DNA from: Cloeon dipterum
Taxonomy: Eukaryota > Arthropoda > Insecta > Ephemeroptera > Baetidae
Direction: 5' to 3'
Assembly: GCF_949628265.1 (NCBI RefSeq)
Contig: NC_088787.1
Location: 36,444,844 to 36,508,843, forward strand
Length of the DNA stretch: 64,000 nucleotides
Shown: positions 1-64,000 of the stretch, in pieces
Layout of the letters: every line of letters starts with the position of its first letter
Position numbering within the stretch: the first letter of the stretch is position 1
Translations under genes and position numbers: made by a program
The notes under the pieces: generated by a model
What the model was told of the DNA's origin: nothing
What the model saw: the letters and a program-made list of their open reading frames with translations, nothing else
Databases searched by the model: none

Positions 1-80
1 AATTGATGCTTGGGAAGGTCACACATAGGAAATAATGTCCAGATTCCGTCACTAAACACAAATATTTCACAACCAATAAT

Positions 81-1468
81 TAGGGATGTGCAAAACCGAA
101 TATCAATTATTTTTTCGTTTGCCTTTATGATGTTGGGACTATCAAATGAGTACAAATCATCAATTTTTAAGCATTTTGGCAGATTTTAGAAATCGATTAT
201 TTCATCCAAACCGACTATTTTTCGATTATCTCCCATTAAAAAGCGAATATTGTCTGATTTCTTATAAAGGGGATATTTTCCTCCATATTTGGTCGAAAGC
301 CACGCAATCCGCGAACGTGCAACAGTGTTTTAAGCATCAGAGAGGTTGCCAAAGCAAATTTTTTAAAGGAATCTTACAAAACAGATAATTTTTAAGCAAT
401 GAATCATTTAAATATATAGTAATTATTGCTTGAATATCTCAAATTTTTTATCTTTTAACAGTAATGTACGTGAGCAATGATTGATTTGCAATGTAATAAT
501 TTGTAAGGACCGCGTGAGGTAACCAGCAGTTGCAGAAAGTTGTTGTTACTTAAAGTATAACTAAAGATTGAATTGATTTATTTGTCTCTCAGCATGGTAA
601 TACATCAAGTGACGATCGTCTCACATGCATTCCATCTGATTGCAAACAACAAACACAAAAATACATAATACAGAAAAGAAAATTTTAAATTTACCCGTAA
701 TTGGAGAAAAGCTTAAATTTTTCCAAATTTGCGAGAAAATCGGCTATTAAGCTTGAATGTTAGACATATTCCCAGTCTAATCACTATATTGATTTGAAAT
801 TAGAGTTTATTTCACCAGAAAAGAAATTTAGATCATAAATCAGAATCACTTACCATTAATTGGACAGATCGTGACGAAAGGGATCAAAATTAAGCGAAAA
901 ACTCTGACAAACTCTATAATTTGTCGAGCAGTTATGCAATATCTGAACTTAAATTGTTTGACAGATCTGATTTCATTATTGCTCATTTTTGAAGTTGCTT
1001 TGTTCCAAAAACAATATATAGCCAACAATGCAAAAATATTTCCTCTTTAGCGGACTGTTAATTGTAAGTTCTACTTTAACTTTTTCACTCAAACAATTAT
1101 TTTTGTTTAAGTATTTTTACCTATCACTGTGACTATAATTAAATTTAACTTGTCTAAAAATAGTACTTAAACACGATTCAAACATTCCACAAGAGCTAAT
1201 TGTGATATAAAAATTTAAAATTGTTTTTGGCAAAATGTTACAAATTTATCCTTAACGAACTTCTTTTGCTTTTCAAATAAAAAAATTTGTATCATAGAAA
1301 AAAAAATAATCTATCGGCTATATAGGTACAGGAAACCACATATGAAACCGATTTTTTGATAGATAATTTGACTAGAAATCAATTATATAACCGATTATTT
1401 GCCTCTGAATTTCCGACTGTAATAATCGATTATTTCTTCGCCAAATCGACTATTTTTGCACATCCCTA
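81..1468. mobile_element. hAT-like non-autonomous DNA transposon
   Basis: A 15-bp terminal inverted repeat, TAGGGATGTGCAAAA, lies at 81-95 and its complement at 1454-1468. The 8 bases outside each end (ccaataat at 73-80, ccaatgaa at 1469-1476) agree at 6 of 8 positions, as expected for an aged 8-bp target duplication. This end sequence and duplication length are typical of hAT elements. The 1.39-kb interior is AT-rich and holds no transposase, so the copy is non-autonomous. Confidence 0.7.
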
Positions 1469-2184
1469 CCAATGAACTCTATTCAATTTCCGTTGCCTCA
1501 CTTCGCTCCGGCCTTCGAACTGCAAATCCGGAACTAATCGGACAACGGACTGAAATTTTACCGTATAAAATGCTGATGGACAACCGCGGATCATGTATGC
1601 AGCCTTTTCAGGGAAGAATTAGATACATTCTTGGAACACCTCCCAGCCATTTTAGGAGCAGCATTTTCATCAGGTAGGTCACAGATTGTAATAAGAAATT
1701 TTAGATAAGTTTTCATTTTCCCAATTTTAAATAAGAGAGGTTTGTTTCACTTCTTAAATTTTAACCATTGTTATTACCTAAAATTAAAACAGCCCGATAC
1801 GTTTTTTAGGTTGGACAGCTGTCTACCAACCGGCCGTTTACTTTTGCCGTGGACTCGTCGGGAACCTTTAGGCTCACTGAGCTTAATAAATCAGTGACTA
1901 AGCCAAGGTGCAGGATACTAAAGGCTGCAATCGGTGATCCTCCGGCGACAGGTAACTTTCTCCAACAAAATAGCTATTTCTGGAAATTCTTTGAATCATC
2001 AATATTTGTAAAATATTTTATTTATGGCGGACGTTTCGCAGGAAAAGGGCAAACTGACAACTCTGCTTTGATCGGCTCGCTCGCCTTCCTCTTGATCTCG
2101 AGCTGCACCTTCACCCTCTGGCTCACCCTGAGATTGAGAAAATTGCGAAATTCCAACGAGCAGCGCAACCCAGGCGCCGTGTAA
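1469..2184 (+). pseudogene. C-terminal exons of a predicted single-pass membrane protein, decayed
   Basis: Two exons join in frame: 1810-1951, starting VGQLSTNRPFTFAVDSSG, and 2042-2184, which encodes a hydrophobic helix (ALIGSLAFLLISSCTFTLW) followed by a basic stop-transfer stretch (RLRKLRN) and a TAA stop. Possible polyadenylation signals (aataaa) lie near 2311 and 2339. An upstream exon candidate at 1469-1673 carries a PY...GSC...PFQ pattern but is out of phase with the next exon, and the hAT element sits directly against it. The layout resembles the 3' half of the membrane gene inside the Polinton at 43.7-46.3 kb. I regard it as a possible decayed relative; the resemblance is weak. Confidence 0.4.
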
Positions 2185-2480
2185 ATTGAAATGCCGACTG
2201 TCCCGAATCCTGTCCCAACGGAAATGGTGGAACTGGAAATCAAAAATGATCTATACGGCGTCATCATGGCAGCGCCTCTTCATCAATGGCTGTGATTTGT
2301 TAAAATTCTTAAATAAACTTGTGCTTTTATGATGGCTAAATAAAAATACACTTTTAAGTTTGATCTGTATTTTTTTAGATTTTGCTCAACCGTAGATTTT
2401 ATAATTTTAATTGTTAGTTACCAATTTTGACATATTTTGCGCCCATCGAAATATTAAATTTCATTTTTGCGGGGTTTCCG
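2185..2480 (+). other. 3' flank of the membrane-protein fragment
   Basis: AT-rich sequence with two AATAAA-type signals and no open frame of interest. It is probably 3' UTR and intergenic sequence. Confidence 0.4.
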
Positions 2481-2858
2481 CCTTTGCCACAAATGAATTT
2501 TTATTATTAAAATTCGACCCTTGATCGCATCGTTGCCGTGGCTCACTCACGGTGGTGGCCCCAAACGCGGCAAGGACGGACCCCGCAGTTTCTTGTATAA
2601 CTCAACGAGTTTGCGGCTGCTGCCGCCTCTGCGCGGGCGAGTGTTGAACTGACAGCTAGGAAAGCAAAACCGCGGTGACTCATTTTCAGCGTGAAAGTCT
2701 AACTCGCGAGAGGCGAGTCGCAAACTCGCCAGCCAGCCGCTCCGCTCGCACACAACAACGAGAAGCCGCTGCCGCGAGTCGCGATTGTGCACGTCCGCGC
2801 GGCAACAGCCCTGGAAATTTTCTCGAGTTCTCTGACCAAATGTGAGATCAACTATTTG
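2480..2858 (+). promoter_or_regulatory. GC-rich promoter / non-coding 5' exon candidate of the NACHT gene
   Basis: A GC-rich island in AT-rich surroundings ends in a good donor (ctatttg|gtaagt, exon end 2858). The next acceptor (ccag at 3611-3614) opens the exon that contains the first ATG of the NACHT gene at 3644. This fits a non-coding first exon plus promoter followed by an intron of about 750 bp. The intron holds no convincing ORF. The long minus-strand frame here is compositional. Confidence 0.4.
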
Positions 2859-3643
2859 GTAAGTCAAATGTTTTTTTGGATAATTTGTTCCTGGCTTTGC
2901 AATTTCATATGTTTGTATCAAACGTTTTGATAGCATTATTGAGGTTAAATTATTAAAAATGCAAAATATTATCGCTATCAATAATAATTTACGGTTTTCT
3001 ATAAAATTAATGTATTGGGCTTTTCACTGAGTGCTCAGTAAAATAATTAAAGAAACACTTCAATAATTAATGGAATACATATTTAATTTTTAAGCTTATT
3101 TATCCTTATATAATTGCGTAATAAAATAATGTTCGCCGACTGCCAACTGCTGCGATAAGAGCGCGATTGCGGTAAAGCAGGTGGCCTTGAGAGCGGTTAT
3201 TGGACTTTTCGTGCGCGAGTCGCTCTCCTTCTTGCCATCCGCCGATCAGCCGTGCGGCAGATTGACACGCAGGATTAAAAACATTTAGCTTGCTGGCACC
3301 GATCACATAAAAAATGGCTATTAAACCGGCTGCCATTAAATAACGTTGGCCTGACCTTTTTACTCATTATAAATTTCTGGGAATATATTATAAAGTCGAA
3401 AGTTTTGAAAGTTAATTAATAAAATTTTAATAACGTTTGACGGGAGCTTCTTACGGTACCTCTTAAAAATCTTTCAAATATCAACATATAGAGTTTTTAT
3501 CATTATCTAAATAACCCAAATCATTTTTTGTTTAATTATTGTATGATAAATAGGAAATTTAACGAATGGAGAAATTTTCAATCAATTTATTGGCAACCTC
3601 AAATCTGTTACCAGGAAAATGACAAGATTTCTTCCTTCATAAA

Positions 3644-6600
3644 ATGGAAGAAGTGAAGAGGATTGTTGAGGAAGGTAAGGACCCTGTCAGGGCCCAACTG
3701 GCTTCCAACTTAGCAATACCCTGGATCTACTTTTTTCCATTTCGAGCAGAAACTATCACTGAAAAAAATTAATATAAATTCTCGCACATGTTAAACTGAT
3801 TGTTTTCCAAATTAAAGGCAAAAATACAATTTGCTATAAGCCCTTCCCACCCCCAAAGATCTGCGCGTCCTTTTGCCGGCCTTTAACTTAAAGTTGAATG
3901 TTTTTACCCAATCAATCATGCACGACATTGGATGTAATTAATGGTTTTTACTAATTATTTACAATTTCAGGGGGGAAAATGCCTGAAGGGCAAGCCAAAT
4001 TAGGATATTTCGTCTCCAAAGACCAAAATAGAACAAACGCAGAAAAGTAAAAAAATCCTGAAAATTATCCGATATATTTAATTAAAGAAATAATTCTCAG
4101 TGTTTGCGTGCTCATCGTCCACTACAACTTTGAAAACGCCAAAAACAAAAACTTGCATCGGAAAGGTTATGCTCAGGACGTAAAGAACCTGGAAAGAACC
4201 TCTAGAGTGAACCGGAACTGCAATTTTCGCAGTATTTTGTCACCGGAAAAAGGGAATTTGCTTCAACTTCTAGCCAATAAAGAAGAACTATTACGATTAT
4301 TCGGCTCTGCAGGTAAAACGAATATTTTAAATTTTTTGTATTTACCTTTATCAATTTTGCAGACGTTCCCTCCGTATTTGTGCTTTACATTCTTTCTCAC
4401 GGCTACAGAGATGGAATAATCTTCACAGACCGCTACCAGAACGAACACTCAGACAACTTTGTTTTCTTCACAACAGCGGAAATATTCGATTCCCTGAAAA
4501 GGCTGACTGGTTTCGAGGAATGTCTTATATTAATAAACTTTGGTGTAAGTTTCTAATAAATTGTCACCATTGCGTTATAATAATAATATCATAATTTATT
4601 GACAGCCATGCAGAGGGGAACTGGGAGACGAGGTCTTTAACGCAAACCACAAAAATATCCCTTTCAAGAACGAAAATTCTTGCCGTATCACATACAGTCC
4701 TTTAATAAAGAACATGGTTGTGTTTTTTTCAACGGTTGAAAGTAAGACTTTTTTCAATTAGTATTTTCTCTGACTTACAATAATTTCACAGCGACCAGGG
4801 CCAAGCGAAACCAGTCAGGAACAACTTTCGCCTTCCTTACGTGCCAGGTCTTAAATTCGCTTGAGCAGGACGAGAGTCTCATAAATGTCCTAACAACTAT
4901 TCAAAATGAGAGTCACAAATGTGTGGTCTTCGAGGGAAAAAAATACATTGGACAGACTCCAGAAGTGAAGTTGTTTTCCCAGGACAGAAGGTCTATCTTC
5001 TCAAAGTGAGTTTTCGTCATTTAACAAAATTTCCCCTTGAATTTTAAAATTTATTAACCTTATATGCTTTCAAATTATGTGCTAAAATTTGTGTTTCAGA
5101 AGTCATTCGCTATACTTGGCTCCCTCGACATCTGACGCAATGGGCATAAAAAATAAAAAGAAACGCGAGTTTTACTCTTGGAAATCGAGTTCAGGAGTCA
5201 ACTTGCGACACCGCCTTGCGTTCCTATTTTCCACAGAACCGAATGAACAGTTGAAAGAAATTAGAAGAGAGTTGTCCCAAAACCTAGATTTTGAAACCAG
5301 TGAGAGGTTACTCAGTGGAAAGCCGTGGGCGTCCATTAATGAAGGTTTTACTACTGATTTTATATAATTGCCTCAAATTATGCGATTCATGTTTCAGCCT
5401 CGAGGCTTTACTCCGATATTGGCTGCATTTTCCTATTTTTGCTTGGCCGACTCAGTGAAAACGAGGACACAAACGAAGTTTGCGTGCAAGTGGACAGCAG
5501 AGAAACTGCAGTATCAGAAATACTGCTTGAGTTCATCGGGCCGAAAAATGACCAGTGGATAGGAAATCCTAAAATATTATTCCTTGTGAACCAGGAAACG
5601 AGCTCATATGACTACGTAAGTGTGATTGGTATTTAGTTAATTTCGAAATATTTCCATAATGTTTAGACAATGTAGAAAACTCAGTATGTTTTTTTTAAAG
5701 GATATATCAAAAAAACCCAAAATGGAAATATCAGCAACAAACCACAGTGGATGGTTAGTCCTAGTTCTCCGCAACAATGGTAAATGTTTAAACGTCTCCA
5801 GATTCTTTAATTAGTCTATAATTTATCATCTAAATAGATGAACTACAAAAGCTGATCGAAATCTTCAAGGGGCAGGAGCTGAAAAAGGAGAAAAGTCTGC
5901 AAGAACTGCTCGCAAGTCTGCTAATTTCCGATTCAATAGAAAGTAGGGATTTGATTAACTCGACGCTCCAATATCTTCTTAATTTTCCAGACTGGCCTAG
6001 GTCTTTTGTCAAACTTAACTTTTCAGTGAAATGTTCTCAACAATCTCAAAAAGAGAACTTCAACTTTGACAGCTTGGTGAAAGAAACAGCAAGAAAAAAA
6101 CAAACTTGGATAATGAGTTCAGACGCAGGAACAGGAAAGACGACAATCCTCAGGGAAATGGCTTTTCAGCTCGGGAAACTTAATCCAGAAGTAAAAATTT
6201 TACGCATTTCCCTACCGAGTATTTCGTTCATCTCTCTCAAGCGGAATGTGACTGAGATTGAATTTCTGGCAAAAGCCACTCACAATTCGCAAGAGGAAAT
6301 CAGCAAAAGCATTGAAAACAAGCAATGTGTTGTCTTTCTTGATGGGTATGATGAAATCCATCCTGAAAATCAAGAAAAAATGCTGAAAGTTATCGATGCT
6401 TTAGAAAAGAAGCAGATATCCGTATGGATTGGAACGAGACCTCACGCAGCGGAAGCAATCCAAAAGCGGATATCAAAAGCTGTTTTAGTAAAGATTGATC
6501 CCTTAGATGAGGAGCAGCAAATCGAGTTGTTTCAGCAAGAGACGGGAAATACTAAAGGCGATTACGAGGAATTCATCAAGAACTTTACATCAAAGGACAT

Positions 6601-7894
6601 CTTGGAAAATCCTTTGCACCTCTCTTTGGTTGCTAAGTACGGGGCAGAAGGAAACTTGTTTCAAATCTACGACCAGGTTGTGCGACACAAAGTGGAAGAC
6701 TCTCTGATCAGGAATGGATACGACAAGAACAACAAAGTCAAATTTCAAGAGGAAATTGACATAGCTTTCAAACGTCTTCAACAGATTGCAAGTTGCCACA
6801 TCAGAGGAGTTGAACTAATAGGTGAAAATATAAAAGACCTAGAAAAATTAAACTGCTATGGCATTGCCTCGTTTGAGAACAACAAGATGATTTTCCTTCA
6901 TCAGACTTTCGCCGAATTTCTTGCAGCTCAGCATTTCCTTCGTAAAATCGAGGATTGTGACGAATGCGATTTCCAAACCGGTACTGAAGATCTTGCAAAT
7001 TTCTTTTTAGGGGAATGGCATCTTGGGTTCCGACATTTTGTCGATCTTTTCTATTCCACAGTGTTGACTGACGAGGAAATGGTAGAAGAGCACAGAGCAT
7101 CAATACTTCCAATCGTGAAGGTGGACCCAGATAAGTTCTTGGAATGTATTGCTCGCAATGGCTGTGTAAATATTTTCAAAATGATTTATCCAATCATCAC
7201 CTTCAGTCAAAATCTAGTGGAAAATTGTGTTTCTTTTGCAAAGAATTGGTCTCTTTTGGACAGTGAAGAAAAAATTGCAATCATGCTGCTTGACACCGAC
7301 TTAATGAACAGTGACAGTGAGTTGCTAATAATGATGCCTTCCTTGTTGAAGTCAATAGCTGAAAGAAACGCAACTCGATTCTTTGAGAAGTTGAAGACAA
7401 AATATCCTAGATTGCCAGAGATGATCCGCTCTAGAAAACTGAAAAGAGAGGCTGGAGTGATTGCAGCAAGAAAGAATCACGGCGAAATCCTTATTCTACT
7501 GCTGCAGAACGGTGTCGACACAGATATTATCGAAATATTCTGCGGAAACGCCCTATATTCTGCTATTACACACGGAGCTCTAAAGTGCGTGGAAATATTG
7601 CTGAGGCATGGTGCGAAATTGGCAATCGATTCATATTACGAAATCTGGGACCCATTGATGGTGGCTGTTAAAGTAAATGACCTAGAGCTGGTCAAATACT
7701 TTTTTGAGGAAAATTTTACTGGACTGAAACGCAGCAATGATACATTCGAAATCAATGAAGTACAAGCAAATTTGAATGCTTTCCACTTTGCTACTAAAAT
7801 AGGGCGCAAAGAAATCGCAAAATTTTTTATAGAAAAAAGCCCAAGTTTTAAAATGTGGAAAATGGCAATGAAAGAAGTCTTTTACAAAGTTTAG
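3644..7894 (+). CDS. Caspase-like / pseudocaspase-like / NACHT / ankyrin protein (NLR-type STAND NTPase), N-terminal and central part
   Basis: Ten exons join in phase: 3644-3674, 3971-4046, 4101-4312, 4363-4544, 4606-4741, 4792-5005, 5100-5344, 5398-5615, 5701-5779 and 5838-7894. The first part reads as peptidase C14: a caspase-like His in ILSHGYRDG, a Cys in FGPCRGE, and a small-subunit-like SGTTFAFLTCQVL. A second caspase-like stretch follows (WIGNPKILFLVNQE, SGWLVLVLRNN) without the His or Cys, so it is probably a pseudo-protease. Then comes a NACHT domain with Walker A SDAGTGKTT (about 6119), Walker B VVFLDGYDEI (about 6332) and the NACHT-typical HQTFAEFLAAQHFL, followed by about four ankyrin repeats. 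Family knowledge suggests a cytosolic sensor whose NTPase oligomerises to activate the protease; ligand and targets are unknown. The frame ends at TAG 7892-7894 while ankyrin coding resumes in another frame at 7915. Confidence 0.8.
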
Positions 7895-7914
7895 CAAAAA
7901 AAGGATAATTAGAA

Positions 7915-9432
7915 ATGTGTCAATGGCTTGTTGACGAAGCAGTGGTTGACGTCAACATTTTACGACCAAGTGGAGAACCAACTGATTGGTCAATGGATAA
8001 TAATTTCGACATGGACCATTTCTTAATTCTGCAGAAGAGTGACATTAACATGGCAGATGAAAGAGGAAAAACTGCTCTTCACTGCGCTGCGGAACATGGA
8101 TATCTTGAGCGTGTTGAAGAGTTGATCCAATCTGGCGCAAATATTCGAGCTGTAGACGAAAATGGATGGAATGCATTTCATTTTGCTTGCAAAAGTGAAA
8201 GTGAACATCATGAAAAAGTGATTCGATTGTTGCACAGCACGGATAGTCAGCTGGCCAAGGATAAAACCAAAAGCGGGCAAACAGGGCTGCATATTCTTCT
8301 GCAAGTCAGCAATTTCTCTGTTGAGAAAGCGCGTTTCCTGGTCGAAGATATTGGAGTTGACGTACGAGCAGAAGACAATAAAGGCCGCACCGTGTTGCGT
8401 ATTGCACATTGCAAAGGAAGAAAGGTTGACTATTTGATGAGAAAAGATATCAACCTGGAAGTCAAAAACAAACGAGGGCTAACGTGCCTTCATCTAGCCG
8501 CGTTAATGGGCGATTTAGAGGCCTTACAAACTTGGATAGATCTTGGTGGAGACTTGAATGTGGTAGACAATGAAAGATTGACTGCGTTACATATTGCCGC
8601 TAAAAGAGGTCATTTGCAATTTGTGAAAATGCTTTTAGCCTATCAGGCCGAGGTAGCAAGAAATCCAGACATTGGTGAGGGATCTGTTGGATCAGCACTG
8701 AAAGAGGACGTGAGAGTGAACACATGTGACAATCGAGGAAGGACACCTCTGCACCTTGCTGCTGAATCAGGAAATGTTGATTTGGTAAAATTATTAATTG
8801 AAAATGACGCAGATTTAACTCTAACAAACATCCAAGGAAAAAATGCATTACACTTTGCTATCAAGGACGAAAAAGTTTTACGACTCATGAACGAGAAGAA
8901 CGGATCTCTTGTGAAACAGCGATTAAAAGACGGAAACACATCTCTGCACCTGGCATTGGAATCCAATAATGTAGGGGACGATGGCATCATACGCTGGATT
9001 TTAGAGCAAGGCAACATCGATTTGAATGCGAAAAATGATTTTGGCGATACACCACTTATACTGGCTTGCAAACGTATGAAATGGAGTGTCTCCGAAATGC
9101 TGCTGACCAGAAATGTTGAGGTCAATGTCTCGAACAAGAAGGGAAAAACCGCAATGCACTACGCCGCAAAAAAAGGAAACTTGTCTTTAGTGAAGCTGAT
9201 GCAAGGAAAAGGTGCGGATTTTACTCTAACAGACAACAAAGGATTGAACACCTTGCACAGAGCAATGGTTAACTTCGAGATATTTTTATTTCTTCACTAT
9301 TTGGCCATAAGGTCTTGCTGCTGCATTGAATTAATAAATTGGCTAGTTGAACAATGTCAAGTTGACTTAAATTTGGCAAATAGTGAGGGTGAGACACCCC
9401 TTCTACTGGCTTGCAAGATGAGAGGCTGCCCA
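7915..9432 (+). pseudogene. Ankyrin-repeat continuation of the NACHT protein, 3' truncated
   Basis: This frame resumes in the middle of an ankyrin repeat (CQWLVDEAVVDVN) only 20 bp after the preceding stop and encodes about 13 further repeats (for example GRTPLHLAAESGNVDLVKLL). The gap is far too short for a spliceosomal intron, so the two parts are one gene broken by a stop and frame change in an A-rich run. Homology stops abruptly after the LLLACK of the last repeat near 9432, where minus-strand retroelement sequence begins. The original C-terminus and poly(A) site are therefore missing. Whether the break is real or an assembly error in the homopolymer cannot be decided here. Confidence 0.75.
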
Positions 9433-9635
9433 GAATTCACGTCCTGACGTTTGGGTACCACCGGGTCCTTGACAATGGGATGATTTGGTCCCCCTTTTGG
9501 CGCCCCGTGGCCTTTGCCGACAGAAGGTGTAGCTTGCGGGACTCTGCTATCGACGTGGCGCTTTTTCCGCAGATCTTCTTCGACTAAGTCTGTCTGCTCG
9601 ACCTCCAGGGTAAGCACGTCACTCATGTTGAACAT
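9430..9635 (-). pseudogene. Possible gag N-terminal fragment
   Basis: The minus-strand ORF begins MFNMSDVLTLEVEQTDLVEE and is cut at the ankyrin junction; its last residues as read through are antisense ankyrin sequence. The gag assignment rests only on its place downstream of the LTR candidate. No zinc knuckle is visible in the retained part. Confidence 0.25.
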
Positions 9636-9659
9636 CGTGAAGAATTTGGTCGCAACCTA

Positions 9660-10184
9660 GATTTAGCGTGCGGTGTTTGCTACTTGCGAGCTGTTTTCCC
9701 TTTTCCCGTAGCGTCGCGCATGCGGCATGAACCGGTCAATTTTTTTCCCCAGTTGTGCTCATCACTATAACCGGTATCGCTGGGAGTTTGCTGTGTGGCT
9801 TCATCATGTTGTGGTAATTTAACTGGCCTAAAAAACTGGTTTAGGGTAGAATCCAAACACGCGGCACGCCCCTTTATCGTCCTTATTGTTGTTTTGATCT
9901 TTATCCATTCGACTAGGGGATCTCGGCAGAACTATAATTACAGTTTGGCATATTTAAATATTGTTGGAACACACGACAAATAAAATAAAACACAATCTAT
10001 CAACAGTTTGAAAATGTAAATTTGCAGGTGAGATGCGTCACATATAGCGATTTGGCTCCTTAACTACCTTACGGAGCTCGTACCGCGGATTATTGCGCAC
10101 TCGCTCAGTCGCCGGGTCTTCTCGAGCGTCCGCGGATACGGCATTCCGGCGGCCGTCCGTCCGCCTCAGCCGCAGCCGTCCTCT
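9660..10184 (-). other. Non-coding stretch, candidate Gypsy LTR and integrase 3' tail
   Basis: No convincing gene. Read on the minus strand, sequence from about 10040 starts TGTGACGC and runs to just before the gag-like ATG. The matching second LTR is not in the window, so the assignment cannot be confirmed. Confidence 0.3.
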
Positions 10185-11312
10185 TTAGCCTCCCCGAATA
10201 TCGGTGTCGCTGCCTATCCGTCCTCTTCGTGGCACAGGTATTCTTGATTTTTTTCTTCCAGGGTGAAGTTCTTCTAACTCTTGTTGCAGGACGTGTTCCA
10301 ACGCTCCTGATGCTTGATGTTGCCCTTCTGCGCCGTTACTGTTGTTTTTTCCCTGCTCAGCTGAGCCTGCGTTACGGGCGCCCTGGGCCGCGTGTTCCTC
10401 TCGACGTTGCCAGCCTTGAAGCGTTGGCCTCAGATGTCCAATTTTCCGCAGATGTCGCGCATGGTTGAAGAAACAGCGCTGTGAATCCAGGTCCATCAGG
10501 TTGTAGGTGACTCGACCTGTTTTTTCCAGGACCAGAAAAGGCCCCTTCCATCTGTCCCCCAACTTCTTTTTATTAGTTACTTTTATCATAACGTGATCTC
10601 CTTGATACAGCTCCTCTCCAGGGTTATCATCGTCCGCTTGTTGCCATACAAGATGCCTTTTCCAGAGGTCTGCGCGATGAGCGTCTTCCTGGGCCATCTG
10701 TAGTCTTTCCCTGAGGATCTTGACATAGTGATGCTCATCCTGGACGTCTTCGAAAACTTGACTGCATACTGGAGCGACCTCCTTGTCCCAGGGTAACAGC
10801 ATCTCTCTTCCCGTCATCAGGAATGCTGGGGAATGCCCTGTGGTTGAATGTTTACTTGCTCGTAGTGCCAATAATGCGAAAGGTAACATTTTATCCCAGT
10901 TCTCACACCGGGGCCTGCTGACAAAATCTGCAATTACGTCGACTAAACCTTTATGCGCCGCTTCCACCACATTTGCGCGCGGGTTATTGGAAGACGTAAA
11001 TGTGTGCTTGACCCCCAGTAAACCGCAGACCTCGCTAAACAAGTCAGACTTAAAGTTAGAGCCATTATCCGTTATAATTTCTTGAATTGCACCATACCGA
11101 CAAACTACTTGCTCGATCAACGACTGAACCACAGTCTTTGCTTTCTGATCTGGGATTGCCGCGGCCTCAACGAATTTTGTAAACGCCTCCAGCATTGTGA
11201 GGATATATTTGTTGCCGGTCTCTGACTCTGGGAAAGGGCCCACCACGTCTATGTACCAGCGCTTGCCTACCGAGCCTGGTGCGAATGACATTTGCTGTTG
11301 AACCTGAGACAA
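10185..11312 (-). CDS. Gypsy-type retrotransposon integrase, partial pol
   Basis: The 375-residue frame contains an rve/DDE integrase core: first Asp in YIDVVGPFP, second in TDNGSNFKS about 60 residues later, and Glu in NPRANVVEAAHKGL. After the core comes a Gypsy-like C-terminal region with a GDRWKGPFLVLEKTG motif of the kind that precedes a chromodomain-like tail. Protease, RT and RNase H, which should lie upstream (higher coordinates), are absent because the sequence switches to a LINE fragment at about 11313. It is a truncated remnant and cannot transpose on its own. Confidence 0.8.
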   Translation of the reverse strand: MSQVQQQMSFAPGSVGKRWYIDVVGPFPESETGNKYILTMLEAFTKFVEAAAIPDQKAKTVVQSLIEQVVCRYGAIQEIITDNGSNFKSDLFSEVCGLLGVKHTFTSSNNPRANVVEAAHKGLVDVIADFVSRPRCENWDKMLPFALLALRASKHSTTGHSPAFLMTGREMLLPWDKEVAPVCSQVFEDVQDEHHYVKILRERLQMAQEDAHRADLWKRHLVWQQADDDNPGEELYQGDHVMIKVTNKKKLGDRWKGPFLVLEKTGRVTYNLMDLDSQRCFFNHARHLRKIGHLRPTLQGWQRREEHAAQGARNAGSAEQGKNNSNGAEGQHQASGALEHVLQQELEELHPGRKKSRIPVPRRGRIGSDTDIRGG

Positions 11313-11322
11313 CCTACACCGG

Positions 11323-12190
11323 TTGTCTGCTGATATGCTTCAAGATTTCTGTGAAGCAAATTATTTAACACTCAACGCGTCAAAGTCGGTTCTCGTGCAG
11401 TTCCGGGGACAAAAACATAATGAATCCCCTCAAATCGACCTCGCCGGCAAAATAATTCCGTGTGCAGAACAATCCAAATTTTTGGGGCTTCACGTGCGAC
11501 AAGACTGCAAGTGGAACGACCACGCGCAGTACGTAAGTGGCCGCCTGCACACAACGGTGACAATGTTTATAGCCTGAAGAGGAATGTTGATGAAAAAAGT
11601 TTGTTAAATTTTGATTATGCTCATGCGAATTCGATAATGTCATATGGTATTGTGATCTGGGGAGCAAGCGATGGGGCACTGCGGACTGTTTTCGTGGCCC
11701 AGAAGCGGCTGATTCGTGCCCTGGCGGGCGAAAGGTACTGGCAGGGGTTGACGCCGCTGTGTTCTGCGAGACCACTTTGAGCGGTACAACCTGCTTCCAG
11801 TGTTTTTAATATATTTATTCGAGGCATGTAAATTTGTAAAAAAAAATACCCCGCCCACTTTAAAAAGACCAGGGACGTGCATGGGCATGGAACGCGCCGC
11901 GCGCCTGAATTGTATATTGCTCCTCAGAAATTGATGATTTCGCAGCAAAATCCATTATCTAGAGCTGCAATTTTGTACAATGCCTTGCCAGTTTCGTTAC
12001 GGCTTGAGCCGCGATACGATAAGTTTGTCGTTGCTGTGAATGAATTTCTTCACTTAAAGAAATGTTACGATACTGATGAATTCTTTGCATATGTAACAAA
12101 CCTTTGATTTTTATTTGTATTATTGTGTGTGCGTTGCAATTGGGGGGCACATTATTAGAATGTAACATATCTGATGTCTATGGCCTCGCA
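11323..12190 (+). pseudogene. 3' fragment of a non-LTR retrotransposon reverse transcriptase
   Basis: Three overlapping frames (11323-11577, 11460-11780, 11877-12107) together carry the C-terminal part of a CR1/Jockey-type RT: LNASKSVLVQFRG, KFLGLHVRQDCKWNDH, SYGIVIWGAS, RPLERYNLLPV-like sequence and PLSRAAILYNALP. At least two frameshifts separate them. An A-rich run at about 12186-12203 is consistent with the 3' end of the LINE. The fragment is on the plus strand and abuts the last visible intron of the helicase gene, so it probably landed in that gene. Confidence 0.65.
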
Positions 12191-12210
12191 AAAAAAAATA
12201 AAACACTTAC

Positions 12211-14144
12211 TTTGGTCCAATCCAATCTCCAGTATGGGGAAGCAGGTGGGAGATTGTTTTCCCACCATCCAGGGCTGCGTTGACGGGACTCATGCTTCTG
12301 GGGGTGAGTTGAAGTGGATCTCCTGCTTCGACTGTTGCGACTGCCTGGCCGTTCATCGTAAGGGCTCCCGCGATGTCAGGGAAGGAAAAGGAACCTGCCT
12401 CGTCGAGCTGTGGAGAATAGAGCTGCTTTATTAAATTGTCAATATGAAATATTCGGGGAGGATGAGTGACAGTTGGTTGGCTTGGAAATGGTAAATCAAG
12501 TTTTATCAGATTTATATTAGCAGTGGTAACATCCCGTGAAAGATTGAAAGATTTTCAATTACAATTAAATATTATTAAATATAACTTACCAATGTGATGA
12601 GTGGCGGGCGGTTGTTGGCACCTTCTGATAAGCTGATCCGCGCAATAGAGATTGGTGTGCCAATAATGATCTGGTGTTCCCTCTTGTACTGAACCTTTGA
12701 TGCTCGCTGGGTCAGGTCCATGGTCTCTTCTGGGCAGTTTGCCAGTTCCCTCTCAGAAGTCAGTCTCACGATGGCGGCCCGGTCGACGTCTCTACGCAGG
12801 TGTCTCCTGACTGTCGCGCCAATACCCTTGTTGCTATTTACTACCATGTGGATGCTGCAAACATTAAAGAATGAGTAAATATTCATTGATTTAATGTGGT
12901 GCTATATTACAGGGCATCTGCTGGGTTGTCCTCCATGTGGTGTTTGTAAATTTGGAGCAGCACCTCGTAGAGAACCCTCGTCTTCCCTGTTCCGGGCGGT
13001 CCCACCAAAGTGTAAACGTGGTTTAGGCGGCTGTGGGTCAGGATGTTGCAGACGGCGTCCAGCTGCTCATCATTGAGTGGGCCTCCTATCAGCTGTTTAT
13101 GTCCGTTGCGCAACCCGTCAATAACCTCTTGCGGTACCTGAATTTAGGAATTTGAAATTAAATAACCATTTAAGCACAAGAAAAATTTTAAAAAATATAC
13201 CAGCGGCGATCCCAGTTGTGCCTTTGGTGGACCCTTTCCTGGAAAGAACAGGTGACCCAAGGCTGTCAGTGCGTCTAATGTGGCTGCATATGGGATCTTG
13301 TAGATGATGGTTGCGCTGGTGAATCGATTACGGCACTTCAGCTCGACACCCCGGGTCAAACGGATAAGCCATGACTGGTCAATTGTGGCGTTGTTGAAGC
13401 CAATCTTCAACTGCAAAGACGGACTAGTGCTGCTTAGGGTCTTGACGAGCAGTTTTTCTGTGTGGAATAAAAGAATTAATACCATGGTAGAGGTATGGTA
13501 ATAATTGTTACCTTTGTCCGAATGTTTGCCACGTCCTGGCAAAGTGAAGTGTGCCCAGACTCCCACTGCCTGCAGGCATTGGTAGACGGCTGCATCCAAG
13601 TCGATGTTGAGGTGAGCAATCCAAAGGTCTTCGGAATCCCGTAAAAGAGTGCATTCGCCTGACACTGCGTCGAGTGCGGTCTGTAGCCACTTATTCTCCA
13701 AGAGCGGCACTGCAAGGCATCTGTAGAGGGAAATAATTATTTGTTTAGTGAATTGCTTAATATGTAAACTTCATTGATTCTTACCTCTGTAGAGCGTTGT
13801 GCTCGTCAAGCTCTCTATTTACCTGGGGATGCGAGGACCTGAGATAGTCCAGTGCAGCAAGTCTAGGGGAAAAGCAGAAGCATTAATAAATAAAAAGGAA
13901 AATAATAAGGAGGTTACGTGTTGACTTACTGGTCTTTTTTGTCACCGATTTTGCGGACAGCTCAAGCCATGCCTGATGATGGAACTCCAGCTTCGGCAAC
14001 TCAGGACTTCGCCTTTGCATCTTCAACAATGGCACGTCTATATTTGGGTTGAGTCGAGCACGTGTCCAGTCAATATACTGTTGCTGCCTTTCGCACATCC
14101 TCTCTTTGACGGTCGGGTACGACTCCTGATAGTCCGGCATAGGT
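12211..14144 (-). CDS. MOV10/Armitage-like SF1 RNA helicase, internal exons only
   Basis: Seven minus-strand exons have good splice sites: 13930-14144, 13785-13862, 13512-13720, 13201-13457, 12911-13137, 12590-12854 and 12211-12407. They give, in order, an unrecognised N-terminal region, a beta-rich region, a NDEQLDAV Q-motif-like segment with Walker A GPPGTGKT, an IHMVVNSNKG motif Ia-like segment, and LDEAGSFSF (DEAG-type Walker B) with AGDPLQLTP (motif III). The DEAG box and spacing match MOV10-family helicases, which act in piRNA and antiviral RNA silencing. The 3' exons (motifs IV-VI) are missing beyond the donor at 12210, where a LINE fragment sits. The 5' exons are missing beyond 14144, where the pogo-like element begins 260 bp away. 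It is probably a broken copy, although exons could lie outside the window. Confidence 0.65.
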
Positions 14145-14956
14145 CTGGAATATTAAGTAGATGTTGAACACAGATGAAAGGAAGGGGATGTTAATGCTAA
14201 AATAAATATCTGACATTTTATGAAGGAAAACTGTCACATCCCGTGGATTAAAAATATGCAAGCATTTTTAATAATTGCGGGATGTTCATGATAAAATAAA
14301 AATCCGATGTTTTAGGAAGGAATTGGTGAGGAATTGATTATGATTGCTATCAATTTGTCACATCCCTTGGATTAAAATTATTCTAGCATTTAAAATAGAT
14401 AAAAGTTTAAACCTTGGCCCCTTTTTTCTGCTGTGCCCTTTTTATTTGTTTAAATTTTTGCTGTTCGACGCTTCGGTCTTCACCGAACACATCTTTTTCG
14501 TCATTTAATGTGGTTCAGCTCGCTGGCAAATATTTGGAAACAGGCAATAAGTTGCTACAATTGCCTTCAGGAAACTGGTAAAAATTGAAAATAAGATTTT
14601 ACTGCATTTTTTGAAATGTTGATTTCATGGTTGCATGATTCGCCCACTAGTGGCGCTACTGTGATAGGGAGAGGGGGAAGCTGGCTGCAATCCTGTTGCG
14701 CGCCAGTTTTCTAGAAATGGGAAATTCTATTTAATTAGTTTATGTACAATATGCATAATATTTATTTATGATTTGCATGTCTAATTGAAAAAGTTTTGCT
14801 TAATATGAAGCATAATAAGATGAAAATTTATACATATCATAAAATATGAAATACAGGTGTATGAAATAAAAGTTGAATTAAAATTGATTTGTATGCAACA
14901 AAATTTGTTCAAATCCTGTTCAAAAACCCCCTTGTTTTACGCCTGTCATCTTCACA

Positions 14957-15450
14957 ATGGATGTCCAGGCAATTATGTCATGTTTATGCACCGAACTCTC
15001 ATACGACCCCATAATTGAGGTTCATCCACAAGAAAGAGAAATAATTTTCGCAAAGGAACTGGCAGGCAAATAATACATAGATTTTTGTAATGTTTTTAAT
15101 TAAATATTAATTTTTTTTGAAATGATTAGGAAAAAGGCATCAATGTCAGTTTGTCAAGATGAAGTAGACATTACTGGAGATGGCTTTCAAAATTTTATTG
15201 AGGACAGTGGTACGAGTATTTACAATTTATTTACTTTGTAGAATTATTAATTTGGACGTATTATCAAATAAGGGTGCGAGCAAACATCAAACGAGGCGTC
15301 TTCCAGCAGAGTGGGACCAGCTCAAGGAGCCAACTATGGTATTTGTGACGCTAATTTAAATAATTGATTTGTAAAGTTTTAATATTAATTAGGCGAGCCA
15401 GTTGCAAAACGAAATAAACTACCAAATACCAACTGTAGATATTTCGACAT
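14957..15450 (+). CDS. Tentative upstream exons of the pogo-like transposase gene
   Basis: An ATG at 14957 opens MDVQAIMSCLCTELSYDP. Further short open stretches follow near 15129-15208, 15272-15336 and 15393-15455, each next to GT/AG-like sites. They could be N-terminal exons of the transposase, but the phases do not all join cleanly and at least one junction would need a GC donor. The region may instead be 5' UTR. Confidence 0.3.
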
Positions 15451-16003
15451 CGAAGGTAATTTAATTAATTTTATTTTATGGAGTGTAGGGTGTAGGATAC
15501 AGAAATTTTATTTGAGCATAATGAAGTAATAGATGATTTAATAAATAATAAAACTTTTATAATTATATAGACGAATCACGGAAATTCAAACAAAAACTTT
15601 TTTCGAATAAATTTGGCTTCATAAGATTACACAAATTTTCGAATTTTATTATAAAATTTGGCTTATAAGATTGCACAAATAAAATTATAAAAATTAATGT
15701 CTTTTAAAAGATTCCAAAATGTACAACTTTAAACAACAAATCTATTATATTTCTGCTACAAGACAAATAATTTTAATTAAATAAAAATCTCTTGAGCCAG
15801 CAAGTGGATTTGAAAATTGTTCTTGCACAATTCTTCGTGCTGAAAAGCGAAATAGGTCACGGCCAAATAAACCTTGTCCTCCTGAAAGCATAAAGATGGT
15901 TAGAAAAGAAAAGAAAAAATTAAGGGAAAAACATGGAATTTTTAAATAAAGTTTCAATCATAAATCCATAAAAAGCAGGCATATTCATAATTTTTGGGAT
16001 ATA

Positions 16004-17446
16004 GGTTCAGAAGAAGAGTCCGAAGATGACTACGAACTCGAAGCTGATTGTGAAGCCATCAAAGAACCCCAGCAAAAATCAGACCGCAGGGTAGTCTCTT
16101 ACACTGAAAAGGTCGCTGCAGTGGACTTCTGGCTCTACAAAGACAACCCAGATGGCGGGCCAAATCGCAGAAAACCGAAAAGGGCATTCACGTCGGTGAA
16201 AAAACGTCATCCTTATGTCTACTCTATAGACCAGTTGCGCCAGTGGCAACGCCAAATTGAAGACAGGGAGTCATTGAGGAATACAAAGCTGGTTGAAGTT
16301 GAGGCTGCCGTCCTGGCAAGGTTCCATGACGCAAAGAAGAGGAGTCAAATCATTAAAGGAAGGACGGTTCGATGCTGGGCGTTAGAAGAAGCAGAAGCCG
16401 TGGGCCTGCCTTTTGAAAAGTTCTGCGCCTCGCTGACTTGGCTAGATCACTTCAAGAAAAGACATAGGATCAGCGACAGGAAGATCACAAAGCCCGCTAG
16501 CAAGCGGATTTTGACCGAACAAGCAGAAATCGTGAAGAGAGGAGAAGAATTTGTAGCAGAAGTGAGAGAAATGATGAAGACAGCTGACACTCAATTCGTG
16601 TTCAATGTGGACCATACTGGCATTAATAAAGAAATCCACAATTCGAGGACGCTCGAATTCATTGGTGAGCGGATTGTCGCCAAAGAAGTCCAGAGTGTCA
16701 ACGCAACAACCCACTCTGTCACCCTTGTTCCTGTCTGCAACGCTGCAGGTCAGCTCCTGGAGCCTGCATATCTGATTTTCCCAGAAAAGAATGGAAGTTT
16801 CGGTCCAAACGTTGCTGTTCTGCGGCCTGAAAACCTGAAAATTACGTGCACAGTTAGTGGGAAGATGTTGGGCAGCCAGGTCAGGGAGCTTTTTGAGGCC
16901 TGCGTATTTCCCCACGTCCCGGAGGGTGAAACATCTGTGGTTCTCATTGATCACTGGTCTGGGTGGAAAACAAAGAGACCACTGATTCAAAGCTGGGCAG
17001 AGGAACACGGAATTAATATCGAGGTCAAGCTGATTCCCGAGAGCACAACAGGAATTGTTCAACCCCTTGATGTGAATTTGAATGGCCCTCTGAAAAAGTA
17101 TCTGCGGACACTTGAAGACAAAGTCTGCATGGACAAGATTGATTTTAGCATCCAGAAACGAAACAATCTCATCAAAATCATCAGCTTCAGCTACAGGCAA
17201 TTAAAATCTCCTCGTTTTTCCAGCATGCTTGAATACGCCTGGAAGAAGCCTGGCTACATTGAAAAACGAGGAGAATGGTATGAGCTTCCAAACAGCTACG
17301 GCTTCCCGATCCGTCCGGGACCGTGTGTCAAGTGCGGTAAAATGAGGTTCCTCCGGTGTAGCTGGTGTACGAGACTCCTTTGTTTCAAGCATTCTATTGA
17401 AGAATTGCACCTTTGTGATGATTACGTCGAGGAAAAGAAAATATAA
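16004..17446 (+). CDS. Pogo-like DDE transposase
   Basis: An open frame follows the acceptor atatag at about 16003; the first internal Met of the long ORF is near 16121. Order: acidic N-terminal segment (SEEESEDDYELEADCE), a CenpB-type helix-turn-helix DNA-binding region (HPYVYSIDQLRQWQRQIED through TWLDHFKKRHRIS), then a DDE_1 catalytic core with FNVDHTGIN, VVLIDHWSGW and TGIVQPLDVNLNGPLKK, giving a D-D-D triad. The C-terminus has four CxxC-like pairs (CVKCGK, CSWC), possibly a zinc ribbon. The reading frame is intact over 440 residues, so this copy could still make protein. A dead relative lies at 62.0-63.0 kb. Confidence 0.85.
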   Translation, partial: GSEEESEDDYELEADCEAIKEPQQKSDRRVVSYTEKVAAVDFWLYKDNPDGGPNRRKPKRAFTSVKKRHPYVYSIDQLRQWQRQIEDRESLRNTKLVEVEAAVLARFHDAKKRSQIIKGRTVRCWALEEAEAVGLPFEKFCASLTWLDHFKKRHRISDRKITKPASKRILTEQAEIVKRGEEFVAEVREMMKTADTQFVFNVDHTGINKEIHNSRTLEFIGERIVAKEVQSVNATTHSVTLVPVCNAAGQLLEPAYLIFPEKNGSFGPNVAVLRPENLKITCTVSGKMLGSQVRELFEACVFPHVPEGETSVVLIDHWSGWKTKRPLIQSWAEEHGINIEVKLIPESTTGIVQPLDVNLNGPLKKYLRTLEDKVCMDKIDFSIQKRNNLIKIISFSYRQLKSPRFSSMLEYAWKKPGYIEKRGEWYELPNSYGFPIRPGPCVKCGKMRFLRCSWCTRLLCFKHSIEELHLCDDYVEEKKI

Positions 17447-17531
17447 CCTAAACTTATTTCATTTGAATAAATACATAAATTATTTGCTAACGAACTCAAA
17501 CCATAAAAATCGACGGCAAATTAAATTGCTT

Positions 17532-17936
17532 ACTGATTTGGTACCATCATATTCGGCCAGACAAAAAAATCCCAATAGTTATCTAATTAATATTTGTAAA
17601 AACATTTGCTAGCGAGCTGGACCACATTAACTGACGAAAAAGAACTGTTCGGTGAAGACCGAAGCGTCGAACAGCAAAAATTTAAACAAATAAAAAGGGA
17701 ACAGCAGAAAAAAGGGGCCAAGGTTTAAACTGTTATTTGATTAGGTAGCATCATATTCAGCCAGACAAAAAAAAACCCAATAGCTATCTAATTAATATTT
17801 GTAAAAACATTTGCTAGCGAGCTGGACCACATTAACTGACGAAAAAGAACTGTTCGGTGAAGACCGAAGCGTCGAACAGTAAAAATTTAAACAAATAAAA
17901 AGGGCACAGCAGAAAAAAGGGGCAAAGGTTTAAACT
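17532..17936 (+). repeat. Tandem duplication of the transposon's 3' end, period 205 bp
   Basis: The sequence from about 17532 to 17731 recurs from about 17737 to 17936 with few differences; the marker GCTAGCGAGCTGGACC occurs at 17608 and 17813. Each copy ends in the full inverted terminal repeat, so the element has two possible right ends. Confidence 0.8.
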
Positions 17937-18132
17937 GTTATGTGATTAGAAGACATCATATTATTATAGATGTTTATTCTCACTTAAATACAAATATACA
18001 AATACATCAATACGACAAGTCAGAAGTAAAAAAAATGAAGTGAGAAAGGGCACCATTCCTGGCAAACAACTTGATAAAACCTTGCTCCTAGGAGCAAAGT
18101 CGGAATGGGCCCAAACTAGAATGTTCAACACT

Positions 18133-19881
18133 TTAAAAATTTGCGAACACATACGCACTGCAAAGCGATGGGAACTGAACTATTGAACAAGATTTAAGTG
18201 TATGTGGCATTTCATTCCAATATTTCACTACTCTGAAGTCAAAAACATTTGTGCCCAGTTCTGTGCGGGCAGGAGGCTGCTGCAGTCTAGGGTACAAGTG
18301 GTCATCACCGCGGTGCACGCGCCCCAAGGTTATGCGAGCCATGGCGTCGTAGTCCGTAACTCCGGCCAAGCACTTTTTGAAGAACAGCAGGTCGTTATAC
18401 CTGAGCTGAGCTGGGACAGATAGCATGTTCCGGTGTTCGGGCGGTGGGACGTGGCGGCCGTAAATGAAGTGTAGGCCACGATTTTGCAGACTGATCATTT
18501 TCTCCACGTTCGTTTTTGTTGTTGGATGCCATGCCGGTGAGCCGTAGAACATCTTGGTTTTGACCAAGGACAGATACGCTATTCTCTTTACTCGCTGGGT
18601 GCAGCCTTGCAAGTTGCGGGCCGCGAAACCAAGCGTTTGTGCTGCTTTCTTCCGCTGGATGTCTACGTGGTAATTCCAGCGGAGATCCTTGGAGATATGC
18701 ACGCCAAGAAGTCGTTGTGTACTAACATACTCGAGGGTGACGCCACCGACAGTGTACCGTGGTTTGAACGGCAACCGTGAGCGTGAAATATCCATTACCA
18801 CACACTTCTTGGCGTTAAGCTTCATACCATTGTTAATACACCAAACGTCAATTCTAGCAAGATCTTCCTGCAGCGTGTCTACGTCGTCAATGTTGCTCAC
18901 CTCGTGGTACAGGGTGCAGTCGTCTGCATATTGAACGATATTTGTTTGCACAATTGCAGGAAGGTCCGAGACAAAAATATTAAACAACAGCGGTCCTAGA
19001 ACACTTCCTTGTACCACACCCGAGGGAACCTCGCAGGACTCGCTGCGCGCTCCATTAAAGCGCACAAATTGGCTTCGTCCTACGAGGAAGTTTTTCAGCC
19101 ACTCGAGTGCGGCACCGTGCACTCCGTGATGTTCTAGTTTCGAGAGTAATCTCTGCTGAGGAACCATGTCGAATGCCTTGGACCAGTCTAAAAACACGGC
19201 ATGAACGTGATTTCCACTTTTTCCGTCGAGCTCAGCAGTCCAGGCATCTAACGTCCGCATTAACATGGTAGTACAGGATCGTTTTTCCCGAAAACCGTGT
19301 TGGCAGTCAGGCAGGCTGTTATTTCTTTGGAAGAAGCTTGCCAATTGATTTCTTATATGCTTCTCCAGTAATTTGCCGACTAGTGAGGTTACACTAATTG
19401 GCCTGTAATTTTTGAAATCACGTCTGTCGCCGTCTTTTGGGATAGGAGTGACCGCTGCGCACTTCCAGTCTGCTGGCAAATCACGTGCTTGCAGGGATAA
19501 GTTAAACACACTCGCAAGGCTGGGACTCAAGGATTTTTCGCACTTTCTTAAGAGAATGGCAGGGATGCCGTCTGGACCGGTAGCACTGTTACTGTCCAAG
19601 ACAGAAAGGAGATTTTCCACATCGCTCGTTGTGATATGGAACTCACAGATTGTGTCATCTAGTTCTGGGGCCCGACGAACAAAGGGATAGTCATTTTCGA
19701 TTGGCGAGAAGTTTTGCTTAAAGGAGGAAAGGAATTGACTTGCTATTTCCTGTGGCTCAGTGAACACTCGTCCTCCACCTGTAAAGCTGACAGTGTTTAC
19801 TGGGACCTTCGTTTTCGAGTGGATATACTTCCAAAAATAGCCGCTCCGCCCGGTCCTCGCCCTAGAGTCCAAAACCAACAA
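18133..19881 (-). pseudogene. LINE reverse transcriptase domain
   Basis: The 582-residue frame carries the full RT core: NYRPISVTSLVGKLLEK, the HGFREKRSC block, FLDWSKAFDMVP (motif A Asp), SGVVQGSVLGPLLFNIFV, and the catalytic QYADDCTLYHE near 18915. After it come the usual non-LTR C-terminal blocks (LLGVHISKDLRWNYH, YGSPAWHP, RYNDLLFFKKC). The frame is intact within the domain but disconnected from the endonuclease by frameshifts, so the ORF2 protein cannot be made in one piece. Confidence 0.85.
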
Positions 19882-20107
19882 TCCTTGGCTGCTCTTGTTG
19901 CTTTTTGAGCCGCATTCCTCGCGGTTTCAAAGATTTCTCTTGACTCGGTGGATTTCTCGGTGCGCCATTTTGTGAACAGTTCGTTCTTCATCTTTAATAA
20001 TTTTTCAGTCCCTTATTCAGCCATGGTACCAATTTTCGTTTGCCTTTCGTCTTTCTCGGTGGCACAAACTCCACCATGCTCTCAAGGACAGCGTTCTTCA
20101 AGGTTTC

Positions 20108-21268
20108 TTAAGCAACAAACAGGTCGTCGATGCTGGATATATCTTGCAGCTTCTCTTCTAAAGAGTTATTCAAACCTGTCCAGTTTGCTCGGCGCCAATC
20201 GGGCAGTGTTGTAGCAATCGGCGTCGGTCGTTTGGAGTCTATTTTCAGATGAATGAGTAAGGCCGAGTGGTCACTAACACCGTCAGTGACAGTTGCTGAT
20301 GAGACGAGATTAGGGGTATCACAGAGGAACAGGTCTATTGTTTTCTCAGTTCTCGAAGTTGTTCTCGTTGAGTCCTGGATAAGTTGGGCGAAAGCCAAAT
20401 CGTTAAATGCCTCCAAGAATCTTTCTGCCGGCGCAGCTTTGGGCTCTGCTGGCTCCTTGCTCCAGTTGATGTCTAAATTCATATCGCCCATCACCATGCA
20501 AGCGTCAAAATTATGTTGTTGCTCGGCTGCTAGATGAAACGAGCGGAGGAGTTCTTCGTTTTGCTCCGCGCTTGAGTTTGGGGCCCTGTAAACTGAAGCG
20601 ATCAATACTCGGAGATTTGAGATCCTTACTTCGGCCCAGACCACTTCGGCCGCTGTCTCGAGTACCAGTTGTCTTCGCGGTTGAAGGTGTGGCATAATTG
20701 CAAGTAGGACTCCGCCAGCGGGAGGCTTTCCACCAACGCGGTCTTTTCGCAGCACGACGTAGTCAGTTGGTACAACCTCATGATCAAAAACATCACTGGA
20801 GAGCCAAGTTTCATTTATTGCTATTATTTCAGCGGCGTGCACCTCAAGAAGGGCAGCGATATCCGCAGCTCTCTTTCGATTTTTCAATGACCTGGCGTTG
20901 AAACACAGCAATTTAGCTCCTTTATTATTCATGCTCGTCCTCATTGTCCTGTGGATGCTCTGAGGTAGCGATATGGCGGCTGGCAGTGACCAGAGTGAAT
21001 CTGAGAGTGAAGGAAGGGAGCATAGCATACAAGTATACCCACCATGTCTAAATTTATTTTTCTCTGCAGTATTCATTTTCAAGCAAGTAGCGTGGAACAT
21101 TTTTTCGCACTCGGAGCAAATAATTTTTATTTGAGTGCGCCGGCCAGTTCGGTCACACTGCACGTAGAACATCTGGGGCCCGGGATTCAAATGTGTCTGT
21201 CCGCTTAGTGCAATGCGCATCAATAGATGCCAGGTCGCGCGCTTCTCAGGTGGAAACTGTGACGTCAT
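20108..21268 (-). pseudogene. LINE PHD-finger and apurinic-type endonuclease domain
   Basis: The chosen start is MTSQFPPEKRATW at 21268; upstream residues look like read-through. A Cys/His cluster (IICSECEKMFHATC, YTCMLC) resembles the PHD finger of CR1/L2 elements. The EEP endonuclease follows: LLCFNARSLKNR, INETWL (Glu), SVYRAPNS, MVMGDMNLDINW (DMN) and a terminal SDHSALL (Asp-His pair). It nicks target DNA to prime insertion. The frame stops at 20108, before the RT region, which is in another frame. Confidence 0.8.
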
Positions 21269-21739
21269 GGAAAGAAAGATGGATGCGCTCACACAGCTGA
21301 TTTTGCCGATTTCTATTTGAAACTGTCCGATTTGAAACTGTCCGATATCCGGTGTCAAACCATCGTGGCCGCAGGGACAGGAGGCGCCACCTGGTGCTGG
21401 TGTAAGATGAGAAATTTTCTGCTGGCCGGCGTTGTTGCATCTATACAGGCGGCGCGGGGTTGGTCCTCGGCGAGGTCTGAGCTTTACATCGTAATTCCTG
21501 ACGTTACAAATTCCGAGACAGCCAAGTCCGGAATACATGCAGGAATTTCTCAATTTTCACTTTGAAAAATCGGGTCCAGGGACGAAATGTCTCGATTATG
21601 GGTTGAAGAGACACTCCGCGGCCCTCCTGGGCCCGAAAGTAAACTGAAACAATTCCAAAATCCGGGAAAAACGGTCAGAATCTGCCGCTGCTTCGCAAAC
21701 GTGACCGGTTCTTACCTGGCGCTCTGCCCCACTGTCCGC

Positions 21740-22270
21740 AGACTCCACCAAATCCAAATTCTGACAAGGTAAAGTACCCAATTTTTAATGATAATATCAT
21801 AATTTATTTTATTTCTAGATCGCGATCACTGGTTGGGATATGAGTAGCACGATTCGGAGCGATTTCAACGTGAAGGCTTTCAGAAACTCGCGATTGGCAA
21901 ATGGTATGATGGATGTTGACGAGTTTTTTCATATTTATTAATTCGAGTGTATTATTTTATTAGCACTGACTCACTACTCAGACGACAAACTTGACTGGAA
22001 TTCAAATGCACTCGTCATGGAAAGTGGAAATGAGAGTGGAGGACGGTTCTCATTTGGTGTGAACAAGGTAGAATTAGCTCCAAACGTGAGTTGAAATTTT
22101 TTTAATTTAATTTTTCGATGCTGCTATCATTTATTTATGTTTATAGGAAGCTGTGATCCTCACCAGAAAGGGGGGATATGTGAGAGTGATCAGATCAGAC
22201 GATCGGGTGCTGACTTTCTTAGATGAAGGAGAGGAATTGTTCGTGAAAGATCTGTTCGTCTCAGTCGGTA
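21740..22270 (+). pseudogene. Left mirrored fragment of a signal-peptide membrane-protein gene (exons 2-4)
   Basis: Exons: end of exon 1 to 21768, exon 2 at 21819-21903 (ending AFRNSRLANG), exon 3 at 21964-22085 and part of exon 4 from 22147, cut at 22270 by the composite transposon end. Splice sites are canonical. Phases (0, then 1) are the same as in the Polinton membrane gene, whose exon 2 ends YRSSRLANG. The same fragment in opposite orientation lies at 55,019-55,552. Similarity between the two copies stops at 21,736, inside exon 1, so this copy has lost its signal-peptide exon. Confidence 0.7.
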
Positions 22271-23526
22271 CACACAGAAAAAAAGTACTCAAATAGAGTC
22301 ACTTGCGACGTGACTCTGGCTGAGGCACACGAAAATCTGACTCAGCTTGAGTCACTTGGCGAGCAAGCGGCTCAAGCTGAGTCGCCTGCTAGCCGCCTCG
22401 CGCTGCCGCACCGCTGCCGACGTCCTTTTACGTCGTTTTTCTGCCGATTTTCGCGACTTTCGGCACTTGCATAGGAATAATCATGGCCTCCTATTGTTTT
22501 TGTTGTTGTTATGGCTGATTTTCATGATGACAACATAACAAAAGTTCGGATAATTACGACCTTTGTTTCGATTTACATGGATGAGCAACATGACAGATAT
22601 TTTTATTAAAAGTATTTTTCCTCTAGTTTTTCTCGGTATGTTTGTCATTTTTTTAAAGTTCAATAAATTTATCCAGCGTTCCAATTAATTTATAATTTTG
22701 CAACAAAATATGGTTTAGATTTTAAAATCAAGTTTGCTTTGCTGCGGCCGCCCTTGCATCTCATTGTCAGCTGTGACAACACCGACATGTGAGCCAAGCA
22801 TGCTTGTTGGCCAATATAATATGCCGGTGACAACCCCCTGTACGCAACAAAGCACCCTTGCAATAAAGAGTTGATATAAAACGACCTTCGAAGACCAACC
22901 AACACGCCGGCTGCACTAAAAAGGTTCGCCTGTTTTTTTCTAAATACATAACCTTCAGTCAGATAATTTTCTCACTGGCCTTCACATTTAAATTTGTTTA
23001 ATTATGTGTAAAACATTTATATCATATTTGACTTTCAGTGGTGAAAGGGAAAGCGGTAAAATAAAAGAAGCCCAATATCAGCCCAAATATAACCCTTTCT
23101 GTCCCTGCCCAGCTGTTCCATCTCCTCCAAAACGATGTGGAGTTTAATTCCTCGGAGAAGCCCCTCGAAAAAAGGATTTGACATGACTACTTCGAAGGCA
23201 AGCAGACCAACCCGCAAAAGCAGGTTTGTTTTAATAATCTGCACAATCATTTTTAATTTATTCAGATCTGTTTTCCACTGGCCTCTTCATTTAAATAAAT
23301 TAAATCTTGTGTATTAAGACTAATTATATTTGTCTTTCAGAAGTGAGCGATGCTCGATGTTCATAAGTCTTGCGGCGAGGTTGCCTTAAAGGAAGTCTGT
23401 CAGCCAGAATCACCAAAACGAACCCTGCCATGTCACTGACCAGTTCGTCTACCTTCTCCACAGAGATCTATGTCATGGAGGACCGCAGCCATCTGAGTAG
23501 CTTGATGTCCTCCATGCCGAAGATGT

Positions 23527-24540
23527 CTTTGGAGCTGGTGGACGAGCTGTAGCTGGTGGACGAGCAGGAGCTGGTGGACGAGCTGGAGCTGGTGGACGAG
23601 CAGGAGCTGGTGGACGAGCAGGAGCTGGTGGACGAGCTGTAGCTGGTGGACGAGCTGTAGCTGGTGGACGAGCAGGAGCTGGTGGACGAGCTGTAGCTGG
23701 TGGACGAGCAGGAGCTGGTGGACGAGCAGGAGCTGGTGGACGAGCAGGAGCTGGTGGACGAGCAGGAGCTGGTGGACGAGCAGGAGCTGGTGGACGAGCT
23801 GTAGCTGGTGGACGAGCAGGAGCTGGTGGACGAGCTGTAGCTGGTGGACGAGCAGGAGCTGGTGGACGAGCAGGAGCTGGTGGACGAGCTGGAGCTGGTG
23901 GACGAGCAGGAGCTGGTGGACGAGCAGGAGCTGGTGGACGAGCTGTAGCTGGTGGACGAGCTGTAGCTGGTGGACGAGCAGGAGCTGGTGGACGAGCAGG
24001 AGCTGGTGGACGAGCAGGAGCTGGTGGACGAGCTGTAGCTGGTGGACGAGCTGTAGCTGGTGGACGAGCAGGAGCTGGTGGACGAGCTGTAGCTGGTGGA
24101 CGAGCAGGAGCTGGTGGACGAGCAGGAGCTGGTGGACGAGCAGGAGCTGGTGGACGAGCAGGAGCTGGTGGACGAGCAGGAGCTGGTGGACGAGCAGGAG
24201 CTGGTGGACGAGCTGTAGCTGATGGACGAGCTGTAGCTGGTGGACGAGCAGGAGCTGGTGGACGAGCTGTAGCTGGTGGACGAGCAGGAGCTGGTGGACG
24301 AGCTGTAGCTGGTGGACGAGCTGTAGCTGATGGACGAGCTGTAGCTGATGGACGAGCTGTAGCTGATGGACGAGCTGTAGCTGGTGGACGAGCAGGAGCT
24401 GGTGGACGAGCTGTAGCTGGTGGACGAGCAGGAGCTGGTGGACGAGCTGTAGCTGGTGGACGAGCTGTAGCTGATGGACGAGCTGTAGCTGATGGACGAG
24501 CTGTAGCTGGTGGACGAGCAGGAGCTGGTGGACGAGCTGC
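23527..24540 (+). repeat. 18-bp minisatellite, about 56 units
   Basis: Tandem units of GAGCTGGTGGACGAGCAG with a CTGTA variant and occasional GATGGA changes. The array is shorter (about 41 units) in the other arm. The plus strand could encode ELVDEQ/ELVDEL runs interrupted by TAG where the variant occurs, so it is not protein coding. Confidence 0.95.
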
Positions 24541-25310
24541 CTGATCAGCGCTAATCTAGGTGATTGCGGCAGACAAATTCCATTTGTGGCTCTCTCGCCT
24601 GTCTTTGTGGCGGTTGCTCGTTTCTCCAGGGTAGTGTCGGTTTCGACGGCTCCAACGACGTCGCGCCGGGTCTACCCGATAGTGTTCTCGTCTCGACCAA
24701 CTACTACTAAATAAATATATCTTAAAGAGACGATTCCAAAATTGACACCAGCTTTCGCCGTCCAGCTCTTCCTCAGAGATCTTCGGCAAGGAGGACCGCA
24801 GCCGGCCAACACGGCGTGCCTCACTTCATTTATTTAAATCGTCGGTCGTATTTCCAGTTGCATGATAATGCTCACCGAAGCCATTTTTAATAATTTAAAA
24901 AATTTAATGGTTCATTAAATAAATTTTTTACCATCATTTGTTACAATAATTATATTATGATCTTTCTTTCCTCACACATCATATGCGTATTCTCTTTAAC
25001 ATGTTTATAGTGATAAATATCTTCATGAAGTTAGATTCAAAAATTTTTCAAACAAAATATAAAGGTTGTGCCAGGATAGTTTGGAAATAAAATACTTTGT
25101 GTACAACTTTGTTTAACAATTTTCTTTTTATTGGCGAAATTACCAGTACAAATGACACTTTATTTGCATTGCTTATACATGCAAATTCTTGTGGCCAATT
25201 TTGGCTCGTAGAAATTAAATTTTCTATCCTCAGGCAGTTTGTTTCAGCACATAAGTTCAAAACAAAGTTTTATCCAGTACATCTAAAATTCAGTAATTAA
25301 AATGGGAAAA
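24541..25310. other. Inner part of the left arm, no gene seen
   Basis: AT-rich apart from about 250 bp next to the minisatellite, which shares CCGAAGATCTCTGAGGAAGA-like sequence with the array's edge and may be its source. Short frames here are mirrored in the right arm. Confidence 0.5.
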
Positions 25311-27650
25311 TCAAATGGTTGAATTAGATGTCACTGCAGCGAATTTCTTCCTGAACTCAGAAAGTTTTTTGGATGTGTTCGCTGCTTGAATGTTGAGGAT
25401 TTCTGTATCCAAAAATTGAAATGTGTTTTTACTGACTTCTGGGTAGTGGCAAGAGAATGCGTAGTACGCGCCAACAATGGCTTCGTATACTTGCAAGGCA
25501 GTTGGAGATGTTTTAGAGAAGATCACTATTTTCTCAGCCAGTATGAATGTTTCGACGATGACCCCATCGGTACTCAAGTAGGAAACACTAGCTGGACCAT
25601 TTGCCTTGTACTTGTTTGGTAGATTGGGTTTGGTACCAGCTCCAAGCTAATATTTATTTGAGTAATAATTATTTAATAAAAGGTAAAAATAAAAAAAATA
25701 GTAAAATACCTTTTCAATGGTGAAGGCAGACAGGTAATTTTTGTTGGAGTTGACTTTTAAATCCTTCTCAAGTTCTGAGATCAGCTCCAATTTATCTGCT
25801 TCTGTGGCACCAGGTTTGTTATAGAACTGCTGCAGATTTTCCATGAGAACATGGAACCTGTCCCTAACCGCGCTTTCTGCTTGCTCAATCACCAGGTAAA
25901 ATTCCGCCCTCACCTGGAAGAATATATTTCAATGAATTATTTCTTATATCAAGTATAATATTATATTACCACATCAAAGTTGGCCATGCAAGGAAAAAGC
26001 TTAATCACTTGTTTTACAGAGTCACTGCTCATCACAGCAGACCTCCTTTCTTCCGTGCAGAGTGGCAAGGAGTTAATTATAGCAGCTGAGTTGAAGATTT
26101 TTGTCTTCATCATCTCAAAGGGCCCTAAAAATGAGAGATATAAAAATTCCATAAATATATCTAAATCAAATATTATAGAGATAATATAATACAATATTTT
26201 GCCAGCAAGATAAATTTCCTCAAACCCATATTCCAAAGTAAAAAGATACACACATAGATGAGAAAGAAAGATTTAAGTCATATAAGCCAGATTAATAATA
26301 TACCTATGTATAATGTTAACAGCTTAAGTAATTATATGTTGGGGTAGTAATATAATTTTGAAAAAAATTGCATCCAATAATCTACTCCAAATAGCAAAAA
26401 ATTGCACTTGAATGAGAATGCAATGCGCCCAAAATGATGAAAATTATAGGTTGTCCTTTCTTCTTTTCTAAGAAACACATTTTAAGCTAAAAATATTCGA
26501 TTTTTTACCTAGCACACTGGTTTCCTTGGTAAGTTTTCTCTTCTTTTTGGCTTGTTCAGATTGACTAGCTGATGCAAGTTGTTTGTCGACTGCAGGATTT
26601 TTCACAAGGGTTCCTCTTTGTCTTTGTTCATCTGCCACTTGCTGTCCATCACGTGACCTGAAGTTCCTGGCGAACTTGGTAAGCATCCGCTTCAGATTTG
26701 GCTGTGTCATAAAATTTTAAGTAAATAATATGGTGATATTTAATTCATAATGCTTACTACAAATTGCGGCACATCAAGCTGGGGAAAATTAATTAGGAGG
26801 AATGTGATGTAAGTTTCGTAGTCTGCTTTGGAGGGATGTAGCTTCAGCTGAAGTAAATGGAGTCCTGCTTCACGCACAATTGGTGCTGTGTTTATCAGCA
26901 GTCTTTTCTCTTCGACAATTTTTTCCACTGCTTGGCTTAGTTTTAAAGATGGGATATCACTTATCTTGAGCGAGCTTGCTGTCTCTTTAGTCTTAGAGCG
27001 GGGCTGGTGCTGAATAACCAACAAATTCTGGACCTCAGTTGGTATTTCAATGGCGGTGTCCATGCTGATCAACTCTTCATCGCCAACAATTTTTGACGAG
27101 CTCTAATTAATTTTATGTTTTTTAGTTAATTTATTAAAATGCATCTAACAATAAAATATTTACCTCATCTTGCTCAACACTACTGCCATGACCATAATAT
27201 TGTGACTGCTTGGGAGAGTTAAGTTGGGCTGGTGCCTCAAGAACCTCAATCTGAATGTCTTCCAACAGAGGAAAAGTTCTGCGTTCAGCTTCACTCTAAA
27301 AATTATCATAAATATATATGTATTAGCATATTAAGGACTATACTTTTCCAGGCAAAATACTACCTGCTTTACTGGCGAGTTCCTTGGTAAAAGTCGAACA
27401 TTAACGACTTTTAAATCAGTTGGTAAAATTTTTGTTTTTGGAACGAACTGCACAGTTTCACTACGGGTCGAATCGTAGTATTCAAAAATAGGGAAATGTG
27501 TTTTAAGCTTGTTTTGTAAGTATGGATCAAATTCGGAGTATTCCTCAAATTCCGATTTGAGCTGTTTAAATAGCGTCGGGGTTTTGATGGCGGGCGCGAC
27601 AAAAGATCAGCTTTAGCAATAAAATGAAGATTCTCCACGCGAACAGGTCG
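25311..27650 (-). CDS. Gene L of the composite transposon, accessory or DNA-binding protein of unknown function
   Basis: Seven minus-strand exons are open: about 27356-27570 or further, 27164-27297, 26760-27104, 26509-26702, 25972-26126, 25709-25915 and 25311-25645, with GT-AG borders. Visible pieces: KQLKSEFEEYSEFDPYLQNK, a segment ending TFLLINFPQLDVPQFV joined to PNLKRMLTKFARNFRS (reminiscent of the transposon-associated proteins with a YPxL...GY...LKxKFxNxRR pattern), a Lys-rich patch KKKRKLTK that may be nuclear targeting, and a C-terminal helical region. No catalytic motif is seen. The stop falls 24 bp inside the inverted arm, so the 3' end is part of the repeat. The start codon is not settled. 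Confidence 0.55.
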
Positions 27651-28160
27651 CAGGCGAGGACGCCGAATCAGCCACCGAGAACCTGGAAATTATTTGTTTT
27701 TTTTAATCACTGGATGGGTAGCTAAACTAGAATCACACCCGTGCCTTTCTTTGAATTTTAAAAAAAGATCCCCCCAATTATTTACTTAAATAATCAAATT
27801 TTAAAATCATTTAGTCTCTCTAATTAATTTTTTAAAATTTTATTCACCATCCAGATCCCCTTTCTTAGAGAATAAAGTAAGATTTAGGCACCTAATTTAA
27901 GTAAATAAATAATATGATAAGAAAGTAAAGAATCCCACTGAGCAAGAATGGCGTGTTAGTGATTGATTTCTGGCATGAAGCCAAAATCACTCACACAAGT
28001 AAAAGGAGTGACGCCCCAACAAAATACCCTAGTTCACCGTCTTTACCTGAGCCAGGGGGAGGGCGCTGCTGAGGGTGAGACTCTCCCTCCAGTCTATCCC
28101 ATCAGCTGCGACTTGAGGGGCGGCCCGAAATAAAAAGAGCTGCAGCGGACCACTCGGGGC
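27651..28160. other. Central spacer of the composite transposon
   Basis: About 500 bp between gene L and the spliced leader-like region; AT-rich first, then GC-rich. It probably holds the divergent promoters. No ORF or element recognised. Confidence 0.35.
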
Positions 28161-28762
28161 AGATGCGAGCTGCCTAACACCTGAGAGGTGCTGCTCCTAA
28201 CTGGAAAGAGGCAATTTGACTCTAATCCTAGGAAGCGACTTGGCAAAGGAATCCTACCTGTTGACCAGGCGAAGTGGAGTCCTCTCTCTCGAAAGGTAAG
28301 GCCAGCTTTACGGGTCTCATGCGCCTCGTACTCATCTCCGCTTCTGTTCACAGGGGATTCCTTGAGAAGACCTTCCCGGGGACGAGCCCCCCAGCGCGGT
28401 GGAGCCACGATCTGGGCACCCTTTGGGGTCCGCAGAAGCCGGGAAGACCTCTTGTCTTGGATGAGGAGGGAACAGACACTGCAGACCTACTTCCTGTAAG
28501 TAGCATACTCCCCGGTCTACCTGGGCAGTCTGATCACCTGTCTTGTTTTCCGCAGAGTGAGAGTGCTCGGGGAAGTTTGAGCCAGGCTGCAGCCTACGTC
28601 CTGAGAAGTGAGAGAAAATTAGAGCACTGACAGCAGGTAGGATATCAGTGAAATGGGCGGGTGCGGGATTTAATATTCCCATACCTGGCCACTCTCTTGA
28701 TACTGACAAATTCTTGTCCTCACCTCCGCTAAACCTCTGACTTATGTTGCAGGGTACCCGGG
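28160..28762 (+). other. Exon-like blocks of a spliced transcript, cut by the Polinton
   Basis: Good splice signals delimit blocks ending at about 28291 (aaag|gtaagg), 28350-28495 (ttcacag|...cct|gtaagt), 28557-28638 (cgcag|...cag|gtagga) and a last block starting at 28752 (ttgcag|ggtacc). The last contains CCCGGG at 28757-28762, the Polinton target site, and resumes at 48623. No frame is long or conserved. It could be the 5' leader of gene R. Confidence 0.4.
28757..28762. repeat. Target-site duplication CCCGGG, left
   Basis: Same hexamer as 48617-48622, directly outside the inverted repeats. Because CCCGGG is palindromic it reads the same on both strands. Confidence 0.85.
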
Positions 28763-28808
28763 AGTAGTGATATAGCACCGATTTAACCACCACAAAGCAT
28801 TTGATTCC
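28763..28808 (+). repeat. Polinton terminal inverted repeat, left
   Basis: 46 bp identical to the complement of 48571-48616. Beyond it both ends become C-rich or G-rich and drift apart. Polinton repeats are usually hundreds of bp, so this one is short. Confidence 0.9.
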
Positions 28809-29119
28809 GCACATAACCCCCCCCCCCACATAACCCCCCCCCCCCCACAGCCTCCTCCCCCACCCCTTACCCTCCCATTACTCCTGCCTCCTCCCCCACC
28901 CCTCCCCCACCCCTCCACCACCCCTCCACCACCCCTTACCCTCCCATTACTCCTCCCCTTCCCATCTCACCTAACACCTCCCATAACCCACCCTCTCAAC
29001 AACCAATACTTCAGGTACAATCTTTGTTAGGAATAAATAAGGAAAGTCAAAATCTTACATTTTTAATATTTATTTTATTTTCCTTGGTAAAAACAATACA
29101 CCACAACTTAAACAAAAAA
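28809..29119. other. Poly-C/CCACCC subterminal tract and 3' flank
   Basis: Runs of C and CCCCACCCCTCC from 28811 to about 29000, matched in inverse by the G-rich tract near the right end. The G-rich strand could form quadruplexes. No gene. Confidence 0.6.
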
Positions 29120-29950
29120 TTATTGCATCAAGAGCTTGTGATAATACAATTCACAAAGATTCATCAGATCTGATTCATACATCTTGAATTTAATGTTGTC
29201 AACACAACTAGACGGGTCTTCTGAAAAGCATTTGTCTAATTCCTGAAACTTTGGAAGTGTGCCTTGCATCAGCTTGAGACAAACACGAATATCTGTCAGT
29301 TTCGAAACAAGTACTCCATATTCAAATTCAGTTAAACAAAAGTTGCATTTTCCTCGCAACTCACGCAAAATTATGTTTTTACCATCTGCACTCGTTTTCA
29401 CATGGAAATTATCAGTTTTGCCATTACGTTTTGTTGTAAAAATAGTTTGAATCTCTGATGATTGAAGAAACATAAGTGCCAATGTATCAACAGTAATTTT
29501 CCATTTATCATTTTTTTCACAAAGCATCATAACATCGCTATTATAACATCTTCTTAGCACAATCGTTGGTGCAATCATTTCCATCCTCTTGTTAATATAT
29601 CCAGCAGTCCAGAGACGATTGCTTATCATTTGTTCCATCACCTCCATTAGATAAGAGAAGTCCTGCGGTGTGATCTCAAACTTGTCAGAAGCATAAGAAG
29701 TCCACGTAAAATATAGCTCATCATTGTCAGGTTTGATTTTAAAAAATTTTGTTTGACCACCTCGTGTTAAAAGCGATTTGATATAAAAATGATCTTTACT
29801 AAGATCCGATAAAGTGTCTGGCAAAAGCTCATAACTTTTCTGCTCTTCTTTGTCCCAAATACAAATTTCAATGTCTGACCCGCCACTTTTGTAGAAGACG
29901 CACACATCTTTTTCATCACCGATTGAGAACGTCTTCTGCAGGTGAGCCAT
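29120..29950 (-). CDS. Polinton protein of unknown function, possible paralogue of the small right-hand ORFs
   Basis: I chose the ATG at 29948-29950 (MAHLQKTFSIGDEKDV) rather than the longer frame because a TATA box, GTATATAATC, lies about 40 nt upstream; product 276 residues. The N-terminal part alternates strands and charged turns (DVCVFYKSGG, IEICIWDKEEQKSYELLPD) and is followed by helices (QDFSYLMEVMEQM). The pattern recurs in the ORFs at 41971, 42565 and 47854. It vaguely recalls PC4-type ssDNA-binding folds, but I have no specific motif. No signal peptide or membrane segment. Confidence 0.6.
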   Translation of the reverse strand: MAHLQKTFSIGDEKDVCVFYKSGGSDIEICIWDKEEQKSYELLPDTLSDLSKDHFYIKSLLTRGGQTKFFKIKPDNDELYFTWTSYASDKFEITPQDFSYLMEVMEQMISNRLWTAGYINKRMEMIAPTIVLRRCYNSDVMMLCEKNDKWKITVDTLALMFLQSSEIQTIFTTKRNGKTDNFHVKTSADGKNIILRELRGKCNFCLTEFEYGVLVSKLTDIRVCLKLMQGTLPKFQELDKCFSEDPSSCVDNIKFKMYESDLMNLCELYYHKLLMQ

Positions 29951-29985
29951 GATGCAGACTGTGTGATGAGGGAGAAGAATCACGA

Positions 29986-29995
29986 GATTATATAC
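29986..29995 (-). promoter_or_regulatory. TATA box of the 29950 gene
   Basis: Minus-strand GTATATAATC about 40 nt before the chosen ATG, a spacing repeated at other Polinton genes. Confidence 0.55.
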
Positions 29996-30087
29996 AAAAA
30001 CCAAACATGTTGGAGGGGGTGGAAGAGTGGTTTACACTATACTCTCAAAGTGATTCACCATTACATTTCGTGGAACCTTGGATGGAT

Positions 30088-33000
30088 TTACTTCCCGCTT
30101 TCAAACATGACCTCCAATTTATAATGACCATAAGGAAGTGTGGAATGATCTGGTAAAATACAACGTTTATCATCATGAGGGTCTAAAGCTAATTTACAAA
30201 TTCTAGACGTATAAAACTTATGATTAACAGAGGTAATATTAGAAAAAGTAACAAATTTTCTCTTGTTGTTAAGTACACAGTCAACAAAATCAGCATGAGT
30301 AAGCTCGTTCTTTATTGAACATTTTTTAACTCCTTTAGCTTTTTTATACTCTCCATCGTCACAAATATAGGAGTACATTTTTGATCTGGGTGCTACAAAC
30401 TCACTAATCAAGGAACCCTTCAATTCATCCTTGAACTTACCATACACCTTTGAATTATCAGGTGAATAGAGAGGATGCATTTTGGGAAGTGAACTAAAAT
30501 CTAAATGTTGGGATATCTGTTTAAACTCTTTGTTAAAATGGTTTGTTTTAAAAGCAGCAATAACACCATCTGTATCAATTAAGCATAGCGAAAGTCGGTC
30601 ACCAAATTGTTTTTTCAACACATCATAATAGAACCAGAACATATAATATTTGGACCAATAAAGAATATTCATGCCTACGATAATAGGTCGATCCATGACA
30701 ATAACTCCTTTTTGCATTTCTACAATAGCCATCCCATGACCGATAATTACTCTTTCTATAAAAGTAGGCTTACGAACTAGTTTCAAAAGAGCACGTTCAT
30801 CATTGACAAGTTTAATTTGAATGTGTTTACGAACGTTTTCTATAGTTCGACCAAAAACTGAGTTAGTGAACAATTTATATAGATTCTTTTCACAATCGGT
30901 TTTTGCTGCAGAACGAAATTCCTGCATGATCTCTACATATGGTTTCATAAACGGCTTTTGTTTGAATGAAAGGACTCTTATGAATATGTACAATTTTAAC
31001 ACCTAACTGCTTAGCCTGCTGCACTAAAGCGAGGGAAGCCTTACATTTGTATTTGGGAAGCAGATCCAAAATTAATTTGGGAAATTTTGAGGTTTCATTA
31101 GGTATTTTGTGCACGGGGAAAGGTGGAAGACAACTTAAAAAGTTATGACATTCTCTAGGATAAACACAATCGAATTCAAGAACAAAACCTGTATCTCCCA
31201 TAGGACTGATATTCTCCCAATCAAAATGTTTCGGATCAATGAATTTATATTCAGCATAAGGTAATGGATATGTCATCATACAATAGCTGTATAAAGCTGT
31301 ACAGTCAAAATAGCCTATTTTCTCAGTATCAGTAGCTTTTACATATCTACGACCGATCTGACAGATTCCACCAGCTATCCCCGATTCAACAAAATCAAAT
31401 ATTTCATCGTCTGAAATCAACTCTATTTCTATCTTCGTTAATTTTGTCATTAAATTGATGGACAAATGGCTAATTGTGTAGAAGTGACATAAATCAATTT
31501 TGAATTTTTCATAGATAATCGAGCGGAAGAATAAAAGAACATCAAGCATAATTAGTACGTCTTTTTTTAGATACACAGAGCAATAGTCACGCATTGTTGT
31601 ACACTTGAATGCTTTCCAATGTGACTTGGCAACCTCGTAATCCGCAAAAGACAAAGATTCCATGCTTAAATCATTATAAAAATGTTTGATAGCAGGCAAA
31701 TTTGGATAGTTCAATTGCTCCAAATCAGTCAAGAATTTATATGGAAAAATGCCTTTCCCCGTAACATGCTCGTGAACATCAACAGGAAAATTTCTCTTTG
31801 TTTCTATGAATGATTGATTCGGAAGCGCAGAGGCCAATGAATCCAATGATTCACTGAAAAATTTATATAAATCTAAGAAACGTACTTCAACACCATTCAT
31901 AATAATCGAAAATGAAATGTATCGCTCACGTGTGGATGGTATTACATTTACTCTGAAATTTCTTCTCAAAAACATCAAAACCAAGAAATGACCATCATAA
32001 TTACAGTTATTGTGAATGTATACAGGTAAGAAATGAATTCTTTTCATGTTTAAATTACATCTGGAGCAACACGCACCATTGCGTACATTATTTTGTGACA
32101 AACAGTGATCGTGTTCTCTGCACTTAACATTAACATCATCAAAAGCAATACCACAAAAATAGCAATTAGTCATAGCATCAAATTCAATCTGCTGACTTTC
32201 GCTCATATGTATCGGAAATTCTCTCTGCAACACCTTTTTAATTGGTTTCGTGATTTTGTCAAAATATCTGATAATCTCATTTTCGAGTTGCTGCTCGTTA
32301 GACATGTGATGGTAATAACCAAGGGGCACATCTGGAACTTCTTCCCGATCATATATTGAATGTAAAAAAGCTCCAAAGGCAAAAGGAAGGTGATGTTCAG
32401 TCACGACTGAAGAACTTGTTTCTGGTTCTCTATGAGTTGTGTGGACAGGAACCAATAATGCCTCCATGTCAAATGCCACCAGAAATGGACATCGAACAGC
32501 AGAGCTATATTTTTCAAATTTGAACACGGAAGCTTGTTTTGGCATTTTAATACGTGTGTATTTCCCAGTTGGACATCGAATTTCGTGATCAGTTAATTTT
32601 GATTGCGTATCAAAATTCATCAAACATCTAACGCAAATAAACATCTTGTGTTGTCTTTTATTGACCATGTTAGAAACAAGACGACTAAGGTCGGATATCA
32701 ATGTCCAGTGTGCACTTTCCCCCCTGACTATGAACAAAAGGTTAAAATGATATTGCTTCTTTTCGAATGAAGTCCTTACAGGAAAAACTTGACATTTCTC
32801 ATCCAACGTAAAAATATTGATCGAAACGTGAGAGTTTTTCCGTAGAAAATTTTTAACTTCCTTTACCGAGACAGGAAACTCGATGTTCCAGTTAAATAAA
32901 TGCTGCAACCCAGCTTCAGCAGCAACGTTTACACGACCATATCGTGTTTTGTACAAAGATGCGAGAATACAATGTTTGAAACACTCTACACAAGTTTTTT

Positions 33001-33300
33001 GTTTGCATCTGAGGTTGATGACAGCTCTTTTGAATGCAATTTTTGTGGGTAATGTTAGGTATGAACTACCAGGAACAAATCTATATTTACTAACTCTAAT
33101 CTCTAAGCACTTGACACGAGCAAAAGTAAACCCACTTCCTTTAAATGTGTAAAGTTCGCTCTCTTCAATCATCTTTGCAAAGTGTCTTTCCACATTTTGT
33201 GTAATATCGTTAACGTTAAAGAGAGCAGAATTTGCTGATTTGAAATTAGCATCCTTGGTTACATCTAGCGGATTATTGTAAACGCAAACCATAAACAAGT
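30088..33300 (-). pseudogene. polB: Polinton DNA polymerase B, frame-disrupted
   Basis: Family B polymerase of the protein-primed type, which would copy the element. In order: N-terminal region, exonuclease-like FDMEALL, a Cys/His cluster (NCYFCGIAF, REHDHC, CCSRCN) common in Polinton polymerases, motif A YFDCTALYS near 31.3 kb, motif B KLFTNSVFGRTIEN near 30.87 kb, and motif C LIDTDGV near 30.57 kb. The first two thirds (to about 30,960) and the last third lie in different frames overlapping at 30,890-31,002, so the open frame is broken between motifs A and B. The open frame continues upstream of 33300 to about 33480 without an ATG, so the true start or a 5' exon is uncertain. Full length would fit the usual 1,000-1,200 residues. 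Confidence 0.9.
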
Positions 33301-33615
33301 TGAATTTAATAGATTTTTGAAGAATTAACTCTGCTTCTAATATTTTAGCAACTCTTTCACTGTTTGTTGAGAGAAACGATTCGATTGAGATTTGTTTTTC
33401 TTTATTTTGAATGAGATAGTCCGTAAAGTTTCCACCAAATATTGATTTTCCAACGAAAATGTTATCAGTTCAATTTGTAGCTCAGGTTTCTTCTGCGAAT
33501 CAAAATTTCTTCACTAGGAAGATCGATCACGCTATCACCATCGATGATGTTTCTTCCACTGCTGGGAAGATCGATGTTGATTGCATCAACACTCTCTTCA
33601 CCACCGGCCTGCATC

Positions 33616-36566
33616 TCATATGCGTGGTTTCTTCTTGCGAGTAGCTCCTGAAGCGGTATTTATCCCATCGGACGATCTCCCACTCCTTGTTGGAAGATTG
33701 GGTGGGTCCTCTGATGCTCTACGCAGATTGTCGGGTCCGCCAACCTTGAAAAATAAAAATAAACACAAATTTAACATAAATCCTTGAATATTAAATAAAT
33801 CCTCGAGTATTACCTGTGTTTCATGGTGTAGCAGGTTTCCGGGTCCAGGTACCTTGAAACAAAAAAAAAACTAGTATGAGTAATCATTTATAAAAATCGC
33901 TTGATATAAACTACAGCTTCCTGGTGAGCACTGGGTCCACCAACCTTGAAACAAAAAAAGAGTATGAGAAACATTTAAAAACTGGTTTGATATGAAATAC
34001 CACTTCCTGGTGAGCACTATTTCAGCAACCTTGAAACAAAAAATAACCAGTATGAGTAACAGATTAAAAATCTTTTGATATAAACTACCATTTCTTGGTG
34101 AGCACTGGGTCCAGCAACCTTGAAACAAAAAATAAATAGTATGAATAACATTTAAAAAACTGGTTTGATATAAACTACCACTTCCTGGTGAGCACTAGGT
34201 GCAGCAACCTTGAAACAAAAAATAAATAGTGTGAGTAACATTTAAAAAAAATCGCATGATAAAAAATTACCGCTTCCTGGTGAGCACTGGATCCAGCAAC
34301 CTAGAAACAAAAAATAGTGTGAGTAATCACTTACAATTATCACTTGATATAAACTACCGTTTCCTGTTGAGCGCTAGGTCCGGCAGTCTTGAAACAAAAA
34401 AAATATTATGAGTAATCAACATAAGAGATCATTTCCTTGGAATAACCACCGCTTCTTGGTATGCACCAGTTCTGACCACCTTGTAAAAAGAAATTAGTGT
34501 TATTTGTAAAATCATTGAAAAAAGTTACCTCAACTCGACGTCGTGGATCACGTGATTCGAAAACCTAAACAAAAAATTATAATTAGTGTCAATTATAAAA
34601 TTCAGTGTAAACAATACCAATGCTTCGTTTGAAGAATCAGAATCCAAATCCTTGAAAAAAAAACAGTTAAGGTGAATAAATTGAAAAAGTAACTTACCAC
34701 AACCAGATCTTCTTCTGATCGACTGAGTTGCTGCAAAATATTTACCATAACTTAAACCATTACATTATATTAAAATAAAATACATACACGTCTGCTTCTT
34801 TCGAAGAGCTCCAATTCAACAGCTGCCAGATCATAGTTGAAGAGATCATCCAAGTCATCCTCAAGAGAGACTTCCTCAACATCGAGAACTGCTCGCGGAC
34901 CGGTCGTGTCAATGTAGCGGAAGTAATTCGTGTACGCCAACATCGCATTCCTTTGCATCGTGTAGCGAGCTATCGGATTGAATTGATAGCTCTGTGTCAC
35001 AGTGCTCATGTGTCGCTCAAACACGTTCATCTGCCCAGTCGAGGTAGAGACGATATCGCTGTGCGCTCGAATGTTCAGCTGGTGATGCACTTGTTGTCCC
35101 ACTCGCAATTGAATGGAGTTGAGGGTCCTGGCACTATTCACAGTGATCTCGACAGGGTTGAATCGCGCCAAATTCAAGTGACCAAAATCACAGTGGCTCT
35201 GCGCATTCGGGGACATGTTCTGATGAAAGAGTCTTCTGCGCTCTGAAAATTTAATTAGTATCACATTTTTTAAACCGAATAATTTTTTACCTTCCAACAG
35301 CTGCTCCATGCTAGAAGCTCTAGGATCTGAGCAAATTTGTCTCAGATGACGCATTAGGCGCTGTCCAACTTCCTCACGGTCGACACGGAAACCAGCAGCA
35401 TTAGTTTCCAGAACTATCAGAGAATTGTCGACGACAGATTCTTCAGGTTCAGGCACTGAAAGAAAGTTAATTAATGTAACAATTAAAATTATTTAATAGT
35501 AAATTTACCAATTGCTAAACTGGCTGGGAGAAGGAAGCACTGGTTGGGAGTGGCGAATGCTCTACAAAGCATACATCTCCCAACATACCCGGTATGAAGA
35601 CACTCAAGACACGCCGGATGTCCACAGTGGATGACAGCGGAAGCACTATTCACAAGACAGATGCAGCAGATCGATGAGAAGCTCAATCTATCCCGAGGCA
35701 CTGCTATCTCCCAATCGTGTTCAGCTCTGCTCATCATACTGTGCATGCTCACGTCACGTCGAAAATGGAACCTTGCGTGAATTTCAGAACAGTCTGGACT
35801 GATAGCAACATGCATCTGCGCTATCCTCCGTGGATCTGGAAAAATATTTGGAGAAAATTTGTAAAAAAATTTAAAAAAAATGGAAAATTGTAAAAAATAA
35901 AAAAATAAAGAAAGAGGATTTAAAGAAAAAAAGAGAAAAAGGATTAAAGAGAAAGAAAGGAAAGAATTAAAATGAACAATACAGAAAAATAATAGAGATA
36001 ATAAAAAGAGCAATTTGAAAAAAGTAAAGAAAGAGAAAAATGAAAAAAGAAAAGAAAAAAAATAAAAATAAATAAAGTAAAGAAAAGAAGAAAGGAAATA
36101 AATAAAAATGAACAATACAGAAAAGAAATAGAGATAATAAAAAGAGCAATCTGAAAAAAGTAAAGAAAAAAAAGTTTTCAATAAATAAAGTAAAGAAAAT
36201 TAAAAATTAAGAGAAATAGAGTTAACAGAAGAAACAAGAAAAAGAATGAAAAGAAATAAAGTATAGAATAGAAAAATTAAAAAAAAGGAAAAGCAGAAGA
36301 CCAGAAAAGAATTAAATGGAAAAATTAAAGAAATGAATAATCTTACCAAAACACGACAGGAACTTGTTGCAGCAGTGGAATATTATTCCCGCTACATCGA
36401 AGGATGTGACGTATGGCACCCCACCAGCTCGATAAATCGCAATAGCAGCGCTGCTGCTGAGTCCGAGCGATCGAAAACCCTCAAATACCAAAGCCGCGAG
36501 ACCACGATTGTTTCTCCGGTCTCGCAGTTCTTGATTGACCAACCCGATGAATCCGGGAAGGTTTAT
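33616..36566 (-). CDS. RING-finger protein with a C-terminal microexon array (Polinton cargo)
   Basis: Four ordinary exons (36347-36566, 35509-35835, 35291-35455, 34788-35242) join in phase, then 12 small ones: 34698-34730, 34618-34650, 34529-34564, 34450-34479, 34358-34387, 34271-34300, 34179-34208, 34089-34118, 34001-34029, 33915-33944, 33814-33852 and the last, 33616-33744. Exon 2 has a C3HC4 RING (CCICLVNSASAVIHCGHPAC...CMLC), pointing to E3 ubiquitin ligase activity. The 30-nt exons each encode one decapeptide such as VAGPSAHQEM. The protein ends in a basic TRKKKPRI. All microexons are multiples of 3 except 34001-34029 (29 nt), which must be skipped or breaks the frame. The first exon has no clear ATG; the start is probably upstream, near 36.6 kb. 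I know of no matching family. Confidence 0.7.
33814..34479 (-). repeat. Tandem microexon-intron repeat, about 85-115 bp period
   Basis: Units consist of a pyrimidine-rich acceptor (TTTTTTGTTTCAAG), a 29-39-nt exon, a GTAGTTTATATCA-type donor and a short AT-rich intron. The internal units are clearly derived from one another, so exon number grew by tandem duplication of an exon with its intron. Confidence 0.85.
35836..36346 (-). repeat. A/G-rich low-complexity intron
   Basis: About 500 bp of nearly pure purine (AAAGAAAAAGAG-like) on the plus strand between the first and RING exons. On the transcribed strand it is a long polypyrimidine tract. The Phe/Leu/Ser-rich frame here is an artefact. Confidence 0.8.
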
Positions 36567-36725
36567 CTGGAAAAAAATTAATAAACAATCTGCAAAAAAA
36601 GAATTGACATTTTAAAAATTTTCATCACACTTCAATACTCTGCAACAATTGCAAGAACCACTCCAGTTTGTATATAAGGATACGAAACAATCGACTTTGA
36701 CTCAGTCGTGATCGACAAAAAAAAA
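36567..36725. promoter_or_regulatory. Divergent promoter region of the Polinton
   Basis: Separates the leftward RING gene from the rightward morphogenesis block. It contains TATATAAGG at 36671-36679, about 47 nt before the ATPase ATG. Confidence 0.55.
36671..36679 (+). promoter_or_regulatory. TATA box of the ATPase gene block
   Basis: TATATAAGG followed by the ATPase ATG at 36726. Confidence 0.6.
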
Positions 36726-37373
36726 ATGTTTTTCCAATTCAACCATCCAACCACGATACTAATTAATGGCAACTCTGGTTGTGGAAAGACCTACCTAACA
36801 CTATCAATCCTGTCAAACACAGATAAATATTTTGACAAGGAAATACATGAGATATTGTATTATTACCATTTGTACAATCCTTGTTTCTCCGATTTTCCAA
36901 AAATTAAATTTATTCAAGGATTACCACAAACGCTGCCTGATGACAACTTGGATCGGATTTTGGTTTTGGATGATAGTCACGAAGCTGGAATCAGTTTAGC
37001 TGCCAGTATGTTTGTTCGAGATTCCCATCACAGATCAATAACTTGTATATATATGCTGCAATATTTATTTCTAAACTCAAAACTAAGAATAGTTAGTTTA
37101 AACGCAAAACATATCATATGCTTCAAGAATCAGAGAGATGGAATGAGTTTTAACTCACTGGCCAGACAACTACCCTACAACACACAGTTCATCCAAAGCC
37201 TATATAAGGAGGCAACTAAATCAAGATATGGATATTTGGCTTTAAATCTAACCAACGATTGTCCTAATCATTTGAGATTCAGTACGAATATAACTGCTGA
37301 ATACCCAACATATTTCATCGAAGCGGAAAGTTACTATGGGTTGCCAATTGAAATTAATGAAGTCCTTGAATAA
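36726..37373 (+). CDS. Polinton A32/FtsK-HerA-type DNA-packaging ATPase
   Basis: ATG at 36726 chosen (MFFQFNHPTTILINGN); the frame upstream has no ATG. Walker A is NGNSGCGKTYL near residue 15, Walker B is RILVLDDSHEA near residue 82, and a conserved CIYMLQYLF-type sensor region follows. The length of about 215 residues is normal for Polinton/adintovirus packaging ATPases, which pump the genome into capsids. It heads the rightward gene block and overlaps the next frame by a few bases. Confidence 0.85.
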   Translation: MFFQFNHPTTILINGNSGCGKTYLTLSILSNTDKYFDKEIHEILYYYHLYNPCFSDFPKIKFIQGLPQTLPDDNLDRILVLDDSHEAGISLAASMFVRDSHHRSITCIYMLQYLFLNSKLRIVSLNAKHIICFKNQRDGMSFNSLARQLPYNTQFIQSLYKEATKSRYGYLALNLTNDCPNHLRFSTNITAEYPTYFIEAESYYGLPIEINEVLE

Positions 37374-37383
37374 AATCTTAAAC

Positions 37384-37644
37384 ATGTCCTCTGAGGAAAG
37401 ACGAGAATTAATATCTCACGTGGATAAAAATTTAATAAGGGCTTTGTGTGAAATCTTGTACAATATCAGATTGAAAAATATAGATTTAACTCAGTCCGAA
37501 TCCAGCTTGATAAGGGAAAACACCAAAATTTGCAAACGCTTGCTTCGCAGAGGTGTTTCTTGCTCCAAGAGAAAAGAGTTGTTGTCGAGATTAGACGATA
37601 AAGTGTTAAATTTGTTGAAAAAGAAGATAAAATATGTCATTTAA
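37384..37644 (+). CDS. Small conserved Polinton helical protein
   Basis: 86 residues from the ATG at 37384 ([20 protein letters not shown]). All-helical and basic, with an [20 protein letters not shown] stretch and a C-terminal cluster [15 protein letters not shown]. Short proteins of this pattern often sit beside the ATPase in Polintons and adintoviruses; function unknown. Its end overlaps the next gene by 11 bp. Confidence 0.6.
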
Positions 37645-38488
37645 AAAACTATATCTTATAGACGAACCGAGTTTAGAGCTGTTTAAGCAGTGTAAAGAAA
37701 CTGAGCTGCATAAAGAAACTGAGCAGCGTAAAGAAAATGAGCAGCGTAAAGAAACTGAGCAGTGTGATGAACCGAAATTGATAGATTATGAAACATTTTA
37801 CAATGCTTTCATGACCGATCATTCACCGGCAGAGCCGACAACAGAGCCGACAACAGAGTCGACAACAGAGTTGACAACAGAGTTGACGGCAAAGCCGACA
37901 ACAGAGTTGACAACAGAGTCGACAACAGAGTTGATGGCAAAGCCGACAACAAAGTCGACAACAGAGTTGACAACAGAGTTGACGGCAAAGCCGACGGCAA
38001 AGCCGACGGCAAAGCCGACGGCAAAGCCGACGGCAAAGCCGACGGCAAAGCCGACGGCAAAGCCGACGGCAAAGCCGACGGCAAAGCCGACGGCAAAGCC
38101 GACGGCAAAGCCGACGGCAAAGCCGACAACAAAGTTGACAACAGAGTTGACGGCAAAGCCGACACCGGAGTCGATAACAAAGCCGGCGGAGTCGATATCA
38201 AAGCCGGCGGAGTCGATAACAAAGCCGGCGGTAACAGAGTTGGCAAAAGAGTTGAAACCGAACTCGATCACCGCCGGAGAGGGCCCCCCGCCCACGGAGC
38301 CGCAAACACACAGACCGCTAACCCGTCAGCAAACACAACAGCAAGTTAAAGCCGATATTGTGAAACGACTTGATAAACTACCGGTCGGGTTGAGAGAACG
38401 GGCAAAAAAAGTGTACAAATCGATTCAACTGTCTGGAAAATTTAAATTAAAGGGATCGGCCATTTATTTTAATAAAAAGCGAATTTGA
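37634..38488 (+). CDS. Thr/Pro/Lys repeat protein of the Polinton, interrupted by a stop
   Basis: 284 residues: an N-terminal region with four KETEQ-type heptads (residues about 17-42), a long low-complexity middle of TTEP then AKPT tetrads (about residues 60-185), and a C-terminal globular piece starting [16 protein letters not shown]. The C-terminal piece resembles a short domain found just before the integrase in other Polintons. The TGA at 38486 is followed in the same frame by about 41 more sense codons to 38613, ending just before the integrase ATG, so the protein was probably longer. The repeat tract is recent and homogeneous (12 bp, ACGGCAAAGCCG-type). Confidence 0.7.
37981..38130 (+). 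repeat. 12-bp minisatellite encoding AKPT
   Basis: Near-perfect GACGGCAAAGCC tandem repeats inside the preceding gene, keeping frame. Antisense frames (for example GFAVGFAV) are shadows. Confidence 0.9.
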
Positions 38489-38616
38489 GACGATTTGTAC
38501 TCTCACATTTTACACTATATAAACCCCGAAGGTAAACTGATAGCCGACGATAAAGTATTCAAAGCAGCACTGCGTGACATCTCTCCAAAAAAGTGGGATA
38601 AACTCGACTTTTGAAC

Positions 38617-39549
38617 ATGGAGAACGAATTGAAAGAGAGCTACTACGATTTAAAATCTCCGTCAGCCTATACGAGCAAGACCCGATTAATTAAACAATTT
38701 AAAAATAAATACGACAAACGAGATATAGTAGATTGGGCTAGCGGACAAGACAACATAACAAAGTTCGCGTTGAGAGTTGCAAAATTTAAAGGAAATCCTA
38801 TGTTTGCGTGGCGCTTGGACGCGGTGTGGAACATGGACTTGATGGACGTTCAAAAACTTCAGAGGGAAAACAAGGGATTTAGATACATTTCCGTAGCCGT
38901 CGACGTTCTCAGTCGTTACTCTTACGTGTTTCCCTTAAAGTCAAAATCAGCGACGGATGTTTTTGACGGATTATCAAAACTATTTAAACGAGCCAAGCCG
39001 ACATTCGGACTTTATGTCGATGCGGGTGCAGAGTACAATAATAAAAAGGTTAAGGATTTGTTAGAGTCGCTGAACATTAAGCTCATGATCGCTAGGAATG
39101 AAGAAAAAAAAGCTTCGATATCTGAAGCAAGAATCAAATTAATTAAAAATCGATTGTATAAATATATGAATCATAAAGACACCAACGTATGGTATAACGT
39201 TATAGATAAGATAAACGACGGTATCAATTCGTCTTACAATAGAAATATTAAAATGACTCCTGCTCAAGTGCGAGAATCAAAACAATTTCAAAAAGATGCG
39301 TTTCTCAATTTATATTCCGGTTATTTAATGAAAACCGCAGAGAAACCGGTATACAACATTGGCGAAAAGATGAGATTGCCTTATTATAAAAAGGTCTTCC
39401 AAAAGAAGTATCAGCAGGGGTGGACAGATGAGCTATTTCACCTTTATAAAGTGTTACCTAAAAAATATCCTTTATATAGAGTTGAAGACTCTGACGGCGA
39501 GCACATACTAGGCTCATTCGCAAAGCAAGAGCTCGAGCCCGTACGATGA
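38617..39549 (+). CDS. Polinton retroviral-type (rve) integrase
   Basis: ATG at 38617 (MENELKESYYDLKSP). Catalytic core: first Asp in WNMDLMDVQK, second in LYVDAGAEYNN, and Glu in SISEARIKLIKN, giving the D,D(about 59),E(about 36) pattern. A C-terminal chromo-like/SH3-like region follows (WTDELFHLYKVLPKKYPLYR). The typical N-terminal HHCC finger is not obvious. The enzyme would insert the element and make the 6-bp duplications seen here. The stop overlaps the next start (ATGA). Confidence 0.9.
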   Translation: MENELKESYYDLKSPSAYTSKTRLIKQFKNKYDKRDIVDWASGQDNITKFALRVAKFKGNPMFAWRLDAVWNMDLMDVQKLQRENKGFRYISVAVDVLSRYSYVFPLKSKSATDVFDGLSKLFKRAKPTFGLYVDAGAEYNNKKVKDLLESLNIKLMIARNEEKKASISEARIKLIKNRLYKYMNHKDTNVWYNVIDKINDGINSSYNRNIKMTPAQVRESKQFQKDAFLNLYSGYLMKTAEKPVYNIGEKMRLPYYKKVFQKKYQQGWTDELFHLYKVLPKKYPLYRVEDSDGEHILGSFAKQELEPVR

Positions 39550-39920
39550 TACTGATCGCGAAATCCGATTCTTTCACAAACACTTATCCGAATACACACA
39601 AGAAATTTACTCTTCTCTTTCCGAGAGAAATAAAAGTGAATAAAATTTCTCTTTTGGATGTTAACTTGCCCGAAATATCACCCGACAGTTTAGTATATAT
39701 AGAGGTGACGGACTTGAAGAGTTCGTTTTTATTCGATAGCTTAAAACCGATCGTATATGCAGGTTTCGCAAATAGCGAAGGAAAGATAAAAATAAAAAAT
39801 CCGCAATTTGTAGAATTCGAAGTGAATCTGATTCAAGAAATTACTTTTAGCATAAAAGCAAATTTCATCAAAGAAGAAGGGAAAAAGCAAATTTCTCAAC
39901 TCGTATTCAAGTTAAAATGA
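39546..39920 (+). CDS. Putative minor capsid / penton-like protein (short)
   Basis: 124 residues, beta-rich, beginning MILIAKSDSFTNTYPNTHKK with a KFTLLFPREI...ISLLDVNLPEI pattern that recalls the N-terminal strands of Polinton minor capsid proteins. It lies between integrase and major capsid genes, linked by ATGA overlaps on both sides, as expected for a coupled block. It is much shorter than a usual penton (about 250 residues), so it may be truncated or a different structural protein. Confidence 0.5.
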   Translation: MILIAKSDSFTNTYPNTHKKFTLLFPREIKVNKISLLDVNLPEISPDSLVYIEVTDLKSSFLFDSLKPIVYAGFANSEGKIKIKNPQFVEFEVNLIQEITFSIKANFIKEEGKKQISQLVFKLK

Positions 39921-40153
39921 TACCCGACAGCAACGACTGTCTCTCGATGACCTCGGCATTGCTTGCGCCGACGGTCAAGATCATTAAAAAAGTTGTAAAG
40001 GTGATGAAAAAGAAAAAAAAAGTGAAGGGAGCTGGGCTAAGAAAGAAAAAGCACGTTATCGGAGCAGGACTGAAGAAGAAGAAGAAGAAGAGAAAAACTG
40101 GATCTCGATTGTATATAAGAAGGGAAAAACCGAAAAAAGAACAGTTGTTTTGA
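39917..40153 (+). CDS. Small basic core-like protein with adenain-type cleavage motifs
   Basis: 78 residues, about one third Lys/Arg, C-terminal half almost all basic (KKKKKKRKTGSR). It contains VKGAG and VIGAG, which fit the (small hydrophobic)-x-G-x-G site preferred by adenovirus-type proteases, and such a protease is encoded 1.2 kb downstream. By analogy with adenovirus pX/pVII-like proteins it may bind packaged DNA. Start ATG overlaps the previous stop. Confidence 0.6.
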   Translation: MIPDSNDCLSMTSALLAPTVKIIKKVVKVMKKKKKVKGAGLRKKKHVIGAGLKKKKKKRKTGSRLYIRREKPKKEQLF

Positions 40154-40167
40154 ACATTCCGAGCAAT

Positions 40168-41391
40168 ATGGAGCAAGTTAAAAGTCAAGAGTCCATTTTG
40201 CAAAAATATCGTCCTTTAAACGCGATCACGAGAGGGGGGAAAATTATTTTTAGCATTCCTAGACAGGAAGATTATTCGCTTGATCTATCTTCTGTGAAAC
40301 TATTGGTTAAATTTAAAGTAGTTGGTAGCGATGGTGCTAAAATAGTACTCTCACCTACAGACTATTTGTCTTTTGAAAATATTCCCATATCAAGTCTCTT
40401 CTCTAGACTAGATTTGTACATGAACGGAACGCTAGTTTCGGGCTGCAACCTTAACCACTACATTTCCTATTTTTCTCGATATTTATCCGATGACGAGCAT
40501 TTTAAAAAATCACTTTTGAGCTGTGGTTACTTCCAAGAAGTTGGGGGGAAAAAAGGAGATAAGCAAGAATACGGTTTGAAAGAGAGAGGTAAAACTATTA
40601 TCGATGGTGCAGAGGTGTGTTTCATTGGAGATTTACAAAATTCCATATTTAAGCAAGAAAAGCTTCTCCCCCCTAGCGTAGAGTTTAACATTGTCCTCGA
40701 ACCGAACCCAGACAAGTTTTTTCTTTTGACCAATAGAATCGATAATCCGCAAGTACACATAACGAGGTGTGAAATTCTAGCGAGACATATTAAATTAGAT
40801 AATCCCGTTAAGAACAAAATGCTAGAAATTTTAAATAGCTCATTCTACGAGCTATCATACAATCGAGTTATAGCCAAAACAATTAACATTCCAAAGGAGA
40901 CGACAGCTTACAGCAACCCAAACTTTATTCTCGGAGCTCCACCACAAAAGATTTTACTTTTTTTCGTGGAAACGGATGCTTTCCTTGGAGATTACTCTAA
41001 ATCAGGGTTTTCTTTTCAACCGGAAGGGCTAAGTAATTTTAAATTCACGTACAACAACGTACAGATACCAACGTACAGTCTCCCATTTGACTTTTTGAAC
41101 GACGACATTACCGAGCTTTATGATTATACCATTTCACAGCTCGGGCTGGAGAAGAGAGGAATAAATATCGGTTTAACTCCTGCAATGTATAAAACGGATA
41201 ATTTCTTTTTGGCACAGAATCTGGTGAAGGATGTTTCCGTAAATGCGTTTAGTACGCCTCACACACCCGGAATTGTCGGTTTAGATCTACAATTCACACC
41301 TGCAACGACGAATTTATTAACGCTTGTCGTCTTAGCCCAGTACGACGATTCGAAAATACAGATAAGCAACAAAGAGATTAGAGTGTTATGA
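40168..41391 (+). CDS. Polinton major capsid protein candidate (double jelly-roll, F54H12.2-like)
   Basis: 407 residues from the ATG at 40168 (MEQVKSQESILQKYRPLNAI). The N-terminal pattern ITRGGKIIFSIPRQEDYSLD with a following LSSVKLLVKFKV, and FSRLDLYMNGTLV further on, matches the first strands of Polinton/adintovirus major capsid proteins. Length is slightly short for the family. It sits between a basic core-like gene and the protease, in the usual morphogenesis block, and its stop overlaps the protease start (ATGA). Confidence 0.7.
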   Translation: MEQVKSQESILQKYRPLNAITRGGKIIFSIPRQEDYSLDLSSVKLLVKFKVVGSDGAKIVLSPTDYLSFENIPISSLFSRLDLYMNGTLVSGCNLNHYISYFSRYLSDDEHFKKSLLSCGYFQEVGGKKGDKQEYGLKERGKTIIDGAEVCFIGDLQNSIFKQEKLLPPSVEFNIVLEPNPDKFFLLTNRIDNPQVHITRCEILARHIKLDNPVKNKMLEILNSSFYELSYNRVIAKTINIPKETTAYSNPNFILGAPPQKILLFFVETDAFLGDYSKSGFSFQPEGLSNFKFTYNNVQIPTYSLPFDFLNDDITELYDYTISQLGLEKRGINIGLTPAMYKTDNFFLAQNLVKDVSVNAFSTPHTPGIVGLDLQFTPATTNLLTLVVLAQYDDSKIQISNKEIRVL

Positions 41392-41828
41392 ACAGCTCAG
41401 AGGTGGAAAAATTGATTCCCTTTGGAAAATTCTTATCACTTGACGAGCTGGAGCGAGAGAAACCAACGTTTCCAGCATACTACGTGATCAATTTGTCGAC
41501 AAAAAAAATTGGGCACTTTGTAGGTTTAGTTTTGAAACAAGAAAATGAAAAAATTCTTGCTCTGTATAATGATAGCCTCGGTCTAATGCCTTGTGTTAAA
41601 CAATTAGTTGATTTCATCAACAAATATGCGCAAAAAGTAATTTGTAACAAATATCCCCAACAGAGTGAGGTTAGTCAAGCTTGCGGTCCGATATCGATTT
41701 TGTTCTTGAATCACATTAGACAAGGTGAAGACGCGATCTTGTTTTACAAGCAATTGTTATTCGATCACGGAACCAACGAGGAAATCGTTAAGCGAAAACT
41801 AAGCGAATACAAAAAGTCAAGGTTTTAA
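41388..41828 (+). CDS. Adenain-like cysteine protease (peptidase C5 type)
   Basis: 146 residues. The catalytic series is present in order: His in KIGHFVGLV, Asp in LYNDSLGLMP, Gln in NKYPQQSEV, Cys in SQACGPISILFLN. This is the virion-maturation protease of Polintons, adintoviruses and adenoviruses, which cuts capsid precursors late in assembly. It is slightly short but complete. Candidate sites are seen in the basic protein at 39917. Confidence 0.85.
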   Translation: MNSSEVEKLIPFGKFLSLDELEREKPTFPAYYVINLSTKKIGHFVGLVLKQENEKILALYNDSLGLMPCVKQLVDFINKYAQKVICNKYPQQSEVSQACGPISILFLNHIRQGEDAILFYKQLLFDHGTNEEIVKRKLSEYKKSRF

Positions 41829-41925
41829 TTCTTGATTCACATCACGCAATGTGATGGTGTGACCTTGTTTATAAAAAAATATGGAATGACCGTGAAACAA
41901 GTTTGTTAAGCACAATTTCCGTGAA

Positions 41926-41933
41926 TATAAAAG
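41926..41933 (+). promoter_or_regulatory. TATA box of the 41971 gene
   Basis: TATAAAAG 45 nt before the ATG at 41971; this favours that start over the longer frame from 41903. Confidence 0.6.
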
Positions 41934-41970
41934 CCAAGGTTCGACAAGTGCGACTATCACTTTGCAGAGA

Positions 41971-42526
41971 GATGTTTGAGCAAAAGGTATATAATTTGAA
42001 CCCTAGCTGCACAAAGAGAATTGTTGTTGGGTTGGAATTGCAAGAAAAGTTGACACCAGTTATAATTTTGAAAGATGGAAAAAATAACATTTATCTCACA
42101 CCATCAATTTGGCAAGCGCTTTTAACCGAGCGTAAGCAAATCGAAAACTGCTTCGTTGAAAATAGCAGCTTCGCATTCAGATACGAAGACAACAGCTTGT
42201 ATTCTATATTATCATCTTCATTTCGTGAAGGTCAGTTATTATTGTACATTAAGCAGCGGGAAAAAAGTCTATCAAGTGGGAATTATATTTATATGGCTAA
42301 AACGTCTGTTCAAACTCTATTCACCATGTACGAATTAATAAATTCACACCTCTTGCATTTGATGTCGATGGAAGACGAGGTTAATAAATTGTATACCGTT
42401 TACACGAATCTAAAATGCAAATTTGATATATTGAACATAGCAGATAGCATTGATCAAAAATTGTCTGCTCACGAATTCCTACTCCATTCTTCCATTAACA
42501 GCAAGAACTGGGGGGGAAATGAATAA
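41971..42526 (+). CDS. Polinton protein of unknown function, small-ORF family member
   Basis: 184 residues from MFEQKVYNLNPSCTKR. Segment order is strand-rich (RIVVGLELQEK, PVIILKDG), then a Trp-containing helix (LTPSIWQALL), then a helical C-terminus (VQTLFTMYELINSHLLHLM). The same order occurs in the genes at 29950, 42565 and 47854. No known motif. It may be a DNA-binding or structural accessory protein, but this is a guess from fold pattern only. Confidence 0.55.
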
Positions 42527-42530
42527 AAAG
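42522..42530 (+). promoter_or_regulatory. TATA-like box of the 42565 gene
   Basis: AATAAAAAG overlapping the previous stop, about 42 nt before the ATG. Confidence 0.45.
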
Positions 42531-42564
42531 CAGCCTCGCTCACGGAAAACGACTAAACGTTAAG

Positions 42565-42894
42565 ATGCTTTCAACGAGATCGTTCGCTCTTACTAGCAAC
42601 AGAGATGTCACAATAGGACTTGATGCTGAAACTAAAGTTCCCTGTATATTTTTATACGGGTTTTCAACATTTCATCAAAAGGTCAAGCTCGAATATTCAG
42701 AGCTGCGTCATTGGATTGAAAACAATGGATTCTACGGTCTGTTTAACGACACCTTTACTATGCACAGAGCTGATATTGTGAAGATTAAAAACAAAAGCGG
42801 TATATTTTATGTAAACTCGTATGTTTTTGAAAACCTTGCACTCTTACTACCCATCATGGACCTCTATGTATTCAAGATAACCGAGAACTTGTAA
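42565..42894 (+). CDS. Small Polinton protein of unknown function
   Basis: 109 residues from the ATG at 42565. SFALTSNRDVTIGLDAET then PCIFLYGFS and a LEYSELRHWIENN helix repeat the layout of its neighbour at 41971, suggesting ancient duplication. No signal peptide, membrane segment or catalytic motif. Confidence 0.55.
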   Translation: MLSTRSFALTSNRDVTIGLDAETKVPCIFLYGFSTFHQKVKLEYSELRHWIENNGFYGLFNDTFTMHRADIVKIKNKSGIFYVNSYVFENLALLLPIMDLYVFKITENL

Positions 42895-43066
42895 AAATGT
42901 TTTGGAAGTGGTAAAAAAAAAATAAAAAAAAACTAACCCAAAAAATGATTTTCATTTACTTTTCACCTTACATCACAAAGAATATTATATATCAATATAA
43001 AGATAGACTATTAGAATATTTTAAATACAGAGCTTTCATACAAAACAAAAAAACATATATAAATTA

Positions 43067-43366
43067 GAGTTTGGTAAAACGACAAATCAATTTCAATTGC
43101 TATGTGAGAATTTATATAGATTTAAAAACAATTTAATTTTAAAATAATACATTCAACTGCGCAACAATATTACATAACTATAAAAAATTAGATTGACATG
43201 TTAGATAAAAAAAAAACATTGCATTTAAATAAATATTATTTACGCGTGGCAAGTGCAGTTGAATGTATTATTTTAAAATGCAATTGCTTTTAAATCGATA
43301 TAAAAACTCGCAAAGCAATTAAAATTGATTTGTTGTTTTACCAAAAACTCTAATTTAAATCTGTTG
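43067..43366. mobile_element. Fold-back MITE-like element
   Basis: AATTAGAGTTTGGTAAAACG at the left is the near complement of the right end (about 43,330-43,366). The inner parts also pair (TAATACATTCAACTGC with GCAGTTGAATGTATTA). About 300 bp, no coding capacity, AT-rich. It lies inside the Polinton, so it inserted later or is part of its regulatory region. Confidence 0.6.
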
Positions 43367-43702
43367 CGGTTCGTTAGAAAACCTTGCATTTAAAAATAAC
43401 ATTTGAAAAGTTACTTTAATGCATGATTGAAAAATGCTTCAAACACGCCGGTTGTTGAGTGAGCGCTGAATGAGCGAGCCGTGCGAGCAGATCGTGCGAG
43501 CGAGCCAAGCGAGGCAGCGATCACGCTCAGGAATTTAGAAAGCTAGAGAGTTGACATAGGCGCCATCTGTTGTGAGTGAACAACAAGTAGGAATGATTTA
43601 AGTTGGTAGCATTACTTAGCAGCCACCTGTTGCGAGTGACAGAGAGTGCTGATTTTAAGTTGGTAGCAAACGGTAAACAAGCAGCATCACTTCGTTTTTG
43701 CA
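43367..43702 (+). promoter_or_regulatory. Upstream region of the Polinton membrane-protein gene
   Basis: A GC-rich stretch (GAGCGAGCCGTGCGAGC, about 43,460-43,540) is followed by two diverged copies of a roughly 60-bp block containing CTGTTGnGAGTGA and AAGTTGGTAGCA (43,560-43,612 and 43,620-43,670). Possibly promoter or 5' UTR. No canonical TATA. Confidence 0.4.
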
Positions 43703-46317
43703 ATGGGGATAGACCGCTTGCGATTGTATTCGCTAATATTACTAGTTGCTGCCAATCGCATTGCAGCTCTCGAATTTCTGCACGAATCCGGTCATGTCAG
43801 CTGCGTCACTCCCACAAGTGAAAGATTGGCGTTCACGCCAGCTTTTGCTCTCACCTCAACGAAAATCGGCCAGGTATGTGTCATTTTTTTCTTATTAGAA
43901 TTTTGACATTAATTTTAATTAAAGGTTGACATTCCCGGTTGGTTGGAAACAGACCTGATGAACTGTGATTACGACATAGACGCATATCGATCATCCCGAC
44001 TAGCCAATGGTAAATACACATTAATTTTTCCATGCATTCCCTCAGATTATATTATTTGTTATTCAGAAATGTTCACGGTCAAAGTGGATACACCGCTTCA
44101 ATGGTATGCAGAGGCTGCGTACTTGGAAACTAGACACCTAATGGCTTGGATTCGAATTGGCGTCGCAAAAAGGCTTGTGTTTGATAGCAATGTGAGTTTC
44201 TGCTGGTTTAAAATGACATAATATCCACTTTCTATTTTTCCAGACTCGCATTACTCTACAGAAACGCTCAAATGCAGTCATCATTAGCGTGAATGGATCA
44301 GCCAGAAGCGTTGTTGCCAGCAGCAAGCAATTGACAATTGGCAAGGATATGTCAGCGGCTTACGGTAAATGATAATTATTACAGCACATTGCTTAAAAAC
44401 AAAAAAGAAATATTTTTTACAAAAGAAATGAAATAAATTAATATAGATTCGGTGTTGGAGTGGCGTCCGTACATATCGTCAACTGCTATCGTGCAAAGTG
44501 AGAAAGCTGGCTGTCTCTTTTTCCAAGCTACTGACAAGATTGATGGTGTGAGCATTGAGCATCCAGATGGCTCATTGAAAATGTTCACGGTAATATTTTT
44601 TAAAGCTTATATTTATTGAAAATATTAATTAATCTCTGTTTAGAATGAGCTCGTGCTGAACAAACTAGAGATTAGTGTGGGTGTCTCCATGCTGAACGTT
44701 ATCCAGCGTGAGCCCGACAACGACAACTCAATCATTGTCTTCCGAGCTCTCTACGACTGTCAAAATGGTATTTTTCTTGATTAAAAAATTTACTGATTTT
44801 AATCTTGGTCTTTTTCTTTTTAGAAATCTCACTGTCCAACAAAGGAAAGATTACTGGCTGTCAGAACATCACACACAGCACTTCGAAATCAACCCCTGGT
44901 TTGTGATTGAAATCTGCTCTTAACGTTTAAAACTTTCAATTTTTATTTTCAGCTTGTGCCTGCTATATGTGCTCAATTAAAAGTTGCAATTGTCGACCCT
45001 GCCAGAACGTCGGTAAACACGAGTCTAGCGAGAAAGCAAATCACACCACTTCTCAACACACCCCAAACCAAACCACTCCCTCCCTTTCAGCCTACCCGAC
45101 AGAGAATCAACCCCCAGAAACCTCACTGAATTTGGAAACAATCCAAACCACACCCTCCCTTATGTCCATACAGTCAATTAGTCAAACACCTCTCCCAGAC
45201 CTTCCCGAAAGCAACTTTGAACTAGAATCAATTAAAACAACACCCCTTGAGATTTCCCCAGAGAAAATTTCACCCACCAAATCAATCACTCACACCAAAA
45301 GTGGTGATTGTTTGTCATGTGAAATAAGCTCTTCGAGCATACAGATTGTAAACTTTCCCCTCCCCACACACCCCTTAGAACCTTTAACTACAACCCCTTT
45401 AGTCATGTCAACAGCATCTACCACCCCAGTATCAACACATAGCACGACCTCACCCACTGAAGACAACAATGTCAACATTGCTGCTGGTAAAATTTTTGAA
45501 TGAATTTTTTGTGATTAAGTAAATGTCTGAAAAATAAATTTTTAAAGGTTTAGGTGTGTTTGCACTGCTCGTGTGTGCCGGCTATGCCTGCATTCTGTGC
45601 GCATGCAAACATCTACGCAGAATGCGAGGTGCCAGAGTCCACAATGGTGATTGGGACTATCGCACAGGACATGAGCAGATTCAACTAGCCCGTCTACCAG
45701 AACTCTTGCCTGCATCTCAACCCCGACCAGAACCGCAACCCCTGCCAGCGATTGATGAAGAAACAGAGCCGACAGTGGGTGTTGATCCCCCATCTGCCAA
45801 CGCTTGTTCTCCGTACGTGCTTACCTTTGTCGAAGAAGAACAATGTAAAAATTTACAGATCTGAACCTCGGTAAATTAAATGTTTTTTGGTGATGGTTTT
45901 TAATGTGAATATTTTTTTTTGGTGATGGTCTTTAATGTGAAATTTTTCTAACTTGATTGAAAAGGACTTGAGCAGATACCTCAACCCCTGCTGGCAATGC
46001 AACCCATCCCAGAACCACAACCCTTTCCAGAACCGCAACCCCTGGCTGAACAACAACCCATGTCAGAACCGCAACCCCTGTCTGATCAACAACCCATTGC
46101 AGAACCCCAACCCTTGCCAGAACAACAACCCATTGCAGAACCCCAACCCTTGCCTGAACCCCTACCTCCGCCAGCTGTTGAGAGTGATGACGAGACAGTG
46201 CCAAAAGTGCTAGCTGATCCACCATCAGCTAATATTCACTCTCCGTTCGTCCTTAACTTTGATGTAGAAGGACAAGGTAAAAAAAGACGAAAAATTTTCA
46301 GAGCTGACACTCGGTAA
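43703..46317 (+). CDS. Predicted type-I membrane glycoprotein, spliced, carried by the Polinton
   Basis: Exons 43703-43873, 43925-44009, 44067-44191, 44244-44364, 44447-44589, 44644-44767, 44824-44898, 44953-45486, from 45548, and about 45964-46317 follow GT-AG rules. Exon 1 starts with a signal peptide (RLYSLILLVAANRIAA) followed by LEFLHESG. Then come a beta-rich ectodomain of about 230 residues, a Cys-rich knot (CACYMCSIKSCNCRPC), a long Ser/Thr/Pro stalk likely O-glycosylated, a transmembrane helix (GVFALLVCAGYACILCAC), and a cytoplasmic tail of PEPQPL-type repeats whose last two exons are duplicates (PPSAN...SP.VL.F). Exon 2 (ending YRSSRLANG) and intron phases match the gene fragments at 21.8 and 55.4 kb. 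Function unknown: captured host receptor or a surface protein of the element. Confidence 0.7.
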
Positions 46318-47499
46318 CTTTTTTTGTTTTTTTGGTGGCGGTCTTTAATGTGCAATTTTCTTACTTGATTGGCAACTTTTTACTTATTATAACTAGATTT
46401 AGTTTTGGTGGTGGATCACTTTCTTACTGTAATGATTGATTTGAACACCAATTTTTTAGATTATTAATGCATAATTCTTAGAGGAAGAACCAAGCCCACC
46501 TTTTGTTCCACGACGCAGCATGAGACTGAAGACAAAAAAAAAACCCCTTCCAAAATAGCTATTTTTTGTTCACTTACCAAAACAACTTCGGGAAGACGGT
46601 TCTCTTCTGCGTTAGGGTTGCGGACCTCAAAGCCATTCATGGTGAAAACCTCACGGACACTTTGACTGACCACACCGTCGCAGATTCGATACGCGCAAAG
46701 ATATTGTGCTTTGGACTGATACGGGTTAGGAAAGTCAGAGACTTTATACCATTTTGAAAGGTTCCCCACCTCACTATTTTTGACGTCTTCTCGAACCTTC
46801 CTGATTTCTTTTTTTGACTGAGATGAACTAATACGGTCTTTGCAGCTTAATATAATTCCTAATTTTATTAAATAGAAAACTTAGTTTTCAGATTGTAAGC
46901 ACTGTACTATTGATTTGAATGCTAGTTTTTACAATAAATAAATATGAATTGATATAGAAAATGCATTTTATTTAAATTATTAACAATGTTTGTATTTAAG
47001 TGTGTGCTTTGTTCTTATTTTATTAAATTAGATGAATATGAATAAAATATGGTTTTTTTAAATTTTAACCCTGTAAATCGACTTGGTGTGTACTTTTACA
47101 ACTATTTCATATTTTATTAAATTAAACAACTATGAATAAATAAAAATCGCTGTTTTTAATTTTAATCACTACCTTTTGAATGAAACCTCAGGAATTTTCT
47201 AAAACAGTTTTTAGACTAATTTATATCAATCATCTCATAATAATTTCTATTTTGATACTGTTTAATTTTTAAGACAGGAATATAGTTGAATGAACTGAAA
47301 ATCTGATTTGGAACATGGAAAGGAACAGTAAATTAATCTTTCTTGAATACAGTCTATATTGTCAACACATGATGAGATTTCATTTTTGAGATATTATTAC
47401 ATTCAAATGTTCAAGTTTTCTCAAATTTGAAAATTTATATCTCTAGATTCTTCTAGAAGGATAACTGTTAAATATAGAGGTTAGTACACTACATTTTTG

Positions 47500-47751
47500 C
47501 TGTACATCAGATTTGCCCGAGGTTTGGGCGTTTTTTTTAATACCATATAAGATCAAAACTTGTTGTACATTAGATTCGCCTGAGGTTTGGGCGTTTTCAT
47601 TCCATCTATGATCAATCTGGTTGTTTGACATGTATGTAATTAAACAAGTGCAAATCTCTTTATCGCACATTAGATTATTCAAGGTTTGGGCGTTTTAATT
47701 CCATTTAAGATCAAACAGGTTATTTGACGCGCAATTTAACTAGTGCAAATC
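47500..47751 (+). repeat. Three direct repeats (iterons), about 90-100 bp period
   Basis: Each copy contains GAGGTTTGGGCGTTTT or AAGGTTTGGGCGTTTT, preceded by ACATnAGATT and, in the last two, followed by ATTCCAT...GATCAA and AGTGCAAATC. They end about 40 bp before a TATA-like box, so they may be binding sites controlling the terminal gene or an origin. Confidence 0.7.
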
Positions 47752-47791
47752 AGTACCTTAAACGGAACATCTTCGGAGGTCATCAAATTTG

Positions 47792-47800
47792 TATAAGTAG
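47792..47800 (+). promoter_or_regulatory. TATA-like box of the 47854 gene
   Basis: TATAAGTAG between the iterons and the ATG at 47854. Confidence 0.45.
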
Positions 47801-47853
47801 CTTAAGCAGAGACGAAGACATGTCATACTGTTCTGAACGTTTCAACAGCCAAG

Positions 47854-48321
47854 ATGCTCGTGAAAACATTTGGCTACATTCAAGTGCTGCTAGGGATTTG
47901 GTACACCGAAGGATCCAACGCCATCATCCACACATACGTAACGTGTGCACAATTACGAGGACAAAAGCGTTATTTGATTGATTGCAAGTATCTTGTTGAA
48001 TTTATTAATTTGGCTGATGAAATTATACTCTGTATGGAGAAGAATGAAGATGCGTGTATTGAAAATGTTATAGATCTGACTTTTGATAGTAGATATGATC
48101 GATTTGAGTTGAAACCTGTTGAAAAAATATTTCATGTACATCATCCCAATCCTTTCGTCACTACATTATCTGATTTTAAGTTAATGGTTGACGATTTCGG
48201 AGAAATTTTAGAATATTATAACTATTTGAGAGACAATTTGTCCAAAATTGATATGTGTTGTAAAACTCATCATGGAAGTTCTGACACTCTTGAAAAGAAG
48301 TTGTTAGAGCTTCTAGAGTAG
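47854..48321 (+). CDS. Polinton terminal protein of unknown function, small-ORF family member
   Basis: 155 residues, starting MLVKTFGYIQVLLGIWYTEG. The start overlaps another frame from 47821; I prefer 47854 because the long conserved-looking frame begins there. A strand-rich first half (IIHTYVTCAQLRGQKRYLID) and a helical second half (TLSDFKLMVDDFGEILEYY) parallel the protein at 29950 (ITPQDFSYLMEVMEQM). The N-terminal hydrophobic segment may be mistaken for a signal peptide. It is the last gene before the right end of the Polinton. Confidence 0.5.
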   Translation: MLVKTFGYIQVLLGIWYTEGSNAIIHTYVTCAQLRGQKRYLIDCKYLVEFINLADEIILCMEKNEDACIENVIDLTFDSRYDRFELKPVEKIFHVHHPNPFVTTLSDFKLMVDDFGEILEYYNYLRDNLSKIDMCCKTHHGSSDTLEKKLLELLE

Positions 48322-48570
48322 AGAATATATTTACAATTAAAATAATTTGTATTGATTTAATTTTTAAAATATTTAAGTTGGTGTATTGTATTGTTTTTAC
48401 CCTGAAAAATAAACAATTATAAAAATGGATATGTCTGAATTTTCTGTCTTTATTCTTAACAAAAGTTGGAGTTGAACTGGTGTTTGAATATGGGAATGGG
48501 ATGGGGTATGGGACGAGGTATGGGAGGGGGGGGGGTGGGTGTGGGGGGTATGTGGGGGGGGGGTATGCGT
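48322..48570. other. Right subterminal region of the Polinton with poly-G tract
   Basis: AT-rich 3' flank with an AATAAA signal near 48408, then a G-rich tract (GGGGGGGGGTGGGTG, about 48517-48565) mirroring the left end. Confidence 0.6.
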
Positions 48571-48616
48571 GGAATCAAATGCTTTGTGGTGGTTAAATCG
48601 GTGCTATATCACTACT
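48571..48616 (-). repeat. Polinton terminal inverted repeat, right
   Basis: Exact complement of 28763-28808; the inner neighbour is a G-rich tract (about 48517-48570). Confidence 0.9.
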
Positions 48617-48622
48617 CCCGGG
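48617..48622. repeat. Target-site duplication CCCGGG, right
   Basis: Partner of 28757-28762. Confidence 0.85.
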
Positions 48623-49884
48623 CCTTCAGCATCTAGCAGGGAGGCCGTCTACACGACTTGAAGCGCGCCTATTGATCAACAGAAAAACAAGAATTTTGGC
48701 TTAAGGGCTTCTGTAAGATTTCGATCAATAAATACGCCTGACGGCTAAGTGGATTTTGCTGCGTTTGCTGTACAGTACTTTGGCATAGACCTTGGTCCCT
48801 CTCACGGACCCCAAAACCCTGATTTAGCACCCTTTTCCACGGAAAAGCGACCGAGAATTCAACTATCGAGATTGTTTATCATCAGAGCGTTGTTCGCACC
48901 GGAGGAGGTGTGTTAGGAAAGGAGCTAAGAACTCTGGTCAGTTATTGGCTGGCTAAGTACCTTGGTCTGAATACTGCGGCTCGCGTCTACACGCTCCTCC
49001 CACACCTGTTCTCTATCGGCTGCGGGGCCGCTTCTGATTGGGCCAACCTAGAGTTTGCCTCCCTCCGAGTCTCTTTTCCAGCGAGAGGCGCGAAAGTCTT
49101 GAGGGCGACAGCAGTTTTGCCTTCCCCACCGACAAGAGTGATAGGAATCGAGGGTCTGCCGTCAACAACCATTGAAATATTACTTTCCATCCTTATACTT
49201 AGAAATTATTCAACCAAGATAATATTTTTGCATTCTAGAGACAATGAACAAAACAAAACAAGGACTGTAAGGGCACAATTATTTATTGGCAATACCGCGT
49301 TTTAATCGATTAATTTTGGCATTAAAAACATATATGCGGCCGGACGATTAAATCGAATTTTCCATCGATTGTTTTTTGGACAATTTTAATCGATTTTATT
49401 TCAAACTCCTACAAATAAGCGCCAAATCCAGCTAAATTACAAGGATACCAACCAATGAAATTACCGCAGCTTTTCCAATTTATTGAATTGATCACAACTC
49501 GTGAAAATGAAATGTACGATGATGATCTTTTTTTTGATATGTTGACTCTGTATGAATAGAAAATATTTTGATCAATACTAAAATGCGGAAGAAGATGCAA
49601 TGCAAATAACTATGGTTGGCAGAACCGTAATAAATGTTTTTGTTGCTGTTTATCTCACAGCATTGTTTCGTTTGAGTCCGATTTTTGATTTCACTCTAAG
49701 TTTGAAAACTTAATTTGAAGGTTTTAAATTAAATTCGTCAACTGAGAAGTAAACTGCAAGTTGCCATGCTCTGCTGATATACAGTGATCTTGCCTTTAAG
49801 AGGTGTGCCCAATAATGTCTTGCAATAAAAGTTAAATTTTTTAAATTTTATCTCTTCTAATTATAGGTTGTTAATTGCTCCAAA
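48623..49884 (+). other. Spacer or leader upstream of gene R
   Basis: Resumes the exon interrupted by the Polinton. Mixed composition with several near-palindromic AATCGATT motifs between 49,305 and 49,395. No gene recognised; probably 5' leader and intron, since gene R begins after an ATG at 49885. Confidence 0.35.
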
Positions 49885-52183
49885 ATGAATCAAGGTGGAC
49901 GAGAAGATTTGAACGCTATTGCGAGACTCGCTCTCGAGTCAGTGGTGCGACTCAGAGAAAACCATTCAATGACCCAAAGTGGAATAAATGTTTTCACTCA
50001 AAGCATCAACAATATTCTCGAAACGTTTGTTTCTACTCTTCAGGTTAGCACATATATAGTTTTATTGGTCAATTGATACATCAAACTATGAAGTTTTAAA
50101 ATGAATATTTTATAGGCCAAACTAGCGAAAAATGACGAGGAAACTGCTGAAATATTCCAAACAGCTGCTCGTGAACTTCTTCTGAGTGACCCGCTAAAAG
50201 AAGTTTCAACCGAGCATAGGATAAGGTCGTGCATGAAATTGTACTGCGGCCTTGTTGATCCCGTGCCAGTCAAGCAGGGCGTTGGATTCTTCCCAACATA
50301 CGGTGAGGGATCTGCAAGTTTGGGAGCAAAAACAAGTAGCGCAGTTTGCGTTCCAATGCTAGATCAATTGAAAATGTTGTTTCAATGCCAGTAAATGAGG
50401 GAACTGTGCTTCAATGATCAGAACAGGGTGTCCGCGGATGAATCCTTAATCAAATCAGTCTATGATGGGAGTGTTTTTAAAAATCACCGTTCTGAAAGAT
50501 CCTACCAAGAATTATTTGCTGTTAAGTTTATACCACGACGATGTGGAACTCTGCAATCCGCTAGGATCGCATGTTAAGACCAACAAAGTTACCATGGTAT
50601 ATTGGTCAATTTTGAATCTGCCAGATCATGTCAGATCTAGTTTGAAAGCAATCAACCTACAAGGTGTGGCCACTGCAGAAAGTATTAAGGAATATGGGTT
50701 CAATGCCTTGCTGTCAGATTTTATTGCTTGTGTCAAAATGTTAGAATCACCAGAAGGAGTTGAAATTGATGTCAAAGAAACTGGAGAGAAACTTACCTTA
50801 CATGGGACGCTCCTTTTTGTATGTGGGGATGGGCTTGCCCTTAACAGTTTCGGGGCGTTCAAGGGCATTGGTTTTGCACTGAAACCTTGCAGAAACTGTG
50901 ATTTGACCAAAGGAGAGTTTGGGCGTCATTTTTTTGAGATCAAACTTAGAGATTGGAACGAGCACAAAGAGAGAATCCAGCAGCTGAAAAATTCCAGTTT
51001 AAGCAAAGAAGAAAGGATGAATTTGAGCAAAAATTTTGGGATTAATGATGAATCTGTAATGGCACAGCTGCCATCTTTTGACATCACAACATGTTTGCCC
51101 CAAGACGCAATGCATTGTATTTTAGAGGGGGTTGTGGAGGTGCACATGCGAGCGCTAATTAATGAATTAGTTATTGAGCGGAAACTCCTCACTTTTGATG
51201 CCTTGAACTACTTGATTCTGGGTTTCCCATACCCAGAAAATTTCAAAGACGCTAAGCCAGCTCACATTGATCAGGCTCATGTTGCAAACGGAAAACTACG
51301 CCAAAATGCTTCACAGATGATGACGTTACTCTACACAATACCCCTTATTTTGGAGGGTTACGCTGAGGGTGAATCGATGAAATATTTAGAAAACTTCAGT
51401 CTTCTGATGAAAATTTCAAATATTTTATTCTCATACGAAGTGGATAGAGACACGTTAGACTTCTCCCGTTTCATGATCGCCTGTCACCATGCTCGATTTG
51501 TCGACAATTATCCCAAGTTCAATTTGACTCCCAAATTTCATTTCCTAACCCACATGCCAACCGTGATTGAACGCTTTGGCCCAATTCGTGTAACTTGGGC
51601 GATGCGATACGAGGGGATGAATGCGTATGTTTCAAAAGTTGGCGAGCAAACTCGAAACTTCAAGAATATTGCAAAAACTCTGGCTACAAGATTCATGTCA
51701 AAGAGATGTCTTGATTTCAATTTGGGAGACACGAAATCCGTGGTGTTAGGTGAAAAAACCTTTCAACCCATTGGTGGAAACTCCATTGATTTAAAAACCT
51801 ACCCATTAGGGAAGAAAGTTGAGGCTGAGCTACTTATCAAAGGTGAAGGAAAAGCCCTTGCTCCTGAAAAGATTTACATCAATAACCATGAGCTCAAGTT
51901 TGATTCAGTTCTTATGATCAAAAACCCTGAAGATGCTCTCCCTCTTTTTGGGCAGATCAAAGCAATTTTCTCAACGACAAAAGATTGTGCTCTGGTGTTC
52001 AAAGAGTTTGAAACAGAAAACTTCAACCAGCTGACAAATGCCTACGAGTTGAAACAAACAAACAATTTTTCCTGTATGAATAGTAAAAGAATTGCGTTTT
52101 TGTACTCCATGCCAATCTTCAGATTGAGAGGAAAAATTAGTTTGATTTTACAGTACCACTGGAGAACAGAATTTGTGGGGTGA
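49885..52183 (+). pseudogene. Gene R of the composite transposon, tnp2/CMC-like transposase candidate
   Basis: A first exon at 49885-50043 (MNQGGREDLNAIARLALESV), then coding from about 50116. A TAA at 50393 interrupts the frame, and a frame change near 50,500 separates ESLIKSVYDGSVFKNH from SLYHDDVELCNPLGS. The rest (to 52183) is one long frame with VCGDGLALNSFGAF, a CRNC pair, TTCLPQDAMHCILEGV, LTPKFHFLTHMP and WAMRYEGMNAYV. DD/DG, PxDxMHxxxEG and KFHxxxH motifs recall tnp2-type (CACTA/CMC) transposases and their animal relatives. At least two lesions mean no full protein is made from this copy. The stop lies about 30 bp from the right arm. Confidence 0.5.
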
Positions 52184-52214
52184 AAGGTATTTGTGTTGCA
52201 TATCACAGCACTGA

Positions 52215-55018
52215 TATCAAATTCAACCATTTGATTTTCCTATTTTAATTTCTGAATTTAAGATGTACTGGATAAAACTGTGTTTTGAACTAATGTGCTG
52301 AATCAAACTGCCTGAGGATAGAACGTTTTATTTTCTTCGAGCCAAAATTGGGCACAAGAATTTGTATGTATATAAGCAAAATGCAAATAAAGTGATAACC
52401 TGTCATTTGTACTGGTAGTTTTGCCAATAAAAAGAAAATTGTTAAACAAAATTGTACACACAGTATTTTATTTCCAAACTATCCTGGCACAACCTTTATA
52501 TTTTGTTTGAAAAATTTTTGAATCTAACTTTCATGAAGATATTTATCACTATAAACATGTTAAAGAGAAAACGCATATGATGTGTGAGGAAAGAAAGATC
52601 ATAATATAATTATTGAAACAAATGATGGTAAAAAATTTATTTAATGAACCATTAAATTTTTTAAATTATTAAAAATGGCTTCGGTGAGCATTATCATGCA
52701 ACTGGAAATACGACCGACGATTTAAATAAATGAAGTGAGGCACGCAGTGTTGGCCGGCTGCGGTCCTCCTTGCCGAAGATCTCTGAGGAAGAGCTGGACG
52801 GCGAAAGCTGGTGTCAATTTTGGAATCGTCTCTTTAAGATATATTTATTTAGTAGTAGTTGGTCGAGACGAGAACACTATCGGGTAGACCCGGCGCGACG
52901 TCGTTGGAGCCGTCGAAACCGACACTACCCTGCAGAAACGAGCAACCGCCACAAAGACAGGCGAGAGAGCCACAAATGGAATTTGTCTGCCGCAATCACC
53001 TAGATTAGCGCTGATCAGGCAGCTCGTCCACCAGCTCCAGCTCGTCCACCAGCTCCAGCTCGTCCACCAGCTCCTGCTCGTCCACCAGCTACAGCTCGTC
53101 CACCAGCTCCAGCTCGTCCACCAGCTCCTGCTCGTCCACCAGCTCCTGCTCGTCCACCAGCTCCTGCTCGTCCACCAGCTACAGCTCGTCCACCAGCTAC
53201 AGCTCGTCCACCAGCTCCTGCTCGTCCACCAGCTACAGCTCGTCCACCAGCTCCTGCTCGTCCACCAGCTACAGCTCGTCCATCAGCTACAGCTCGTCCA
53301 CCAGCTACAGCTCGTCCACCAGCTCCAGCTCGTCCACCAGCTCCTGCTCGTCCACCAGCTCCTGCTCGTCCACCAGCTACAGCTTGTCCACCAGCTACAG
53401 CTCGTCCACCAGCTCCTGCTCGTCCACCAGCTACAGCTCGTCCACCAGCTCCTGCTCGTCCACCAGCTACAGCTCGTCCACCAGCTACAGCTCGTCCACC
53501 AGCTCCAGCTCGTCCACCAGCTCCTGCTCGTCCACCAGCTCCTGCTCGTCCACCAGCTCCTGCTCGTCCACCAGCTCCTGCTCGTCCACCAGCTCCTGCT
53601 CGTCCACCAGCTACAGCTCGTCCACCAGCTCCTGCTCGTCCACCAGCTCCTGCTCGTCCACCAGCTCCAGCTCGTCCACCAGCTCCTGCTCGTCCACCAG
53701 CTCCAGCTCGTCCACCAGCTCCTGCTCGTCCACCAGCTACAGCTCGTCCGCCAGCTCCAAAGACATCTTCGGCATGGAGGACATCAAGCTACTCAGATGG
53801 CTGCGGTCCTCCATGACATAGATCTCTGTGGAGAAGGTAGACGAACTGGTCAGTGACATGGCAGGGTTCGTTTTGGTGATTCTGGCTGACAGACTTCCTT
53901 TAAGGCAACCTCGCCGCAAGACTTATGAACATCGAGCATCGCTCACTTCTGAAAGACAAATATAATTAGTCTTAATACACAAGATTTAATTTATTTAAAT
54001 GAAGAGGCCAATGGAAAACAGATCTGAATAAATTAAAAATGATTGTGCAGATTATTAAAACAAACCTGCTTTTGCGTGTTGGTCTGCTTGCCTTCGAAGT
54101 AGTCATGTCAAATCCTTTTTTCGAGGGGCTTCTCCGAGGAATTAAACTCCACATCGTTTTGGAGGAGATGGAACAGCTGGGCAGGGACAGAAAGGGTTAT
54201 ATTTGGGCTGATATTGGGCTTCTTTTATTTTACCGCTTTCCCTTTCACCACTGAAAGTCAAATATGATATAAATGTTTTACACATAATTAAACAAATTTA
54301 AATGTGAAGGCCAGTGAGAAAATTATCTGACTGAAGGTTATGTATTTAGAAAAAAACAGGCGAACCTTTTTAGTGCGGCCGGCGTGTTGGTTGGTCTTCG
54401 AAGGTCGTTTTATTTCAACTCTTTATTGCAAGGGTGCTTTGTTGCGTACAGGGGGTTGTCACCGGCATATTATATTGGCCAACAAGCATGCTTGGCTCAC
54501 ATGTCGGTGTTGTCACAGCTGACAATGAGATGCAAGGGCGGCCGCAGCAAAGAAAACTTGATTTTAAAATCTAAACCATATTTTGTTGCAAAATTATAAA
54601 TTAATTGGAACGCTGGATAAATTTATTGAACTTTAAAAAAATGACAAACATACCGAGAAAAACTAGAGGAAAAATACTTTTAATAAAAATATCTGTCATG
54701 TTGCTCATCCATGTAAATCGAAACAAAGGTCGTAATTATCCGAACTTTTGTTATGTTGTCATCATGAAAATCAGCCATAACAACAACAAAAACAATAGGA
54801 GGCCATGATTATTCCTATGCAAGTGCCGAAAGTCGCGAAAATCGGCAGAAAAACGACGAAAAAGGACGTCGGCAGCGGTGCGGCAGCGCGAGGCGGCTAG
54901 CAGGCGACTCAGCTTGAGCCGCTTGCTCGCCAAGTGACTCAAGCTGAGTCAGATTTTCGTGTGCCTCAGCCAGAGTCACGTCGCAAGTGACTCTATTTGA
55001 GTACTTTTTTTCTGTGTG
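52215..55018 (-). repeat. Right inverted arm of the composite transposon
   Basis: Reverse complement of 22271 to about 25335; shorter by about 260 bp owing to fewer minisatellite units. No gene of its own. Confidence 0.85.
53022..53753 (-). repeat. 18-bp minisatellite, about 41 units
   Basis: CTCGTCCACCAGCTCCTG and CTACAG variants in tandem, complement of the array at 23527-24540. The Ser/Thr/Cys-rich frame at 53384-53821 is translated repeat and not a gene. Confidence 0.95.
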
Positions 55019-55674
55019 TACCGACTGAGACGAACAGATCTTTCACGAACAATTCCTCTCCTTCATCTAAGAAAGTCAGCACCCGATCGTCTGATCTGAT
55101 CACTCTCACATATCCCCCCTTTCTGGTGAGGATCACAGCTTCCTATAAACATAAATAAATGATAGCAGCATCGAAAAATTAAATTAAAAAAATTTCAACT
55201 CACGTTTGGAGCTAATTCTACCTTGTTCACACCAAATGAGAACCGTCCTCCACTCTCATTTCCACTTTCCATGACGAGTGCATTTGAATTCCAGTCAAGT
55301 TTGTCGTCTGAGTAGTGAGTCAGTGCTAATAAAATAATACACTCGAATTAATAAATATGAAAAAACTCGTCAACATCCATCATACCATTTGCCAATCGCG
55401 AGTTTCTGAAAGCCTTCACGTTGAAATCGCTCCGAATCGTGCTACTCATATCCCAACCAGTGATCGCGATCTAGAAATAAAATAAATTATGATATTATCA
55501 TTAAAAATTGGGTACTTTACCTTGTCAGAATTTGGATTTGGTGGAGTCTGCGGCCAGAACCTCAATTTACCGTCAGCTCCATCCGTGCACATACTTCCAT
55601 CGACTCTCCTGGTGGGTGAACTCTAAACACCTTACGTAGCCGATCATCAGCAGGAAGAGTATAATTTGCTTCAT
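55019..55674 (-). pseudogene. 5' part of a signal-peptide membrane-protein gene, cut by the composite transposon
   Basis: Minus-strand exons 55521-55674, 55386-55470, 55204-55325 and 55019-55142 (truncated). Exon 1 encodes a signal peptide MKQIILFLLMIGYVRC followed by LEFTHQES, matching the ALEFLHES start of the Polinton gene. It then needs a one-base frame change, because its 154 nt do not fit the phase-0 junction, to reach LRFWPQTPPNPNSDK. Exon 2 ends FRNSRLANG. Intron positions equal those of the Polinton gene. The gene stops at the CTGTGTG end of the transposon inside exon 4. Confidence 0.7.
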
Positions 55675-56700
55675 TTTCACTCAATTTTTTCGTCTCAGTA
55701 ATGAAATGTAAAAAAACCGCATATGAACTGGGTGCTGCATAAACAACACAAAAGTATCGATATTTATCAATGTATTGAATATCAATATGTCAAAATAATA
55801 AAATCAAGTATATTACGAAATAATTTTAATTGAAGCCTTATTTAATTAAATTGAAGCATTATTTAATTTAATTCGACCGTGTTCGATCTGAAATAATAGA
55901 AAAATCAGAAAGTTGATAATTGTCGATACTTTGAGTATCGATAAGCACTCTCAATAACCAAAAAGCGACGCTTGTGTTTCGAACACTTCGAAGCGTCTTA
56001 CCACGATCACGCCGTCTCATATTTAATTTTATTAAGCGCTTTGTTTTTAACTTCTCTTATCGTCAGCATATTAGAATGAGCGTGTTAGTCCGTCAGCGTT
56101 TTTTCGGTAAGTCATCTATTTTCAACTGGATTGTTTTTCATTCAATTAATGCGTGAATGTAACGCGATGAAAAAATGCTTAGGTTTTTTAACAGCGTTTT
56201 GGATTAGCTCTTTTAATATTTTTTCCTCTGACAAAAAACACTCGATCAGTTTTTTCCTATGGAAAATTTTCTAAAATCTTTTAATTAATTTTATCGTTCG
56301 CATGTTTGATATGTAATTTAATGGGTACTTTAAAAACCGGAAAAGATGAATATTTAAAAATCAGTAGCATAAATCACAGTTGAGTATTCATTATGTAAAT
56401 AACTGTATGACTGGAATAGTGTCACTTATAGCATCACTCTGAATATTTTTATTCATTTTTTTACTAAAATTTTATGAACCAAATAGCTTCATACTTGCTG
56501 TGTAGGTTAAACCAGTGGGGGTGAGGGTGGCATATAATTTTATGAATTTTTCGGGGGTGTTTCAGGGGGTGAAACAAATGATTAAAGTTGGGCATTTTCA
56601 GAGGTTGGCAACATCAAAATCAGGGGCGTATCCGTTGCAGGTTGGTTATAATTGGGTCAGAGTGACATAAAAAAACCGGTATATTGTGTGTGTTTGGTGA
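55675..56700. other. Intergenic, AT-rich
   Basis: No supported gene. Short TATCGAT-type motifs repeat around 55,755-55,945. A 60-residue plus-strand frame at 55974 (MFRTLRSVLPRSRRL) has no support. Confidence 0.4.
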
Positions 56701-56959
56701 AGGTGGCAGCACATGTGAAATTATGGGTGCAGCGCGGCAGTGAATTCAGAGCAATGCGCGCATGCGCCTTGGCATCGGTTGTGTAGGTGCAATAAGTGCC
56801 TGGTGGTTGACGAGCGTCCGCCATTGTGTCTTAAAGAAGTAATCAGCGGATGGCAAAAGTTGGCAGGACACTCCCTGCCTGTTGGGACTTGTGCTGATAC
56901 ACCCTGCACACCCTTGGAAGGTGCTGAGGGGCAGCAGTGTCATCAGAGTCATCCAGGAA
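56701..56959 (+). other. Unique leader of the 183-bp repeat array
   Basis: GC-richer than its surroundings. An open frame (56740-57054) rich in Cys and Pro runs into the first repeat and ends there at the repeat's own TGA. It may be the first exon of the transcript suggested by the array. No family recognised. Confidence 0.3.
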
Positions 56960-59662
56960 GTCTGGACGGAGGCACCCAGTTCTTGACTCTGTGCGTCGCC
57001 CACTGCTCATCAGTGGATTCGCCGGGGCCGGCCGGCAGCTGTCCGGACATGTAACCTGGCGCGTGGGAGTAGTATGGCAAGTGAGTTTGCATGTCCCTGT
57101 ACTGTTTTTGCATTTATATTTTGACTCTAACTTGATTTTTTTTACTTTTAGTGTTTTAACATATGTGACTCTGTGCGTCGAACACTTCTCAACAGTGGCT
57201 TCCCCTGGGCTGGCCGGCAGCTGTCCTGCCATGTGACCTGGCGCGTGGAAGTAGTATGGCAAGTGAGTTTGCATGTCCCTGAACTGTTTTAGCATTTATA
57301 TTTTGACTCTAATTTGATTTTATTTGACTTTCAGTGTTTTAACATATGGGACTCTGTGCGTCAAACACTTCTCAACAGTGGCTTCCCCTGGGCCGGCCGG
57401 CAGCTGTCCTGACATGTGACCTTGTGCGTGGGAGTGGTATGGCAAGTGAGTTTGCATGTCCCTGTATTGTTTTTGCATTTAATATTACTCCAACTTGATT
57501 TTATTTGATTTTCAGTGTTTTAACATATGTGACTCTGTGCATCGAACATTTCTCAACAGTGGCTTCCCCTGGGCTGGCCGGCAGCTGTCCTGACATGTGA
57601 CCTGGCGCGTGGGAGTAGTATGGCAAGTGAGTTTGCATGTCCCTGTACTGTTTTTGAATTTTTATTTTGACTCTAACTTGATTTTATTTGACTTTCAGTG
57701 TTTTAACATATGGGACTCTGTGCGTCGAACACTTCTCAACAGTGGCTGGACTCTGTGCGTCACACACTTCTCAACAGTAGCTTCCCTTGGGCCGGCTGGC
57801 AGCTGTCCTGACATGTGACCTGGCGCGAGGGAGTAGTATGGCAAGTGAGTTTGCATGTCCCTGTACTGTTTTTGCATTTATATTTTGACTCTAAACTGAT
57901 TTTATTTGACTTTCAGTGTTTTAACATATGTGACTCTGTGCGTCGAACACTTCTCAACAGTCGCTTCCCCTGGGCGGCCGGCAGCTGTCCTGACATGTGA
58001 CCTGGCACGTGGAAGTAGTATGGCAAGAGAGTTTGCATGTCCCTGTACTGTTTTTTTCATTTATATATGGACACTAACTTGATTTTATTTGACTTTCAGT
58101 GTTTTAACATATGTGACTCTGTGCGTCGAACACTTCTCAACAGTGGCTTCCCCTGGGCTGGCCGGCAGATATCCAGCCATGTGACCTGGCGCGTGGAAGT
58201 AGTATGGCAAGGTAGTTTGCATGTCCCTGAACTGTTTTTGCATTAATGTTTTGACTCTTAATTGATTTTATTTGACTTTCAGTGTTTTAACATATGTGAC
58301 TCTGTGCGTCGAACACTTCTCAACAGTGGCTTCCCCTGGGCTGGCCGGCAGCTGTCCTGCCATGTGACCTGGCGCGTGGAAGTAGTATGGCAAGTGAGTT
58401 TGCATGTCCCTGAACTCTTTTTGCATTTATATTTTGACTCTAATTTGATTTTATTTGACTTTCAGTGTTTTAACATATTGGACTCTGTGCGTCAAACACT
58501 TCTCAATAGTGGATTCGCCGGGGGCGGCTGGCAGCTGTTCTGACATGTGACCTGGCACGTGGGAGTAGTATGGCAAGTGAGTTTGCATGTCCCTGTACTG
58601 TTTTTGCATTTATATTTTGACTCTAACTTGATTTTTTTTTACTTTCAGTGTTTTAACATATGTGACTCTGTGCGTCGAACACTTCTCAACAGTGGCTGGA
58701 CTCTGTGCGTCGAACACTTCTCAACAGTTACTTCCCCTGGGCCGGCCGGCAGCTGTCCTGACATGTGACCTTACGAGTGTTAGTAGTATGGCAAGTGAGT
58801 TTGCATGTCCCTGTACTGTTTTTGCATTTTTATTTTGACTCTAACTTGATTTAATTTGGCTTTCAGTGTTTTAACATATGTGACTCTGTGCGGCCAAATC
58901 TTCTCAACAGTGGCTTCCCCTGGGCCGGCCGGCAGCTGTCCTGACATGTGACCTGGCGCGTGGAAGTAGAATGGCAAGTGAGTTTGCATGTCCCTGTACT
59001 GTTTTTACATTTATATTTTGACTCTATACTGATTTTATTTGACTTTCAGTGTTTTAACATATGTGAATCTGTGCGTCGAACACTTCTCAACAGTGGCTTC
59101 CCCTGGGCCGGCCGGCAGCTGTCCTGACATGTGACCTGGCGCGTGGAAGTAGTATGGCAAGTGAGTTTGCATGTCCCTGTACTGTTTTTGCATTTTTATT
59201 TTGACTCTAACTTGATTTAATTTGGCTTTCAGTGTTTTAACATATGTGACTCTGTGCGGCCAAATCTTCTCAACAGTGGCTTCCCCTGGGCCGGCCGGCA
59301 GCTGTCCTGACATGTGACCTGGCGCGTGGAAGTAGAATGGCAAGTGAGTTTGCATGTCCCTGTACTGTTTTTACATTTATATTTTGACTCTATACTGATT
59401 TTATTTGACTTTCAGTGTTTTAACATATGTGAATCTGTGCGTCGAACACTTCTCAACAGTGGCTTCCCCTGGGCCGGCCGGCAGCTGTCCTGACATGTGA
59501 CCTGGCGCGTGGAAGTAGTATGGCAAGTGAGTTTGCATGTCCCTGTACTGTTTTTGCATTTATATTTTGACTCTAACTTGATTTTATTTGACTTTCAGTG
59601 TTTTAACATTTGTAAGTCTGTGCGTCGCCCATTGCTCAACGGTGGATTCCCCTGGGAATGGC
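56960..59662 (+). repeat. Tandem repeat of an exon-plus-intron-like unit, about 183 bp, 14 copies
   Basis: GTTTGCATGTCCCTG occurs 14 times between 57082 and 59530. A typical unit is 111 nt (TGTTTTAACATATG...GGCAA) followed by 72 nt that starts GTGAGT, contains CTCTAACTTG (branch-point-like) and ends TTTGACTTTCAG, so each unit has a donor, branch site and acceptor. All three plus-strand frames of the 111-nt part contain stops, so a coding exon is unlikely. Two units carry an internal 34-bp duplication (57.72-57.78 and 58.67-58.73 kb), and a 365-bp double unit is repeated near 58.88 and 59.25 kb. Either a non-coding spliced RNA or a satellite derived from a gene. Confidence 0.85.
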
Positions 59663-59785
59663 CCCCCCTTATGACATCGTACAGTGTTGTGTAATTTGTG
59701 TTTGACTTGAAGTGCAAAGGATGTGATTAATTGAAATGAAAATCAATAATATGAAATACGAATTTTATTTAAAATTGAACCTAGA

Positions 59786-61070
59786 TTATTTAGTTGTACT
59801 GAGGGAAGGACTTAAAACTTTGATTCTGTACGTCCGTCCGAGTGCTTCAGCTAGTTGTGGGGGTACCGCGTTCCCAATCTGCAGTGAGACGGATAGCAAA
59901 GAGTAATGGGTGGTAACGATGAAGGTAGCAAACCTGTCTTTGAACTTGGGTCAAGGTCCCTTTGAACTTGAAATTGTCTGGGAAGGTCTGAGCTCTTGCA
60001 AACTCCCGAAGGCTCAACGTTCTATTGTAGACTGGATGAATAATTGTACTTGTCTTAGAGGCGATGCTTGGCCGTGTTAAAACTGTCTTGAAGAGATCCG
60101 ACCATTGTAGCCTGCCATAAGCCCCTCTCCAATCTCCATTAGAGCGTGAAGATCTTACCAACGATTTGGGTTCTAGGGGCACCCCGCTATTGAATGGGGA
60201 GACACATATGGTAAATAAATTGTAAGTGAAGGTTGCGCTCACGCTTTGAAGGACTCTTCGTGCTCAGACTGAGGTAGGCATCGCCAGTCTAATCACGGAG
60301 GGATCATTTTGATCCTCCTTGTGTCATCAGGACTGATTGAAGTTGACAGCTTATGCATCTGCAATGTCTCACTATTGATTCTCATCTGGGAATATATTGA
60401 ATTAATCTCTCCGGAATGATAATTATTAATATTACACTTTGAATTGGAAAGGGGAGTTGAATGAATTGTGGGTGCTTTTTTGTTGCTCTCAATTGGCTCA
60501 ACATCGGGCAAATCAGCAATAGCGTTGAACACAGTAACCTTTGGGAAATAAGCTGGCTGGTTGTCCTCGAACGACTGTAAAAGTAAATGAGATATTATTT
60601 TGGCAATGGTGGGAAGTATCAGGTGCTACCAGAGTATGACTGCCTGCTTTGACACTAGGGATTGTGAGACCTGAGAAATGGGTGCTGATTGGTGTTGCAG
60701 CCAACCGTCTGCTGTCCAGTGTGCCAAACAGGAAGAACCTAGTAAATGGGGGAAATTGTCAGCGGTTGTAAGGAATTAATGAATAACAACCTTGGGCGTT
60801 GTTGAGGTGCGCCAAAATCAGCAGCCTGCAAGACGTTGAATTTGAAATAGTAACCCATGTCTTTGGTTGTCTGGAGCGCATTCAAAAAGTGTTTTCCCCT
60901 ATCCTCTGTGATGAAGTTGTAGTCTGTCTCAACGTTATCGGTAGATTGATCGCTATCTGAGAAAGGGGAAGAATCTCGCGGCTCGCTATGTTTTCTCGGG
61001 TTTTTTACGTAGTACGAGTGTTTTAAATCATTGTGCCAATTTTTCAAATCGTTCAAAAGCTCATCAAGTC
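59786..61070 (-). pseudogene. C5-cytosine DNA methyltransferase, C-terminal exons, broken
   Basis: Minus-strand exons: about 60791-61070, 60671-60738, about 60240-60574, 59934 to about 60210, 59786-59878. Seen in order: VLQAADFGAPQQRPR joined to FFLFGTLDSRR (motif VIII region), FNAIADLPDVEP, LDWRCLP, GRLQWSDLFKTVLTRPS, IHPVYNRTLSLREFARAQTF (motif IX) and, after a short intron, IGNAVPPQLAEALGR (motif X). This matches DNMT1 and related maintenance or chromomethylase-type enzymes. A TGA at 60,292-60,294 interrupts the exon just before LDWRCLP, and the catalytic PCQ and ENV motifs are absent, so the copy is inactive. Confidence 0.7.
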
Positions 61071-61275
61071 CCTAATTTACATTTAATGGGTCACATTCCC
61101 ACTGCAAATGCCAGTTTTTCTCGTGTTCTTGTACTTTGCCTGCAAGAACATCAAGTGTTTCATCTTTTGTCATTCTCGAGATTTTTCTAATTACGTGTAA
61201 GTCCTGTACGTATAATTCAACGTCCTCTGTACTTTCACCGAAAAATTCATCGTGCAACCGGCGTCCGATTTTCAT
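61071..61275 (-). pseudogene. Possible upstream exon of the methyltransferase
   Basis: Minus-strand frame KIGRRLHDEFFGESTEDVEL through KNWHLQWECDPLNVN, then a TAG directly in frame with the GLDELLNDLKNW that opens the next exon. The HLQWE...L.N.K.W pattern faintly recalls a chromodomain, but this is weak. Either the TAG is a splice acceptor or a further lesion. Confidence 0.3.
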
Positions 61276-62030
61276 AGATTTACCGTCCGTTTAAAATTAA
61301 CGAATGTCTCAGCGTGGAAAGAAAAAATTAGATCGCCTAATATGCACCTGAAAAATTTTAAATTATACAATATTTACATAATTTGCATGACGCGTACGGA
61401 AGTTCGATTTTACATGTCCTTTAGCAGGAAATCACGCGCTTGTTGGGGGGGTTTTGGGTCCAAAAAAATTTGGAGGGCTGGGTTTGGGAGGGCACTTTGG
61501 CAACAGAAAAAAAAATCTTCGCTCGTGAGGGCTGACATATCACTTACGGGTCATCTCGCCGGTGTGCCTCCACATGTCAGCGACGCGGGGCAGGGCTTCC
61601 GAATGGATGCAGTCGGCCCTGCCGGCGCGCCTTCTCCCTATCACGAGGTCAGAGTCTTTCCTTCTGTGGCCATGGTTGACTTTAAAGGGGTGCAGGGTGG
61701 ACAAGAAGGGAAAATGCCCAGTTACTATACCATACCAGTTTATTGTCGTTAGCGGCGACAGTACACAGCGTGGCTACCCAGAGGGACGAGCGGGGGAACG
61801 AGAGAGTTACCCTCTTGCTCGTGTGCCGTCAGGAGAGCGAATCCGTGGGTGCGAGCGGGTTATGTGCTAGCGAGGGGGAGGCGCTTGCGTTGCCTTTATT
61901 GATACCTGAGTTTCTCCCTCCGCTCTCCCTTGTGGGCGCCCGAAAGTTAACGTAAATTACACATCGGTGCTGAACAATTATTAATGCGATCGTAATATCG
62001 TCAGGTAAAACCCTGACAGTTTATCAGCAG
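61276..62030 (+). other. Unassigned stretch, possible solo LTR
   Basis: From about 61575 (TGTCAGCGACGC) to 62018 (AACCCTGACA) the sequence is GC-rich, begins TG and ends CA, as an LTR would. There is no matching second copy and no target duplication. Overlapping short frames have no recognisable products. Confidence 0.25.
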
Positions 62031-62966
62031 AAAGAATGCTCGAGACGAGGCGCTGATTGAAGCTCCAGCTAAAGACTTTGTCAAGAAAGTGAAAGGCCAG
62101 CTTGAAAGCGGAGAAGTGCAAGCCAAACACTTATTTAACCTCGACCACACCGGGTTGAACTAGGAGTTTCACGCTGGCAGGAGCCTCGAGTTTAGAGTCA
62201 AAAAAAGGTTGAGAAGATCGTACAAAGCGTGAACGCGACAACGGACTCTGTGACCTTGGTACCAGCCTGCAATGCAGCAGGTGACCTCCTCGTGCCAGCC
62301 TATTTGATCCTGGCCGAGAAGAATGGACATTTTGGCCCTGCAGTGCAAGTCCTACGACCAGAAAACCTGGTCGTGACTTGCAACAACAGTTGCAAGATGC
62401 ATGGTGGTCAAGTTCTGGACCTCTTTCAAAAGTGCGCGCTGCCCCACACTCTGCCAGGAATGCGATCGCTCATCATCATCGACAAATGGAGTGGGTGGAC
62501 CAAACGCTGAGTAAAGCTCAAGGCTCTGTTCAGGGACAATGGAGTTGAGCTTGATGTTCTGTACATCCCAGAGGGCTCAACAGGAAGGTTCCAGCCATTG
62601 GACGTTAACGTGAATGGGCCCTTGAAGAAGATCATGAGAAACATCGAAGATGAAATCATTTTGAATATAATTGAATTTCAAATTCAGACGAGGAACAATC
62701 TGATATCGCTCATCTCATTCTCCTACCACCAGCTCGTTTCACCACGATTTCGAAGCATGGAGCAGTACGCTTGGTTCAAGCCAGGCTACGTAACATCGCG
62801 ACTCAAAAAATACGAGTGTCCCCATAGATACATCTTTCCCCTGAAGCCTGGCGTGTTCGCAATGTGTGGAGGAAAAAAATTTCTGAAATGTTCCTGGTGT
62901 AAGAAACTGCTCTGCCTCGAACATGCAATCAAAGATTTTCACCTGTCCAAAGAGTACAATGAGTGA
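62031..62966 (+). pseudogene. Dead pogo-like transposase, relative of the 16-kb copy
   Basis: Related throughout to the transposase at 16004-17446 but much diverged: FNLDHTGLN followed by a stop, SVNATTDSVTLVPACNAAG, LIIIDKWSGW, GSTGRFQPLDVNVNGPLKK, and a C-terminal CGGKKFLKCSWCKKLLC cluster. At least two stops and one frame change occur (near 62163, 62200 and 62510). The N-terminal DNA-binding region is missing. No inverted ends were found around it. Confidence 0.85.
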
Positions 62967-64000
62967 ACTATCAACGCGAAGACTTGCAAAAAGTGTAATT
63001 ACACAGTAACTTAATTTATTTTTATCTCCAATGAAATAATGTTTAATTTTTGCGGATTTTGTGTACTGTTTAAAAATTAATTTTTAATAATACATTGATC
63101 AAAACAAAAAAAATTGCAGAGCGTGTACATAATATGAATGAAATGCAAATCAGAAAATTATGAACGTTAGACAATAAATAACAAATAACCGGAGTTGGCC
63201 CCGTGGCTGCTCGTCTGCGAGCCCCAGTAAAAGAACAGTAAAAAACTCCCAAAAAAATATTTAAAATACTGCGTGAATAGTCAGAATTATATTTTTTGCG
63301 TTTGATTTTTATGAAAAGATTGATTGTTGTAAAATTTAGGGTCTTCGAAGGAGTTGGTCGAGCCTTCGGTAGAACCGGAATTGGCCAGGTGGCTGCTCGT
63401 CTGCGAGCCACTCTGCGGGAGGATGCTTTGTGCGGGGGGCGCAGGTGCGGGTGGGCCTGTCCTGTTGTGGCGTCATGTCGGGTTCGTCAGTCTGTTTGAC
63501 AACCTTCAGCGCTTTTGAAAAACGTAAAAAATTATTTACGGGCAAAGGTAAAAGTTCGGGGACAAAAAATAAATACTAATTACTCCAATGGAAGTGAAAC
63601 GTGATGTGATGATACATTATATATTTTCTTTTCACCGTCTTCCGAGCCTTCCAAAGGTCTGCGAAAACACTACGCTACAGACAATCAACTATGCATTGAA
63701 AATCATGATAAATATTAATGTGTACATACTTGCCACTCAGCTGGAAAACGCAATTAATTACTTTCAAACCAATAGTAAACACAAGAACATGTGATGCCTC
63801 CCCCACCAGACCACAGCGCATCGCTACGCACACTAATAGTCACAAGAGAGCGATTCATCCGCTTCCACGACGAAAAATGGTTCAATTTTTAACCCGTGCT
63901 TACTGCGAGACGCGACCTCGTCGAGAAGTTTCGAATAGATTAGATTAGATTAGATTATTTATTTGCATCTATACATCAGTATTTCGCTAATGTCACTTGT
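62967..64000. other. Non-coding tail of the window
   Basis: AT-rich with two diverged copies of GTGGCTGCTCGTCTGCGAGCC (about 63,202 and 63,389) and a short (GATTA)n run at about 63,937-63,957. No supported gene. Confidence 0.45.

Follow-up and report, generated by a model that had tools for sequence, protein, structure and literature searches.

In this study, we found a RING-finger gene of 16 predicted exons, among them an array of 11 microexons, within a complete Polinton in the genome of the mayfly Cloeon dipterum. The stretch of DNA that was analysed, here called the window, comprises 64,000 nucleotides of contig C2, one of ten contigs in a genome of 190 Mb. The gene runs from 36,566 down to 33,616 (minus strand) and consists of four ordinary exons, the microexons and a last exon (Table 1). 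The array itself is a confirmed observation. We lean, if only slightly, towards reading the gene as that of a likely Polinton-borne ubiquitin ligase with a tail assembled by splicing from the eleven phase-0 microexons and the last exon, in which microexons of a length divisible by three could be skipped without a break in the frame.

Table 1. Features of the RING gene and its host element, with positions counted from the first letter of the window.
Feature	Positions	Strand	Description
Complete Polinton	28763..48616	.	19,854 bp, bounded by inverted terminal repeats; CCCGGG outside both ends
Exon 1	36347..36566	-	220 nt, coding, without start codon; CAG acceptor just upstream in four lineages
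Exon 2	35509..35835	-	327 nt, contains the RING finger
RING finger	35561..35668	-	Cys/His ligands invariant in four lineages; placed by hand
Exon 3	35291..35455	-	165 nt
Exon 4	34788..35242	-	455 nt; conserved post-RING domain, no named family
Microexon 5	34698..34730	-	33 nt
Microexon 6	34618..34650	-	33 nt
Microexon 7	34529..34564	-	36 nt
Microexon 8	34450..34479	-	30 nt; donor GTGGTT; absent from NCBI model P0001
Microexon 9	34358..34387	-	30 nt, decapeptide
Microexon 10	34271..34300	-	30 nt, decapeptide
Microexon 11	34179..34208	-	30 nt, decapeptide
Microexon 12	34089..34118	-	30 nt, decapeptide
Microexon 13	34001..34029	-	29 nt here, 30 nt in the sister
Microexon 14	33915..33944	-	30 nt, decapeptide
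Microexon 15	33814..33852	-	39 nt
Last exon	33616..33744	-	129 nt, stops just before pPolB; treated differently in P0001
Tandem repeat	33842..34415	-	exon-plus-intron units, 6.4 copies of ~88-90 nt

The placing of a RING-finger gene inside a true Polinton, made in a preliminary description of this DNA, was borne out by the element's polymerase, integrase and inverted repeats and by the RING ligands. Pfam matches identified a type B DNA polymerase (DNA_pol_B_2, E 9.1e-30) on one side of the RING gene and, on the other side, an RVE integrase domain (rve, E 2e-10); the intervening ATPase-like frame had P-loop matches below Pfam cut-offs. Open frames are present where jelly-roll capsid proteins are expected, with no Pfam match above cut-off. 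A second insertion, the sister (L011, on contig C5), is 98.7% identical to the window Polinton over 9.6 kb aligned. Both copies have inverted terminal repeats and a 6-bp target-site duplication, as which we read the CCCGGG abutting both ends of the window copy; the sister has TTCACA on both sides instead, and we read the two as separate insertions of one recently mobile element. Beside the ATPase, at 37631–38488, the window Polinton has a second repeat-rich gene with long 12-nt repeats (Ala-Lys-Pro-Thr), and other short repeats occur at roughly the matching place in the diverged copies L012, L013 and L015. Elsewhere in the window, GC-rich 18-nt minisatellites with similar flanking frames are found in opposite orientation at 23531–24537 and 53020–53759, and two long frames outside the Polinton (5834–9447) appear by eye to be NACHT-like and ankyrin-like.

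The core introns of the RING gene, which join exons 1 to 4, are in phase 1, and those of the tail are in phase 0 and 47–69 nt long. Re-derivation from the sequence reproduced the 11 microexons of 29–39 nt that had been described, as well as the finding that ten of them are multiples of three. The exception is the 29-nt exon 13, up to and including which the microexons from exon 5 onwards are entered in phase 0; if used, this exon would shift the frame, a condition peculiar to the window copy. In the sister, which differs from the window at 12 of 3,285 alignment positions over the gene stretch, every one of the 11 microexons has a length divisible by three, and the joined exons encode 548 residues before a single final stop. 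The seven microexons originally noted as encoding related decapeptides are exons 8–14 (34,479–33,915), which form seven related units of about ten codons, most of them within the tandem repeat. The array does not directly follow the RING exon as first described, since exons 3 and 4 (165 and 455 nt), which went unmentioned there, intervene.

A start codon was not found for exon 1, whose protein is 48–57% identical to those of the three diverged copies. It is preceded by an acceptor, and the first exon would be located upstream, perhaps opposite the ATPase gene (36566–36870). In three of the four lineages, the sequence upstream has an ATG that immediately precedes a GTA donor, but this was rejected as the start because its distances from exon 1 differ (300, 767 and 153 nt) and the stretch is antisense to the ATPase. 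Intron 1 of the window copy (35836–36346) is 511 nt long and mostly repeats, versus 48–68 nt in the other three lineages. Beyond the opposite end of the gene, an in-frame stop separates the start of pPolB from its remainder (33440–33620), and the sister differs there.

Genome searches with exon 4 and with exon 2 each returned five places, these being the window, the sister, L012, L013 and L015, while none of the RING gene's exons was found in L014, a degraded ATPase copy. The proteins of exons 1–4 align end to end, with 39, 47 and 42% identity to the window for L012, L013 and L015, respectively, and the core introns have the same places and phase in all four lineages. The preliminary description had suggested a search for the array in other Polintons of the same genome: the tails of L012 and L013 are modelled as multi-exon, and L015 has no such tail as we read it, the modelled tail exons numbering 12 in the window, 12 in L012, 4 in L013 and none in L015. 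The L012 tail has 11 internal exons of 39–201 nt and a last exon, all in phase 0, and several of its exons are mutually related (VDGSSA type), whereas the L013 tail has three internal exons and a last exon, likewise in phase 0. By eye, the window, L012 and L013 all have tail exons with AGPS or AGSS, which possibly represent an old exon family. Two protein searches (4796 and 7997 candidates, the latter being those that shared most words) and a search of viral contigs identified no relatives outside Cloeon, within a reach that extends to relatives sharing short words.

Gene models at NCBI agree with the arrays of two of these lineages. A protein search with the gene core had one match, the uncharacterized protein LOC135937606 (P0001), at 100% identity. 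This is the window gene, with 10 of the 11 microexons, including the 29-nt exon 13, and with exon 8 missing; the earlier proposal that exons of this symmetric array can be skipped without breaking the frame is upheld by a model that already omits one, and the many length variants envisaged there would be a predicted outcome. Near its end, P0001 departs from the last exon as we drew it and seems, by eye, to continue into the beginning of the pPolB region. The L012 gene corresponds to P0002, one sequence of a two-sequence cluster, which NCBI names 'serine-aspartate repeat-containing protein I-like isoform X2'. All 12 L012 tail exons, drawn here before the model was seen, are present in P0002, which has one valine fewer than our model, a difference explained by a donor 3 nt upstream. 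The label isoform X2 may reflect RNA evidence. Both models begin at a methionine within exon 2, and no secretion signal was seen by eye at either start, the gene's true 5' end not having been found.

The arrays were also compared with chance by means of a splice model that was blind to reading frame and trained on the other three lineages, with 40 dinucleotide shuffles of each tail as the control. The window tail scored 138.5 against 37.6 for the best of its 40 shuffles, and the corresponding scores were 93.4 versus 42.4 for L012 and 35.4 versus 21.2 for L013. For the window, nine of the ten internal exons obtained in this way were multiples of three, compared to 80 of 225 in the shuffles. The tail introns shared with the models that we had drawn numbered 9 of 12 in the window, 10 of 12 in L012 and 4 of 4 in L013, although the frame-blind model added an L012 exon of 161 nt and an L013 exon of 197 nt, which are not divisible by three and are absent from ours, and fused two exons of L012 to give a single exon of 141 nt. 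A model built from the 12 core introns alone was rejected, as it returned 4, 0, 2 and 3 tail introns, several of them mismatching; it fails on the tails because core acceptors are CAG or TAG and tail acceptors mostly AAG. The latter was found in 20 of 28 tail introns (window 9 of 12, L012 10 of 12, L013 1 of 4) and in none of the 12 core introns, and the p-values for this difference are too small since duplicated exons are not independent. The 'good splice sites' first ascribed to the microexons need a qualification, as 9 of the 12 window tail acceptors are of the AAG type, a weak one. Base composition separates the two classes of sequence as well, with GC at 0.51–0.55 in tail exons and 0.21–0.26 in tail introns. 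The window, L012 and L013 together have 25 internal tail exons, of which 24 are multiples of three, for which the nominal p of 6e-11 is an overstatement, as exon copies are not independent and the exons were drawn with the frame in view.

An array that is real might still be of no use. In a neutral ratchet, a symmetric exon would be copied together with its intron by slippage within a disordered tail and simply be tolerated, neither the number of exons nor their skipping having any function. We regard this as possible but on the whole unlikely. The five 30-nt exon units differ by 0.193 per site and their intron units by 0.210, so the exon units diverge almost as introns do and the peptide itself is weakly constrained. 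The changes among the five units are spread over the three codon positions (14/18/26), as neutral copying would have it, and both the lack of an array in L015 as modelled and the 29-nt exon in the window copy point in the same direction. Less easily accommodated is the preservation of the frame, to which 24 of 25 internal tail exons and all 11 sister microexons conform while the introns of the array vary from 56 to 62 nt, and neutral copying has also to account for two lineages with long arrays whose acceptors are both mostly AAG (9 of 12 and 10 of 12). That the frame is kept while the letters diverge indicates that exon length is more firmly held than sequence. This combination speaks for constraint on the frame with freedom of the sequence, which a disordered tail would be expected to show, and a neutral reading of it is possible too. 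Structure prediction was uninformative on this point, the AlphaFold models being useless (mean pLDDT 33.5 for P0001 alone and 31.0 with P0002).

The assignment of the core to RING ligases relies on its C3HC4 metal ligands and on profile comparison. A profile of the core matched RING ligases among solved structures, with a best E of 2.3e-6 (best 60 of 151 PDB matches). L015 is the only one of the four lineages to pass a Pfam cut-off; the assembled window core matched no Pfam family and its RING was below every cut-off. On this sequence evidence, the protein would likely act as a ubiquitin ligase on a host protein. The gene might alternatively be a decayed inhibitor-of-apoptosis (IAP) gene, in which exon 1 together with the first part of exon 2 would form a BIR-like zinc fold minus one cysteine and the product, with its RING, would block host cell death. 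Exons 1 and 2 do contain an invariant C-x16-H-x6-C with BIR-like spacing, and real BIR genes, some with a RING-like end, are present in other ATPase-bearing elements of this genome. We nevertheless consider such an origin improbable, as the first BIR cysteine is missing in all four lineages, none of which has a Pfam BIR match, and the best stretches are over or beside the RING even in IAP entries (best 60 of 151 PDB matches). Comparison of the profile with mayfly BIRs gave an hhalign probability of 2.5%, and 8 of 200 column shuffles scored as high.

Of the BIR-bearing elements, L017, L018 and L020 have a distant ATPase (32% identity) and an uninterrupted IAP frame of 409–433 aa (in L018 at ~3.2–4.5 kb, minus strand), which comprises two Pfam BIR stretches and ends in a RING-like one. 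L016 and L019 share this kind of ATPase, with no IAP frame in the fetched stretch, and BIR frames are present in L021–L023 (ATPase 28%). Polymerase, integrase and capsid genes were not found in the BIR-bearing stretches with the window queries. The genome has at least 102 BIR matches, including a dense cluster at G000:C3:7770000-7880000.

Two further explanations are much weaker. A chain of short introns could determine when, or how strongly, the RING transcript or the pPolB gene directly downstream is expressed. The last exon reaches or overlaps the start of pPolB, and TATA-like letters were noted by eye within this exon or at its end in the window, L012 and L013. However, control by length should need no open frames, yet the modelled tail exons are open in frame and GC-rich, and L015 manages without an array, so a regulatory role of this kind seems very improbable. 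That the units of the window are a plain minisatellite, exon-like by chance and unspliced, is scarcely credible even though they do form a tandem repeat, since microexons 5–7 are outside it, the L012 tail has only a 13-nt repeat (4944–4972) and the L013 tail none, and the NCBI models and the shuffle control led us to reject such an artefact.

A further property of the window protein that is relevant to the ligase reading is its composition. Read without exon 13, the product has 538 residues, of which 4 are lysines and 49 arginines, and its longest lysine-free run is 464 residues. The eight other open frames of the window Polinton have 5.6–14.4% lysine and lysine-free runs of at most 84. The L012 protein has 18 lysines and a lysine-free run of 170, and those of L013 and L015 have 15 and 12 lysines, each with a run of 109. 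At the 32 alignment columns with lysine in another lineage the window has no lysine and has arginine at nine. The lysine desert is therefore extreme in the window lineage only. Lysine deserts that retain arginine have been reported for ubiquitin ligases and other parts of the ubiquitin system, and lysines introduced into some of them led to more marking, according to one study (PMC10169902). The long lysine-free, arginine-containing and often disordered stretches described there for the ligases San1, Slx5, RNF115 and RNF165 resemble that of the window protein, although the runs among the rows listed in that source are of 253–275 residues, versus 464 here with the folded core included, and the window protein is carried by a Polinton and is a predicted ligase only. 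Potentially, the lysine desert is an independent hint that the RING protein is an active ligase.

If the gene does encode a ligase with a tail of skippable exons, its mode of action might be as follows. AAG is a weak type of acceptor in animals, and this weakness fits optional exons. The spliceosome would skip microexons with weak acceptors in some transcripts, so that the same RING would be joined to different tails. The RING would recruit a host E2 enzyme, and the core and the probably disordered tail would bind the host protein that is to be ubiquitylated; the ligase itself would escape marking through its lack of lysine. Tandem duplication could then change the tail quickly while leaving the core unharmed; an exon-plus-intron duplication is present in the window lineage and a mutually related set of exons in L012. 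In its fullest form, which we put forward tentatively and hold to be somewhat doubtful, the element would use host splicing to make combinatorial ligase tails from AAG-marked optional microexons, with duplication adding to them and more than one lineage having grown an array of its own, perhaps in a race with a host target. Such an element would rely on many splice events for the production of one protein. The four lineages in one genome, with 12, 12, 4 and no tail exons in our models, allow the birth and use of symmetric exons to be followed directly, in a species that has been proposed as a laboratory model (PMC6446309).

The microexon gene is a known kind of gene, and within the literature searched it is first found here in a virus-like transposon. 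A search pairing 'Polinton' with 'microexon' in that spelling found no publication, and none was among the matches listed for broader topics. In having a type B polymerase, an RVE integrase, terminal inverted repeats and a 6-bp target duplication, the window element is like other Polintons/Mavericks; it differs in the spliced RING gene with its microexon tail between pPolB and the ATPase. In the text covered by a term search, the paper on Polinton capsids (PMC4028283) has no mention of introns, splicing, RING or ubiquitin. Microexon arrays are known from genes of parasites and gall insects that meet another organism, and an array in a virus-like element that replicates itself would add mobile elements to this pattern.

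The likeness to the schistosome MEG genes that was first proposed holds for form: as described in PMC10526429, those genes have many short exons, mostly multiples of three with a few that are not (here 10 of 11 microexons are), and their alternative splicing is regarded as a source of protein diversity. It does not extend to the introns, which are long in MEG genes (100 to almost 5000 bp) versus 47–69 nt in the tail here. MEG proteins keep a signal peptide, and the transposon gene encodes a protein with a RING core. The aphid bicycle genes are, by our comparison, at least as close in form. As outlined in PMC9168663, they too have many small internal exons of one phase, and the proteins they encode change so fast that sequence searches have difficulty in finding relatives; in contrast, their internal exons are in phase 2, versus phase 0 in the tail and phase 1 in the core here, and they are implicated as gall effectors rather than being RING proteins of a mobile element.
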